Source: a virus
Reading direction: 5' to 3' (one strand)
DNA: 42,228 nucleotides
IMG/VR virus record: IMGVR_UViG_3300009094_000185
Coordinates: 1-42,228 of that record
Below are positions 1 to 42,228 of this stretch, in pieces (positions within the stretch are counted from its first letter, which is position 1; each line of letters begins with the position of its first letter). The position numbers and the translations under genes were made by a program. The notes beneath the pieces were generated by a model. The model had not been told where the DNA came from and ran no database searches. It was given only the letters and a program-made list of their open reading frames with translations.

Positions 1-2
1 AT

Positions 3-83
3 TTATTTATTGAAGTTAAGCGTCAGTCTGGATTCGTAGCTCCGGGCGAAAGTGACATAGAAGAATTGATCATAAGAAAATGA
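3..83 (+). CDS. 3' end of a truncated gene, possibly nuclease-like
   Basis: The reading frame is open from the window edge to a TGA at 81-83 and gives 26 residues containing FIEVKRQSG. The next small ORF starts at 80 with an ATGA overlap, as expected of a real upstream gene in a phage operon. The hydrophobic-Glu-Val-Lys core resembles the E-x-K strand of VRR-NUC and related PD-(D/E)XK nucleases, but too little is visible to assign a family. The start lies outside the window. Confidence 0.4.
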   Translation, partial: LFIEVKRQSGFVAPGESDIEELIIRK

Positions 84-199
84 CTATAAGGGAACGCATT
101 CACTACAATCGACTCAGCCGCATTCATGATGAGGGCCAGGGTCTAATATACGCATGGATCATGTCTATAATCGATGAGGTGTTCAGACATGGAACATAA
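80..199 (+). CDS. small ORF between partial gene and DNA polymerase
   Basis: A 39-codon ORF, beginning MTIRERIHYN, overlaps the preceding stop by ATGA and runs 11 nt into the polymerase gene. It has no signal peptide or recognisable motif; the middle (GLIYAWIMSIIDEVF) could form a hydrophobic helix. The start is supported only by the overlap geometry. It could be a translational coupler rather than a functional protein. Confidence 0.4.
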   Translation: MTIRERIHYNRLSRIHDEGQGLIYAWIMSIIDEVFRHGT

Positions 200-2801
200 A
201 TATGTCCCTGGTATGGGCAGTATAGGTGCCAAGCTAATGATACTTGGCGAGGCACCCGCGCGTGAGGAAACTATACAAGGTAAACCATTCGTCGGCGCTT
301 CTGGCCGTGAACTAGACCGCTTGTTAAGTGATGCTGGTATTCGGCGTGGTGAATGCTGGATAAGTAATGTCTGCAAGTATGAAGTCCCTCCAAACGAATT
401 TCGCAAAAAGCTGCCATTCCATATCCGCGCTCGGGATCATGGCATTGATATGGACCAGCAGCTAGCAGAGTTGAGGACAGAGATTGAAGAAATTAAGCCT
501 AACACAATACTCGCTCTCGGTGGGACTGCTCTATGGGCATTGTCCGGGAAAACTAAAATATCACTACACCGAGGCTCTATCATGTGGGGTATGGGGCGTA
601 AGTTTGTTCCTACCTATCATCCCGCGCATCTGTTACATAGTGCTGCGGGTGGAGAAATCAAAGGTTATTGGAACCGACAAGTAATGATATTCGACATGAA
701 GCGGGCACATGTCGAGTCACTGACTCCGACATTAGAATTGCCTAGCCGCACTCTCCAGATATGTCGAAACTCCGGTGAACTATATCAGTTTCTCGACAGA
801 TATAAAGACTGTAAGAAACTGTCAGTTGATATAGAGGCAGGTGGTCATTGCCTGCCCATCTGTGTCGGACTCTCATTCAACAAGTCTCATGGTATGTGTA
901 TTCCCTTGTGGAATAAGGATAGCATATCAGACATACCTACTTCAGACCTTGCAACTATATGGCTGATGTTAGCCAAGATTCTATGGGAGAAACAAATTGT
1001 CGGACAGAATTTCAATTACGACCGGGACAAACTTCGCAGACTCGGTTTTGCCATCCAACGTATCCACTCTGATACATTACTCAAGGCATTTGCTATTAAC
1101 CCTGAACTCCCAAAAGGGCTTGCATTCCTTACATCTATCTATACCCGAGAACCCTACTACAAAGACGAGGGTATGTATGAGGGGGAACTTAGAGATTTAT
1201 TCATGGGGTGCGCGCGTGATAGTTGTGTCACGCTCGAAATAGAAGAAGCGATGGATGAGGATGTAGATGAATTGGGTGTAAGGAAGTTCTATGAGAATTT
1301 CCTAATGACACTACCCGACTTCTATGCCGAGATAGAGAATAATGGATTCGACGTGAATGAGAGAGTGCGAAGTGAACTAGTACAGAAGTATGTAGAGTGG
1401 GATGAACGACTCGGATTTGAGATGTTCCAACTCGCAGGCGCGGATGTCAATCCATCATCTCCATTGCAGGTTCACAAGCTACTATTCGATGACTGGAAAC
1501 TACCCTACAGACAAGGAACAGGTGAGGAGGAGCTAACTGCTCTGTTAAATCTTCAGACAGGTGTTAAGTTCCCTGCACATAGAGAATGGATAGAGAAGTG
1601 TTTGGAGCGTCGGCGCGTGCGTAAGACGATAAACACTTATCTAATGGCGATTCCAGACTTCGATGGTAAGATGCGGACTACCTGTTTTATGTGCCTCGAA
1701 ACAGGTCGCACTTCTACAGGTCAGCAAGATCCCCCAATAAGACCCCTCGTAGATACAGTCGGTAAAGGTGCCAAGAAAGACATGAAAGTTATGGGCACAG
1801 CGTTTCAGGTATTCACTAAGCATGGTGATATCGGAGCTGATGTGCGTTCAATGTATGAACCTGAGCGCGGCTATATCTTCGTCCAACTTGACTCGTCACA
1901 AGCTGAAGCGCGTGTAGTGTTCAATCTCGCAGGTGATGAACAAGCATTAAAGGATATTGATGAGCACGATTACCACGCTCTCACTGCTTCTTGGTTTTTC
2001 GGTGGCACTGAATCTGATTACTCTAAGAAGGTATTGGGTTATGAAAGCCCTATTAGATTCGCAGGGAAAACTCTCCGCCATGCGGGGCATCTTGCAGCAG
2101 GCAAACGACGCGCAGCTACAGAACTTAACACGCAAGCCCGTAAGTACAAGATTCCGATTACTGTTAATGAGGCTACTGCTGAAAGGGCTTTAAAGATATT
2201 CCACGCCAAACAGCCTAAGATCCAGCAAGTGTTCCATCATGAAGTAATCGAATGCATTAAACACAACCGGCGCTTGATTGCGCCTCTGCCTTGGGGGATT
2301 GATGCAGAACGAGGTGGTGTGCGTATATTCTATGAACGATGGGGTGACGACTTATTCCGAGAGGGACTCGCCTATCTCCCACAACGAGCTGTCACTGATA
2401 ATACCAAAGCGGCTGGTATCAGAATTAAGAGAGGATTCCCAGAGGCGAAAATCATTCTTGAAGCACATGACGCACTTCTTTTCGCAGTGCGAATCGAGTA
2501 TCTCGACGACTTTATCCCTCTAGCTAAGAAGGAGATGGAGCGTCCGATTAACTTCCTTCATTGTAGCTTACCACGTCGCTACCTGAAGATTCCATGTGAC
2601 GTGGAAGTAGGCGAGAACTATCGTGACCTAAAGAAATTCAGTCGGAAGGATGAGCCAGTTAAGATTGAACTACCTGAACAAATACGTGCAAGACCACTAA
2701 CTGTAACTGAACAATTCCTAATGACTGATGAAGATGTAAGAGATGAAATGTTCAGGAAAAGAGAAACTAGTAAAACAGCAGATGATGACATTCCATTCTA
2801 A
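189..2801 (+). CDS. uracil-DNA glycosylase / family A DNA polymerase fusion
   Basis: Replicative DNA polymerase of the phage, about 870 aa. Residues ~15-155 carry family-4-like uracil-DNA glycosylase motifs: GEAPAREE, GKPFVGASGREL and a late YHPAHLL. A proofreading 3'-5' exonuclease follows at ~215-355, with Exo I DIE, Exo II GQNFNYD and Exo III ARDS. The C-terminal half is a PolA palm/fingers with motif A LDSSQAEAR, a motif B-like GKTLRHAGHLAAGK and motif C AHDA. Motif C is HDA instead of the usual HDE. There is no 5'-3' exonuclease domain. An in-frame ATG lies at 174, but the ATG at 189 has GAGGTG 8 nt upstream and is preferred. SPO1-type phage polymerases are known to carry a comparable N-terminal UDG-like domain. 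The family-4 Fe-S cysteine pattern is not obvious, so glycosylase activity is uncertain. Confidence 0.9.
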   Translation: MEHKYVPGMGSIGAKLMILGEAPAREETIQGKPFVGASGRELDRLLSDAGIRRGECWISNVCKYEVPPNEFRKKLPFHIRARDHGIDMDQQLAELRTEIEEIKPNTILALGGTALWALSGKTKISLHRGSIMWGMGRKFVPTYHPAHLLHSAAGGEIKGYWNRQVMIFDMKRAHVESLTPTLELPSRTLQICRNSGELYQFLDRYKDCKKLSVDIEAGGHCLPICVGLSFNKSHGMCIPLWNKDSISDIPTSDLATIWLMLAKILWEKQIVGQNFNYDRDKLRRLGFAIQRIHSDTLLKAFAINPELPKGLAFLTSIYTREPYYKDEGMYEGELRDLFMGCARDSCVTLEIEEAMDEDVDELGVRKFYENFLMTLPDFYAEIENNGFDVNERVRSELVQKYVEWDERLGFEMFQLAGADVNPSSPLQVHKLLFDDWKLPYRQGTGEEELTALLNLQTGVKFPAHREWIEKCLERRRVRKTINTYLMAIPDFDGKMRTTCFMCLETGRTSTGQQDPPIRPLVDTVGKGAKKDMKVMGTAFQVFTKHGDIGADVRSMYEPERGYIFVQLDSSQAEARVVFNLAGDEQALKDIDEHDYHALTASWFFGGTESDYSKKVLGYESPIRFAGKTLRHAGHLAAGKRRAATELNTQARKYKIPITVNEATAERALKIFHAKQPKIQQVFHHEVIECIKHNRRLIAPLPWGIDAERGGVRIFYERWGDDLFREGLAYLPQRAVTDNTKAAGIRIKRGFPEAKIILEAHDALLFAVRIEYLDDFIPLAKKEMERPINFLHCSLPRRYLKIPCDVEVGENYRDLKKFSRKDEPVKIELPEQIRARPLTVTEQFLMTDEDVRDEMFRKRETSKTADDDIPF

Positions 2802-2812
2802 GAAGTAGAAAA

Positions 2813-4090
2813 TTGACATGGCTAGAAAAACTACTCTCCCAACACTCGGAGCTGGAAAGTCCAACCAACTTTTGGTTGTGGGGCGGTATGGCAGCAATAT
2901 CTGCCGTAGTGAAAGACAACGTATGGATTAATCGGCAGATATACAACTTGTATCCCAACATCTACGTCATGTTTCATGCGGAGTCGGGGCTGAAAAAGGG
3001 TCCGCCTATAAGCATGGCGAAACAATTGGTGCGCGGTGTGAACAACACCCGTATTATCAGTGGGCGTAGCTCTATCCAAGGTATTCTCAAGGAGATGGGA
3101 ACGGCACAGACACAACCTGGAGGAAAGGTAATAGCTAAATCGACGGCGTTTATATGTAGTTCAGAGTTGACTAGTTCCATAGTTGAGGACAAAGTAGCGA
3201 CCGACATTCTGACCGACTTGTATGACAGACAATACAACATCGGTGAGTGGCGATCACTACTGAAGATGGAGCAGTTCAATCTGAAAGACCCTACAATTAC
3301 AATGCTAACCGCGACGAATGAGGCGCACTCGAATGACTTCTTTGGAAAGAAGGACTTACATGGAGGATACTTCGCTAGGACATTTGTAATCTCCGAAACT
3401 AAACGCAACCGTGCCAATTCATTACTCGTTCCATTAACAAATCCACCGAAGTATGCAGAGTCAATAGAGTATTTAAAGACAATTGGAAAGTTGTCAGGAC
3501 CATTCAAACCACTCGCACAGAAAGAGGAGACAGAAGAATACAATAGGCCACATATTGAAAGGGAAACAGGTGAGACAGCTTACTTCACACATGCAGGACT
3601 AAGATACCAACAATGGTATGATGGATTCATTGACCAGATGGAAACTCAGGAAATGAAAGATGAGACTGGGACATTGAATCGATTTGGTGATAGCGTATTA
3701 AAGGTAGCAATGCTACTTAGTCTGAGCCGCAGTCCAGAGCTATACATCGACTTCGATTCGATGGAATTAGCTATCTCCTATTGTGAGAAGTTAATAGGTA
3801 ACGTGAGGGAGATGACTCATGGAAGGAAAGGATTGAGTGAAGCAAAGCACATCAAGAATCTCATCATCAAGGAATTCTTAGCTCGACCTACACATCAAAT
3901 AAGTCGAGCATTACTACTCAAGAATATGTGGTCACACTACAAGGAGGCGAGTGAACTAGATGAGATCATGCTATCATTCGACCAGTCTGGTGTAATCAAG
4001 ATGGAATCGATAGGGAATCAAATCATCTATGTCATGCCTGACATAGTAGTGAAGGAATATTCTCGATTGTTTGCAGGGAAAAGCAGATGA
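2813..4090 (+). CDS. DUF3987-like helicase/ATPase
   Basis: A 425-aa protein opening with TWLEKLLSQHSELESP and a Walker-A-like FHAESGLKKGPP at residues ~54-65, as in phage DUF3987 proteins that sit beside the DNA polymerase and probably act as replicative helicases. The canonical Ser/Thr after the P-loop lysines is Gly here, so ATP binding should be tested. The C-terminal ~80 residues look like a winged-helix segment. The frame opens with TTG at 2813; the ATG at 2818 is out of frame, and the next in-frame Met is 25 residues inside the conserved region, so TTG is the likely start. It lies 11 bp after the polymerase stop. Replicative role is inferred from context. Confidence 0.7.
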   Translation: MTWLEKLLSQHSELESPTNFWLWGGMAAISAVVKDNVWINRQIYNLYPNIYVMFHAESGLKKGPPISMAKQLVRGVNNTRIISGRSSIQGILKEMGTAQTQPGGKVIAKSTAFICSSELTSSIVEDKVATDILTDLYDRQYNIGEWRSLLKMEQFNLKDPTITMLTATNEAHSNDFFGKKDLHGGYFARTFVISETKRNRANSLLVPLTNPPKYAESIEYLKTIGKLSGPFKPLAQKEETEEYNRPHIERETGETAYFTHAGLRYQQWYDGFIDQMETQEMKDETGTLNRFGDSVLKVAMLLSLSRSPELYIDFDSMELAISYCEKLIGNVREMTHGRKGLSEAKHIKNLIIKEFLARPTHQISRALLLKNMWSHYKEASELDEIMLSFDQSGVIKMESIGNQIIYVMPDIVVKEYSRLFAGKSR

Positions 4091-4326
4091 CACCAATAAA
4101 TGCTGACGGCGAAGTAATAGAAGAATTAAAAGCTGAGATAGAAGTATTAAAAGCAGAGAATAAACGGCTCACTGAGGCGCTCCAGACGGCGCGAGCGGCA
4201 TTGCGGGCCGTGTTAACGTTACCGCGTCCGCGCGGAGACTACGGTGGGCCGGTGTGGGCGCAATGGGATGATACGTTGCTACAGATTGGGGCCGCCCTAC
4301 GCACCGCAAGGGAGAGAAAGAAATGA
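4087..4326 (+). CDS. small coiled-coil protein
   Basis: 79 aa, starting on the ATGA overlap with the helicase stop. Residues ~8-45 (EEIEVLKAENKRLTEALQ-type heptads) predict a coiled coil; the rest is Arg-rich with a WAQWDDTLLQIG segment. Similar short coiled-coil ORFs are common between phage replication genes. No enzymatic motif is seen. Its 3' end overlaps the next gene by ATGA, so it is part of the same operon. Confidence 0.6.
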   Translation: MTPINADGEVIEELKAEIEVLKAENKRLTEALQTARAALRAVLTLPRPRGDYGGPVWAQWDDTLLQIGAALRTARERKK

Positions 4327-4511
4327 TAATTCCTCTACCTAAACACACTGAATACGAGGTAGTATCGACAGCAGAGCAAGACTATGAGTGGATTCGATCA
4401 TATTGGAACTGTCCACCTTGGAGATGTATATGCGGGCACACGATGTTCGGACGTATGCCCCACTGTATACACTGCAAACAACCAAGACCTACATCATACG
4501 TCGAGTCATAG
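4323..4511 (+). CDS. small zinc-ribbon protein
   Basis: 62 aa, coupled to the preceding gene by ATGA. The C-terminal half has four cysteines arranged CIC ... CIHC (WRCICGHTMF ... HCIHCKQPRP), like a RanBP2-type or rubredoxin-like zinc ribbon. Such modules bind nucleic acid or protein. It lacks any other domain. Function unknown. Confidence 0.6.
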   Translation: MIIPLPKHTEYEVVSTAEQDYEWIRSYWNCPPWRCICGHTMFGRMPHCIHCKQPRPTSYVES

Positions 4512-4515
4512 CTTT

Positions 4516-4731
4516 GTGCGCGATAATCACATCGAAGTAATTAGGAAGCTGTTACAATTCCAATACAAATCACTGGGATATGGCAAATTCGCCTGTTCCT
4601 CATGTGGCTCTCTGAAGTATGTAGATTATGGAGACCAAGATGTTCCAATGACTGAGAATGCAGAGGAATGTAGTAAGAATTGTCCGTGGAGACTTGCTAA
4701 GGAGATTATAAATGCTCAGTCCAGTATTTGA
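4516..4731 (+). CDS. small cysteine-rich (zinc-finger-like) protein
   Basis: A 71-aa protein is obtained from the GTG at 4516, just after the previous stop. The longer frame from ATG 4384 would overlap the previous gene by 128 nt and is unlikely. It contains CSSC and, 25 residues later, CSKNC, a plausible Cys4 zinc site. No clear ribosome binding site precedes the GTG; coupling to the preceding stop may be used. The next gene starts 20 nt inside it. Confidence 0.5.
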   Translation: MRDNHIEVIRKLLQFQYKSLGYGKFACSSCGSLKYVDYGDQDVPMTENAEECSKNCPWRLAKEIINAQSSI

Positions 4732-4912
4732 AGTGAAGCTAGTTCCGAAAGATCCCAAGGCGTCGATCGTTTACATCGTCGTGCGTGTAGATGATTCCTT
4801 GAACCTTGATGATTCAGATAAACTCTTAGACTTCATGGAAGCTCAGTTTCCCATGTATCAGGTGGAACATATCATCGCTGGATATAAACAGACTTCAGAG
4901 CCAGTCAAATGA
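4712..4912 (+). CDS. hypothetical protein
   Basis: 66 aa with a good Shine-Dalgarno (AAGGAG) before the ATG. Alternating hydrophobic stretches (VFEVKLVP, IVYIVVRVDDS) and a helical middle suggest a small alpha/beta fold. It is the last gene of the rightward arm. Its TGA abuts, with no gap, the TGA of the huge leftward gene. No family recognised. Confidence 0.55.
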   Translation: MLSPVFEVKLVPKDPKASIVYIVVRVDDSLNLDDSDKLLDFMEAQFPMYQVEHIIAGYKQTSEPVK

Positions 4913-4918
4913 TCATTT
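4907..4918. terminator. 12-bp palindrome carrying both convergent stop codons
   Basis: AAATGATCATTT is a perfect palindrome. The rightward gene ends with its TGA at 4910-4912 and the leftward gene with its TGA at 4913-4915, so one symmetric site supplies both stops. There is no room here for a conventional terminator. Whether the palindrome affects transcription is unknown. Confidence 0.35.
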
Positions 4919-7900
4919 ACCACCAAATAATTGCCAATTTCTTGGATCTACTACATCTCTTAATCCACCCCCCGTAACAACCCAATCGTACTCTTTAGGT
5001 ACAATCTTTGCGATACTCTCACCCTTTTCATATATCTGCGAACCACCACCCAACAATACAGGTGGCATCATCACAGGCAGCAGATTCGGATCTTCCTTCA
5101 ATATTTCAATGGTATCCTGTATTGCCAATGGAATGAACAACTGAGCAGTGCGATCATACACATGGAACGGATTGTATTGAGACGCATCCCACAAGTCATA
5201 GCCGAATTTCGTCATTGGATTTAGCTTATTCACCATGAACCTTTGCATTGCACTTCTCTGTGTTTCAGGTCTAAATCCCTGACCATATGCATGTCGCTGC
5301 TGAGATGCAGACGATCTATACATACCACTCCACATACGGTTAGCAGCTACGTAGAACTGTTGGAATCCGCCTCCCAAATCCAACCGCGTGTTACCAATCC
5401 TCATCTTACCAAAGTCTGCACTCTCCTCATCATCACTCACCGTTGCATCATACCCTAATGCTTGGGTTGCAACCTTAGTCAACTGGGTCATCATATACCA
5501 TGCCGAAGCAGTGGCAAGTGCGGACTTCATGTAAGCCTTACGCACTTGAGGAGGCGCCATGACATAGGTAGCCGGACTCAACATCCTCATTCTACTGAAC
5601 ATATTTCGTGGCGAGAATAGAAGGTATCTAAGTCCGCTCGCAGCTTTCTCCAAATTCAATGCAGGCGCACCTGGGATTGGAACAATGTCCAATTTCAATG
5701 GCGCGCGTCCTGTAGCAGTATTGATGAAGTCACCAATAGCCTTAGCTAGTGGTAGATTGTTATACGCATTCAACTCTGCTGCTTCTTGAGGTGTAAATGA
5801 TTGCTTCCTAAGTCCGGGTCTAGCTGAACCAGTAGTCTCTGCTTCAATAGCCATCTTCTGAGATGCATCGAACATCCTCTTAGCTGTATTCGCTCTCAGA
5901 TGATTCAAGAATGTAGCGGCTGCTCTGTTACTAACCTTAGCTACTTTGCCCCATGTCTGACGATATTTTTCTGAGAATTTACCTAAGTTACCACCTGTTT
6001 CAATCCATCCTGAAGCTATAGCATTCTCACTCGCGCTGACACTGGTTCCTTCAATCAGTGGTATTCCAGCTTCTTCAGCGAATGACTTCTGCCACTTACC
6101 AGTTGTCTCATCAAATCTCTTTTGATAGATGTCCATTGATCGAATCTGATCATCTACCATCTTAGCGCGTTCAGCAGTAAATCCATGTGTGAACATGGTT
6201 TTAAGTGCGGAGCGCCATTCCGGAGTAAAGATAGTCGGTAGCCCCTGTCTTAATGGCATCGACACATCAGCTATAGTAGTCGCCGCAGTAGGCAGGCCCA
6301 GTATCTCCTCGAATGTTGACGGTTCTTTATTCGGTCCGCGCTTAAAAAAGTTGGTGATAGTATTTCTTATACCTTCAAGTTTAATCCACTCACGCGGATC
6401 AAACATTCTTGGATCTATTGCCCCGCTCTCAGGATCAATCTTCGGCGCAGTATCAGGAGTAAAATGTTTCTGAATATCTTTCCTTGATCTAATTTGACCA
6501 AATCCAAATCGTTCATTTTCTTCTACTTTTAATCTTCTAGCCTTGTCTAATGAATCCATAGCCCATGCATGAAGCATTTCAGCTTCATCAGGATCAGCAA
6601 CCCTTTCTGAAGCAGCCTTCATTTCATTGGAAGCAAGTCGTGCTTCACTCTCAGTTTTTTGAGCTTCAATTAATTTCTGTACATGCGCATCCAACGCTCG
6701 CATGTTTGGTTCATTATCACTAATTCCACCTTTTATAATTCTTTGTAGCTCTTTCGTTGCTTCAAATAAATTCTTAGGTGCTGTTGGCGTAGCAAATTTA
6801 GCAACTCTGCCTCTCGTTTCACCTGATGTAGGTCCATATTCATTTGAATCAAATGGACCCCTATTCACAGCACTCTCTAGTGGAAGTGGCATCTGTTCGC
6901 CACCTGCAAAGTCTAGATTAGGTTGCTCAGGTAGAGTCTCCAACTCCGCAGCAGTTCTCGGCTGTCTAGCTGCTCTAGGCTCAAATGGTAATTCAGGCTG
7001 TGGCCCAGCATCAGACCCCATGTTTGCGATTAATTCCGCCAAATCTTCGGGCGTCCTAATTCTTACAGGCTGACCCTCATATTGCTTCATCTTCATTAGT
7101 CGTGCTATGAGATTAGCAAGTTCAGCTGAGTTTACGTCAATACCAGCCCTGACTTTATCACTGATTGATTCAATGAGATTAGCAGTATGTTGACTAATAG
7201 TACCAGAAGCCTCAGCTGCATCTAGTTCAACTAGTTTCATGCCTACTTGATACACTGCTCTACCTAACAGTCCTCCTCTATTTACTCTACCAGTGACATG
7301 ACCAGTAGTAGGATCATATGTGTCCTTAAATCTATCAGCTGCAAGAGTACCAACTTTTCTGGTACCATCTGCTCCCTGTGTAATAATTGCCGTTACAACT
7401 GGTTTACCATCTGGTCCCCTGTATGTAACCCTATATCTCCCATAATAATCAGTTGGAGTAGGACTATGATACCCTTCCTTCACTATTTCTAATCCAGGAG
7501 TTCCATTTGGTATATGATGTAATTCCCTTCTAGCCCAGCCATCCCAAGTTGGATCCCATTGTGCTAGTGATATCTTTTCCCTCTTTAATTGTTCAGGACT
7601 CATCTGTGCCCGTGCCTGACGTGTATGATACGAGGCTCGGGCTAATCTATCATAGGGTTCCTCACCCATCTGAATTGGGCCTTTATAGGGCGGTTGCGGA
7701 CCTTCTACAATTGGAATACTTTCGGCTGCTGTTTTATTTTGCAGATTGAGTGGTTCCTGAACTTCTCCACCACCCATCTTCCTTTCGATATTTTGTAATA
7801 TACCTTCAATATGACTTTGAGAAGCATAATCACCTGAATCTAATGCATCCTGGAATTCAGTTAGCAATCTGCTTCGTATTTCTGTCAGATCAGATAGTCT

Positions 7901-10537
7901 AGTTGCTCTACTAGCTGCCCTTCCAAGCTCAGATATTGTCATTTCTGAAATTGTAGGTTGAGATGCAGTTTGAGTTTGGGCAGGTCGAGATTCACCCTCA
8001 CGTAGCTGTCGTAATCTCTCATAACCAGACATTCTTATCCGATGAGCTTCTGTTCTAGTATCATTATCACGCGCACTAGAAGATTCTCGCCATAGTTCAT
8101 CCATGTCTCGTTGTGCTGCTTGTACTTGTTCTCTAGTTGCAGCATTCCGAATATTTTCCTCAGCAGTTCTCAGTCTGTTAACTATAGCTCCTGGAGATCC
8201 AGGTTGAGGTGATGGACCTAATTCAGCACGTCTTATATTAATTAAATGATTCAATTCCTGTGCACGTTGCATATCAGCAGGATTACCACGATTTGCATCT
8301 AGACTAATAACATCACCAAAATGATCTACCAGAGCATTCAGTTCTTCTGCAGTTTGAGCCTCACGAATCAATCGTTCTTCGGGAGACAATTGATTCCTTC
8401 TACCTGCACGAAGTTCTGTGAGCCTAGCATTTGCTCTAGCCAACATATCTAGAGCGTGATTGTATGCTTCAGTATCTGCACTTTCACGGAATGAAGGCAA
8501 ATTATCTTCCCAGAAATCAACTATCTGTCTAGCTGTAGCAACATCGTGGGAACTATTTATCTCCTCAATATCAGCTTCCTTCAATTGCAATCGTTCTGCT
8601 CGATTTTGCGGTATGTCAAGTGGAGGTTCCATTGCAACAGATGGTAATGGTTCCTGTCTCATCACTGTTGGATCAATAGATGGACCCATCCGCCCAGATA
8701 TAGGCTGCTGAACTTCTTCCTGATTAAATCCCCGAAGAATTGCCTGAACTTCTTCTTCAGGTATTTCACGCACTCCTGATCTAGCTCTAGAAAGTAACTC
8801 ATCCAAGTATGTTCGGGCTTTAGTTCCTGCTGGACTATTTGCTACTCGTTGAAGCCCAGCACGTACTATTCGTATAGCCTGCTCTATATCCATTGATCCA
8901 ATTCTGGTACCAACTAGATTGGATCTATGCCGGAAGATAGTATTATCTCCACTCTTAGTGTAAACCTCGTATCCACCTTCCTGCATATTTTCAATGAATC
9001 CAGGTGCTTCAGCTCGTGCAGTAGGAACAGTAATATCTGCATTACCTCCAACTGTTCTCATACTAGTTCCACCAGGTCCAACTCTAGCTCCAACGGCTGG
9101 TGGTGTAACAAGTGTTGGTGCAGCGGGAGTAGGTGGTAGCATCTGAGCTAATTCACCACGTACCATTTGTAACTGACCCTCTGGACCACGTAGAGTAGGA
9201 TGAGTTACATATCCCTGATTTTTCCTCAGTTGTAGTTCCACCCTATCAGTTGGCATGTCAATTACAGGTGGTAATGCTGGCTCTGGTCCAGCAGTTTCAG
9301 GCATGGTCAAACTCAACTCTTGTGGCTGAGTCTGAGCACGCATATGCTGTTCAAATGGCGTTCCTTCTGGTCTAACAGGAGCCATTGACTCTACAGGTGG
9401 AAATTCAAATGGAGTAGGACGCAATACACCTTGACGCATTTCAGGTGCTATGTTAGCAGGATTCGTGAATTTATTGTCCTGACGCCATGTAAATCCTCTC
9501 AAATCACCCTGTTCTGTAGGCATCTCAGGGAATGTTGGCGCCGCTGGTTCAGGCGTAGGCTGCCAATTCTGCTTCAGATCATTGGCGCGCATCTTAGCTT
9601 CGAGAATTGCATTGTCTATCTGCGTAACTCTGGTTAAATCTCCCATCCTCTGTGCTTCAGTACGCTGCAAGGTCAGTTCAAATATCTGCTGCTGCGTCTG
9701 CGCATCAATAGCTGCCATTCCCTGCGCTCTAGGATCAGCAACTTCTCTAGTCGGCATTCGCGCTTCAGGTATTTGAGAACTAAAGTCTACATTCTCCATG
9801 CCCGGTAATCTAGGCTGGCGCGGGTCCATTATTCCAGCAGATGGTGGGGGAGGTGGAGCAGCTCCTCCGGGTGGTGGAGGTAATTCTCCAGTTATTTCTC
9901 TAGCAGCAGGTTTTCCTTTACCTAAGTAATGAAGAAGTGCATTAAAACCAGCTGCACCTACACCCATTCCACCTAAAGTAGCATAATCACCTTCTTCATA
10001 CGCTTTTAGAACCTTTTCAGCAGGTAATCCAGCCATTCCTGCTGCTTCACTAATACCAGCCTTTCTCTTTTCTTCTTCAGAACTCTCCCACGTCGCACCC
10101 GGTAGAGGAAATTGACCAGTGAAGATTCTAGCGCCTAAATCCGCTGTTTGCTTGAGTGGATTTGCCCATGTCGTAGTCGCTAAATTCGCAGCATCAGTAA
10201 AATCACCGTAAGCAGCCTTCTTAGCCGTTGATTGAATCTCTCCAAACAAATTTTCTAGTGGTTCAATGGCTCCTGAATAAATAGCCGGTCCAATTTTCTT
10301 CATCCAATCAGGTATGTAGTAGCCAGCTCGTAGGGCTGATGTAGTAGTGGTTGGACTAGTTACACTACCATAATCCTGCATCCAGTCTGGCGTATAGATA
10401 CCAGTCCGACCTGCCATCGCCGTGCCAATAGGCGTAGCTTCAGGAAATGGCTGATAACCAGACGGATACTGTGGAACCGCGGGTGGTTCATATGTAAACG
10501 GCTGATAACCTGTTGGATACTGAATTCCTTGAGGCAT
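4913..10537 (-). CDS. giant internal-virion / polyvalent protein (1874 aa)
   Basis: The largest gene, last in the late operon. The N terminus has two copies of QYP(T/S)GYQPF and two of Y(T/I)PDWM. A Pro-rich linker follows at ~215-235, then a long Gln/Ala/Glu-rich helical region with many Arg/Glu pairs, a beta-rich block near the middle (RYRVTYRGPDGK), and a ~400-residue C-terminal helical domain (SNRAAATFLNHLRANTA, later PATYVMAPPQVRKAYMKSA). Its size, position after tail genes and composition fit podoviral ejection proteins or the large polyvalent proteins of phages. No transglycosylase or peptidase motif was identified. It starts on a TAATG overlap with the preceding gene. Role inferred from context. 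Confidence 0.65.
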   Translation of the reverse strand: MPQGIQYPTGYQPFTYEPPAVPQYPSGYQPFPEATPIGTAMAGRTGIYTPDWMQDYGSVTSPTTTTSALRAGYYIPDWMKKIGPAIYSGAIEPLENLFGEIQSTAKKAAYGDFTDAANLATTTWANPLKQTADLGARIFTGQFPLPGATWESSEEEKRKAGISEAAGMAGLPAEKVLKAYEEGDYATLGGMGVGAAGFNALLHYLGKGKPAAREITGELPPPPGGAAPPPPPSAGIMDPRQPRLPGMENVDFSSQIPEARMPTREVADPRAQGMAAIDAQTQQQIFELTLQRTEAQRMGDLTRVTQIDNAILEAKMRANDLKQNWQPTPEPAAPTFPEMPTEQGDLRGFTWRQDNKFTNPANIAPEMRQGVLRPTPFEFPPVESMAPVRPEGTPFEQHMRAQTQPQELSLTMPETAGPEPALPPVIDMPTDRVELQLRKNQGYVTHPTLRGPEGQLQMVRGELAQMLPPTPAAPTLVTPPAVGARVGPGGTSMRTVGGNADITVPTARAEAPGFIENMQEGGYEVYTKSGDNTIFRHRSNLVGTRIGSMDIEQAIRIVRAGLQRVANSPAGTKARTYLDELLSRARSGVREIPEEEVQAILRGFNQEEVQQPISGRMGPSIDPTVMRQEPLPSVAMEPPLDIPQNRAERLQLKEADIEEINSSHDVATARQIVDFWEDNLPSFRESADTEAYNHALDMLARANARLTELRAGRRNQLSPEERLIREAQTAEELNALVDHFGDVISLDANRGNPADMQRAQELNHLINIRRAELGPSPQPGSPGAIVNRLRTAEENIRNAATREQVQAAQRDMDELWRESSSARDNDTRTEAHRIRMSGYERLRQLREGESRPAQTQTASQPTISEMTISELGRAASRATRLSDLTEIRSRLLTEFQDALDSGDYASQSHIEGILQNIERKMGGGEVQEPLNLQNKTAAESIPIVEGPQPPYKGPIQMGEEPYDRLARASYHTRQARAQMSPEQLKREKISLAQWDPTWDGWARRELHHIPNGTPGLEIVKEGYHSPTPTDYYGRYRVTYRGPDGKPVVTAIITQGADGTRKVGTLAADRFKDTYDPTTGHVTGRVNRGGLLGRAVYQVGMKLVELDAAEASGTISQHTANLIESISDKVRAGIDVNSAELANLIARLMKMKQYEGQPVRIRTPEDLAELIANMGSDAGPQPELPFEPRAARQPRTAAELETLPEQPNLDFAGGEQMPLPLESAVNRGPFDSNEYGPTSGETRGRVAKFATPTAPKNLFEATKELQRIIKGGISDNEPNMRALDAHVQKLIEAQKTESEARLASNEMKAASERVADPDEAEMLHAWAMDSLDKARRLKVEENERFGFGQIRSRKDIQKHFTPDTAPKIDPESGAIDPRMFDPREWIKLEGIRNTITNFFKRGPNKEPSTFEEILGLPTAATTIADVSMPLRQGLPTIFTPEWRSALKTMFTHGFTAERAKMVDDQIRSMDIYQKRFDETTGKWQKSFAEEAGIPLIEGTSVSASENAIASGWIETGGNLGKFSEKYRQTWGKVAKVSNRAAATFLNHLRANTAKRMFDASQKMAIEAETTGSARPGLRKQSFTPQEAAELNAYNNLPLAKAIGDFINTATGRAPLKLDIVPIPGAPALNLEKAASGLRYLLFSPRNMFSRMRMLSPATYVMAPPQVRKAYMKSALATASAWYMMTQLTKVATQALGYDATVSDDEESADFGKMRIGNTRLDLGGGFQQFYVAANRMWSGMYRSSASQQRHAYGQGFRPETQRSAMQRFMVNKLNPMTKFGYDLWDASQYNPFHVYDRTAQLFIPLAIQDTIEILKEDPNLLPVMMPPVLLGGGSQIYEKGESIAKIVPKEYDWVVTGGGLRDVVDPRNWQLFGGK

Positions 10538-11979
10538 TATCTACCTACTTCTATGTTCCAACCCTTGCGCTTGGCATCTTCAATAGCTTGATAGGTATTG
10601 GGAATAGTACCTGTTTCACCATTTACAGGATGCCTTACTCGGAGTAATGTCTTGTTCTGAATTCCTTCCTCAACTTGCTGAGGTGTTAGTCGTTGTGTGT
10701 TACTAGGCTGTTGGATTCCAGTTATATTTGGTTGAGCAGGTGGAGGTGCAGCTCCCATCGGTGGAGCAGGGCCACGAGGAATAACTGATTGATTCCCTTC
10801 ACCGGTCACAGGTATATTACCCTGCGGGAATTGCATTCCACCACCAGTAGTTGGCGGAGGAGCACTGTTAGGATATACCTTGTTAAGTAGTGCATCGTAA
10901 TCCTGCACATCCTTATCCTGCTGTGATCCAGACTTACCAAATATATTCAACGCAGCAGCAGGTTGTGGCCTCGGCTTCAATCTATATGATCCGTCATCTC
11001 CTCGTTCAATAAATCTTCCTAGTCCAGTTGGATCTCTCATCAGTATTTCTTCTAGCTGTAATTGTCTGTTAGCTCCAATTTCCTTCGCATCAGGAGGCGT
11101 AGGCTGCTTAATAGACGCTGGATTGACACCTGGAATAGCGCCTTTAACTGCAATATCCTTGGCAGTTTCCCACCAAATCTTCTCCATATCTGACATATCG
11201 CCAGTTGGAATCTTAGTGTTATATGATTCCCTAGGATTAGCAGGATTCATTGCAATCACATATGGACCTTTAGTATCAAACTTCCAATCTGGATTATCTC
11301 GCTTGAATTTCTCTGCCATAATCTTGGCATTAGCTATTTGTTCAGTTGCTTTATTGTGTCGATTAATTTCATCCTGTCTTGCTTGTGCCGTCTGTGCATT
11401 CCTGTCAATTCTCTCTTGACCCAATACATTAGTAGCCAAATTACCAGCTAATTGACGTTCGATATTGTTAGCCGCATTCTCCTGACCCGCGGCCGCGCCG
11501 AATGGACCAACTTTTTCCTTCCATGCCTGCACGTCACGCATGTAAGGTGCAAACATTACGGACTCAGCACCAGCTAATCCGCCACCTCTAGCTGGATCTC
11601 CCACACCTACCATACTTGCAGCCAAAGTGCGTCCAAATCCAGGCGTATTACGTTCAGGGAATGAATCAAGTAGTCCACGTAGCCTGTCTCTATCTACAGT
11701 TTCAGGCGTATAAGTCTTATTGACCATTTCCCACAGACGTTTGAAATAGTCATTTGGGTCAGATGGTGCAGCATCTAACTGCATAGGCTCTTGACCCATC
11801 TGACGTGGATTGATTTGACCACCAAACGGCAGATTAGGTGGCATCTGTGTAGGCATTTCATAAGATGGCTGTCTTATGGTCGGATCTTCATAGAATCCAC
11901 TTGGATATTGTTGCTGGTATGGATCACCACCACCATAATTATCGAATATATTCTGTTGACGAAGATAGTTAAGAGCCAT
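10537..11979 (-). CDS. Gln/Pro-rich probable virion protein
   Basis: 480 aa, TAATG-coupled on both sides. The N terminus is Tyr/Gln/Pro-rich and contains QQYPSGFYEDP, close to the QYPSGYQPF repeats at the N terminus of the 1874-aa neighbour. A central helical region (~150-230) is rich in Arg, Gln and Asn, and a Pro-rich linker lies at ~365-410. The composition and location between two other large virion-like proteins suggest an internal/ejection protein. No known family recognised. Confidence 0.6.
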   Translation of the reverse strand: MALNYLRQQNIFDNYGGGDPYQQQYPSGFYEDPTIRQPSYEMPTQMPPNLPFGGQINPRQMGQEPMQLDAAPSDPNDYFKRLWEMVNKTYTPETVDRDRLRGLLDSFPERNTPGFGRTLAASMVGVGDPARGGGLAGAESVMFAPYMRDVQAWKEKVGPFGAAAGQENAANNIERQLAGNLATNVLGQERIDRNAQTAQARQDEINRHNKATEQIANAKIMAEKFKRDNPDWKFDTKGPYVIAMNPANPRESYNTKIPTGDMSDMEKIWWETAKDIAVKGAIPGVNPASIKQPTPPDAKEIGANRQLQLEEILMRDPTGLGRFIERGDDGSYRLKPRPQPAAALNIFGKSGSQQDKDVQDYDALLNKVYPNSAPPPTTGGGMQFPQGNIPVTGEGNQSVIPRGPAPPMGAAPPPAQPNITGIQQPSNTQRLTPQQVEEGIQNKTLLRVRHPVNGETGTIPNTYQAIEDAKRKGWNIEVGR

Positions 11980-13082
11980 TAGCCCCTCCCCAATACTCTA
12001 TTCTGTTGAGTAGGAGTCATTGGAGTAGTTCTACCCCGATTTCTACTTGCAGCATAATCTAGCCACGGGGCTGCGGCTGCACCAACTCTACCAACAGTAT
12101 CCATAACACGTCCAGTACGGCTCATAGCTTGATCAAATTGACCTGGTTGTTGCTCGGCTGCAATAGAATGACCCATTACACCCTGACCAAAATTACCACC
12201 CTGACCAACCGCACTGAGTAATTGACTACCAAACACATTGGACATGCCCGGTGTAGTTCCATAGAGATTGGACATTCCACTTAATGCGCGGAATCTATCA
12301 TCCATGTTAGCTGCATTCGCCGCTGCTGCTCTACTGCTAGAAGCTGCACCAGCCGAAGCATTAGCCGCCTGAGCACGTGCCATAGCATCTGCATTGTATT
12401 GTTGACCTTGAAAGTCCAATCCTGTATTGAATTTACTGATATCTACGTCAGCACCCAACCTCTGACCTTCAATTCCTGCCATGCCGGTCAGGCCGAATTG
12501 TCTACCTCTATTCCTTGCTTCTGCTAATCCAGCTTCAACATTCTGTGTAGCATCAGCCGCAGCCTGACCCTGCTCCCGTGCCATCTTGGCTTGTGTAGCT
12601 ATTGCATTAGGCGAATATCCACCTTGCAATGATCTCTGTCTACCTACTTCTCTCTCCGCGTTAGCATACGCCGCTCTAATGGGTGATACACCACGAGCAC
12701 GCATATTCGCTATGTCACCAGCGGAGTATCCACCTGTATTGGCGAATTCTTGCATTCCGCCATATGAGGCGAATGGATCTGAATATCCAGCGCGACCCGG
12801 AGATACGGTGAATGCATCAAATCCACCACCTCCACCGCCACCTCCACCACCTCCAGGGTCATAATCAGCAGCATCCTGACCAGATGCAATGCCACGATAC
12901 TGATTCATGATATCGGTATAGTCACCGTAATTGGCCTCTGAGCCACGGCCATAATTATAGGCCATAGCATTAGCCATCGGTCCCTGTTGTTGCTGATACC
13001 GATTCGTCTGCTCTTGTATAGCAGTACGACTTCTACCCTTCGGGTCATCACCCTGCTGATTCTTGTTGTTGTTAGAACCCAT
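11979..13082 (-). CDS. Gly/Ala-rich probable internal virion protein
   Basis: 367 aa. The disordered N terminus (SNNNKNQQGDDPKGRSR) is followed by a run of eleven glycines at ~76-86. A long alanine-rich helical region comes next (ANAEREVGRQRSLQGGYSPN, then AEARNRGRQFGLTGMAGIEG). This architecture resembles small ejection proteins of podoviruses. The start has TGAGGAG 4 nt upstream, and it is 6 bp downstream of the GNAT-like gene. Function inferred. Confidence 0.6.
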   Translation of the reverse strand: MGSNNNKNQQGDDPKGRSRTAIQEQTNRYQQQQGPMANAMAYNYGRGSEANYGDYTDIMNQYRGIASGQDAADYDPGGGGGGGGGGGFDAFTVSPGRAGYSDPFASYGGMQEFANTGGYSAGDIANMRARGVSPIRAAYANAEREVGRQRSLQGGYSPNAIATQAKMAREQGQAAADATQNVEAGLAEARNRGRQFGLTGMAGIEGQRLGADVDISKFNTGLDFQGQQYNADAMARAQAANASAGAASSSRAAAANAANMDDRFRALSGMSNLYGTTPGMSNVFGSQLLSAVGQGGNFGQGVMGHSIAAEQQPGQFDQAMSRTGRVMDTVGRVGAAAAPWLDYAASRNRGRTTPMTPTQQNRVLGRG

Positions 13083-13088
13083 AACTCC

Positions 13089-13472
13089 TCACAAGTCGAA
13101 AATGAGTGACTGTCCTTGGGGCAATCTGAACCCGTTTTTCATCAGTCTTTTCGTGTATTTTGGATTCTGGCTCCAAACATACATCTGTTCGTAATCCGAC
13201 TTCTTACACACGAAGGTATTCGCGTCTAACATCTGGTATAATGCCCGCGCTCGAACTCTAGGATCTCTACTCATGTTCGTGACTAATACGCACTCAGCTA
13301 TGTCACGTATTCCGCCCGCCGTAATGATTCCTTGCTCATCTTCCACGACGAATGCACAGACATATTTCATGAAATCTGGCATCGTGAATTCACCTGCGAA
13401 GTGCAACGAGTGAATTCTTTCCACTTCTCTCACATCGTCAGGAGTAAGTGCGCGTATTTTATGGGAGTTCAT
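13089..13472 (-). CDS. GNAT-like acetyltransferase-fold protein
   Basis: 127 aa from ATG 13472; an upstream in-frame Met is disfavoured because it would overlap the collagen gene by 92 nt. The start used overlaps that stop by 14 nt. The pattern [20 protein letters not shown], a beta pair ([16 protein letters not shown]) and a C-terminal [12 protein letters not shown] match the GNAT fold. The classical Q/R-x-x-G-x-G/A pyrophosphate loop is weak (DPRVRARA). GNAT-like ORFs often sit next to internal virion genes in podoviruses; several may be structural rather than catalytic. Confidence 0.55.
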
Positions 13473-14079
13473 AGAATCCACTAATTGTAATGACTTGACC
13501 AGATGCCATTGCAGCAGGAGTCGTGGCACCATGAAGATTTGCAGTACCATGTATCAACAACACAATACCCGCTCCAAATTGTTGTCCAGTCATACCCTGA
13601 TATGTAGGTGATCCATTCCAAATTGCAGGCATGGCGATATCACCAACAAATGAAGTAGGTAGACTATAAGTATAGAATCCACTGCCCGCTACAGTCGTAG
13701 TTCCGGGCTTAAGTGTAATAATAGAGTATACAGTCTTACCAATAACCATGTAACGTCCCGTAAGAGTACCATTACCTAATGCAAAGCCACCTCCTGACGC
13801 GGTTACTGTTGGTGTATAAGACTGCCACACTCCCTGAGACTGCCAATTAGTGTTGAAATTAGTTGCATCAATCTTTGTTAATACTTGTCCAGCAGTACCA
13901 CCAACTGGAACACCCGGACCTGTCGGACCTTGTATACCTTGTGGTCCTTGAATACCTTGAATACCTTGTGGCCCAGTAGCTCCAGTCGGACCTGTAGGAC
14001 CAGCAGGACCAACTGGACCTTCAGTAAGAGGATTCCAGATAGGAACCCAATTAGTAGTTGCTGGATCAGGAATCGCCAT
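13459..14079 (-). CDS. collagen-like tail fibre protein
   Basis: 206 aa with about 15 Gly-X-Y triplets at residues ~21-60 ([19 protein letters not shown]), which would trimerise as a collagen helix. A short [12 protein letters not shown] linker common in phage fibres follows, then a beta-rich C-terminal domain of ~125 residues ([13 protein letters not shown]) that probably forms a receptor-binding or capping head. The start forms TAATG with the preceding stop. It belongs to the fibre cluster 13.5-17.8 kb. Confidence 0.75.
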
Positions 14080-14438
14080 TAGTGTTTACTCTTACTTGAT
14101 GACTGTAACCAATCTAATACTTCTAATGCATTGCGTGAAGGAGTACCAGTATGCCACGGAACTTGAGCCACATAGTTGAACAGCATATCGAATTCAACCA
14201 TGCTAATCTGCAACTGTCTACTTCCTTCCTTCTTCAATTGCCTCTCTGATTCTCCATTGACCATTTTCTTGCCACATGACTTCAATTCACTAATACTTTC
14301 CAACTTTTCAAACAACCCCACTTCGGTGCGTAGCACCTGCATTCCTTTAGTCTGTTGTAATGATCCTCCGAGAACGAAGCCAACGAAACAGAACTGAAAA
14401 TGACGATCACCCATTTCATCTTCAAAGTCTAGAATCAT
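14079..14438 (-). CDS. hypothetical protein in fibre cluster
   Basis: 119 aa. The N-terminal half is hydrophobic beta-like ([18 protein letters not shown]), the middle is helical and Lys/Glu-rich ([18 protein letters not shown]), and the C-terminal segment ends SSSKSKH. It is sandwiched between two collagen-type fibre genes, suggesting a fibre chaperone or accessory subunit. No family recognised. Confidence 0.5.
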
Positions 14439-14440
14439 AA

Positions 14441-16075
14441 CTAATTCTTCTGACAGAAATACACGTCAATAAATGGTGGCAGATTGGATGCCGCAGCCGA
14501 CACGCCCGTAACAGGAGGTGCCTCGCTACTTATTGGACCTGAACCTGCACCTGACCCGCTGAAATTATGTGAGTGATCTCCTCTTGAATCAGTGTCCGAG
14601 TCAATTGTTCCACTAAAGTTGTGAGTGTGACTCGCCGCATTAGTCTGAAAACTTCCACCAGCATCAGCCGTGTTCGCTGCGCCTGTAGATGCTGTTGTGC
14701 CAGCAAATGGTGCGCTCAAATGATGATTATGACTCCCAGCGTTGTTAGTAGATCCACTGACATTCACGCTGACATTGACGTTACCACCATGATTATGCGA
14801 ACCTGCCGCAAATGTGCCCGGACCATGTGAGTGTGTTGCTGCTCCACCAGTTCCACCCGGAACACCACTACGTATGAAAAGTCCATCCCAATTCACTCTA
14901 GTCCATCCAACTGGACAAGGTGACATACTAATAACAATCAATCCACTCGGAAATGATTCTAATGACTGCCACGTTGAATCACCACGTAAGAATGTGGATG
15001 CATTCGGCGTTCCGCTACCTAATCTACTTGGATTAACTAGTCCAGTCGTGATATTCGATCCATTTAGATTCGTTACATCTGCGCCATTGCCTAGCAGGAA
15101 TGGTGCAACAAATTGTCCAACTCTTGTGTATGCAAATTGGGCCTGATTAGTTCCAAAGCCATCAGTCCACGCCTCAACATAAAGATTACCATCCTGATAA
15201 TTAATCATTCTCCAGATACGTTTATTGACTGGAGCAGCAGTATCATGAAATTCTAATGCACCATAACTTCCAGAAATTCTAGTAAAAGCAGCAAGAGTCT
15301 GTGGTACAAACATGTTATCGATGTTCTTCAGTGCTACGTTAGAAGTCAATCGATTATCTGGTAGTATCCCCGTAGTGTCAGTTAGTGGTATCGTCGCAAC
15401 TACACTTGGTTCACCCGCAGTTGATCTTACATAGCCAGTTCCGAGCGCACCTAATGGACGCGCATTCGGTAGACTCGCGTGTGGTGAAACTAACCAATAT
15501 GTAGCATCTGCTACTGCTCCTCCTGCTGGTCCCGGCGGTCCTTGTGGTCCTATTGGTCCTACTATACCTTGTGGACCTGTAGGGCCAGTAGGTCCGGGTG
15601 GTCCCGGTGGACCTGTAACTGTTGCAATACCTACACCGGGCCATGTTACAGGAGGATCATTAGTCGGTTTTACACACAGATAAGCAATATTATCTGGACC
15701 AACGACTACATCTCCGTCACTGTAGAGAGGACCGGCTGCGAAATTCCCTAAATACTCTAAATCTAAATCTATCGTTCTCTTGTTGGCAACTGTATCATCG
15801 AATTTCAGTCCAAATCTTGCAAGGAACTGACGTGAATTCGGTAATATAGATGCTTCATTATCTTCAGTTAGGTATGAGGCCGCGTCACTCGCGCCGCCAC
15901 CTCCCGGTCCACCACCTATTATGGTTGTACTCGAAACAGCAGCCTGAGCACCTGATAATCGTTCAATAATTTCCTGAACGACTTGGTACAGAGAACCATC
16001 AACGTCCCTAGATTGTGCTAGAGTACTTTTTAAGTCCGCAAATTGCGGCGGCTTAGTTGAACGCTTCTGCACCAT
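14441..16075 (-). CDS. tail fibre with collagen stalk and collar-type HxH domain
   Basis: 544 aa. Residues ~145-180 are a collagen-like stalk. The C-terminal ~170 residues begin [20 protein letters not shown], the signature opening of phage tail-collar domains. They then contain five His-x-His motifs (HSH, HNH, HNHH, HTH, HSH) separated by Gly/Ser/Thr linkers, and end [15 protein letters not shown]. In T4 long and short tail fibres, HxH pairs co-ordinate metal ions along the trimer needle, so a metal-stabilised receptor needle is inferred. Likely the main receptor-binding fibre. Confidence 0.75.
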
Positions 16076-16077
16076 GA

Positions 16078-16389
16078 CTATGAACCGGGATATGACTTGT
16101 ATATTTCCTTCGTAAAGATTACAATTCGGTTAATTCTGAAGTAGTCGCCCTGATTGACAGTTTTCAGTTCAAATGATGCGCGCTGCTCAACAAAATTCAC
16201 TATGCGAGTAGGAGAATACCTGTTGCTAAGAGCCATAGGTAGAGGATCTAACGCCTTAGAGCGCATATCATCGAGTGAAAACACAGCAATTCTCAACTCT
16301 CCTGCACCCGTAAGTCGAATGCGTATCGTGGAGAAATGAGTAGTAGCCTCACCTGAACTTTGCTCTGATACCGCAGCACCTACTGGCAT
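16078..16389 (-). CDS. hypothetical small structural protein
   Basis: 103 aa, beta-rich (TIRIRLTGAGELRIAVFSLDD ... RASFELKTVNQGDYFRINRIVIF). It lies immediately after the 458-aa lectin-like gene and 2 bp before the collar fibre gene. Probable fibre adaptor or base component; inferred from position only. Confidence 0.5.
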   Translation of the reverse strand: MPVGAAVSEQSSGEATTHFSTIRIRLTGAGELRIAVFSLDDMRSKALDPLPMALSNRYSPTRIVNFVEQRASFELKTVNQGDYFRINRIVIFTKEIYKSYPGS

Positions 16390-17766
16390 TTATTCACCTA
16401 TGTATGCTGTTCTAATCGTAGGATTAGGAATTCGCAGACTTACCTGATTGTTATAAATATCGACGCGCGCTTCCTTTGGTTTATTGACCACGAACAGACC
16501 ACTCAAATCATCTTTGGGGGCAAGTGCGCGACCAGTTGGAAATCCAGTGTAGATGACATACAGCATTTGTTGAGATATACGTGATTCCTTAGTTGGCCCC
16601 TGCGGCGTTACAGGATTCCACAGAAACTCCGCACCAAATCCCCATCTATACATGTTAGTTGCTGCAATAGGTCCAGGAATAGTTAATCCTGCATTTCCTG
16701 TCTGCATGAAACTGTTATTAGCTAATGATGTATTACTTACTTCCACATTATTAGGATCCCTGTATAGTCCCCATGCCTCAGTTGCGGGTGTTCCTACATC
16801 TGCTCCAGTATTAAAGAAGCCATAATATTTAATACTACTCACCGTTGAGTCATTAGGAGGAATTGAACCTTTATCCATGAATTTAATAAAGTGAACTGCT
16901 TTATAGAATGTAGGAACAGCGGGAGTAAGCCCCGGATCTATATATGCAACTGCACTACCGGGACCAGTACCATCAGTATTGACTGGATACAGCCATGTAG
17001 GACACGGTTGGGCAGTTGCTAGATATGCAGGATCATTCCAACCACCTATCACTCCGGCTGTAATCAAATTAGGCCGGTTGATATGCTGATCCCACATATG
17101 TCCCTGTTCCCAATTAAGTGACGTATAGGGATTAGCAATGTTACCTATATCTCCTGCCGTTCTCAGAGGACTAGCCCAAATTGGTGCAGGTCCAGCTACA
17201 GGACCAATGTTAGTATCCCATCTATTTGCCTGAGCCTCAAACTGTTCCTTAGTCAGTGCATCCTGATTCCAATACTTGAAGCAGCAAACATCCGCTATGT
17301 TACTGATGGCAACTACCAAGTTATAAAATGGGTCATTAATGCTATATCCCGTTCCTGCGGCAGTTACTTGCGTTAGTGTGACCGGACGTTCCCAGGGATT
17401 CGTGCTTAATGGATCTTCTACTCCAGCATAAACTGTAACATTAGCTCCACTCTTAGCAAAACAGAATACTTGCCATCTGTTGTGCAGGACAAAGCCTATG
17501 TCTGTAGAGGGAGCAGCAAGAGTTTTATCGCGTGCAGTCAGATGCCATACAATTCCGTCATTCTGTATGATTATGTTCGACCCCCCGATACAGTTAAATC
17601 CGACTAATGTGTTCGGGACCGTGAAATACTGCTTGACCCAAATACAGAAACTCCACTTTTCCGACGCAGCAGGAGTTATACCTGGGAAAAAAATAGGCGG
17701 ATTTTCAGACCCAGTAGTCTGAAATCTTATCAATTGCACATAACCCGCGCTAGACCTAACCGACAT
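16390..17766 (-). CDS. probable virion protein with LamG/concanavalin-like N-terminal domain
   Basis: 458 aa. Residues ~25-190 resemble a LamG/concanavalin-A-like jelly roll: EKWSFCIWVKQ, a WHLTARD strand, NRWQVFCFAKSGANVTVYAG, and NIADVCCFKYWNQDALTKEQ near the end. Such domains bind glycans. The C-terminal part is beta-rich, with no catalytic motif. It overlaps the tail-hub gene by 11 nt. It may attach the fibres or recognise surface polysaccharide. Confidence 0.5.
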   Translation of the reverse strand: MSVRSSAGYVQLIRFQTTGSENPPIFFPGITPAASEKWSFCIWVKQYFTVPNTLVGFNCIGGSNIIIQNDGIVWHLTARDKTLAAPSTDIGFVLHNRWQVFCFAKSGANVTVYAGVEDPLSTNPWERPVTLTQVTAAGTGYSINDPFYNLVVAISNIADVCCFKYWNQDALTKEQFEAQANRWDTNIGPVAGPAPIWASPLRTAGDIGNIANPYTSLNWEQGHMWDQHINRPNLITAGVIGGWNDPAYLATAQPCPTWLYPVNTDGTGPGSAVAYIDPGLTPAVPTFYKAVHFIKFMDKGSIPPNDSTVSSIKYYGFFNTGADVGTPATEAWGLYRDPNNVEVSNTSLANNSFMQTGNAGLTIPGPIAATNMYRWGFGAEFLWNPVTPQGPTKESRISQQMLYVIYTGFPTGRALAPKDDLSGLFVVNKPKEARVDIYNNQVSLRIPNPTIRTAYIGE

Positions 17767-19369
17767 CTAAAATCTCCGTAGGATTTCCAGAAATTAAATC
17801 AGGACCAATAGCTCCGAGTACTAATCTGTCAGTTTCGGCTAGTGTGATGCTGTTGATGTTCGCGTCGTATATCCACTTAGCCCATCTAATTTCCTTCGCA
17901 TTCATTCCGTTCTTGTAGTCCGCGTGTAACAGCACCTTCCTGAACGGCGGAGGCAATGTAATCCAGAGTTTCTTATTGATTGAATCATTTACAATCTGTA
18001 TTAGATGGAATTCATTTCGGTCCAATCCTCTCCAAAAATCTTCAATCTTCCAGGACATTTCAGGCTGTGCATATACGCCGTTGAATAGCATCAGACCTGA
18101 CCAGTCCACAATGATTAGAAAGTCGATGTTCACGCCGCCCGTGTCTAACACCGTTGCTATTCCATGAACAGGTGAGCCTATACCTTGGTCCAGTAGTTCT
18201 TCCTGCCATGTTACTGGTTCATCATAGTTATCTGAGTATGCGTATGTTCTAGTTTTCTTGAATATATACATAACGTCCCTAAATTCTTGGACGCATGTTA
18301 ATGGATGACCATCTAGTGGAACAACTATGATTCCTTCTACTTTGTTTACTGCTTCTGGTTCACCCGCGACTGACAATCTAGCAATTGATCTGTTGTCTGT
18401 GATTCCTGCTGGTAATCCTGTCAATGTTTCAGTCGTACCAAATTCACCGACTATCACGAGTCGAGAATGATACGTGTTCAGATATACGCCAGCGGGAATC
18501 TCAGCAAAGTTGTCAGCTAGGTGCGATGCGTCACTCAATAGGTCAGCATCAAAGAAGTTGATAGTTTTCGTAGTATCGATGTTATTATCAATATTTCCTC
18601 CTGGAATGAAGAAGTATTGATATCCCTTCTGATCACCATTGTATTCCGGTATCATTTTCGTAGATACCAGATGTCGCTTCTTGACCCAAGCGTTAGGTGA
18701 TACAGGAATATTCGATACGACTATATCATGCGTACCAGTGAATGTTACTTCAGCTTTAACATCTGGTCCTATTGATGTGAAATAACCAGTGTCCGTCTCA
18801 TATACCACTCCGATGATGTGAAATCCAGCATCAGATTTAATACCCGTCGTGATTGCTCCCATTGCAGCAGTCATTGGCGGGCCTACAGGTGGTGTCCCGG
18901 CCGCTTTACGCGCCGCAGTTCCATCACCTTTGTAGACGTAAATGAATTCGTTTTGAATTCCTAGTTGATATTTCTCACCATTCTCATTTGTGTATGTCTT
19001 GAATGGACTGATATACGCGCGCCCGTTAATCGCGACGAATCCGAAATCCTCCATCGCAGCAATAGTCAGAATCGGCCCAACTATTGTTCTAGGCGAACCT
19101 TTAATGTGATAGATGTTCCCTCCCTCAGTCAATACTAGGAGAGTCCCACCCTGCTGTGTAATGTAGTTATAGATTCTTAGAGGTTTCAGAATAACAGTTG
19201 GATTCACATAGGAGGTTATTCCCTCTCTAGTTTCTACAGCAGACTGAAGATACTGAATATTTTCAGCTTGAATGAAATGGTCAGATGGAGCAGATTCAGC
19301 GTCACCTCTACTCCACCATCCAGTAAAGTCTTCAATTACGAGTGGTTCGTGGTCCCTAGTAGTCGGCAT
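17756..19369 (-). CDS. tail hub/nozzle (stabilisation-type) protein
   Basis: 537 aa, almost entirely beta strands in blade-like repeats (TLLVLTEGGNIYHIKG, VMYIFKKTRTYAYSD, NIDFLIIVDWSGLMLFNG, KKLWITLPPPFRK). This is typical of the beta-propeller tail tube/nozzle proteins of podoviruses (T7 gp12, P22 gp10-like). It starts on a TGATG overlap with the adaptor gene, the usual neighbour. No enzymatic residues seen. Confidence 0.6.
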   Translation of the reverse strand: MPTTRDHEPLVIEDFTGWWSRGDAESAPSDHFIQAENIQYLQSAVETREGITSYVNPTVILKPLRIYNYITQQGGTLLVLTEGGNIYHIKGSPRTIVGPILTIAAMEDFGFVAINGRAYISPFKTYTNENGEKYQLGIQNEFIYVYKGDGTAARKAAGTPPVGPPMTAAMGAITTGIKSDAGFHIIGVVYETDTGYFTSIGPDVKAEVTFTGTHDIVVSNIPVSPNAWVKKRHLVSTKMIPEYNGDQKGYQYFFIPGGNIDNNIDTTKTINFFDADLLSDASHLADNFAEIPAGVYLNTYHSRLVIVGEFGTTETLTGLPAGITDNRSIARLSVAGEPEAVNKVEGIIVVPLDGHPLTCVQEFRDVMYIFKKTRTYAYSDNYDEPVTWQEELLDQGIGSPVHGIATVLDTGGVNIDFLIIVDWSGLMLFNGVYAQPEMSWKIEDFWRGLDRNEFHLIQIVNDSINKKLWITLPPPFRKVLLHADYKNGMNAKEIRWAKWIYDANINSITLAETDRLVLGAIGPDLISGNPTEILDVG

Positions 19370-20091
19370 CAGTATCCACCACGAGCCTTAAATGCAGCCC
19401 TGAATGGTCTATGACGAGTCATGATACTCTGGCGACCCTTGTTGCTAATCGCAATAGCCCTATCTATTGCTTTCTCTGCTTGAGCCTCTAATACGGCTGC
19501 GCGCGTCTCATTCTCTCCAATGAAGAAGGCGCATAATGCCGCAGTCTTGTATGCGAGGTAAGTGCGTGAGTTAATCGCATGAATTAGATCGTTCTCATTT
19601 ACTACATAGTTGACTCCCTGAATCACATACTTCAATTCAATTTCTAGTCTGAGATTCGCTCCACCCGGATTGAATCTAATTACCAGTAGATCCCAAGTCC
19701 AGAATAGGAGAGAGTTAGTGGTAGGAAATCTTTGATTGAATTCTCTGTGTGGTAATGGATGGAACGCTTTAGTACTTCCTTCAGGTCGTTCACCAATCTC
19801 CTGAATCTCAACTAAATTGTCTGGATACTTTGGATACCCTGGATTTGTATCTTCTTGTCGAACAATAGCATCTACTCCAACTGGCATAATAATCTGATAG
19901 GGTGTGTAATTAGTTGACGTGAAATTAGATACCGGAGCATTAGCCTCCGCCATCATGTCAGAGAATTCCTCAATTGCCATGTTCAGGTAAGGAACCATGA
20001 CATTATATTTGTAATCAGTTTTATTGGGATCATTTAATAGATTCGCTACACGATCCATTATCTGACCCGCTGATACGGCTGTGGTGCTCAT
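19369..20091 (-). CDS. head-to-tail adaptor (gp4-like)
   Basis: 240 aa. The N-terminal helices (SAGQIMDRVANLLNDPNKT, VMVPYLNMAIEEFSDMMAEA) and a C-terminal helical segment ending RHRPFRAAFKARGGY fit the all-helical P22 gp4 / T7 gp11 adaptors that dock under the portal. Beta insertions lie at ~55-150. Order portal-capsid-adaptor-nozzle is the standard one. The start overlaps the previous stop by ATGA. Confidence 0.65.
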   Translation of the reverse strand: MSTTAVSAGQIMDRVANLLNDPNKTDYKYNVMVPYLNMAIEEFSDMMAEANAPVSNFTSTNYTPYQIIMPVGVDAIVRQEDTNPGYPKYPDNLVEIQEIGERPEGSTKAFHPLPHREFNQRFPTTNSLLFWTWDLLVIRFNPGGANLRLEIELKYVIQGVNYVVNENDLIHAINSRTYLAYKTAALCAFFIGENETRAAVLEAQAEKAIDRAIAISNKGRQSIMTRHRPFRAAFKARGGY

Positions 20092-20285
20092 TTTTTCTCA
20101 GCCTTCTTTTGGGCTTCTTCTGCATCTTCCTTCGCGAACTTCTTTTCTTGCTCTAGATGTCTGTTTGACACTTCTTCCACAGACCTCCTTAAAACATCCC
20201 TCTCTTTATTTCTCCTCTCCTCTTTTTCCTTTTGCAACTGTTCCTCCGATACTTCGGGTTTTGCATTGGGTTTTTGGTCAGTCAT
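20088..20285 (-). CDS. small charged coiled-coil protein
   Basis: 65 aa, nearly all Lys/Glu/Arg/Gln, a continuous predicted coiled coil or disordered helix (EEQLQKEKEERRNKERDVLR). No Trp or Gly. Possibly an assembly factor; function unknown. Confidence 0.5.
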   Translation of the reverse strand: MTDQKPNAKPEVSEEQLQKEKEERRNKERDVLRRSVEEVSNRHLEQEKKFAKEDAEEAQKKAEKK

Positions 20286-20315
20286 TGTTCCTCCTATGCC
20301 TATGCCTGTGACAGA

Positions 20316-20540
20316 CTATGACAGAACGAAGGCCCAGTTTCCAGCAGTCACCGTGCATGTTACCGTAGTAACTGCACTCAGTTCATATTCCTTGATTTGA
20401 TTACCCGATTGAGTTTCCGTATGCACCTGAAGAATCTTATCATTCAGGTCGAAATCCAATCGCGTGACGTTCGCTAATACAGCAGCCGTATTAGTCCTGT
20501 CTGGTCCCGTCTTTGCTGTAATCGTTACCTGATGTGGCAT
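20316..20540 (-). CDS. small beta-rich protein
   Basis: 74 aa: HQVTITAKTGPDRTNTAAVL, then TRLDFDLNDKILQVHTETQS, then strands to the end. The start has AGGAGAAAGAG upstream (SD). It resembles other small beta proteins in the connector region. No assigned family. Confidence 0.55.
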   Translation of the reverse strand: MPHQVTITAKTGPDRTNTAAVLANVTRLDFDLNDKILQVHTETQSGNQIKEYELSAVTTVTCTVTAGNWAFVLS

Positions 20541-20549
20541 CTCTTTCTC

Positions 20550-21245
20550 CTATTGAGCGAACGTAAGATTTAGCTTTTTAGCTAATTCTGGGTCCGCAAT
20601 TGCCTTACATGTCTGGCAGATGGGGAAATTACTGTTACGCAGGCTACCACACGCAACACATCGCACTAATTCTGCATGTTGCACGTCACCCAACCACGGT
20701 TTCTGCGTGATATTCAACTCTTTACACGCTAACCGCGCATCTTCACTGATTGACAGCGGATTTCCGTTACTCCGTGACCAGAGAATGTCCGCAATTCTAA
20801 TCAGTTCTAAGAACCAGTTCTTCTGCTGCTCTTTAGCCTTGATTAGTAAGGGAAGATGTTCCTTTTTCAGCTTATCTACACTGAATTCTCCGGGAATATA
20901 GAATAAACCCGGCATCTTACCCGCCATATCACAAGCCAGCAGACCGTTACAGTAGTCTCGCACAATAGAATCAGCAATCTGAATGCTCGATACTGGAATT
21001 TCAAGTAGTGGTTGATTCTCGTCAATTTCTCTCCACCAACTCGATGGTCCAACTACCAGAATTGACGGATTTTCATAGTTTCCGGGCTTTAGTGCAAAGA
21101 ATCCCGGCTGACATGTTGGTTTACGCTCCTCAATCAGCTTCGGTAGTATCGACACTACCGTGCTCTTATCCATCGGATTGACTGGAGCGCGTATAGTGCG
21201 ACGATTATTCTGTTGTAACAGCCCCGGAAATTCACCGACCTGCAT
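20550..21245 (-). CDS. zinc-ribbon protein of the connector region
   Basis: 231 aa. A globular N-terminal region (GFFALKPGNYENPSILVVGP) is followed by a helical middle and a C-terminal Cys4 ribbon, CVACGSLRNSNFPICQTC, at ~192-209. A zinc ribbon inside the structural cluster suggests nucleic-acid or portal contact. Function unknown. Confidence 0.55.
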   Translation of the reverse strand: MQVGEFPGLLQQNNRRTIRAPVNPMDKSTVVSILPKLIEERKPTCQPGFFALKPGNYENPSILVVGPSSWWREIDENQPLLEIPVSSIQIADSIVRDYCNGLLACDMAGKMPGLFYIPGEFSVDKLKKEHLPLLIKAKEQQKNWFLELIRIADILWSRSNGNPLSISEDARLACKELNITQKPWLGDVQHAELVRCVACGSLRNSNFPICQTCKAIADPELAKKLNLTFAQ

Positions 21246-21247
21246 AA

Positions 21248-21460
21248 TTACTCCACCTCTTGATAAGTACTCTCGAATTCATCTTTCGGAATGACGTAAG
21301 GATCACCTACATCATCAATTGCTAGGTAATCCCCAGCTTCTCCTACTACTGTTTTCTTAGGAGCTTCATTCTTGATGATAAATTTCACATCCATCTGCTT
21401 CGCAAGGAGATTATTCTTCTTGCGATATGACTTGAACGTGGTCAATTCGCCTACAAGCAT
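21248..21460 (-). CDS. small hypothetical protein
   Basis: 70 aa from the ATG at 21460, which has GGAAA 7 nt upstream and sits 1 nt after the previous stop. The longer frame running up to 21640 lies inside the preceding gene and is rejected. It contains TFKSYRKKNNLLAKQMDVKF and an acidic C terminus. Confidence 0.6.
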   Translation of the reverse strand: MLVGELTTFKSYRKKNNLLAKQMDVKFIIKNEAPKKTVVGEAGDYLAIDDVGDPYVIPKDEFESTYQEVE

Positions 21461-21461
21461 A

Positions 21462-22004
21462 CTAATTTTCCTTTTTGTAGTTGGACGGGACACTGATTCC
21501 CTCTTTGTATCTAAGCGCGTCCGCTGTTTCAGTTTCATTGCCAAATAATTCCAACTGAAGCTCTGAAATTCGCTGTTCACGACCTTCAGGAGTCGTGTTT
21601 TTCTCGTCGTCCACGTATTTCGCCAAACTCTTTTTACCAAGCGCGGCGTAGAGACAGTCGATTATGAACTTCGTCGCGGACCAAATCGGAGGTAATGGAT
21701 TGTCATCACCATCACGATACGCCCAAATCGGCTCATAACTCAATTTTATGTCTAGGAGTTCCTTCATATTTTCTTCTGGAACTACAACTAGACGTTCTAG
21801 CACGTATGTATCCTTTAAATACGGATACTTTTTCACTTCCATCACAACGGGATACAACAATTGAACGCCATTTTCCAAAAAACCAGTTAATTTTTTCTCT
21901 GTCTGGTCATTTGCCCACACTATTCTGAACACTGGCCTGTTCGTGTCACTGTCTTTACCGAATTCATCGATTAATCTTTGGTTGAGTGTTTCAATTGATT
22001 CCAT
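21462..22004 (-). CDS. hypothetical protein after the capsid-associated genes
   Basis: 180 aa: a beta-rich N terminus (RPVFRIVWANDQTEKKLTGF), a helical C terminus (GREQRISELQLELFGNETE), and a hydrophobic stretch near WSATKFIIDCLYAAL. It is preceded by two hairpins at 22017-22071. Possibly a head-completion protein; inferred only from position. Confidence 0.5.
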   Translation of the reverse strand: MESIETLNQRLIDEFGKDSDTNRPVFRIVWANDQTEKKLTGFLENGVQLLYPVVMEVKKYPYLKDTYVLERLVVVPEENMKELLDIKLSYEPIWAYRDGDDNPLPPIWSATKFIIDCLYAALGKKSLAKYVDDEKNTTPEGREQRISELQLELFGNETETADALRYKEGISVPSNYKKEN

Positions 22005-22016
22005 ATAATTAACCTA

Positions 22017-22046
22017 ATCACGGCTTCGCCCCCTGTATACCGTGAT
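22017..22046. terminator. hairpin after second decoration-like gene
   Basis: ATCACGG and CCGTGAT form a perfect 7-bp stem around a 16-nt loop between 22004 and 22098. No U-tract follows on the minus strand. It could attenuate or stabilise the late transcript. Confidence 0.4.
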
Positions 22047-22055
22047 ATGTGATGC

Positions 22056-22071
22056 TCTAGGTCGGCCTAGA
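22056..22071. terminator. 6-bp stem with TCGG loop
   Basis: TCTAGG-TCGG-CCTAGA. This small hairpin lies 10 nt from the one at 22017-22046, in the same intergenic gap. No U-tract. Confidence 0.35.
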
Positions 22072-22097
22072 CCATTAAGGGAGCCACCACAACTCAA

Positions 22098-22391
22098 TTA
22101 CACGCCAGAATTGATGATCCATTTACCAAGCGAGCGCACGAACACCATGAATAGAGCGCGATTCTGGGCGGCTGCAACACCTACCAGAATGTTTCCGCTC
22201 GTTCCAAGTGTCACACCCGCAGCATTAGTTGGAATCAATACAAGGAATCCGCCAAAGCCTCCCCCAAAATTTGGCAGAATTGTATTGATTGCAGTAGTTC
22301 CTGTAACGAGTACGATGTCAGTTTTGGCAGTAATCGTAGCTGCACTCGCCACAGTACTTTCACTCAGTTTACTCGTTGTTCCTGGAATCAT
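22098..22391 (-). CDS. small capsid-associated (decoration-like) protein, paralogue 2
   Basis: 97 aa. The start ATG has AGAGGGA 5 nt upstream. It aligns with the product of 22476-22778 over most of its length: TVASAATITA/TVASAAIIAP, VLVTGTTAINTILP/TVLTGNVAIVTITP, GTSGNILV/GATGNILT. Both are Gly/Ala/Thr-rich beta proteins directly downstream of the capsid gene, where decoration or trimer-stabilising proteins are usually encoded. Paralogy is seen; decoration role is inferred. Confidence 0.6.
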   Translation of the reverse strand: MIPGTTSKLSESTVASAATITAKTDIVLVTGTTAINTILPNFGGGFGGFLVLIPTNAAGVTLGTSGNILVGVAAAQNRALFMVFVRSLGKWIINSGV

Positions 22392-22435
22392 ATTCCCTCT
22401 TTCCGCCCACCACCCACCGCTATATGCTAATGCCT

Positions 22436-22454
22436 CACACTCGGGGCGAGTGTG
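22436..22454. terminator. hairpin between the two decoration-like genes
   Basis: CACACTC and GAGTGTG form a perfect 7-bp stem with a 5-nt loop between 22391 and 22476. No U-tract follows. An outer 6-bp pairing (ATGCTA/TAGCAT) can extend it. Probably an attenuator or mRNA-stabilising element. Confidence 0.4.
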
Positions 22455-22475
22455 TCCCAGCCACTAGCATGTTAA

Positions 22476-22778
22476 CTAGCCAACAGGAACGTATTTCTGC
22501 GTGTTGGGATTGTACACGAGCAACATGACCTGACCTGCTACTGATGCAGTAGTAGTCAGAATGTTACCAGTTGCACCCGTCACACCCGCAGTTCCGGCGA
22601 ACTGAATTGCGAGCATGTGTCCGTGTTGTACTGGCGGTGTAATCGTCACAATCGCTACGTTACCCGTCAGTACTGTGAGGAATGTAGTCGGTGCGATGAT
22701 AGCTGCACTGGCTACAGTTACCGGCGCGACGTTGTTGGCAGGATTCAACGCTGCCCAATCGCTTGCAACAATAGGCAT
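22476..22778 (-). CDS. small capsid-associated (decoration-like) protein, paralogue 1
   Basis: 100 aa from the ATG at 22778. An ATG at 22781 is 2 nt from the strong AGGAGG at 22784-22789, while 22778 is 5 nt away. The SD overlaps the capsid stop. Contains TVASAAIIAPTTFLTVLTGN and GTAGVTGATGNILT. Paralogue of 22098-22391. Confidence 0.6.
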   Translation of the reverse strand: MPIVASDWAALNPANNVAPVTVASAAIIAPTTFLTVLTGNVAIVTITPPVQHGHMLAIQFAGTAGVTGATGNILTTTASVAGQVMLLVYNPNTQKYVPVG

Positions 22779-22787
22779 CATGTCCTC

Positions 22788-24041
22788 CTAATATCCAACT
22801 GGAACGGCCAACGAGTCGATGTATGAGCACGCAGCAGGATTACTTACGAATGTCTGCATACCCACGACCATGTAGAAGATTTCCGCCGCAGCCACACCAC
22901 CAGATGCGCCGCGAATCTCGAAAATCTTACGCCCGTCCGTAGTGTAGAATCCAATCGGAAGAATCTCACCACGTCCCCACACTTCATCGACCACGAAGTC
23001 AATGCGTGTCTTGTCCCAGTTAAACGACGGAGTAACTGGTGCACCAGCCAACTGCATGTTGGAACCACCGAAATACATGTTCAGTGATTCTTCTTTTGCA
23101 GCTTTCTGGATGATGCTTACGAGTTGACCAATCTCCTCGTAAGCCTGCTGCTGACATGGATGCGTCCATGCTTTCGGTGAGAATGAATTCTCGATGCCTA
23201 CTCTGTTTCCAATCTTGTTGATAGCAAGACGTGGAAGTGGCAGAGTAAGTGCAGAACCACCCGCGTTGACTCGATTTGCACGAATCTCTGGAGTAGTACT
23301 GCGCGAGAATCCCAACCATGTACCAGCACTCGCGTTCGAGTGATGATACGGCACACCGAACAATGCAGGCAATGAAGCTGGTGCAGTCAAACCAGCAGTC
23401 ACCAACTTATCACTCGCACCTACGCCAGCGACTTGTGGAGTCAAACTGATTACTTTGTTCTCCACATCCCACTGAGTGATAAGAGCTTCACCCTTTTTCG
23501 TGGTTAAGCCCGTATCCCATACTTGCACCGTCTGACCGTATCTGACCAGTCGTGCGCCAAATCCGTCAGTTGTCAGTGTGAGTACGTTTGATCCGCCAGC
23601 AGGAGTGTCGGTGGTAACTACACCAACTACACCATCACCAGTCTGCATCATCTGACTATCCAACTGCCTTCTCATCTCGTCTAAAGCAGTTGCGGTCAGC
23701 TTACGGACACTATTGATGATAGCCTTTCTCGCATCATCAGTAGCCCATTGTGTCAGCTTGGTGTATTCAATGTTCTCACTCAAGAAAACACAGTTCAGAA
23801 CGGCCTTATCAAAAGTAGGCCCACCACCTCGACCCAGATCACCACCATCAGGATTGAAGTATTGGAAACTACCTCCGGGTCGGAGTTCCAATGGAACACG
23901 CATTTGACGGTGTGAAATCTTCTCCACATCCCGTTTCTTGATGTTCGCATAGAACTTGTCATCGCGCTCAAACAGTACGCGGACTTTTGGAACAACTTTC
24001 TCCAACTCAAGTGCCGCGACTTGAGCCTCATTTACAGCCAT
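22788..24041 (-). CDS. major capsid protein
   Basis: 417 aa, between the scaffold and the capsid-associated genes. The N terminus is helical (NEAQVAALELEKVVPKVRVL). Beta-rich domains with REVP/GGS-type loops follow (MRVPLELRPGGSFQYFNPDG), then the long spine helix NSVRKLTATALDEMRRQLDS, as in podovirus HK97-fold capsids, and a tail ending YIDSLAVPVGY. No protease is present, so maturation does not obviously involve cleavage. Strong assignment by location and size. Confidence 0.8.
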   Translation of the reverse strand: MAVNEAQVAALELEKVVPKVRVLFERDDKFYANIKKRDVEKISHRQMRVPLELRPGGSFQYFNPDGGDLGRGGGPTFDKAVLNCVFLSENIEYTKLTQWATDDARKAIINSVRKLTATALDEMRRQLDSQMMQTGDGVVGVVTTDTPAGGSNVLTLTTDGFGARLVRYGQTVQVWDTGLTTKKGEALITQWDVENKVISLTPQVAGVGASDKLVTAGLTAPASLPALFGVPYHHSNASAGTWLGFSRSTTPEIRANRVNAGGSALTLPLPRLAINKIGNRVGIENSFSPKAWTHPCQQQAYEEIGQLVSIIQKAAKEESLNMYFGGSNMQLAGAPVTPSFNWDKTRIDFVVDEVWGRGEILPIGFYTTDGRKIFEIRGASGGVAAAEIFYMVVGMQTFVSNPAACSYIDSLAVPVGY

Positions 24042-24050
24042 AATTCCCCT

Positions 24051-25331
24051 CTAGTCTTTCATTAACACATCCAATGTGCTCATCCCGCGCGGGATATCAC
24101 TCGCCTTCTTGTATTTTCCACTAGAGGGGGCCTGTGGACGGCCGGGCGTAATTGGACTCTTTCTAGGAGTCTCTTGTTCTTCTTCCTCTTGATTCTCTAC
24201 TGAATCTGCACGCCTGCCTAAACCTTTCAGAGCATCATTCCTGACCTTTTTAATCACTGATGGTAACAGTGTCTTAGCTTTGCTCAAATAGGCAGACTTA
24301 ATCTTGTCCTGAGATTCTTTGCTGTATCCGCTTTGATGTGCCTTCTCCCACAAGCGGTCCAGTAATCCACGGAATTGACGATCTTTACTCAGCAGATCAT
24401 CCAGCTTATCGTAAGCCTCTTTGACTGCATGTTGTTTTACATAGTCAGTCATCGTGCCACGAGGATCAATGTTTCCATCAATCGTCGCCATCAACACGTT
24501 ATCAGCCTTCGTCTGCAATTGTTCCCGTGTTGATTCAAACGCATCATAGGCTCGCTGATAATCTTCTCGTTGAATCTGCTGCTGTCTCTGCTGTTCCTCT
24601 GGAGGCTGCTGCCTCGACAGATTAACTGGCGGAGAGAAATTCTGTGAACCAAATACAAATTGGTTCAGTATGTTCGCGGCTGCCTGTAACGGTGCGCCCT
24701 GTTCTCCTAATGCTCTACTCTCACGAACCATCGTAATGATGGTATCTTTTATGACGTTGCCTAACACATGATAGTATGCACCCTGATCAACTTTCCTCAG
24801 CGTCGGGAGATAGTTGTCCGCAATTCGATTAAATACTTCCTGATCCTCACTTTTCGCCGCCTGTAGAACCGAGGTTATGTCGCCTGACATAATCTGCTGT
24901 TCTACGGTGTCGAACATACTCGCTTTATCCGCCGACACGCGCGCGTCATTAATCGTAGGAAATACTTCAGTAAACTGTTGTTCCCTGTAATACGCCTTCT
25001 CAAGATACGGAAAGTCCTTGAATAGTTTTGGATATTTTGCTAGAATCTCTCTCCTGCGAACAGGAGTCATTAACTCCAAATCTTCTTCTTTTGGTCCCTC
25101 TAGTTCTTCCTCAATTTCCTTTAACTCATCAATTTCCTCCTCTTTATCCTCCTTCTCTCCTTTTTCATCTTCTTCTGTATCTTCTTCTCCAGTTTTTTTC
25201 GGAGTAATATCCAATACTTCAGGTTCTTCTTCGGCATTCAACAGCTCGAATGTTTCCTGACTTTCTTCTTTTTCACCTGCACCAGCCGGTGAATCAGGAG
25301 TAGCGAATAATTTACTGAACTGTAGGTTCAT
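24051..25331 (-). CDS. scaffolding protein
   Basis: 426 aa. The N-terminal ~110 residues are extremely acidic (ITPKKTGEEDTEEDEKGEKE). The rest is helical and coiled coil, with Gln-rich DRAYDAF-type segments, and the C terminus is basic/helical and may dock the capsid. It lies directly between portal and capsid genes, overlapping the portal by 20 nt. Scaffold of the procapsid, inferred from composition and position. Confidence 0.7.
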   Translation of the reverse strand: MNLQFSKLFATPDSPAGAGEKEESQETFELLNAEEEPEVLDITPKKTGEEDTEEDEKGEKEDKEEEIDELKEIEEELEGPKEEDLELMTPVRRREILAKYPKLFKDFPYLEKAYYREQQFTEVFPTINDARVSADKASMFDTVEQQIMSGDITSVLQAAKSEDQEVFNRIADNYLPTLRKVDQGAYYHVLGNVIKDTIITMVRESRALGEQGAPLQAAANILNQFVFGSQNFSPPVNLSRQQPPEEQQRQQQIQREDYQRAYDAFESTREQLQTKADNVLMATIDGNIDPRGTMTDYVKQHAVKEAYDKLDDLLSKDRQFRGLLDRLWEKAHQSGYSKESQDKIKSAYLSKAKTLLPSVIKKVRNDALKGLGRRADSVENQEEEEQETPRKSPITPGRPQAPSSGKYKKASDIPRGMSTLDVLMKD

Positions 25332-27687
25332 ACTGACCTTCTCCTAATGGGGTACCAGTACTAGCTGGGGGCGGACCCTGTGGCCCCTGTTGCGGCATCA
25401 TTCCACCTTGTTGCGCCATCATCTGTTTCTGCATTTCCTCCATCTGCTTCTGCATATCCATGTCCTTGTGCATCTTCATATGCAGTAACACATTCTCGTA
25501 TCCAGCAGGATTCTCTAGTTTAGCTAGCCTACCTGCATCCGACACCAACCATCTTCTATCAACATCTGCTGCTAGAACATGATTGTCCACATCATAATCC
25601 GGCTGAATACTCGGCAATCGTTGTGGCGGCGGTGGCTGCAAGCCCTGCATCTGGGCTTGCACCATCATCATAGGATCAGGCGGCATTTCAATCGGTTCAC
25701 TGTTAATCAGCAGTTGAATTTCATCATTTTCCTTCTGTCTATCATCCTCTCCTGCAATCACGTAATCAGTAATACCAAGTGATTTCTTCAGGAATGGAAT
25801 ATTCTCAGGTGTAGTCAATGCATTCAGGATCATCTCATTGTTCAACTCGAACAACTGCATGATCGTATCCTTCTGCTGATTCCAAGTAATTGGCAAATTC
25901 TCATTCGCCTCTAGTTCAATACTTCCAATCTTTCCTTCTAGTTCAGCTTTGCGAATGAATACATTCACAAAGTTGCCGAATTCATCCTTCTTAACCTGTT
26001 TCTCATCATCTTTCATCTCTTTAATATACATCGGAATTACTTTACCGAAGATATCCTTCCACCACATCGTCAACATTTTCCACGTAGATTGCAATCTTTG
26101 CAATGCCTGTGAACGGCTCATGCTATATTCTGAGGCCGTTCTAGAACCACTCATCTGACCACCAAAGAGAGAAGGTAAAGCTCCTGATACCATTTGACCG
26201 ATTTCCTGAACCTTCTGGGCAAATGGTAAAACCTCCTGTGAAAGAGTCGCCGTCCTAACTTCGTAGAACCCTTCTGATAACGGTTTCCCCGACTTGGGAG
26301 TAGCAGGATATATTCCACCGGGGATAACCTCCGAATTACGGTATGCATTGAAATTCAACACTTTCGGGTCTGCAAACGTCTGTGGAATCCCATGTTCTAC
26401 AGTCTGGAGTACAAGTGAGATAAGATCGTTTGTAATATCCTGCACCGAAGTGAGTAGTAGGCCAACCGGATCGAAATGAATATAATCCGACAGCGGATTG
26501 TAAGTAAGCGTCCAGCAGTCATCCATAGCTTCATTACAAGCATGAGCCACAAAGTCATCAACCACCACTACTTTCACACCATCAGGAAATCGTTTCTTCA
26601 ATTCATCAGCTTCGTCCTTGTTCAGAACATGATAGGATGATGGACGCAGCCAACAATTCCTTACTGTGACGTTGTTGACTGGATGTTCTCCTCTGTATTG
26701 GGGCGATGTTCGTCCCCACTGCTCATACAGGTCGTAGTGGGATGATCCTTTTCCGACTTTTTCATGCAAGTCTGGATATTCTTCGAGAACATTAGCAAAA
26801 TGTGTCTCGTAAGAGTAGATGAGATAGGCACACTCTTTCTGTGTCCTAGCCCATACTGGAACTTTAACAAAGAGCCCACCATATACCTCCATGCATATAC
26901 GAGATTTAGGATGCTTAGTTATTCCAACTAATCTAGTTACAGTAAGAGTTTCATAATTCTTCTGTGGCAGAACAGTTCGCCCACAAGATTCACAAATTTC
27001 CATCTGATTCATTGGAACATCTTCATCTCCTGGCATGAACTGATCTTCGGTTGGATTAGTAATTGGAACCAATCCTGCTGCTTGTTCTTGCATCTGCTGT
27101 TCAGTCATGGGATTTACGATTTTATCTCCCATTTCAGCCTGACAGAACGGACATGAACTCAATTCATGTTCTTCTTGTGATTCCTCGTATTTCTTTTTCT
27201 CATATGTTCCGTATTTCTCATCCTCTTTTGGATATGCATAACACGCGGTCATGCCCTCTGTGCAATACACGAATAATGCATGAATCCAAAACAATGGAGC
27301 ATTATTATGCCTGAAGATTAATTCACAGATTTTATCTCCTGCCTTCGCCGTAATTACATCTAGAGGATTGTCAGCATCGTCAGGATAGCAAGTGACAGGA
27401 GGAACTGTGACGCTGAGTGCGGCAATTATTGACTCAAGGTAAGCTCGATAGATGTTGACTGGTTTGTCATAATACCCCTGATCACTATCTTCACCGACTC
27501 TTTCAGCTTCAGGAATACGCCAGTCATGCGCTACCTCACTGTAGTATGTATGTTGAATATTCTCCCAAAGCAATTTTAGTCTTCTCCACGTACGAATCTG
27601 TCTATCTCTGACTGCGCGGTCCTCATCGTCAAAGTGGTCCACAATTTGTTTTAGTAGAGCCTTAGTGTGATCGTCTAGTTCTTTCAT
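25312..27687 (-). CDS. portal protein with inserted zinc ribbon
   Basis: 791 aa, P22-type. Helical wing/clip (RIRTWRRLKLLWENIQHTYYS), beta strands, a stem region (SQVLPFAQKVQEIGQMVSG, SMSRSQALQRLQSTW), and a C-terminal Met/Gln/Pro-rich barrel tail (QKQMEEMQKQMMAQQGGMMP). At ~179-235 it carries CPFC ... CESCG, a split zinc ribbon with ~49 residues between the pairs, not usual for portals. It is coupled to the upstream endonuclease VII gene by an ATGA overlap. Confidence 0.75.
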   Translation of the reverse strand: MKELDDHTKALLKQIVDHFDDEDRAVRDRQIRTWRRLKLLWENIQHTYYSEVAHDWRIPEAERVGEDSDQGYYDKPVNIYRAYLESIIAALSVTVPPVTCYPDDADNPLDVITAKAGDKICELIFRHNNAPLFWIHALFVYCTEGMTACYAYPKEDEKYGTYEKKKYEESQEEHELSSCPFCQAEMGDKIVNPMTEQQMQEQAAGLVPITNPTEDQFMPGDEDVPMNQMEICESCGRTVLPQKNYETLTVTRLVGITKHPKSRICMEVYGGLFVKVPVWARTQKECAYLIYSYETHFANVLEEYPDLHEKVGKGSSHYDLYEQWGRTSPQYRGEHPVNNVTVRNCWLRPSSYHVLNKDEADELKKRFPDGVKVVVVDDFVAHACNEAMDDCWTLTYNPLSDYIHFDPVGLLLTSVQDITNDLISLVLQTVEHGIPQTFADPKVLNFNAYRNSEVIPGGIYPATPKSGKPLSEGFYEVRTATLSQEVLPFAQKVQEIGQMVSGALPSLFGGQMSGSRTASEYSMSRSQALQRLQSTWKMLTMWWKDIFGKVIPMYIKEMKDDEKQVKKDEFGNFVNVFIRKAELEGKIGSIELEANENLPITWNQQKDTIMQLFELNNEMILNALTTPENIPFLKKSLGITDYVIAGEDDRQKENDEIQLLINSEPIEMPPDPMMMVQAQMQGLQPPPPQRLPSIQPDYDVDNHVLAADVDRRWLVSDAGRLAKLENPAGYENVLLHMKMHKDMDMQKQMEEMQKQMMAQQGGMMPQQGPQGPPPASTGTPLGEGQYEPTVQ

Positions 27688-28127
27688 GATGCTACTTCCT
27701 TATTCCAAGTCGTTCGCTTCAAATATTCCAACATATTCCAAATTAAATCTTCACTTTCATTTAGAAGTCCTATAACCATATTGCATTTACGACACAATAA
27801 TCCACGAATTTCACCTGTTTCGTGATTATGGTCTACACATAAGTTCTTTCCTGTACTGCATGGTTGTTTGCAAATTGCACATCCACCTAAATGCTTTGTT
27901 ACCATAGCATTATATAAATCTTCAGTAATACCATAAGCTTTTTTAAAATCTTTCTTTCTTACAATTTGTTTACGTCTTTCAGGATTAGCTATTGTCCATG
28001 CCTTTTGACGTTCATTTTCACGTTTAAGAAAACAATCCCTACAACGATTTCCAAAACGTCTATCCGTGCCTTTACTATAGTTAAAATTCCCACAATCTAT
28101 ACAGTTATCGAGGGATTCTCTGGGCAT
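27684..28127 (-). CDS. recombination endonuclease VII (HNH)
   Basis: 147 aa. An N-terminal Cys4 finger (CIDCGNFNYSKG ... CRDC) precedes a treble-clef HNH core: CAICKQPC, VDHNHETGEIRGLLCRKC and a GLLNES end. This is the endonuclease VII/Holliday-junction resolvase pattern of phages, where T4 gp49 resolves branched DNA before packaging. It starts on TAATG after the 242-aa gene and ends on ATGA with the portal, so it is integrated into the operon. The segment looks more AT-rich than its neighbours. A homing-type HNH is the alternative. Confidence 0.75.
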   Translation of the reverse strand: MPRESLDNCIDCGNFNYSKGTDRRFGNRCRDCFLKRENERQKAWTIANPERRKQIVRKKDFKKAYGITEDLYNAMVTKHLGGCAICKQPCSTGKNLCVDHNHETGEIRGLLCRKCNMVIGLLNESEDLIWNMLEYLKRTTWNKEVAS

Positions 28128-28855
28128 TATCCTACCCTACGTTTTCTTTGGTCAGGCCGACCTGTTGTAATCTTCGGCATTCTAGTTACTCTAGTCTCGT
28201 ATGTGCCCGCTTCATCAGGCTCACCTACTCGTGTAGTTACATCATATCCCTTACGAAATGGCTGATTCTTTATTGCTTCCTGTCTACCCTGGAAGATTGA
28301 TGTAGCCAGATTCGGACTAGATTGATCATATTGATTCATTGGATTCTCACTATATCTGAATCCACCTCTGGGCATTGCGCCCCCTCTAGTCACAGCATTT
28401 CCTAATGGTGATTGACTTGGTGCATTGTCAGATGAGCCACCACCAGATCCACGTAGAGCATTGATTGCACCGATACCTGCCATCGCGGGTGTAGCAATCT
28501 TAGCAGCTTTACTCAACACGCCACCAACTTTTGCAGCAGTTCCAACCTTCTTCGCAACATCACCAGCCTTTGCAGCTTTACCCAACATTCCTACTGCCCC
28601 AAGTGCGTTAGTTGGAATGAATGATGATGCTAGACCAGATATTCCACCCACTTTACCTAGCACAGCATCAAACTTGGATGGCGCTAATCCCTTCGCCATA
28701 GCTTTATTAGCATCACTCTGCGACCATTTCTGAACTGCTTTATTAGCTAGTCCAGTAGCCATGAGTGACGCTCCGCCGGTGAATGGTGCAGCTACGTATG
28801 GCGCAGCAGTAAGCGCGACTTTTCCTATCTTTCCTAATACAGATTTGAAGCCCAT
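28127..28855 (-). CDS. Gly/Ala-rich hydrophobic virion-like protein
   Basis: 242 aa. The first ~130 residues alternate Gly/Ala-rich amphipathic or membrane-active segments (KVALTAAPYVAAPFTGG, AKIATPAMAGIGAINAL). The C terminus is basic, ending PDQRKRRVG. The composition resembles ejection or internal proteins that contact membranes. No family recognised. Confidence 0.5.
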   Translation of the reverse strand: MGFKSVLGKIGKVALTAAPYVAAPFTGGASLMATGLANKAVQKWSQSDANKAMAKGLAPSKFDAVLGKVGGISGLASSFIPTNALGAVGMLGKAAKAGDVAKKVGTAAKVGGVLSKAAKIATPAMAGIGAINALRGSGGGSSDNAPSQSPLGNAVTRGGAMPRGGFRYSENPMNQYDQSSPNLATSIFQGRQEAIKNQPFRKGYDVTTRVGEPDEAGTYETRVTRMPKITTGRPDQRKRRVG

Positions 28856-28864
28856 GCTACACCT

Positions 28865-29005
28865 TTAAGTCGGCCACGGAATCATTGACGCAGTTAGGAA
28901 TGTTAATCCTGCTGCAATTAAACGCGGGTGGTAGGGCTGCGTCATACTTAGTGTTGCTAGTGCAAAACAGACGAGCGCAAAGACGAGCAGGATGAGCTTA
29001 ATCAT
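28865..29005 (-). CDS. small single-TM protein
   Basis: 46 aa: MIKLILLVFALVCFALATLS is a clear hydrophobic segment followed by MTQPYHPRLIAAGLTFLTAS. The ATG overlaps the previous stop by ATGA and has GGAG 5 nt upstream. It could be a holin, spanin part or virion membrane peptide. Its geometry is good; function unknown. Confidence 0.5.
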   Translation of the reverse strand: MIKLILLVFALVCFALATLSMTQPYHPRLIAAGLTFLTASMIPWPT

Positions 29006-29151
29006 TTGCTCCACTCTTTCCTTTTACTCGCGGGCGTCTTTTTCACAAACTCTTTTGCAACTTCAGGAGACGGTCCAATTCCCTTCTTAGGACTCGCGCC
29101 ATGAGCTATTGCCTGCATGAATCTATACTGTTTCGCGCTTTTCGCTGGCAT
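29002..29151 (-). CDS. small DUF3008-like protein
   Basis: 49 aa: MPAKSAKQYRFMQAIAHGAS ... GPSPEVAKEFVKKTPA. This matches the DUF3008 layout known in phages (K-x-Q-x-R-F-M, Ala/Gly, then S-P-E-V-A-K). It ends on the ATGA that starts the 46-aa membrane gene and begins inside the end of the 111-aa gene. Role unknown. Confidence 0.65.
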   Translation of the reverse strand: MPAKSAKQYRFMQAIAHGASPKKGIGPSPEVAKEFVKKTPASKRKEWSK

Positions 29152-29458
29152 CACTCACGCCCATTTCTTTCTCTAATTCCGCAATTTCTTTCGTTCTATC
29201 TTTCATCAGTTTTGCGCGTTGTCTATCTTCTGCTTCCAACATCTGCTGCTTCACACGCCACGGAATGAACTGAGGTGTAATTGGTTTCATCTCCTCAGCA
29301 GGTTGAATTGAAGGTTCAGGCTTATCCTTCTCTAGTAACCGTGCAAGTAGCTCCCTTCGCTCCACTTCACTCTTATCGAGTTGATCCCGAAGGACTTCAC
29401 ACGTCGTACAAGATACAGGATCGAGCCTGAACCATTTTCTAAAAAGCTCAGAAATCAT
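29123..29458 (-). CDS. coiled-coil protein with CxxC
   Basis: 111 aa from the ATG at 29458, which overlaps the previous stop by ATGA; an upstream ATG at 29470 is possible but less favoured. CTTCEVLRDQLDKSEVERRE is a coiled-coil opening with a CxxC. Phage genomes often encode such helical proteins near the terminase. Function unknown. Confidence 0.55.
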   Translation of the reverse strand: MISELFRKWFRLDPVSCTTCEVLRDQLDKSEVERRELLARLLEKDKPEPSIQPAEEMKPITPQFIPWRVKQQMLEAEDRQRAKLMKDRTKEIAELEKEMGVSDASEKRETV

Positions 29459-31020
29459 TGCACCTGCCACTCATGAATGTATGCGTTGATTAGACCCCAC
29501 GTAACTTCGCCTTGGTCCGCACCCTGAGCGATCGTATACAACCGTCTCGTCGCAGCATTGAAGAATCCAGTGGCATTCATCTTCGCATTGCCTACTGAAC
29601 TAACCGGCGCGGTGACGATGTCGTAATCCTTCTCAAGATTAGACCATGCAGTAGGTTCTTGCTCGTAATCTACTGCATCTCCATCGCGCACTCGATTCAA
29701 ATCAGACCAATCGTAGTTAAATGCGGCGGGATATCTCGCGGTCGCCACAGGCCCAGTTATACCAGCCGGAACTGCATCACATCCATGCGGACATCTGTAA
29801 TTGTTTAGCCCTGTCGCATACCAGATATGACACGCTAGACAGTTAGTAGGATCAAGTATCGGACTTCCTGACACGCCAGCGAAGAACATGACGCGATCTT
29901 CTAGAGGAACAAATCCACCAAGCGTATCATTATCAGTCCAGCTACCAATGCCGTTGTAATGTATAGGATTGATGAAATTACTTTGTTGATTCGCGTCCCC
30001 ATCGTAAATATATGCATCTATCGGTCGTCTCTGCGACCGAACTGGACCATTAGCAATGCCACTAACACGATCAATTTCTGTCCCCATGTAGTAATGCCAC
30101 AGGTATTTATCAGGTAACATCAAATCATTACCCGGTCCTACTGGCATTGTTCGGGTAGGCCATTGTGCGCCACCATGCAGATTAGCTCCCCAAGGATATC
30201 CTGAATTACCACTGGACATCGCGGTACTTGTGAGAACCAATCCACTGACGGGATGCGCGCGTAGGCAGGAGGAAATTCTTGTACCAAATCTCATTGAACC
30301 ATCTGGGTCCATTCCGGCGAATCTGAATGGTCCATATGCTTCAGTCGTTCCATCGTCATTCAATTGGAGCGCGACGCAATTCCAATCTGGTCTACCTGTT
30401 ACGTTGTATGTATCGCCATAAGTGGTGAAGAAAAGATCTAATTCGGGATGATAGTAGTGACCAGTTGTAACGACGGAATTGTTCCCCGCGAAGTCTACGT
30501 ATTCCCAATCGTTACCTGACTTTCCCTCTTTCCTTGCTTTCGAGTAAAGTAAAAAGAACAGAGTTGCTAACTGATGTAAGTGCGGTAAATGCAACTTCTT
30601 TGCTAAATCTCTGTATCCTCTAGAACTGGATAGCATGGAAGCGACTTGCATCCATGTTCCGCGCTTACCTTTGTATGGATCATTCCAACTTCTCACCAAC
30701 GTAGCTACTGGCTCGTCACTAATCTCTACTTCATTGATTGGAGATCCTAACACTACGTCACCTGTGAACAATAATCTGACCTTCCCATCTACAATTCGGC
30801 CCGTGCAATCTCCGTATGCAAAGCCCATGTTCAAACTAGGTAGGCCAATTTTCCTCACATAGGTTAATCCTATGTCTCCCATGACTGGAGGATCAATTGG
30901 ATCTGGAGGATCTATGTCAGGTGGAACGATATTGGACAGAGTTAGAGTCCCCCTCAGATTCTTTGCAGAACCATCAGGGTTAACTACTGACAATGAAACT
31001 TTGTAGTCGCCGGTAGTCAT
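29455..31020 (-). CDS. large beta-rich protein with truncated Ig/PKD-like start
   Basis: 521 aa, starting on TAATG after the terminase. The first 28 residues (GDYKVSLSVVNPDGSAKNLR) look like the second half of a PKD/Ig-like domain, with the first strands missing. A Pro-rich linker (IVPPDIDPPDPIDPP) follows, then a beta-rich body with many Trp and Gly that may be propeller-like. It contains CLACH (CxxCH) at ~398-402, probably coincidental because no signal peptide is present. Possible virion decoration or host-interaction protein. Not assigned. Confidence 0.5.
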   Translation of the reverse strand: MTTGDYKVSLSVVNPDGSAKNLRGTLTLSNIVPPDIDPPDPIDPPVMGDIGLTYVRKIGLPSLNMGFAYGDCTGRIVDGKVRLLFTGDVVLGSPINEVEISDEPVATLVRSWNDPYKGKRGTWMQVASMLSSSRGYRDLAKKLHLPHLHQLATLFFLLYSKARKEGKSGNDWEYVDFAGNNSVVTTGHYYHPELDLFFTTYGDTYNVTGRPDWNCVALQLNDDGTTEAYGPFRFAGMDPDGSMRFGTRISSCLRAHPVSGLVLTSTAMSSGNSGYPWGANLHGGAQWPTRTMPVGPGNDLMLPDKYLWHYYMGTEIDRVSGIANGPVRSQRRPIDAYIYDGDANQQSNFINPIHYNGIGSWTDNDTLGGFVPLEDRVMFFAGVSGSPILDPTNCLACHIWYATGLNNYRCPHGCDAVPAGITGPVATARYPAAFNYDWSDLNRVRDGDAVDYEQEPTAWSNLEKDYDIVTAPVSSVGNAKMNATGFFNAATRRLYTIAQGADQGEVTWGLINAYIHEWQVQ

Positions 31021-32669
31021 TAGTGTCTATACCTCGACACAGGTTTAATCGAATCGTTTGATTCTACTCTCGCCATGTTACGGTAGAACGCAGTCCAATC
31101 GTTACTTGTATTCAGTTTATTTACTAACGCCTCTTGTGCTTGGATTTTCTTGAACTCTTGATTAGACTCATCGAAGAATCCCTCTGCTGCATCCACGAGA
31201 TATCGCAGTCCGTCGATTGGATCATCCCCTTCAAATTCTGCAATATCTTCTGCGGGTTTGTTTCCTTTTGGTTTGTCGTAGCTACAAGCCTTAATTGCTT
31301 CGACGAGTATTGGCGCGCATCCCTCAAAGATTTGGAGTTTCGGAATATTAGTCTCAGGTTCCTGTGGATCGAATGAGACGAGGTACGATTTGTACTCTCC
31401 CATGCCTCGGTTACGCATAATCCACATCGCGTATTCTTCATTATATAGTGGCATTACATCTTGGCTAATCAGTTTCGGCTGCCACCGTAAGTATTCGTGT
31501 ATGAGTAGTTTTCCAGCAATACGCGAACCGGGAGTATTATTACTGAGTTCGACAGATTGACCAAGTTCATCCTCAATCTGTTGTTGAATTGTGTGCTCCT
31601 GTCCTCTTTCTTGACCTGCACTTTTGCAGAATCTGATGAGGCGCGGGTTCTCTTTGTCGATGTAGATTTTAACATGTGGTGCCCATTCCGCAATCTTCGT
31701 CTTTACCCAGTATTGCTCACGGTAAATGTATACGCGCTTCAGCGGAGATATCGCAGCCCATCCAATCCATGTCATTGCAGCGAATCCCCAATCTCCAATG
31801 ACCATGCGCGGCCACCATTGAGGAATTTCAAACTCTGGAATCACATGCAATGCATTAGCCGGTTCGTCCTGAAACTTCCTGTCACGAAACTCATCGAACA
31901 CTTGCCCCTGATATGCATCCCAATCGCCTAATAATTTAGCTTTTCGTTCAGCTTCGATTGTAATACCTTGTAGAGATTGTCTATATGTTGGGTCAATATG
32001 TTTATTATCTTCGAGCGTCGAGTGAATGTAGATTCTTTTGTTTCCTCCTCTACCGACAATAATTTTTCCACCTTTTGGGTAAGGTTTGATAAATCGTTTA
32101 TAAGTCCAAGTATGTCCAATTCCTCCAGGCATTCCTGCTGCGCGCGTGATGGATGGTAGTCCAGAATCTTTCGGGGCACGATTACGCTGGAAGGTAATGT
32201 AGGTGTAGATCCACTCAGTGATGGACGTGAGTTCGTCCGGCGTGTAGAGGCAGATTTGCATCGTGTCATATTGGTGAACGTCATCCTCATTCTCACAATG
32301 ACCCAAAAAGATCATAGCCCCTTCATTTGCTCTGGTTGCACCAGCAGCTCCATACTGATCTTCACGCGGAAATGTCCAGCACATCTCAGTCTTGTTGAGC
32401 GTCGCTCCAAATTTTCTGTATAACTCTCTAGATCGTGGAATAATTTCATTACGGAGTTCAGGGTATGTTCGTCGCATGAAAACTTGCTTGAACTTCGGAT
32501 GTTCGTGCCATCTGTGTACGATTCCATACAGTAACAGCACGTCAGATTTACCTGAACCTGCTCCCCCTCCGTAAAACGCTTCCTTTATACTGACCGGAAT
32601 AGAGAGGAATAATTCCTGCTTAGGCTCAGGCTTCCATTCATTTACTGTATTCTTTAGATCAGGATTCAT
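31020..32669 (-). CDS. terminase large subunit
   Basis: 549 aa from ATG 32669; the upstream in-frame ATG at 32720 lies inside the preceding gene. Walker A GGGAGSGKSD at ~34-43, Walker B around ICLYTPDEL, and C-terminal nuclease acidic residues near VIGDWGF and DDPIDGLRYLVDAAEG. Packages DNA through the portal. Unlike many phages, TerL and the probable TerS are separated by four genes. Confidence 0.85.
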   Translation of the reverse strand: MNPDLKNTVNEWKPEPKQELFLSIPVSIKEAFYGGGAGSGKSDVLLLYGIVHRWHEHPKFKQVFMRRTYPELRNEIIPRSRELYRKFGATLNKTEMCWTFPREDQYGAAGATRANEGAMIFLGHCENEDDVHQYDTMQICLYTPDELTSITEWIYTYITFQRNRAPKDSGLPSITRAAGMPGGIGHTWTYKRFIKPYPKGGKIIVGRGGNKRIYIHSTLEDNKHIDPTYRQSLQGITIEAERKAKLLGDWDAYQGQVFDEFRDRKFQDEPANALHVIPEFEIPQWWPRMVIGDWGFAAMTWIGWAAISPLKRVYIYREQYWVKTKIAEWAPHVKIYIDKENPRLIRFCKSAGQERGQEHTIQQQIEDELGQSVELSNNTPGSRIAGKLLIHEYLRWQPKLISQDVMPLYNEEYAMWIMRNRGMGEYKSYLVSFDPQEPETNIPKLQIFEGCAPILVEAIKACSYDKPKGNKPAEDIAEFEGDDPIDGLRYLVDAAEGFFDESNQEFKKIQAQEALVNKLNTSNDWTAFYRNMARVESNDSIKPVSRYRH

Positions 32670-32673
32670 TTGA

Positions 32674-33294
32674 CTAGTACTGAACTGGACCGCCACCACC
32701 GAACCGTGGACCAATTCCACCCTGTCTCATCTGCCTGAATCTATTGACTCTATCTTCATCCATTGAAGCATTAGGCATAGGCATCTCACCCATTCCCTGC
32801 GCTTGATCCATCATTGGTTGCTCTTGTGGCTGCATCATTCTACCAAATCGTGGCATGACATGCGGGCGCGCACCCATTGATGGTCCTACACCAAATCCTC
32901 TGGGTTGCATTGCCTGCATCTGTTGTATCTTCTGCTGCACCATCTCCTGATCTGGTCCTTGTGCCTGTTCCTGCATTTCTTGTGGAGGAGGTTGCATTGG
33001 CATTGGCGGTCGTTGCATCTGACCAAATCTTCCGGCTAATCCTGCTCCTGCTTGCGCCATATTCTGCAATGCTGGTTGTGGCATTCGATTAATTGGCCCT
33101 TGCTGCAAGTTTAATGGCGGTGCTTGTTGTACCTGCTGTGGTGGTTTAGCAGGGCCTAATCCTAGTTTACCACCTACTGCGCTTATGCCGGGAGTTTTTT
33201 GTACACCCCTCTGCACAGCACCCATTCCCGGCAATTTTCCTACAGCTTTGACAGGTGCTTTCATTGCTTTACCAAGTGCGCCAAGGAATGCCAT
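32674..33294 (-). CDS. low-complexity Gln/Met/Pro-rich protein
   Basis: 206 aa, with a Gly/Ala amphipathic N terminus (LGKAMKAPVKAVGKLPG) and a Gln/Pro/Met-rich remainder. Similar in style to the 242-aa protein at 28127. Probably an internal or ejection-related virion component; not assignable by sequence. Confidence 0.5.
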   Translation of the reverse strand: MAFLGALGKAMKAPVKAVGKLPGMGAVQRGVQKTPGISAVGGKLGLGPAKPPQQVQQAPPLNLQQGPINRMPQPALQNMAQAGAGLAGRFGQMQRPPMPMQPPPQEMQEQAQGPDQEMVQQKIQQMQAMQPRGFGVGPSMGARPHVMPRFGRMMQPQEQPMMDQAQGMGEMPMPNASMDEDRVNRFRQMRQGGIGPRFGGGGPVQY

Positions 33295-33312
33295 CTGATC
33301 TTCTCTCTTTTC

Positions 33313-33864
33313 TCAACTACCGTTACGAACTAATGACCATACAGTGAGCGGATCAAAGCCCAATACCTGCCAACTGAATTTACTTGCTGTGCCACAGCGA
33401 TCGATGATGATGTCAACTCCCCACGCGCCCGTGTTATCACTAGTTGCACGGTATGCAATGACATCACGGCTAATTGTTCCATCCATCTTAACTAGATAGC
33501 CCCATCTCATGTCGCTACTCTGTAGCGTCTTGATTACAAGGTCAAGGAATGCCCAACCAGATTCACCGTAAGTCTCAGGGCATGATCTAGCTAACAGTGT
33601 GGGATTAGTATCTGCTACCTTCTGGGCAATTGCTTGCGCCGTCACTGGAATTGGTAGTGGAGTCTCAGTTCCTACTCCCGGTGGTGGTACTGGTACAGGA
33701 GCAGTAGGATTCGGTACGGGCGCAAAGTTAATCAGATCGTGAATGTCGAATCTATTCTCGTTATTATTTGAATTAGAGTTGTTATTGTTTATCGTTGGTC
33801 CTACGAAGTTATAATCACATCCTATTGCTACCGCAACAGTTAGAACGAGTGCGAATCTTTTCAT
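33313..33864 (-). CDS. lipoprotein with C-terminal domain
   Basis: 183 aa. Signal peptide and lipobox: MKRFALVLTVAVAIGC, with the acyl Cys at 16 and Asp at +2. In Gram-negative hosts Asp at +2 favours retention on the inner membrane. An Asn run and a Pro-rich linker (PVPNPTAPVPVPPPG) are followed by a ~100-residue globular domain (GWAFLDLVIKTLQSSDMRWG). A GTG at 33867 precedes; the ATG has AGAGGGA 9 nt upstream. Possibly a superinfection-exclusion or spanin-like protein; domain not recognised. Confidence 0.7.
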   Translation of the reverse strand: MKRFALVLTVAVAIGCDYNFVGPTINNNNSNSNNNENRFDIHDLINFAPVPNPTAPVPVPPPGVGTETPLPIPVTAQAIAQKVADTNPTLLARSCPETYGESGWAFLDLVIKTLQSSDMRWGYLVKMDGTISRDVIAYRATSDNTGAWGVDIIIDRCGTASKFSWQVLGFDPLTVWSLVRNGS

Positions 33865-33869
33865 CACAA

Positions 33870-34109
33870 TTAATCCCTCTTTAATACGACGAGAGTATCA
33901 GCAGTTGCACGAATGAATCCACCTGCCAATGCTGCTGCCCCACCAGTAAATGTTACTGCTGCGTTCGCAGTGAATGCTGGTGTATTAGATTGCGCTACAG
34001 TAGGTGCAGCAGCGTCAGTGAACATGGTGACTTTCACGGCTGGCAATGCATACACGACATTAGCCAGCATAGTTACTGGAGGCCCGATTGGTAGTAGTTG
34101 GACTGGCAT
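33870..34109 (-). CDS. small Ala/Thr/Val-rich beta protein
   Basis: 79 aa with GGGGAG upstream. It has the Ala/Thr/Val composition of the two small capsid-associated proteins (AAVTFTGGAAALAGGFIR). Possibly a third decoration- or fibre-like subunit. Alignment with the other two is weak by eye. Confidence 0.5.
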   Translation of the reverse strand: MPVQLLPIGPPVTMLANVVYALPAVKVTMFTDAAAPTVAQSNTPAFTANAAVTFTGGAAALAGGFIRATADTLVVLKRD

Positions 34110-34113
34110 AACT

Positions 34114-34248
34114 CTACTCCCCTGCCGATCTTACTCGATGTTCATTACAATCGCGACACTGTTGATGTTCATACAGACCAACTAGATACGTGTACCAACG
34201 ATGAATATCATGTCGGCATTTGAACGCACGTAACTTTGCGCGCTTCAT
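34114..34248 (-). CDS. small zinc-finger-like peptide
   Basis: 44 aa: MKRAKLRAFKCRHDIHRWYT ... CRDCNEHR. It has Cys and His in CxxxxH and CxxCxxH spacing. The ATG overlaps the previous stop by ATGA, and the next gene starts 5 bp after its stop with a good SD that lies in its last codons. Confidence 0.5.
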   Translation of the reverse strand: MKRAKLRAFKCRHDIHRWYTYLVGLYEHQQCRDCNEHRVRSAGE

Positions 34249-34769
34249 TTTTGCTGTCCTGTCTGTAGAACTTTCTGATTTGGATCTGGTTCTGCAACAC
34301 GAACTGCTACAACAGGTCTGAACTCGAAGTTCATTGCATTTGATAACACGCCGTCACTACTCTGCACCTGAACTGGCACAATGACTGGTGCTTCCCACAA
34401 CGGCATGTTTATGCCGGTGGTTAGTTCTGTCGCGCTAATGAATGTAGTCGGTTCCTCAAATCCATTGAATATGATCTTACTCAGTGGAGTGAATCCCGTC
34501 CCGCGCACATGCAAATCAAATGACGGAGATCCAATGATTGCAGAGTTTGGAGTGAGTGAAGTGACTGCTGGTACTACAGCAGATCCGCCTACTAGGATTC
34601 GCTCTATTGCAACGTATGCCTTCTGAGCGAATCTACTATCTGAACACGCAGTCTCCAATACTTCACGGATATACATCTTCTGTTCATCCGTCACAACTAA
34701 TCCCGGCGAATTGAGCAGAACAGGCGCGAATGGATCTTGATACAACACTTTGATTGGTTGTCTTAACAT
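34245..34769 (-). CDS. IPT/TIG Ig-like domain protein
   Basis: 174 aa from ATG 34769, which has AAAGGA at 7 nt spacing; an ATG at 34775 directly abuts the SD. N-terminal ~55 residues are helical; residues ~70-155 fit a TIG/IPT Ig-like domain (PAVTSLTPNSAIIGS, VRGTGFTPLSKIIFNG, VPVQVQSSDGVLSNAMNFEF). Such domains decorate capsids or bind surface glycans. Coupled to TerS. Confidence 0.6.
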   Translation of the reverse strand: MLRQPIKVLYQDPFAPVLLNSPGLVVTDEQKMYIREVLETACSDSRFAQKAYVAIERILVGGSAVVPAVTSLTPNSAIIGSPSFDLHVRGTGFTPLSKIIFNGFEEPTTFISATELTTGINMPLWEAPVIVPVQVQSSDGVLSNAMNFEFRPVVAVRVAEPDPNQKVLQTGQQK

Positions 34770-34771
34770 GA

Positions 34772-35338
34772 TCATTCCTTTACTTCGATTGTTTCAAAGC
34801 TGCGCTCGTCACGGAATGTAGGCGCAAAGATCACGAATTGAGGCGCCTTCTGCGACGCATCATCTGCCGCCTGCGGAGCAGGCTCCATGTTCTTGATGAT
34901 GACTGACATATCTTTCGCTATGCCACTTAAGTCCTTCGCGTCGGCATAGTCCAGCTTCTCTTGCGTGAGTGCTTCTAATGCAGCGTTGAGTTTCTTCCCA
35001 GCGCGCTTCACTACACGCATTCTGGATTTGTTTATATGCTGGATTATGGATGGTTTCGGTGTGTCGTATGTCGTGGTGGATGTTGCACCATTCGCATACG
35101 CGCTTACTGAGGAAGGGCTGATTCCAAAGTCTTTGGCTAATTGCAACGCGCTCTGACGCCCGTTGATTACTGCTTCTTCGCCAATAATCTGACGCAGAGA
35201 ATCAGGCACATTTATGTCGCCCTCATTTCTACCTCTAGTTGGTTTATCTACAATCTGAGCGCGTGTCTGTGGTTTAGATGGAACCAGATTAGCTAGTTCC
35301 TTCTCCATCTCAGAATCAGTTACCAAGCCAATAGGCAT
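34772..35338 (-). CDS. probable terminase small subunit
   Basis: 188 aa, first gene of the late operon. An HTH-like segment (GRQSALQLAKDFGISPSSVS) at ~60-80, then a Lys-rich helix (RMRVVKRAGKKLNAALEALT) and an acidic tail. Podoviral small terminases bind DNA with such a domain. The ATG has GAGG 7 nt upstream. Assignment is by HTH, size and being in the terminase block. Confidence 0.6.
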   Translation of the reverse strand: MPIGLVTDSEMEKELANLVPSKPQTRAQIVDKPTRGRNEGDINVPDSLRQIIGEEAVINGRQSALQLAKDFGISPSSVSAYANGATSTTTYDTPKPSIIQHINKSRMRVVKRAGKKLNAALEALTQEKLDYADAKDLSGIAKDMSVIIKNMEPAPQAADDASQKAPQFVIFAPTFRDERSFETIEVKE

Positions 35339-35413
35339 GACTCATCCTCATATCATACGATTATATGTAATGACATGATGTAGAAGATGGACAGATGTCG
35401 GCTGTCGGGTCCG

Positions 35414-35443
35414 ACTATAGCACGAATCGCGCCCGTCTGTCAA
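35414..35443 (-). promoter_or_regulatory. late leftward sigma70 promoter
   Basis: On the minus strand: TTGACA (35438-35443), 18-bp spacer, extended TGC and TATAGT (35414-35419). Five of six -10 positions match consensus. A 9-bp gap precedes the dyad at 35453-35475. The leader begins around 35407, with about 70 nt before the TerS ATG. This promoter is nearly identical in the -10 upstream segment to the rightward one at 37724. Confidence 0.75.
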
Positions 35444-35452
35444 GTCCACTCT

Positions 35453-35475
35453 AACTCGTTTGAAATCAACGAGTT
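35453..35475. promoter_or_regulatory. 8-bp inverted repeat upstream of the late promoter
   Basis: AACTCGTT-N7-AACGAGTT, perfect. It lies 9 bp upstream of the -35 of the late promoter. A related but degraded version (AACTCTTT ... TCAACGACTT) sits 9 bp upstream of the -35 at 37724. Likely an operator or activator site. Confidence 0.55.
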
Positions 35476-35603
35476 GCAGTGACCGAACCGAATCGGGTAT
35501 CTACCCTACCTGATTATATGTATGAGACTCTTTATATGGAACCAACTTGACAGTTCGGACATGACTCATGCGATTTCTACCAAGCCCACCCGACTACTTG
35601 TGG

Positions 35604-35650
35604 GTGTAATTTTTACACAGGGGTATACTCCCCCCGTGTATATCTTACAC
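35604..35650. promoter_or_regulatory. paired GTGTA-N5-TACAC dyads
   Basis: Two perfect dyads, at 35604-35618 and 35636-35650, with centres 32 bp apart (about three helical turns). They flank GGGGTATACTCCCCCC. The identical half-sites and spacing make a repressor or activator operator pair likely. No phage repressor gene is evident. Confidence 0.6.
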
Positions 35651-35660
35651 GCCCGCGAGC

Positions 35661-35709
35661 CCATAAGAAAAATTTATGGCCGGTCGAAGTTCATAAGCCC
35701 GGCTTATGA
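35661..35709. promoter_or_regulatory. paired CATAAG-type dyads
   Basis: CCATAA-N7-TTATGG (35661-35679) and TCATAAGCC-C-GGCTTATGA (35691-35709), both 19 bp, centres 30 bp apart. They share the CATAA half. Together with the GTGTA pair they make four dyads with roughly 30-bp phasing. Confidence 0.55.
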
Positions 35710-35739
35710 GCTTTGCAACGCAGAGTACTTGGACCCGCT

Positions 35740-35759
35740 TAATGAGACTGGTCTCATTA
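35740..35759. promoter_or_regulatory. 20-bp palindrome TAATGAGAC-TG-GTCTCATTA
   Basis: Nine-bp perfect arms with a 2-bp centre; the short centre points to a DNA operator rather than an RNA hairpin. It lies just upstream of the rightward promoter at 35782. Confidence 0.5.
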
Positions 35760-35781
35760 GCATAATCCTTACACATTGATG

Positions 35782-35809
35782 TTGCAAGCAGGGCGGACTG
35801 TGGTATTCT
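35782..35809 (+). promoter_or_regulatory. possible rightward promoter (extended -10)
   Basis: TTGCAA (35782-35787), 16-bp spacer, TGG-TATTCT (-10 35804-35809). Moderate match; downstream lies a repeated CGCAACGG. Confidence 0.4.
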
Positions 35810-35893
35810 TACCTCGTCGCAACGGAGCGCAACGGCAAGCCGCAAGGCGAACCCGATAAGACGCAGACCTAGCGACCAAGTTTAGAAGGCGCC

Positions 35894-35923
35894 TTGACAG
35901 ATGATGGCGACTTCAAGTAAGAT
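35894..35923 (+). promoter_or_regulatory. rightward sigma70-like promoter for the first early gene
   Basis: TTGACA at 35894-35899, 18-bp spacer, TAAGAT at 35918-35923. The expected start near 35930 is about 35 nt before the ATG at 35965. Confidence 0.6.
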
Positions 35924-35964
35924 GGACTGGTAAGGCAAATTCGATTCGGAAAGGGGGTGACAGT

Positions 35965-36327
35965 ATGAAAAACGAAAAAGACACAGCGGTAGCAAAGACC
36001 GCGTGGACTCAGCCGATTGACCCTCCGATTACATACCCGTATTCGTGGACGGAGTATGAATCCTTCGAGGAGCTGCAAGCCGCGAAGGACGAGTTGACGA
36101 ACGACGAGCAAGTAAAGGTTCGCAACACGGAGCGTAAAAACAACGCGCGTCAGAAGGCGTATGCTGTGGCAATGAAGGAAGCAGGATACGAAAAGCAGAC
36201 GGCGGAGAACAATGAGCAGGTTCGTCTCAAGGACATGTTCAAGGTTCTCATGACGAGCAAGAAATACACGGAGCAGCAGGCCCGTGAGCTTGCTTCCAAC
36301 ACCCTCGGCATTGATTGGGCTGAGTAG
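35965..36327 (+). CDS. first early-arm protein, unknown
   Basis: 120 aa with SD GGAAAGGGGGTG before the ATG. Charged, helical; Lys/Glu/Gln-rich with a conserved-looking C terminus (KYTEQQARELASNTLGIDWAE). It is the first gene behind the 35894 promoter, typical of host-takeover genes, but no motif was seen. A 12-bp hairpin follows. Confidence 0.6.
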   Translation: MKNEKDTAVAKTAWTQPIDPPITYPYSWTEYESFEELQAAKDELTNDEQVKVRNTERKNNARQKAYAVAMKEAGYEKQTAENNEQVRLKDMFKVLMTSKKYTEQQARELASNTLGIDWAE

Positions 36328-36339
36328 GTAACACCGACA

Positions 36340-36371
36340 ACCGGATGCAGGTAATAACGCCTGCATCCGGT
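36340..36371 (+). terminator. 12-bp perfect hairpin between early genes
   Basis: ACCGGATGCAGG and CCTGCATCCGGT, loop of 8 nt. Very stable but lacking a U-tract, so either an attenuator, a processing/stability element or a weak terminator between the first two early genes. Confidence 0.55.
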
Positions 36372-36401
36372 CGCAACCTGAAACTCCGAAAGGACAGGAA
36401 C

Positions 36402-36581
36402 ATGACACCGGAATGCATTACCAGCTTGAACGTGACAGAGTTCAAGCGTCTCCGCAAGGGCCTCGTCACTCTCATGTCGTATGGTGTTCCATACGAGATG
36501 GCGCTGAAGCTGGTCTTTGGACGTATCGTCAGCGCGCGTCAGCATCGCGACCGGCTGAAGTTCGAACGTCGCACGGCGTAA
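36402..36581 (+). CDS. small early protein
   Basis: 59 aa from ATG 36402; the leader carries ACTCCGAAAGGAC, a 13-mer identical to that before 38673. An upstream in-frame ATG overlaps the hairpin and is disfavoured. Basic, helical (NVTEFKRLRKGLVTLMSYGV), possibly HTH-like. Function unknown. Confidence 0.55.
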   Translation: MTPECITSLNVTEFKRLRKGLVTLMSYGVPYEMALKLVFGRIVSARQHRDRLKFERRTA

Positions 36582-36725
36582 GCGCCAGCACATGCGGGGG
36601 TGGTCACCACGACACCCCTGCACTCTCCTGCTCCAGCTCCGCCCCCCACTCCCCAGGCACCCGCCGGCGGACCCTCGGCCGCATCCTGCCCCACCTGTTT
36701 TTGTGCGCGTTTTTGTGCGCCATAA

Positions 36726-36846
36726 TGTAATCGATTACAAGTAGTTTAAACCACATATAATTTATGTGCGCGATTCCTGTATGCAGCTGAATCGCGATGT
36801 AATCGATTACATACAATTCCAGGAATTACATATAATTTATGTGCGC
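36726..36846. repeat. two-copy ~73-bp repeat with palindromes
   Basis: TGTAATCGATTACA at 36726-36739 and 36798-36811 is identical; ACATATAATTTATGTGCGC at 36754-36772 and 36828-36846 is identical. Offsets are 72 and 74 bp, so a ~73-bp unit is present twice. TGTGCGC also occurs at 36702 and 36714. Could be iterons/origin or protein sites. Confidence 0.7.
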
Positions 36847-36878
36847 ATTTTCTATGTGATGAGATTATATATAGTCAG

Positions 36879-37144
36879 TAGGGGGAGAGGGGGAGACACA
36901 CATACGGACGGACGGATATAGAGTCTACTCCCCACAACCTTGCGTCCCCGCCGCTCAACCCAAATCCAATTATCCGTATTTTCATCTTCTTTTTTCATAT
37001 TCTTTTTTTTATATTTTTTTTTATTAATTAAGGAAAAGTTGGGAAAATTGGATGAAGTTGGCAGGGGACTTGCATTGGGGCGCGACATAGGGTAGACTAC
37101 CCTCTGTCCGTCCGTCCGGGTGACTATGTGACCCTCTCCCCCTA
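36879..37144. repeat. 266-bp long inverted repeat (MITE-like or folded element)
   Basis: TAGGGGGAGAGGG at 36879-36891 faces its complement at 37132-37144, and CGGACGGACGGA (36905-36916) faces its complement (37107-37118), on one centre (37011.5). Further blocks such as ATCCAATT match with small gaps. The centre is AT/T-rich (36990-37035). TA flanks both ends, compatible with a TA target-site duplication. No coding sequence inside. Confidence 0.65.
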
Positions 37145-37151
37145 GGATGGC

Positions 37152-37165
37152 AATTACATGTAATT
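37152..37165. promoter_or_regulatory. 14-bp palindrome AATTACATGTAATT
   Basis: Perfect palindrome directly before the zinc-finger gene's SD. Related ATTACAT/TGTAAT motifs recur at 36726, 36798, 36825, 37777 and, on the opposite strand, near 35360. Confidence 0.5.
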
Positions 37166-37179
37166 TCAGGAGGCGCAAA

Positions 37180-37629
37180 ATGGCGAGAACAGGTAGAGTG
37201 AATCACACGCACCAATACTATCGTCACGTCAATGGATTGTGGCATTGCTCAGGTATAGACGGATGCTCGCACTACGTGCCTAAGAACTTGCCAGAACCCG
37301 TAGGACGTAAATCATTGTGTTGGACTTGCATGAAAGAATTTCAGCTGCTGCCCTATCACATGAAAGAGGATAAGCCGAACTGCGATGCGTGCACTGAGGA
37401 ATTAGAGAATATCGGAAAATTCCTGGAGATGAAAGGAGTTAAGGAAGTAGAAGATCCATTTCAGAGAATGTCACGTATCGCGCGTGAGAACTCTGCAAAG
37501 AAGATGAAAAAAGATGAAATGAGACAGAAGCAGGAGAAGGATGAAATTGAAGTAATTGAACCTAATGAAGAACACGCGCTTGACTGCGAGATTCATGTAG
37601 GTGGGGATTGTAGTTGTGGTCGGATGTAG
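37180..37629 (+). CDS. Cys/His-rich putative zinc-finger protein
   Basis: 149 aa from ATG 37180 with SD CAGGAGG. Cys and His occur in pairs (HTH, CSGIDGCSH, CWTC, CDAC), suggesting one or two zinc sites. The middle is charged and helical (ENSAKKMKKDEMRQKQEKDE), and the end has DCEIHVGGDCSCG. Likely early DNA- or protein-binding regulator. Confidence 0.6.
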   Translation: MARTGRVNHTHQYYRHVNGLWHCSGIDGCSHYVPKNLPEPVGRKSLCWTCMKEFQLLPYHMKEDKPNCDACTEELENIGKFLEMKGVKEVEDPFQRMSRIARENSAKKMKKDEMRQKQEKDEIEVIEPNEEHALDCEIHVGGDCSCGRM

Positions 37630-37723
37630 GATTACAGATAATAGTGGGGCGAACGACCAAAGAGGCCCGAACCGGGGGGAGTATGGCCGCTAAACTCTTT
37701 CAAGTCAACGACTTACGGCCGCC

Positions 37724-37753
37724 TTGACCCTCGGGAGCGATTCGTGCTACAAT
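37724..37753 (+). promoter_or_regulatory. early rightward sigma70 promoter
   Basis: TTGACC at 37724-37729, 18-bp spacer, TGC-TACAAT (-10 37748-37753). The segment GCGATTCGTGCTA is shared with the minus-strand late promoter. Predicted start near 37760. Confidence 0.7.
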
Positions 37754-37763
37754 GGGCCTGTCG

Positions 37764-37798
37764 GTCGGACTCCGACTACATGTAATCACTACATGTAA
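37764..37798. promoter_or_regulatory. leader dyad and twin TACATGTAA sites
   Basis: GTCGGA-C-TCCGAC at 37764-37776 resembles GTCGGGTCCGAC at the late promoter (35404-35415). TACATGTAA at 37777-37785 and 37790-37798 is a 13-bp-spaced direct repeat with palindromic cores. Likely an operator set in the early leader. Confidence 0.5.
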
Positions 37799-37829
37799 GC
37801 ATTACCCGATACCGAAAGGACGGTCCACA

Positions 37830-38003
37830 GTGAAGCGTTTCTTCTGCACAGTATGTAAGCGAGTTAAGCGGGTTCGCAAGTATCCGCTTGACATTCAGCA
37901 TGTAAGCGATTCTGTTCCTTTGAACAGAATCGGAACATGCAATCATCACACGCACTCACTCTCGTCGAATTACAAGCCACGCGCACGAAAGGTTGGCGCG
38001 TAA
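37830..38003 (+). CDS. small zinc-ribbon-like early protein
   Basis: 57 aa from GTG 37830, which has CCGAAAGGAC 9 nt upstream. The frame's ATG at 37752 precedes the transcription start and is disfavoured. CTVC and CNHHTH give a Cys2/His2-like arrangement; Arg/Lys-rich. Function unknown. Confidence 0.55.
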   Translation: MKRFFCTVCKRVKRVRKYPLDIQHVSDSVPLNRIGTCNHHTHSLSSNYKPRARKVGA

Positions 38004-38641
38004 TGTTGCACCATACTCCAAAACAGACTACTGGCGACTGCGAATTCTGCGAGCGGACGGGTGTAGCGCTCACGCTACAGCATGGTGACATGATGTGTGA
38101 GAGCTGCATTGCGGACGAAGCAAAAGCAGTTAAGACTGTAGAAGAATCGCGTGTAATTGACTCAGCGATTCAGGTCAAGTCTGACGTGTTCGTGGCGGAG
38201 ACTGTAGCATTCGTGGAATTGGATAAGGCAATTCAGTCCAATCCTGCTATCCCCACTGACATAAAGGGCTACACTCTGGCGAAGCTCGCGGCAGAGCGTA
38301 TCGACCAGATAGGTAATGCCATCTTCGTGAAAAAGGCGGAGTTGGCACATCTGGAGGACGAGCATAGGAAGTGGCTGGTAGATACGCACATCGCAGTATC
38401 TAAGCTGCGTCCTGAACTGCGTGCTCAATTCGCGCAATACAATATCGACTACAAGCCCGCATCTGCTACCAAAGTCAAGAAAGTACAGCCTGCTAAGAAG
38501 GGTAAGGCATTCGATAAGAAGGCTGTATACGACGCGGCGAAGAAATACAACGTGCCAGCGGCTCAGGTGCAGTCGATGGTCATTACGCGGAATCTATCTC
38601 CTGATGCTGCTGCAAAGCAGTTGTCAGACCTACTCAACTAA
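38003..38641 (+). CDS. early protein with zinc-ribbon N terminus
   Basis: 212 aa starting on TAATG. CEFCERTG ... CESC at ~15-37 is a Cys4 ribbon. A long helical middle (HLEDEHRKWLVDTHIAVSKL) and a basic C terminus with KKVQPAKKGKAFDKK, then an SAP-like or HTH-like end. Possibly DNA-binding; no family recognised. Confidence 0.55.
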   Translation: MLHHTPKQTTGDCEFCERTGVALTLQHGDMMCESCIADEAKAVKTVEESRVIDSAIQVKSDVFVAETVAFVELDKAIQSNPAIPTDIKGYTLAKLAAERIDQIGNAIFVKKAELAHLEDEHRKWLVDTHIAVSKLRPELRAQFAQYNIDYKPASATKVKKVQPAKKGKAFDKKAVYDAAKKYNVPAAQVQSMVITRNLSPDAAAKQLSDLLN

Positions 38642-38645
38642 TTAC

Positions 38646-38667
38646 ACTCGACTCCGAAAGGACGAGT
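38646..38667 (+). promoter_or_regulatory. hairpin-presented ribosome binding site
   Basis: ACTCG pairs with CGAGT, placing ACTCCGAAAGGA in the loop just before the ATG at 38673. This could help or tune initiation. Confidence 0.4.
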
Positions 38668-38672
38668 CAACT

Positions 38673-38831
38673 ATGACTGTCAAGGAATTGAAGGAAATGA
38701 TTGCAGAGCTTCCAGATAATTTGGAAGTCTGCTACGAATATGATGGGCCGGATGCGCACACAGAAGTTGAAGCGCATACCATCATCATCTACTCAGACCG
38801 TATTCTCATCGTAGAGAAGGCGGTGAACTAA
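38673..38831 (+). CDS. small early protein
   Basis: 52 aa, MTVKELKEMIAELPDNLEVC, an alpha/beta fold typical of short phage proteins. TAATG overlap with the SprT-SNF2 gene. Unknown function. Confidence 0.6.
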   Translation: MTVKELKEMIAELPDNLEVCYEYDGPDAHTEVEAHTIIIYSDRILIVEKAVN

Positions 38832-40909
38832 TGAATCGTAAAGATGCAGCGGACTTGCTCAGAACCAAACTCAACGAGTTTGGTTTGACAGATTGGTCAG
38901 TCCGTCTCAACCAAAATGCAGAGTCTCGATTTTTGGGACTCTGTAGCTACAAGGACAAGTGTATTATCTTGTCTGCCCACCATATCGACATACATCCTGA
39001 CCCGGACGTGCAGAACACTATTCTGCATGAGATAGCCCATGCATTAGTGGGGCCGGGTCACGCGCATGATGAGATTTGGCAAGCCAAAGCTCGCGAAATA
39101 GGATGCGACAACACTCTCCCGTGCTCTAACCTTTCACTCTCTCCTGAGATTATCGATGCGATTCGCTCTGGCGCGGATGTGGAAGTTACATTCGACGAGC
39201 ATCTGATTCGCACTCCGAAATACACCGTAACGCGCTTGCAGGATAAGTGCGAAGTATGCGGGAAGGTTGCAAAGACTAAGAGCGAGAAAACCATTGTGAG
39301 TCCGAGTGATGACCAGCCTGATATGAAGTTTATCACGCTGGAATGCGGACACATGATGTTCAAGAAGATTCCGAAAGGAACTCCATTCCATCAATTTCAG
39401 ATGGGTGGTGACGCTAATTGCCAGCATGAATGGAATAAGAATTCATGCATGAAATGCAATCGCAAGCGTCCCTACGCATTCCAATTGGAAGGAATGAAGT
39501 TCCTAGAGCAGGCCCTCTCAGTAAGCAAGGGCGGCGCGATATTCGATGAGATGGGACTAGGTAAGACCATTCAAGTCGGCGGCTACCTGTATTTCCATCC
39601 TGAGTCATATCCGACATTATGGCTCGTCAAGTCCGCGCTCAAGTATCAGACTGCATCATTCATTCTGCATTGGATGGGCGACGAGCATGTCCCGCAGATA
39701 GTCAATACGTCGAAGGATTGGCTCATTCCTGGTCTGAAGCACTACATCATCGGCTACGACATGCTGGTGCATAAGACTAGGACATTGAAGAACGGCACAG
39801 TCGTAACGTCAGGATTCGACATCAAGCAATTTGACCGTGTTGGAATCAACTGTGTCGTGCTAGATGAATGTCAGCAGATTAAGAACGTGGACAGCAGCCG
39901 GACGCAGATGGTGCGACAGATAGTGAAGTCGCGTAAAGTCATTGCACTATCTGGCACACCGTGGAACAACCGTGGTTCTGAACTATTCCCCGTTCTCAAC
40001 ATGATGGACCCTGTTAAGTTCCATAGTGAGGCGGGATTCAAGAGTCGCTGGGTTGACACATACTGGAGCGGCAGATATCAGAAGGAAGGCGGAATACGTA
40101 ATATCAAGGCGTTCAAGGAATACACGAAAGACTTGTGTATCCGTCGCGAGAGGACTGAAGTCCTACCAGAATTGCCGTTAGTCAACAGGACCAAATTGAA
40201 TGTAGTGATGGACACTACACAAGAGAAGGTTTATGACGAGGCGGTCGCTGAGTTTGTAGCGTGGTATGAAGCTCAGGTAGAGGATATGGGCGGGATGGCT
40301 ATCATAGCTGCTATGGCTAAGATGCGCCGTCTAGTTGCTCTCGCTAAAATCGCTGCTACAGAGGAATACGTGGATGAGTTCGTAGAGGATACAGATAGGA
40401 AGCTCTGTGTTTTCGCTCATCACAAGGACGTGCAAGAGATTCTCTTTACGGACATCAAAGAGAAATACGGCGACCAATTCCCTGTGTTGCAGATTAACGC
40501 AGAGCAGAGTTCATACACGCGGAATGAAGTATGCGAGAAGTTCAATGCTTCACCACGCGCTATACTCGTCGCTAGTCAGTTAGCAGGTGGAGAAGGATTA
40601 AATCTCCAGACATGCTCTGATTGCGTGATGCATGAGAGGCAGTGGAATCCGGGTAAAGAGGAGCAGTGCGAAGGACGATTTATCAGGATAGGCTCAACTG
40701 CTACTTCTGTCTCAGCCGTCTACGCGCACTTGGAAGGTATTACGACTACAGACCCACAGCTTGATGGAATCGTGGAAAGGAAGCGGATTCAATTCCATGC
40801 ATTGCATAACAAGGGCGAGGCTGTAGCGTGGAATGAGGACTCCATCATGAAAGAATTGGCGGAGTCAATTGTCAACGCGCACAAGAAAAAGACGCGGAAA
40901 GCTAGCTAA
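38831..40909 (+). CDS. SprT-like protease / SNF2 helicase fusion
   Basis: 692 aa. Residues ~1-100: SprT-like zincin with HEIAH (66-70) and GHAHDEIW (76-83), supplying the three zinc ligands and catalytic Glu. Zn ribbons follow (C140, C143, C172; C197, C206, C209). Residues ~215-690: SNF2/superfamily 2 ATPase with Walker A DEMGLGKT (239-246), motif II DECQ, motif III SGTPWNN, and motif VI QCEGRFIRIG. SprT proteases digest DNA-protein crosslinks in eukaryotes (SPRTN); SNF2 enzymes remodel or translocate on DNA. The pairing suggests cleavage of proteins on DNA. Bacterial or phage homologues with this fusion may exist; database search not possible here. Confidence 0.85.
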   Translation: MNRKDAADLLRTKLNEFGLTDWSVRLNQNAESRFLGLCSYKDKCIILSAHHIDIHPDPDVQNTILHEIAHALVGPGHAHDEIWQAKAREIGCDNTLPCSNLSLSPEIIDAIRSGADVEVTFDEHLIRTPKYTVTRLQDKCEVCGKVAKTKSEKTIVSPSDDQPDMKFITLECGHMMFKKIPKGTPFHQFQMGGDANCQHEWNKNSCMKCNRKRPYAFQLEGMKFLEQALSVSKGGAIFDEMGLGKTIQVGGYLYFHPESYPTLWLVKSALKYQTASFILHWMGDEHVPQIVNTSKDWLIPGLKHYIIGYDMLVHKTRTLKNGTVVTSGFDIKQFDRVGINCVVLDECQQIKNVDSSRTQMVRQIVKSRKVIALSGTPWNNRGSELFPVLNMMDPVKFHSEAGFKSRWVDTYWSGRYQKEGGIRNIKAFKEYTKDLCIRRERTEVLPELPLVNRTKLNVVMDTTQEKVYDEAVAEFVAWYEAQVEDMGGMAIIAAMAKMRRLVALAKIAATEEYVDEFVEDTDRKLCVFAHHKDVQEILFTDIKEKYGDQFPVLQINAEQSSYTRNEVCEKFNASPRAILVASQLAGGEGLNLQTCSDCVMHERQWNPGKEEQCEGRFIRIGSTATSVSAVYAHLEGITTTDPQLDGIVERKRIQFHALHNKGEAVAWNEDSIMKELAESIVNAHKKKTRKAS

Positions 40910-41284
40910 ATGCGTGACAATCGCTACAGAGCGTATTGGATTCCAACTTTGGAAGAACAGTTGGAAGTAGACTTCTGGGCTATAGTGTCAGATTGCCGGG
41001 CTATTGTAGCCGGTACTCTGACACCGCGCCCGTGGTCAGAGCTAGCTTCTACGTGGATAGAATCTCCGCGTGAGGTAATTACGCATAGGTCAGAGGAAAC
41101 AAAGAAAAGATGTCGTGAGGCCGCGACTATAAAGTGGGCCAAGCGTCCACGTCCATTGAATAGAGTACTTTCTGCTAGACATGAGAGAATAGTCCAGAAG
41201 ATGGTGAGATTGCTCGTATTGAATGGGCAGAATGAATGGGATGCTACAAAGCTAGCACGCGAAATACTGAAAGGAACGCCGTAA
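40910..41284 (+). CDS. hypothetical protein after SprT-SNF2
   Basis: 124 aa, ATG 1 nt after the previous stop. Mixed charge; the C terminus (NEWDATKLAREILKGTP) may be HTH-like or helical. No motif recognised. Overlaps a 25-aa membrane ORF by TAATG. Confidence 0.5.
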   Translation: MRDNRYRAYWIPTLEEQLEVDFWAIVSDCRAIVAGTLTPRPWSELASTWIESPREVITHRSEETKKRCREAATIKWAKRPRPLNRVLSARHERIVQKMVRLLVLNGQNEWDATKLAREILKGTP

Positions 41285-41361
41285 TGAGCATGAAATTCAT
41301 TATATTCGTGCTCCTCTGGTCATGGTTGTGTTTTTACGCCGCCAAATTAGAGGATGAATAG
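41284..41361 (+). CDS. small membrane peptide
   Basis: 25 aa, MSMKFIIFVLLWSWLCFYAA, one transmembrane segment, TAATG overlap upstream. Too short for a definite role; holin-like or toxin-like peptide possible. Confidence 0.4.
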   Translation: MSMKFIIFVLLWSWLCFYAAKLEDE

Positions 41362-41402
41362 TCCTTCAGCTTTGTGCGCAATTTCAAAATAGGAGACAGA
41401 AA

Positions 41403-41624
41403 ATGGAAATCATCGACGCGCTGGAAGCAATCGTCAAGAGTGGTCACGCGAGTGATGAGAAGTTGCTCAATCTGAGCAAGAGCATCATCGAGACTGTCAA
41501 GTTACTTCAGGCAGTTGTGAGGGCTCAGTCAGATAAGATTCGCAAGTTGGAGGAGCGTCATGATGCTCTGCTCCACGCATTTTATTCGCACTGCGAGCAG
41601 GTCAGTCAAGAGGAGATTCACTAA
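41403..41624 (+). CDS. small coiled-coil protein
   Basis: 73 aa with an AGGAGA SD. Heptad-rich (SKSIIETVKLLQAVVRAQSD), probably dimeric. Unknown function. Confidence 0.55.
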   Translation: MEIIDALEAIVKSGHASDEKLLNLSKSIIETVKLLQAVVRAQSDKIRKLEERHDALLHAFYSHCEQVSQEEIH

Positions 41625-41791
41625 TGTCTGTATTGCAGTTTCTCATTCATCCACAGTACGGCTGCTGCACCACCGGCGAACTCATGGCGCTTAACCGTAT
41701 GGACAAGGACGGCTACAAGAAGTTGACTGATTGGGCGCGCGAGGAAATGACATCACGCGGCATTCCAATCGACGCGCCCTCAGCAAAGTAG
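41624..41791 (+). CDS. small protein
   Basis: 55 aa, MSVLQFLIHPQYGCCTTGEL, overlapping the previous stop by TAATG. No family recognised. Confidence 0.5.
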   Translation: MSVLQFLIHPQYGCCTTGELMALNRMDKDGYKKLTDWAREEMTSRGIPIDAPSAK

Positions 41792-41795
41792 AATC

Positions 41796-41891
41796 ATGAT
41801 ACTACTACTTGTCGTCGCGGGTGTCGTGATATGGCATGTAGTAGTATTAATTCGTGCAATGAACGAATCTGAGCGGAGGCATAAAAACTAA
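41796..41891 (+). CDS. small membrane peptide
   Basis: 31 aa, MILLLVVAGVVIWHVVVLIR, one transmembrane segment with basic C terminus; TAATG with the next gene. Confidence 0.4.
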   Translation: MILLLVVAGVVIWHVVVLIRAMNESERRHKN

Positions 41892-42130
41892 TGGACAATG
41901 AATTCTCTGTAGTACAGTTCTTCGAGGATGGCTCACATGAATACGTCCGACGTATGGTGAGCATCGGGGAAGCTGTAAAGGCTGCACATCATTACACCAC
42001 GTCAGTAGGTGTGAAGCTAGGTATGGTGAAGCGTGTAATCATCACTGATGGTGGTGATTGCTGCTGCTTCGAGTGGAAACTTGGTGAGGGAGTTGTATTT
42101 CCTCCACAAAATCTGGAGGAAGTGAAGTAA
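41891..42130 (+). CDS. hypothetical protein
   Basis: 79 aa with a GCGGAGG SD. Beta-rich N terminus (EFSVVQFFEDGSHEYVRRMV), CCCFEWK in the middle. Last complete gene in the window. Unknown function. Confidence 0.55.
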   Translation: MDNEFSVVQFFEDGSHEYVRRMVSIGEAVKAAHHYTTSVGVKLGMVKRVIITDGGDCCCFEWKLGEGVVFPPQNLEEVK

Positions 42131-42160
42131 CGAATCTTTTGATGGGGGAATAACCTTAAA

Positions 42161-42194
42161 CACGAGCCTCTCAACTTGCCATTGAACACTCGTG
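42161..42194. other. possible hairpin near the right end
   Basis: CACGAG and CTCGTG, 22-nt loop; lies in 98 bp of apparently non-coding sequence after the last gene. A weak terminator or nothing; no U-tract. Confidence 0.3.
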
Positions 42195-42228
42195 GATGCT
42201 TCTCCTGAGTCGCATTATAGGTTGTTCC

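Follow-up and report, generated by a model that had tools for sequence, protein, structure and literature searches.

The control region between the two divergent gene blocks of an uncultured phage is crowded with unlike inverted repeats, and we regard the chances as about evenly balanced that these form a cluster of host-regulator sites with fast turnover that controls divergent transcription of the phage. In this interpretation, the variable part of the divergent control region would be a quickly replaced operator cluster in which the dyads on either side of a conserved core and beyond it differ in class from one close relative to the next, and these swapped dyads would most likely be sites of host rather than phage DNA-binding proteins. 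The sequence alone supports a dense group of unlike dyads and not one phased array of four.

The analysed stretch, here called the window, is an IMG/VR virus record of 42,228 bp with phage-like gene content, including the terminase large subunit (31020–32720) and a primase-like protein, and is divided into leftward structural genes that start at 35338 and rightward early genes from 35965. It also encodes a family A DNA polymerase fused to a uracil-DNA-glycosylase domain (174–2801) and an SNF2-type helicase fused to a SprT-like metalloprotease domain (38831–40909). In a phage collection, the window has no close relatives by DNA, its terminase and polymerase find matches only below 60% identity, and the protein encoded at 25312–27687 has no homologue. 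Near-complete relatives measure 45–49 kb and have extra genes between helicase and polymerase; in one of them (G001), the stretch from the end of the helicase to the start of the polymerase runs from 16400 to 23623, compared with the ca. 1.5 kb that the window holds there across its two ends. Because this gap is far larger in relatives, the window record is probably incomplete and short of ca. 5 kb of early genes that relatives have. In the L018 record (G004), the core and A-class sites described below are found twice, ca. 45.25 kb apart, which points to a terminal redundancy of ca. 1.6 kb on that contig. The features around the control region are as follows:

34772–35338, minus strand: first gene of the leftward structural block, encoding a 188-aa helix-turn-helix-like protein with 61 relatives in viral contigs
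35414–35443, minus strand: leftward sigma70-like promoter TTGACA-18-TATAGT, 11 of 12 consensus positions
35453–35475, no strand: Box L dyad AACTCGTT-N7-AACGAGTT, from the perfect-dyad scan, conserved beside the leftward -35 element
35604–35618, no strand: D1 dyad GTGTAA-N3-TTACAC, left of the core, centre 35611, from the perfect-dyad scan
35620–35633, no strand: palindromic core, window copy GGGGTATACTCCCC, family consensus ACATGGGTATACCCC
35635–35651, no strand: D2 dyad CGTGTA-N5-TACACG, right of the core, centre 35643, from the perfect-dyad scan
35661–35679, no strand: M1 dyad CCATAA-N7-TTATGG with an A-tract spacer, centre 35670, from the perfect-dyad scan, window-specific
35691–35709, no strand: M2 dyad TCATAAGCC-N-GGCTTATGA, centre 35700, from the perfect-dyad scan, window-specific
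35720–35732, no strand: single A-class motif (CAAAGTACTYTGC, one mismatch), from a motif scan
35740–35759, no strand: T dyad TAATGAGAC-TG-GTCTCATTA, centre 35749.5, from the perfect-dyad scan
35894–35923, plus strand: rightward sigma70-like promoter TTGACA-18-TAAGAT upstream of E1, 10 of 12 consensus positions
35965–36327, plus strand: E1, the first early gene (120 aa), with homologues in 34 of 46 regions, some of them truncated

The 188-aa protein is called TerS-like here, a designation suggested by its position and its helix-turn-helix-like motif. It has no PHROG or Pfam match and was absent from the bacterial genomes searched for relatives; its structure model is of low confidence (pLDDT 62) and too poor for a fold search, while the helix-turn-helix region is nearly invariant across relatives. 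The call of the rightward promoter is weak, given that shuffled sequences yield 1.0 promoter-like site per region. The model of E1 is confident (pLDDT 92.9; a beta hairpin with helices) and has no fold match at E ≤ 0.001 in PDB or viral libraries, on which grounds E1 was dropped as a candidate hidden repressor; used as a single query, E1 found no relatives in viral contigs. Two E1 homologues each are present in the early regions of L017, L026, L030 and L046.

Perfect inverted repeats with arms of at least 5 nt and spacers of up to 12 nt were counted between 35453 and 35759 and compared with 1000 dinucleotide shuffles. This region contains 11 dyads with arms of at least 5 nt (shuffle mean 2.7), 6 with arms of at least 6 nt (0.64) and 3 with arms of at least 8 nt (0.04); none of the 1000 shuffles reached any of the three counts, and the longest arm taken alone was matched by 9 of 1000. 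Compared with 839 overlapping 307-bp windows of the same record, its summed arm length was equalled by none and its dyad count by five. The group of dyads that a sequence-only reading had noticed in this control region thus has a frequency unlike that of shuffled sequence, and the four dyad centres that it had named (35611, 35643, 35670 and 35700) are exact. Its proposal that these four recur at nearly three helical turns holds for the GTGTA pair D1 and D2, whose centres stand 32 bp apart with the core midway between them, and fails for the array as a whole: the successive steps are 32, 27 and 30 bp, and the 27-bp step falls 4.5 bp short of three turns.

Comparison with relatives separates this region into a constant and a variable part. 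Out of 61 loci encoding relatives of the 188-aa protein, 53 were used for control regions, the other eight having a truncated gene start or a sequence identical to that of another locus; together with the window and after merging of identical starts, these gave 48 distinct control regions, some of them truncated, to which two loci (L073 and L074) were later added for carrying the class B motif described below, making 50. The anatomy shared by relatives consists of a leftward TTGACA promoter, Box L upstream of it and the palindromic core. Box L was found in 46 of 48 regions, with 0.96 bit per position in the arms and 0.27 bit in the spacer, a difference biased by the selection of matches through their arms and including some weak matches that are surely false; the most symmetric copy is that of the window, and the GTCAA beside Box L is retained in most relatives. 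The core ACATGGGTATACCCC is present at up to three mismatches in 36 of 50 regions and is the best conserved element: when 28 copies with at most two mismatches are aligned, information is close to 2 bits inside the palindrome and mostly 0.0–0.3 bit beyond its edges. A conserved factor probably binds the core. The window (35495–35560) and many relatives carry repeated ATGGGACCC / ATGAGACTC elements in the interval from Box L to the core.

Around the core and to its right, each genome carries its own dyads, and the array differs between close relatives. Of the 50 control regions, 34 (window included) have a recognised core and sufficient sequence; they contain 88 dyads compared with 21.0 in shuffles, while 80 random 300-bp windows gave 67 compared with 47.3. 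Dyad classes were named after inspection of the same sequences in which they were then counted, i.e., the 50 regions, with shuffles as control. Their frequencies are 42 sites for class A (AAAGTACTYTGC; 3.6 in shuffles), 27 for class C (CCACAAKATGTAGTG; 1.2), 19 for class D (GTGTAA-N3-TTACAC; 1.3), 18 for class B (AGTGGT-N3-ACCACT; 1.1), including 8 in the two regions found through this very motif and hence 10 without them, 6 for class T (AATGAGAC-N2-GTCTCATT; 0.1), 6 for class E (GTGTATAAATATACAC; 0.6) and 5 for class G (TAGACCG-N2-CGGTCTA; 0.7). A loose CATAAG class is not above chance (18 sites, 15.8 in shuffles). In complete genomes, the better-defined classes concentrate in the control region, and identical dyads are repeated within single genomes in either orientation. 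The recurrence of several unlike classes far above shuffles and their clustering in this region support the earlier idea of a multi-factor operator grouping.

Mapped onto a 40-row tree of the 188-aa protein (with labels including "other"), the dyad classes change 14 times, compared with a minimum of 6 and with 24.2 in shuffles, which indicates that they are clustered on the tree yet switch repeatedly. Even the two nearest kin of the window differ from it, one having the core without any dyad class (L001) and the other D1 and the core (L011). The window's own dyads range accordingly from shared to private: D1, found within two mismatches in at least 8 of 49 relatives, and T, found also in L074, L015 and L043 (at most two mismatches) and in L075, are common to relatives; D2 is nearly private, its best match among relatives carrying three mismatches; and the two CATAA dyads are private, M2 being found in none of 49 relatives and M1 in three and solely at five mismatches. 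Conservation between relatives, on which the sequence-only reading had staked its case, is thus real for Box L and the core and absent for most other dyads, with the CATAA pair not recurring at all. B or T dyads are also present in an intergenic gap of the more distant phages L070 and L075, suggesting that dyad classes cross phage lineages.

The clearest hint at who may read such sites comes from class C. NrdR is a near-universal repressor of ribonucleotide reductase (RNR) genes that senses dATP/ATP and binds two 16-bp palindromes, with the best spacers, of 15–17 bp, placing them three turns apart from center to center and four turns being tolerated (PMC12051234). Among the 13 C-labelled regions, eight contain C pairs at 31–32 bp between centers (L023, L034, L036, L040, L044 and L050 and, with two pairs each, L025 and L035), four have pairs at 29–30 bp with a weak left box (L033, L045, L048 and L051) and one (L020) has none. 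The paired sites form two 16-bp palindromes that agree at 10–13 of 16 positions with ACACWATATATWGTGT, which we take to be the NrdR box consensus and used for scoring. A scan for pairs with this assumed consensus singled out L019, L023, L035, L036, L040, L044 and L050, whose pairs were matched by none of 50 shuffles, and also passed further regions, some with AT-rich pairs (L010, L025, L033, L049 and L056), so that the scan alone is not clean. At a pair score of at least 23, again with the assumed consensus, 15 genomes contain three pairs in 18 kb of control regions and none in 683 kb elsewhere.

When two mismatches are allowed, the C motif occurs at 34 places in seven bacterial genomes, fewer than a backward control pattern, so that C is not enriched genome-wide and only the gene context of the inspected hits supports NrdR. 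Of eight such loci, chosen by eye and hence not a basis for a rate, three place the look-alike in front of RNR genes, namely NrdA in Burkholderia, NrdR followed by NrdJ in an actinomycete, and NrdJ in a member of the Sedimentisphaerales. No ATP-cone domain was found above cut-off in 25 phage records, and these NrdR-type pairs in phages without an ATP-cone make host NrdR the natural candidate reader of the relatives' C sites. Like NrdR operators, the palindromes of several relatives are of ca. 16 bp and paired at 31–32 bp, with matching boxes preceding bacterial nrd genes; what sets them apart is their placement about a phage-specific core within the control region of a phage. In the window, no such pair is present at 30–33 or 40–43 bp with both boxes at 9 of 16 positions or better, and its GTGTA pair has NrdR-like spacing but arms inverted relative to the assumed consensus.

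A second link to the host concerns five relatives (L020, L036, L040/L042, L044 and G007, i.e., L026) that carry the exact 16-bp sequence TGTTCCACGTGGAACA, presumably the published chromosomal parS, within or near the early leader or early region. It differs from chromosomal parS in being a single copy on phages where no ParB was found: the ParB_N domain was detected in 1 of 18 phage records (G022) and is absent from G005, G007 and G011, the three parS genomes searched. The window has no TGTTNCACGTGNAACA parS at up to one mismatch.

The spacing of the dyads is regular in some classes. B dyads flank the core at 33 bp (L043 and L031), 42 bp (L074) or 44 bp (L015), E dyads do so at 42 bp in L017, and the six B sites of L031 follow each other at steps of 33, 106, 32, 33 and 33 bp. 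Across 20 neighbor steps in six regions, three of which had been found through the B motif, B sites show a 10.5-bp phasing (R 0.599; p 0.0004 relative to randomly placed sites). A common helical phasing of every class was rejected, with all classes pooled giving weak phasing at 10.5 bp (R 0.205, p 0.046) and a stronger signal at 12 bp; phasing is a property of B and C and not of all classes. D pairs do not recur at 32 bp in the relatives' regions outside the window. In L010, L014, L016, L018 and L024, A units of the AAAGTACTCTGC type are repeated mostly every 17 or 34 bp in an iteron-like manner.

Several candidate readers of individual classes were tried and set aside. The exact B dyad, taken as a 17-mer, occurs at 22 loci in a species-genome collection compared with ca. 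30 expected by chance (by our own arithmetic), which removes the case for a GntR-type host site, and these 22 places, 9 of them in open frames below 110 codons and the others in longer ones, show no pattern. A Fur-like 7-1-7 site was rejected for D, which was found in 1 of 288 Verrucomicrobiota genomes, and T in none of 392 genomes around a Planctomycetota center; within the genome sets covered, no host clade emerged for B, D or T. For class A, the idea of an acidobacterial PadR was dropped, as a 475,658-bp Granulicella plasmid contains no site.

Taking these observations together, the candidate readers would be NrdR and ParB in some relatives and other host regulators in the window, to which its GTGTA pair, its CATAA dyads and its TAATGAGAC dyad would be assigned. 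Binding would tie early (rightward) versus structural (leftward) transcription to the state of the host; binding as such, the assignment of factors to the window's dyads and any influence on transcription are what we infer here. Our best account of the window's own sites, by analogy, is a host-regulator socket. In its boldest form, which we put forward tentatively, the core-centered slot would be a plug-in socket at which lineages swap entire operator modules (NrdR pairs, parS and, at three or four helical turns, the dyads of further regulators), with the early switch staying the same while the host signal that it taps might differ from phage to phage. The GTGTA pair of the window would then serve as operator for an unnamed host regulator that binds as a pair of dimers.

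The alternative that survives best, which we nonetheless consider rather unlikely, is that the phage itself encodes one or several regulators with the dyads as their operators and that the array changes with immunity or regulator specificity, the gene being unrecognised or lying in that part of the genome which the window record lacks. Repetition of identical dyads in one genome, such as the six B sites of L031, does resemble classical phage operators, early genes located in relatives between the SNF2 helicase and the polymerase are missing from the record, and many small early proteins belong to no known family. On the other hand, the early gene set is common to near-complete genomes that differ in dyad class, none of the gene families in 20 near-complete or partial genomes follows the dyad class or marks out all members of one class as a regulator would, E1 has no fold match, and the NrdR boxes and parS of relatives point to host proteins. 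The remark of the sequence-only reading that no repressor gene could be recognised therefore still stands, for a record that probably lacks ca. 5 kb of early genes.

We consider it improbable that the region is a replication origin with the dyads, the A-tract and the 17-bp direct repeats of some relatives as initiator sites. A-class sites are mostly spaced 17 or 34 bp apart as direct repeats, many relatives have A-tracts on the downstream side of the core (judged by eye), and cumulative GC skew has its minimum at ca. 35–37 kb; this minimum, however, coincides with the switch in gene direction, which alone could cause it, the 17-bp repeats are confined to A-class relatives while the window has a single A motif and no iteron-like spacing, and NrdR pairs and promoter positions fit regulation. 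Similarly improbable is a role as decoys, in which the numerous phage copies would titrate NrdR or other host repressors away from the promoters that these normally control and could thereby raise dNTP supply, with no need for control of phage genes. The presence of two NrdR box pairs in each of L025 and L035, the lack of an ATP-cone gene above cut-off in the phages and the clustering of sites instead of a spread over promoters would suit this idea, but titration does not need a fixed placement around the core beside promoters, and one parS per genome makes a poor decoy. Slightly less credit still goes to a packaging (cos/pac) site formed by the core and neighboring dyads and recognised by the adjacent TerS-like protein, for which the position of the core ca. 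300 bp upstream of that gene and its being the best conserved element speak; the nearly invariant helix-turn-helix of this protein, set against changing dyads, means that packaging could explain the core only. Chance, RNA hairpins or terminators are very improbable, since the single weak terminator-like stem (35587–35606; 0.6 in shuffles) is weighed against dyad counts that 0 of 1000 shuffles reach and identical dyads repeated within genomes in either orientation.

Host-regulator sites thus remain our preferred reading, and known systems resemble it in part. Operators of lambda-type repressors are repeated dyads between divergent promoters, a layout that the window shares; it differs in having several unlike dyads and no repressor gene, none having been found adjacent to them in the probably incomplete record. 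The closest precedent is the clusters of CtrA sites in alphaproteobacterial phages such as vB_BsubS-Delta and vB_StuS_MMDA13, where sites of a host regulator are dense and are gained or lost between relatives (PMC9437464). The gap between the window's divergent blocks shows a high site density like that of these CtrA-type gap regions. There, a single regulator (CtrA) is involved and both binding and regulation have been demonstrated, whereas in the family of the window several unlike candidate site classes, known from sequence alone, appear to replace each other. Phage promoters read by a host regulator are also exemplified by the Pho boxes of cyanophages, read by host PhoB, which are dispersed single promoters and not a cluster (PMC10976474). 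Among open-access full texts, we found no paper that describes NrdR boxes or chromosomal parS within the control region of a phage.

That phages let host regulators read their early switch is known for CtrA and PhoB; what we propose as new is that, in a single phage family, the class of regulator is exchanged while the core at which this happens stays conserved. If true, a swapped regulator at a constant switch would show how such wiring evolves. NrdR boxes would link early transcription of the phage, or derepression of host RNR, to the dATP/ATP balance, and parS would link early transcription to host ParB. The unassigned dyads may then offer a route to new host regulators and hence to the hosts of these soil phages.

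Follow-up and report, generated by a model that had tools for sequence, protein, structure and literature searches.

SNF2 motors generally track double-stranded DNA. The protease SPRTN (Spartan) combines a protease domain with a second domain that binds zinc and single-stranded DNA, and its partner motors, FANCJ and p97, are separate proteins (PMC12279946). In reconstituted assays FANCJ, once loaded on single-stranded DNA, moves along it into the crosslinked protein; it unfolds this protein and so makes it cleavable by SPRTN (PMC12279946). The SNF2 protein CSB takes part in transcription-coupled crosslink repair (PMC11098752). In jumbo phages, SprT-like and Snf2 proteins have been described separately (PMC7824862). 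Among polyvalent proteins, which are very large, carry further domains and are tied to delivery at invasion, zincin metalloproteases (MPTases, not called SprT) and SWI2/SNF2 ATPases are common and in some cases share one chain (PMC5512222).

Here we analyse a viral sequence of 42,228 nt (IMG/VR record IMGVR_UViG_3300009094_000185; the whole stretch is referred to below as the window) in which a SprT-like protease and a SNF2 motor are encoded by a single gene. The first-pass annotation had read one gene with a zincin signature (HEIAH...GHAHDEIW), two Cys-rich sites and the main SNF2 motifs, and this reading holds: the open reading frame is intact, and its features are as follows.

38831-40909, plus strand: SprT-zinc-SNF2 fusion gene, ATG start, 692 aa, no internal stop
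38831-39142, plus strand: SprT-like protease domain, residues about 1-104 (PF10263; model resembling SPRTN)
39026-39040, plus strand: HEIAH, residues 66-70, zincin active-site motif
39056-39079, plus strand: GHAHDEIW, residues 76-83
39248-39352, plus strand: zinc ribbon 1, C140xxC143...C172xH174
39419-39457, plus strand: zinc site 2, C197xH199...C206xxC209
39479-40252, plus strand: SNF2 N-terminal ATPase lobe, residues 217-474 (PF00176; motor model resembling 1z63)
40370-40693, plus strand: SNF2 C-terminal lobe, Helicase_C, residues 514-621 (PF00271)

Three Pfam families match the protein above cut-off, each exceeding its gathering score: SprT-like (PF10263) on residues 19-93 (E 5e-11, 42.9 bits against a cut-off of 25.6), SNF2-rel_dom (PF00176) on residues 217-474 (E 2e-25, 89.9 bits against 24.9) and Helicase_C (PF00271) on residues 514-621 (E 3e-12, 47.1 bits against 23.5). 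Both Cys/His zinc sites lie between the protease domain and the motor. With both lobes above cut-off and the motifs MGLGKT (241-246), DECQ (345-348), SGTP (374-377) and RQWNP...GR..R.G (603-621) intact, the SNF2 motor is complete, as had been proposed.

Structure prediction likewise agrees with the earlier call of a SprT fold around HEIAH. The model of residues 1-215 (pLDDT 80) finds its best VIA-align match in human SPRTN, with Z 11.4 for both 6mdw (rmsd 2.7 Å over 104 residues) and 6mdx (2.3 Å over 100 residues), followed by the archaeal minigluzincins jannalysin, selecase and abylysin, most of them at Z 8.7-10.3, and then by Wss1 at Z about 7. Foldseek places selecase and jannalysin above SPRTN (E 2.4e-3), all at probability 1.00, and a profile search of PDB sequences is topped by SPRTN, yet only at E 0.11. 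Zinc ribbon 1 is weakly similar in structure to the small-subunit ribbons of RNA polymerase I (Z about 3.8-3.9). In the full-length model (pLDDT 77, pTM 0.48) the motor has SNF2 ATPases as matches, 1z63 (Z about 22), CSB and ISWI among them, with Z values of about 19-22, and the SNF2 relative Mot1 is matched as well; the low pTM limits what this model can say about how protease and motor are arranged. Together, sequence and model support the predicted domain identities and active sites of the fusion protein.

The fusion shares with SPRTN and Wss1 the protease fold and an HExxH with a third histidine. A zinc site (C140/C143/C172/H174) also follows the protease domain of the fusion, in the position of the SPRTN zinc-binding domain, to which it may correspond; for the second, CxH...CxxC, site we found no SPRTN counterpart in the literature searched. 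Unlike SPRTN, whose partner motors are separate, the fusion carries its SNF2 motor in the same chain.

Relatives of the fusion were gathered by three scans of viral contigs in IMG/VR. These yielded 105 fused open reading frames, overlapping records of the same contig included, which reduce to 80 distinct proteins, including 74 of full length; with 80 distinct fused proteins spread over many contigs, we rejected an assembly artefact. The carriers are uncultured phages with genomes of about 47,000 bases. In an alignment of 75 full-length sequences (the window's protein included; identity to it down to 47%), H66, E67, H70, H79, W83, C140, C143, C172, H174 and the Walker/motif I lysine K245 are kept in all 75, zinc site 2 is kept in 74, the remaining sequence being gapped there, and SNF2 motifs I, II, III, V and VI are intact and near-invariant. 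Position H77 of the GHAH stretch varies (F, N, M, Q, E or K), which identifies its second histidine, H79, as the conserved third histidine and the likely third zinc ligand of the protease. The dN/dS ratio is 0.06-0.10 in the SprT, linker, zinc and SNF2 parts alike (eight sequence pairs only), and therefore both halves of the fusion appear to be under similar constraint. In the loci surveyed for this alignment, every SprT domain of the fusion's subfamily came with the SNF2 motor; whatever matched only in part was either a piece of SNF2 at the end of a contig or an SNF2 sister that lacks SprT.

Individual members of the family show local variation. In one fusion (L028:6001-8253) an extra CxxC-containing insert separates the SprT domain from the motor; it appears to be a second copy of the ribbon. 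Two fusion genes (L001:2156-4240 and L003:5001-7085) have the same last 1832 bases, but their first 253 hold 25 differences. Of these, 16 fall in bases 219-253, which code for the third-histidine loop (GHAHNETW vs GFAHGPTW), a pattern that resembles local recombination at the active site of the protease.

The fusion gene does not stand alone. Its neighbours in the window are the following.

38003-38641, plus strand: upstream partner with CxxC...CxxC and a longer conserved region (start by alignment to relatives)
38673-38831, plus strand: 52-aa open reading frame whose TAA overlaps the ATG of the fusion (TAATG); start inferred inside ORF 38421-38831
174-2801, plus strand: UDG-like domain fused to a family A DNA polymerase (PF03167, PF00476; synteny)
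2813-4090, plus strand: DUF3987/primase-like gene, directly after UDG-PolA (family matches)

The long reading frame of the upstream partner has its first ATG at 37937, but alignment to relatives makes 38003 the more likely start. Among fusion loci with 1.2 kb or more of sequence ahead of the fusion gene, a profile search detected the partner upstream in 90/90, a count that includes redundant records; the gap to the fusion is less than 320 bases in most loci and reaches 1.6 kb. The same profile had no match in the SNF2 loci of the SprT-less sister phages described below, two of which have less than 1 kb of upstream sequence. The window's partner protein matched nothing in Pfam or NCBIfam and nothing in PHROG better than E 0.06, and the partner family matched no PDB sequence better than E 0.14. 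The partner protein also carries an 'INYxP' motif. As for the 52-aa frame, the TAATG junction suggests that it is translationally coupled to the fusion. Given this stop/start overlap upstream and a next reading frame that starts directly past the fusion's stop codon, the fusion gene is probably part of an operon.

In relatives, the genes 3' of the fusion encode, in order, a PD-(D/E)XK nuclease, an AAA_24 ATPase, a cold-shock protein and UDG-PolA, the last of which lies about 6 kb downstream and belongs to the replication module. Some relatives have a short conserved protein with no Pfam match between the AAA_24 and cold-shock genes; that it is SSB-like is only a guess. The genes between the fusion and UDG-PolA are absent from the window, which, judging from relatives, is probably short by 4-5 kb of a roughly 47-kb genome. 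The largest open reading frame of the window lies elsewhere, at 4913-10537 on the minus strand (1874 aa).

The UDG part of UDG-PolA (its first 188 aa) was matched in 30/30 related phages searched. The domain is family-4-like (window 174-2801; L208-L237), and because its motif A drifts (GEAP, GDAP, GDSP, GECP), the glycosylase may be inactive in some of the phages. In three of them (L227, L232 and L234) the UDG-PolA frames are only about 560-590 aa long, one with an in-frame TAA, which suggests that these polymerase genes are split or interrupted. We also considered whether the UDG could be a self-crosslinking UdgX that creates crosslinks for SprT. This was rejected: motif A is GEAP or diverged and not GEQPG, there is no KRRIH loop, the loop histidine is unconserved, and the UDG is present in the SprT-less sisters too.

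On a tree of the motor, all fusions fall in one clade with 100/100 support. Their nearest kin are six SNF2 proteins (L030, L032-L036), which are like the fusion in a motor 33-39% identical, a CxxC...CxH-type ribbon and related PD-(D/E)XK nuclease genes, with an AAA_24 ATPase relative detectable in four of the six phages, and unlike it in lacking both a SprT domain and a detectable upstream partner. No HExxH protein was found near these sister loci. Four near-genome-length sister records (44-48 kb) contain one SNF2 protein each and no SprT anywhere, and on these records we rejected the idea that the sisters encode SprT at another locus; six fusion records contain exactly one SprT and one SNF2 each, in one frame. 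Most simply, a zinc-ribbon SNF2 protein acquired a SprT domain once, although the sister phages may instead have lost SprT.

Outside these uncultured phages, the fusion was not found in the isolated phages and plasmids searched. A tblastn search of 50,697 phage and 72,556 plasmid records gave no place covering 80% of the fusion query. A query of residues 1-216 alone was similar to sequences in 941 phage records, in none of them across 80% of its length, and the examples inspected were all stand-alone SprT proteins. Such proteases (Timshel gp78, Emalyn gp30; PHROG 1006) are homologous to the fusion's SprT part, reaching 48-49% identity across some 94 residues, but they are open frames of about 150-260 aa, motorless in every example inspected. 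Conversely, the phage SNF2 DNA helicases of PHROG 62 have a motor homologous to that of the fusion (E 2e-78), but their N-terminal parts lack HExxH in the examples inspected. The Gordonia phage isolate Emalyn possesses a similar set of parts, unfused: a SNF2 helicase (gp52), SprT (gp30), PD-(D/E)XK (gp41), AAA_24 (gp40) and PolA (gp42) are encoded by separate genes. In a viral structure library no fusion was recognised among the matches listed, which were SprT-type or other mostly short proteins for the N-terminal model and SNF2-type helicases for the full model. Two scans of bacterial and archaeal genomes, which would pick up only fairly close relatives, found none. The individual parts are known, but a SprT-SNF2 pairing with zinc modules and a conserved partner like these was likewise not found in the mainly open-access literature searched, so the initial impression that this fusion was not already well described stands.

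What might such a protein do? With about even confidence, we propose that the fusion is a single-chain, DNA-tracking metalloprotease with which the phage clears bound or crosslinked proteins for its replication and recombination machinery. The SNF2 motor would bind double-stranded DNA and translocate with ATP; where a protein is tightly bound or covalently linked in its path, the motor would loosen or partly unfold this protein; the SprT domain, positioned by the zinc modules, would cut the obstacle; and the replication and recombination machinery would then pass the cleared site. We infer that the SNF2 part translocates, that substrate reaches the protease in an ATP-dependent way and what classes of substrate there are, and also that the upstream partner acts as loader or activator of the fusion. 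The division of labour would resemble that of FANCJ and SPRTN, in which a DNA motor readies the protein and a SprT protease then cuts it, with the difference that FANCJ and SPRTN are two proteins and FANCJ loads on single-stranded DNA (PMC12279946). That the fusion is the phage counterpart of such a helicase-plus-SPRTN pair, its ATP-driven SNF2 part feeding DNA-bound proteins into a Spartan-type site with the help of a dedicated zinc partner, is a more tentative suggestion, to which we give slightly less than an even chance. The tracking-protease reading is supported, at the level of sequence and model, by the invariant catalytic and zinc sites, purifying selection, the one-clade origin, the strict association with the partner and the location in the replication module. 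Also in its favour are the separate SprT and SNF2 genes that Emalyn carries beside PD-(D/E)XK, AAA_24 and PolA genes, and the human precedents of FANCJ with SPRTN and of CSB. Since the neighbours are a nuclease, an AAA_24 ATPase, a cold-shock protein, UDG-PolA and a primase, the gene context makes a role in the phage's own replication and recombination more likely than a breakdown of the host's nucleoid or defence proteins, and a SprT domain covalently joined to SNF2 and placed in this module most simply suggests a machine that clears phage DNA.

Counting against a tracking protease are the sister phages, which have related replication genes and no detectable SprT; on this account the protease is not essential to the replication module. 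The motor might be purely a remodeller of forks or of recombination, similar to UvsW, with SprT as an add-on that regulates it, for example by a self-cleavage that shuts the motor off. The sisters' zinc-ribbon SNF2 proteins, kept without SprT beside related nuclease and AAA_24 genes, speak for this reading; Snf2 enzymes have been proposed to replace UvsW in jumbo phages (PMC7824862), and auto-cleavage sites have been identified in SPRTN (PMC9240642). A full zinc-protease site and an upstream partner in every fusion found are, however, not readily explained in this way, and we consider the remodeller unlikely. That the protease domain has lost its activity and instead binds DNA or plays a structural part is scarcely credible: HExxH, the third histidine and the following tryptophan are invariant in 75/75 sequences, and we found no point in its favour.

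The remaining alternatives concern the target. The motor might scan the host chromosome or incoming DNA while the protease destroys nucleoid, defence or restriction proteins, a role of the kind proposed for the large polyvalent phage proteins, in some of which, as mentioned above, zincin and SWI2/SNF2 domains meet; for the SprT proteins of jumbo phages, too, host proteins have been suggested as targets (PMC7824862). The fusion, however, has only 692 aa, with no methylase or other polyvalent domain found, and does not display the assortment of modules (zincin MPTase, ArdC, methylase, ART or similar) that marks polyvalent proteins. It also sits in a replication module and keeps one conserved architecture throughout the family, all of which makes a host-directed weapon rather improbable. 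Still more doubtful is a RapA/CSB-like factor that would displace and degrade RNA polymerases stalled ahead of the phage fork. The structures matched by the motor do include CSB and Mot1, whose targets are polymerase or TBP, and a SNF2 role at RNA polymerase has been proposed for group 1 jumbo phages (PMC7824862), but a scan of window genes turned up no phage RNA polymerase, and RapA itself is a weak match only (E 1e-4).

If the fusion is indeed a DNA-tracking protease, one polypeptide would do the work of separate motor and protease proteins at DNA-protein crosslinks, and it would offer a compact bacterial-virus system for learning how a DNA motor hands its substrate to a SprT protease. More broadly, the fusion suggests that phages evolve machinery of their own to deal with protein roadblocks or crosslinks.
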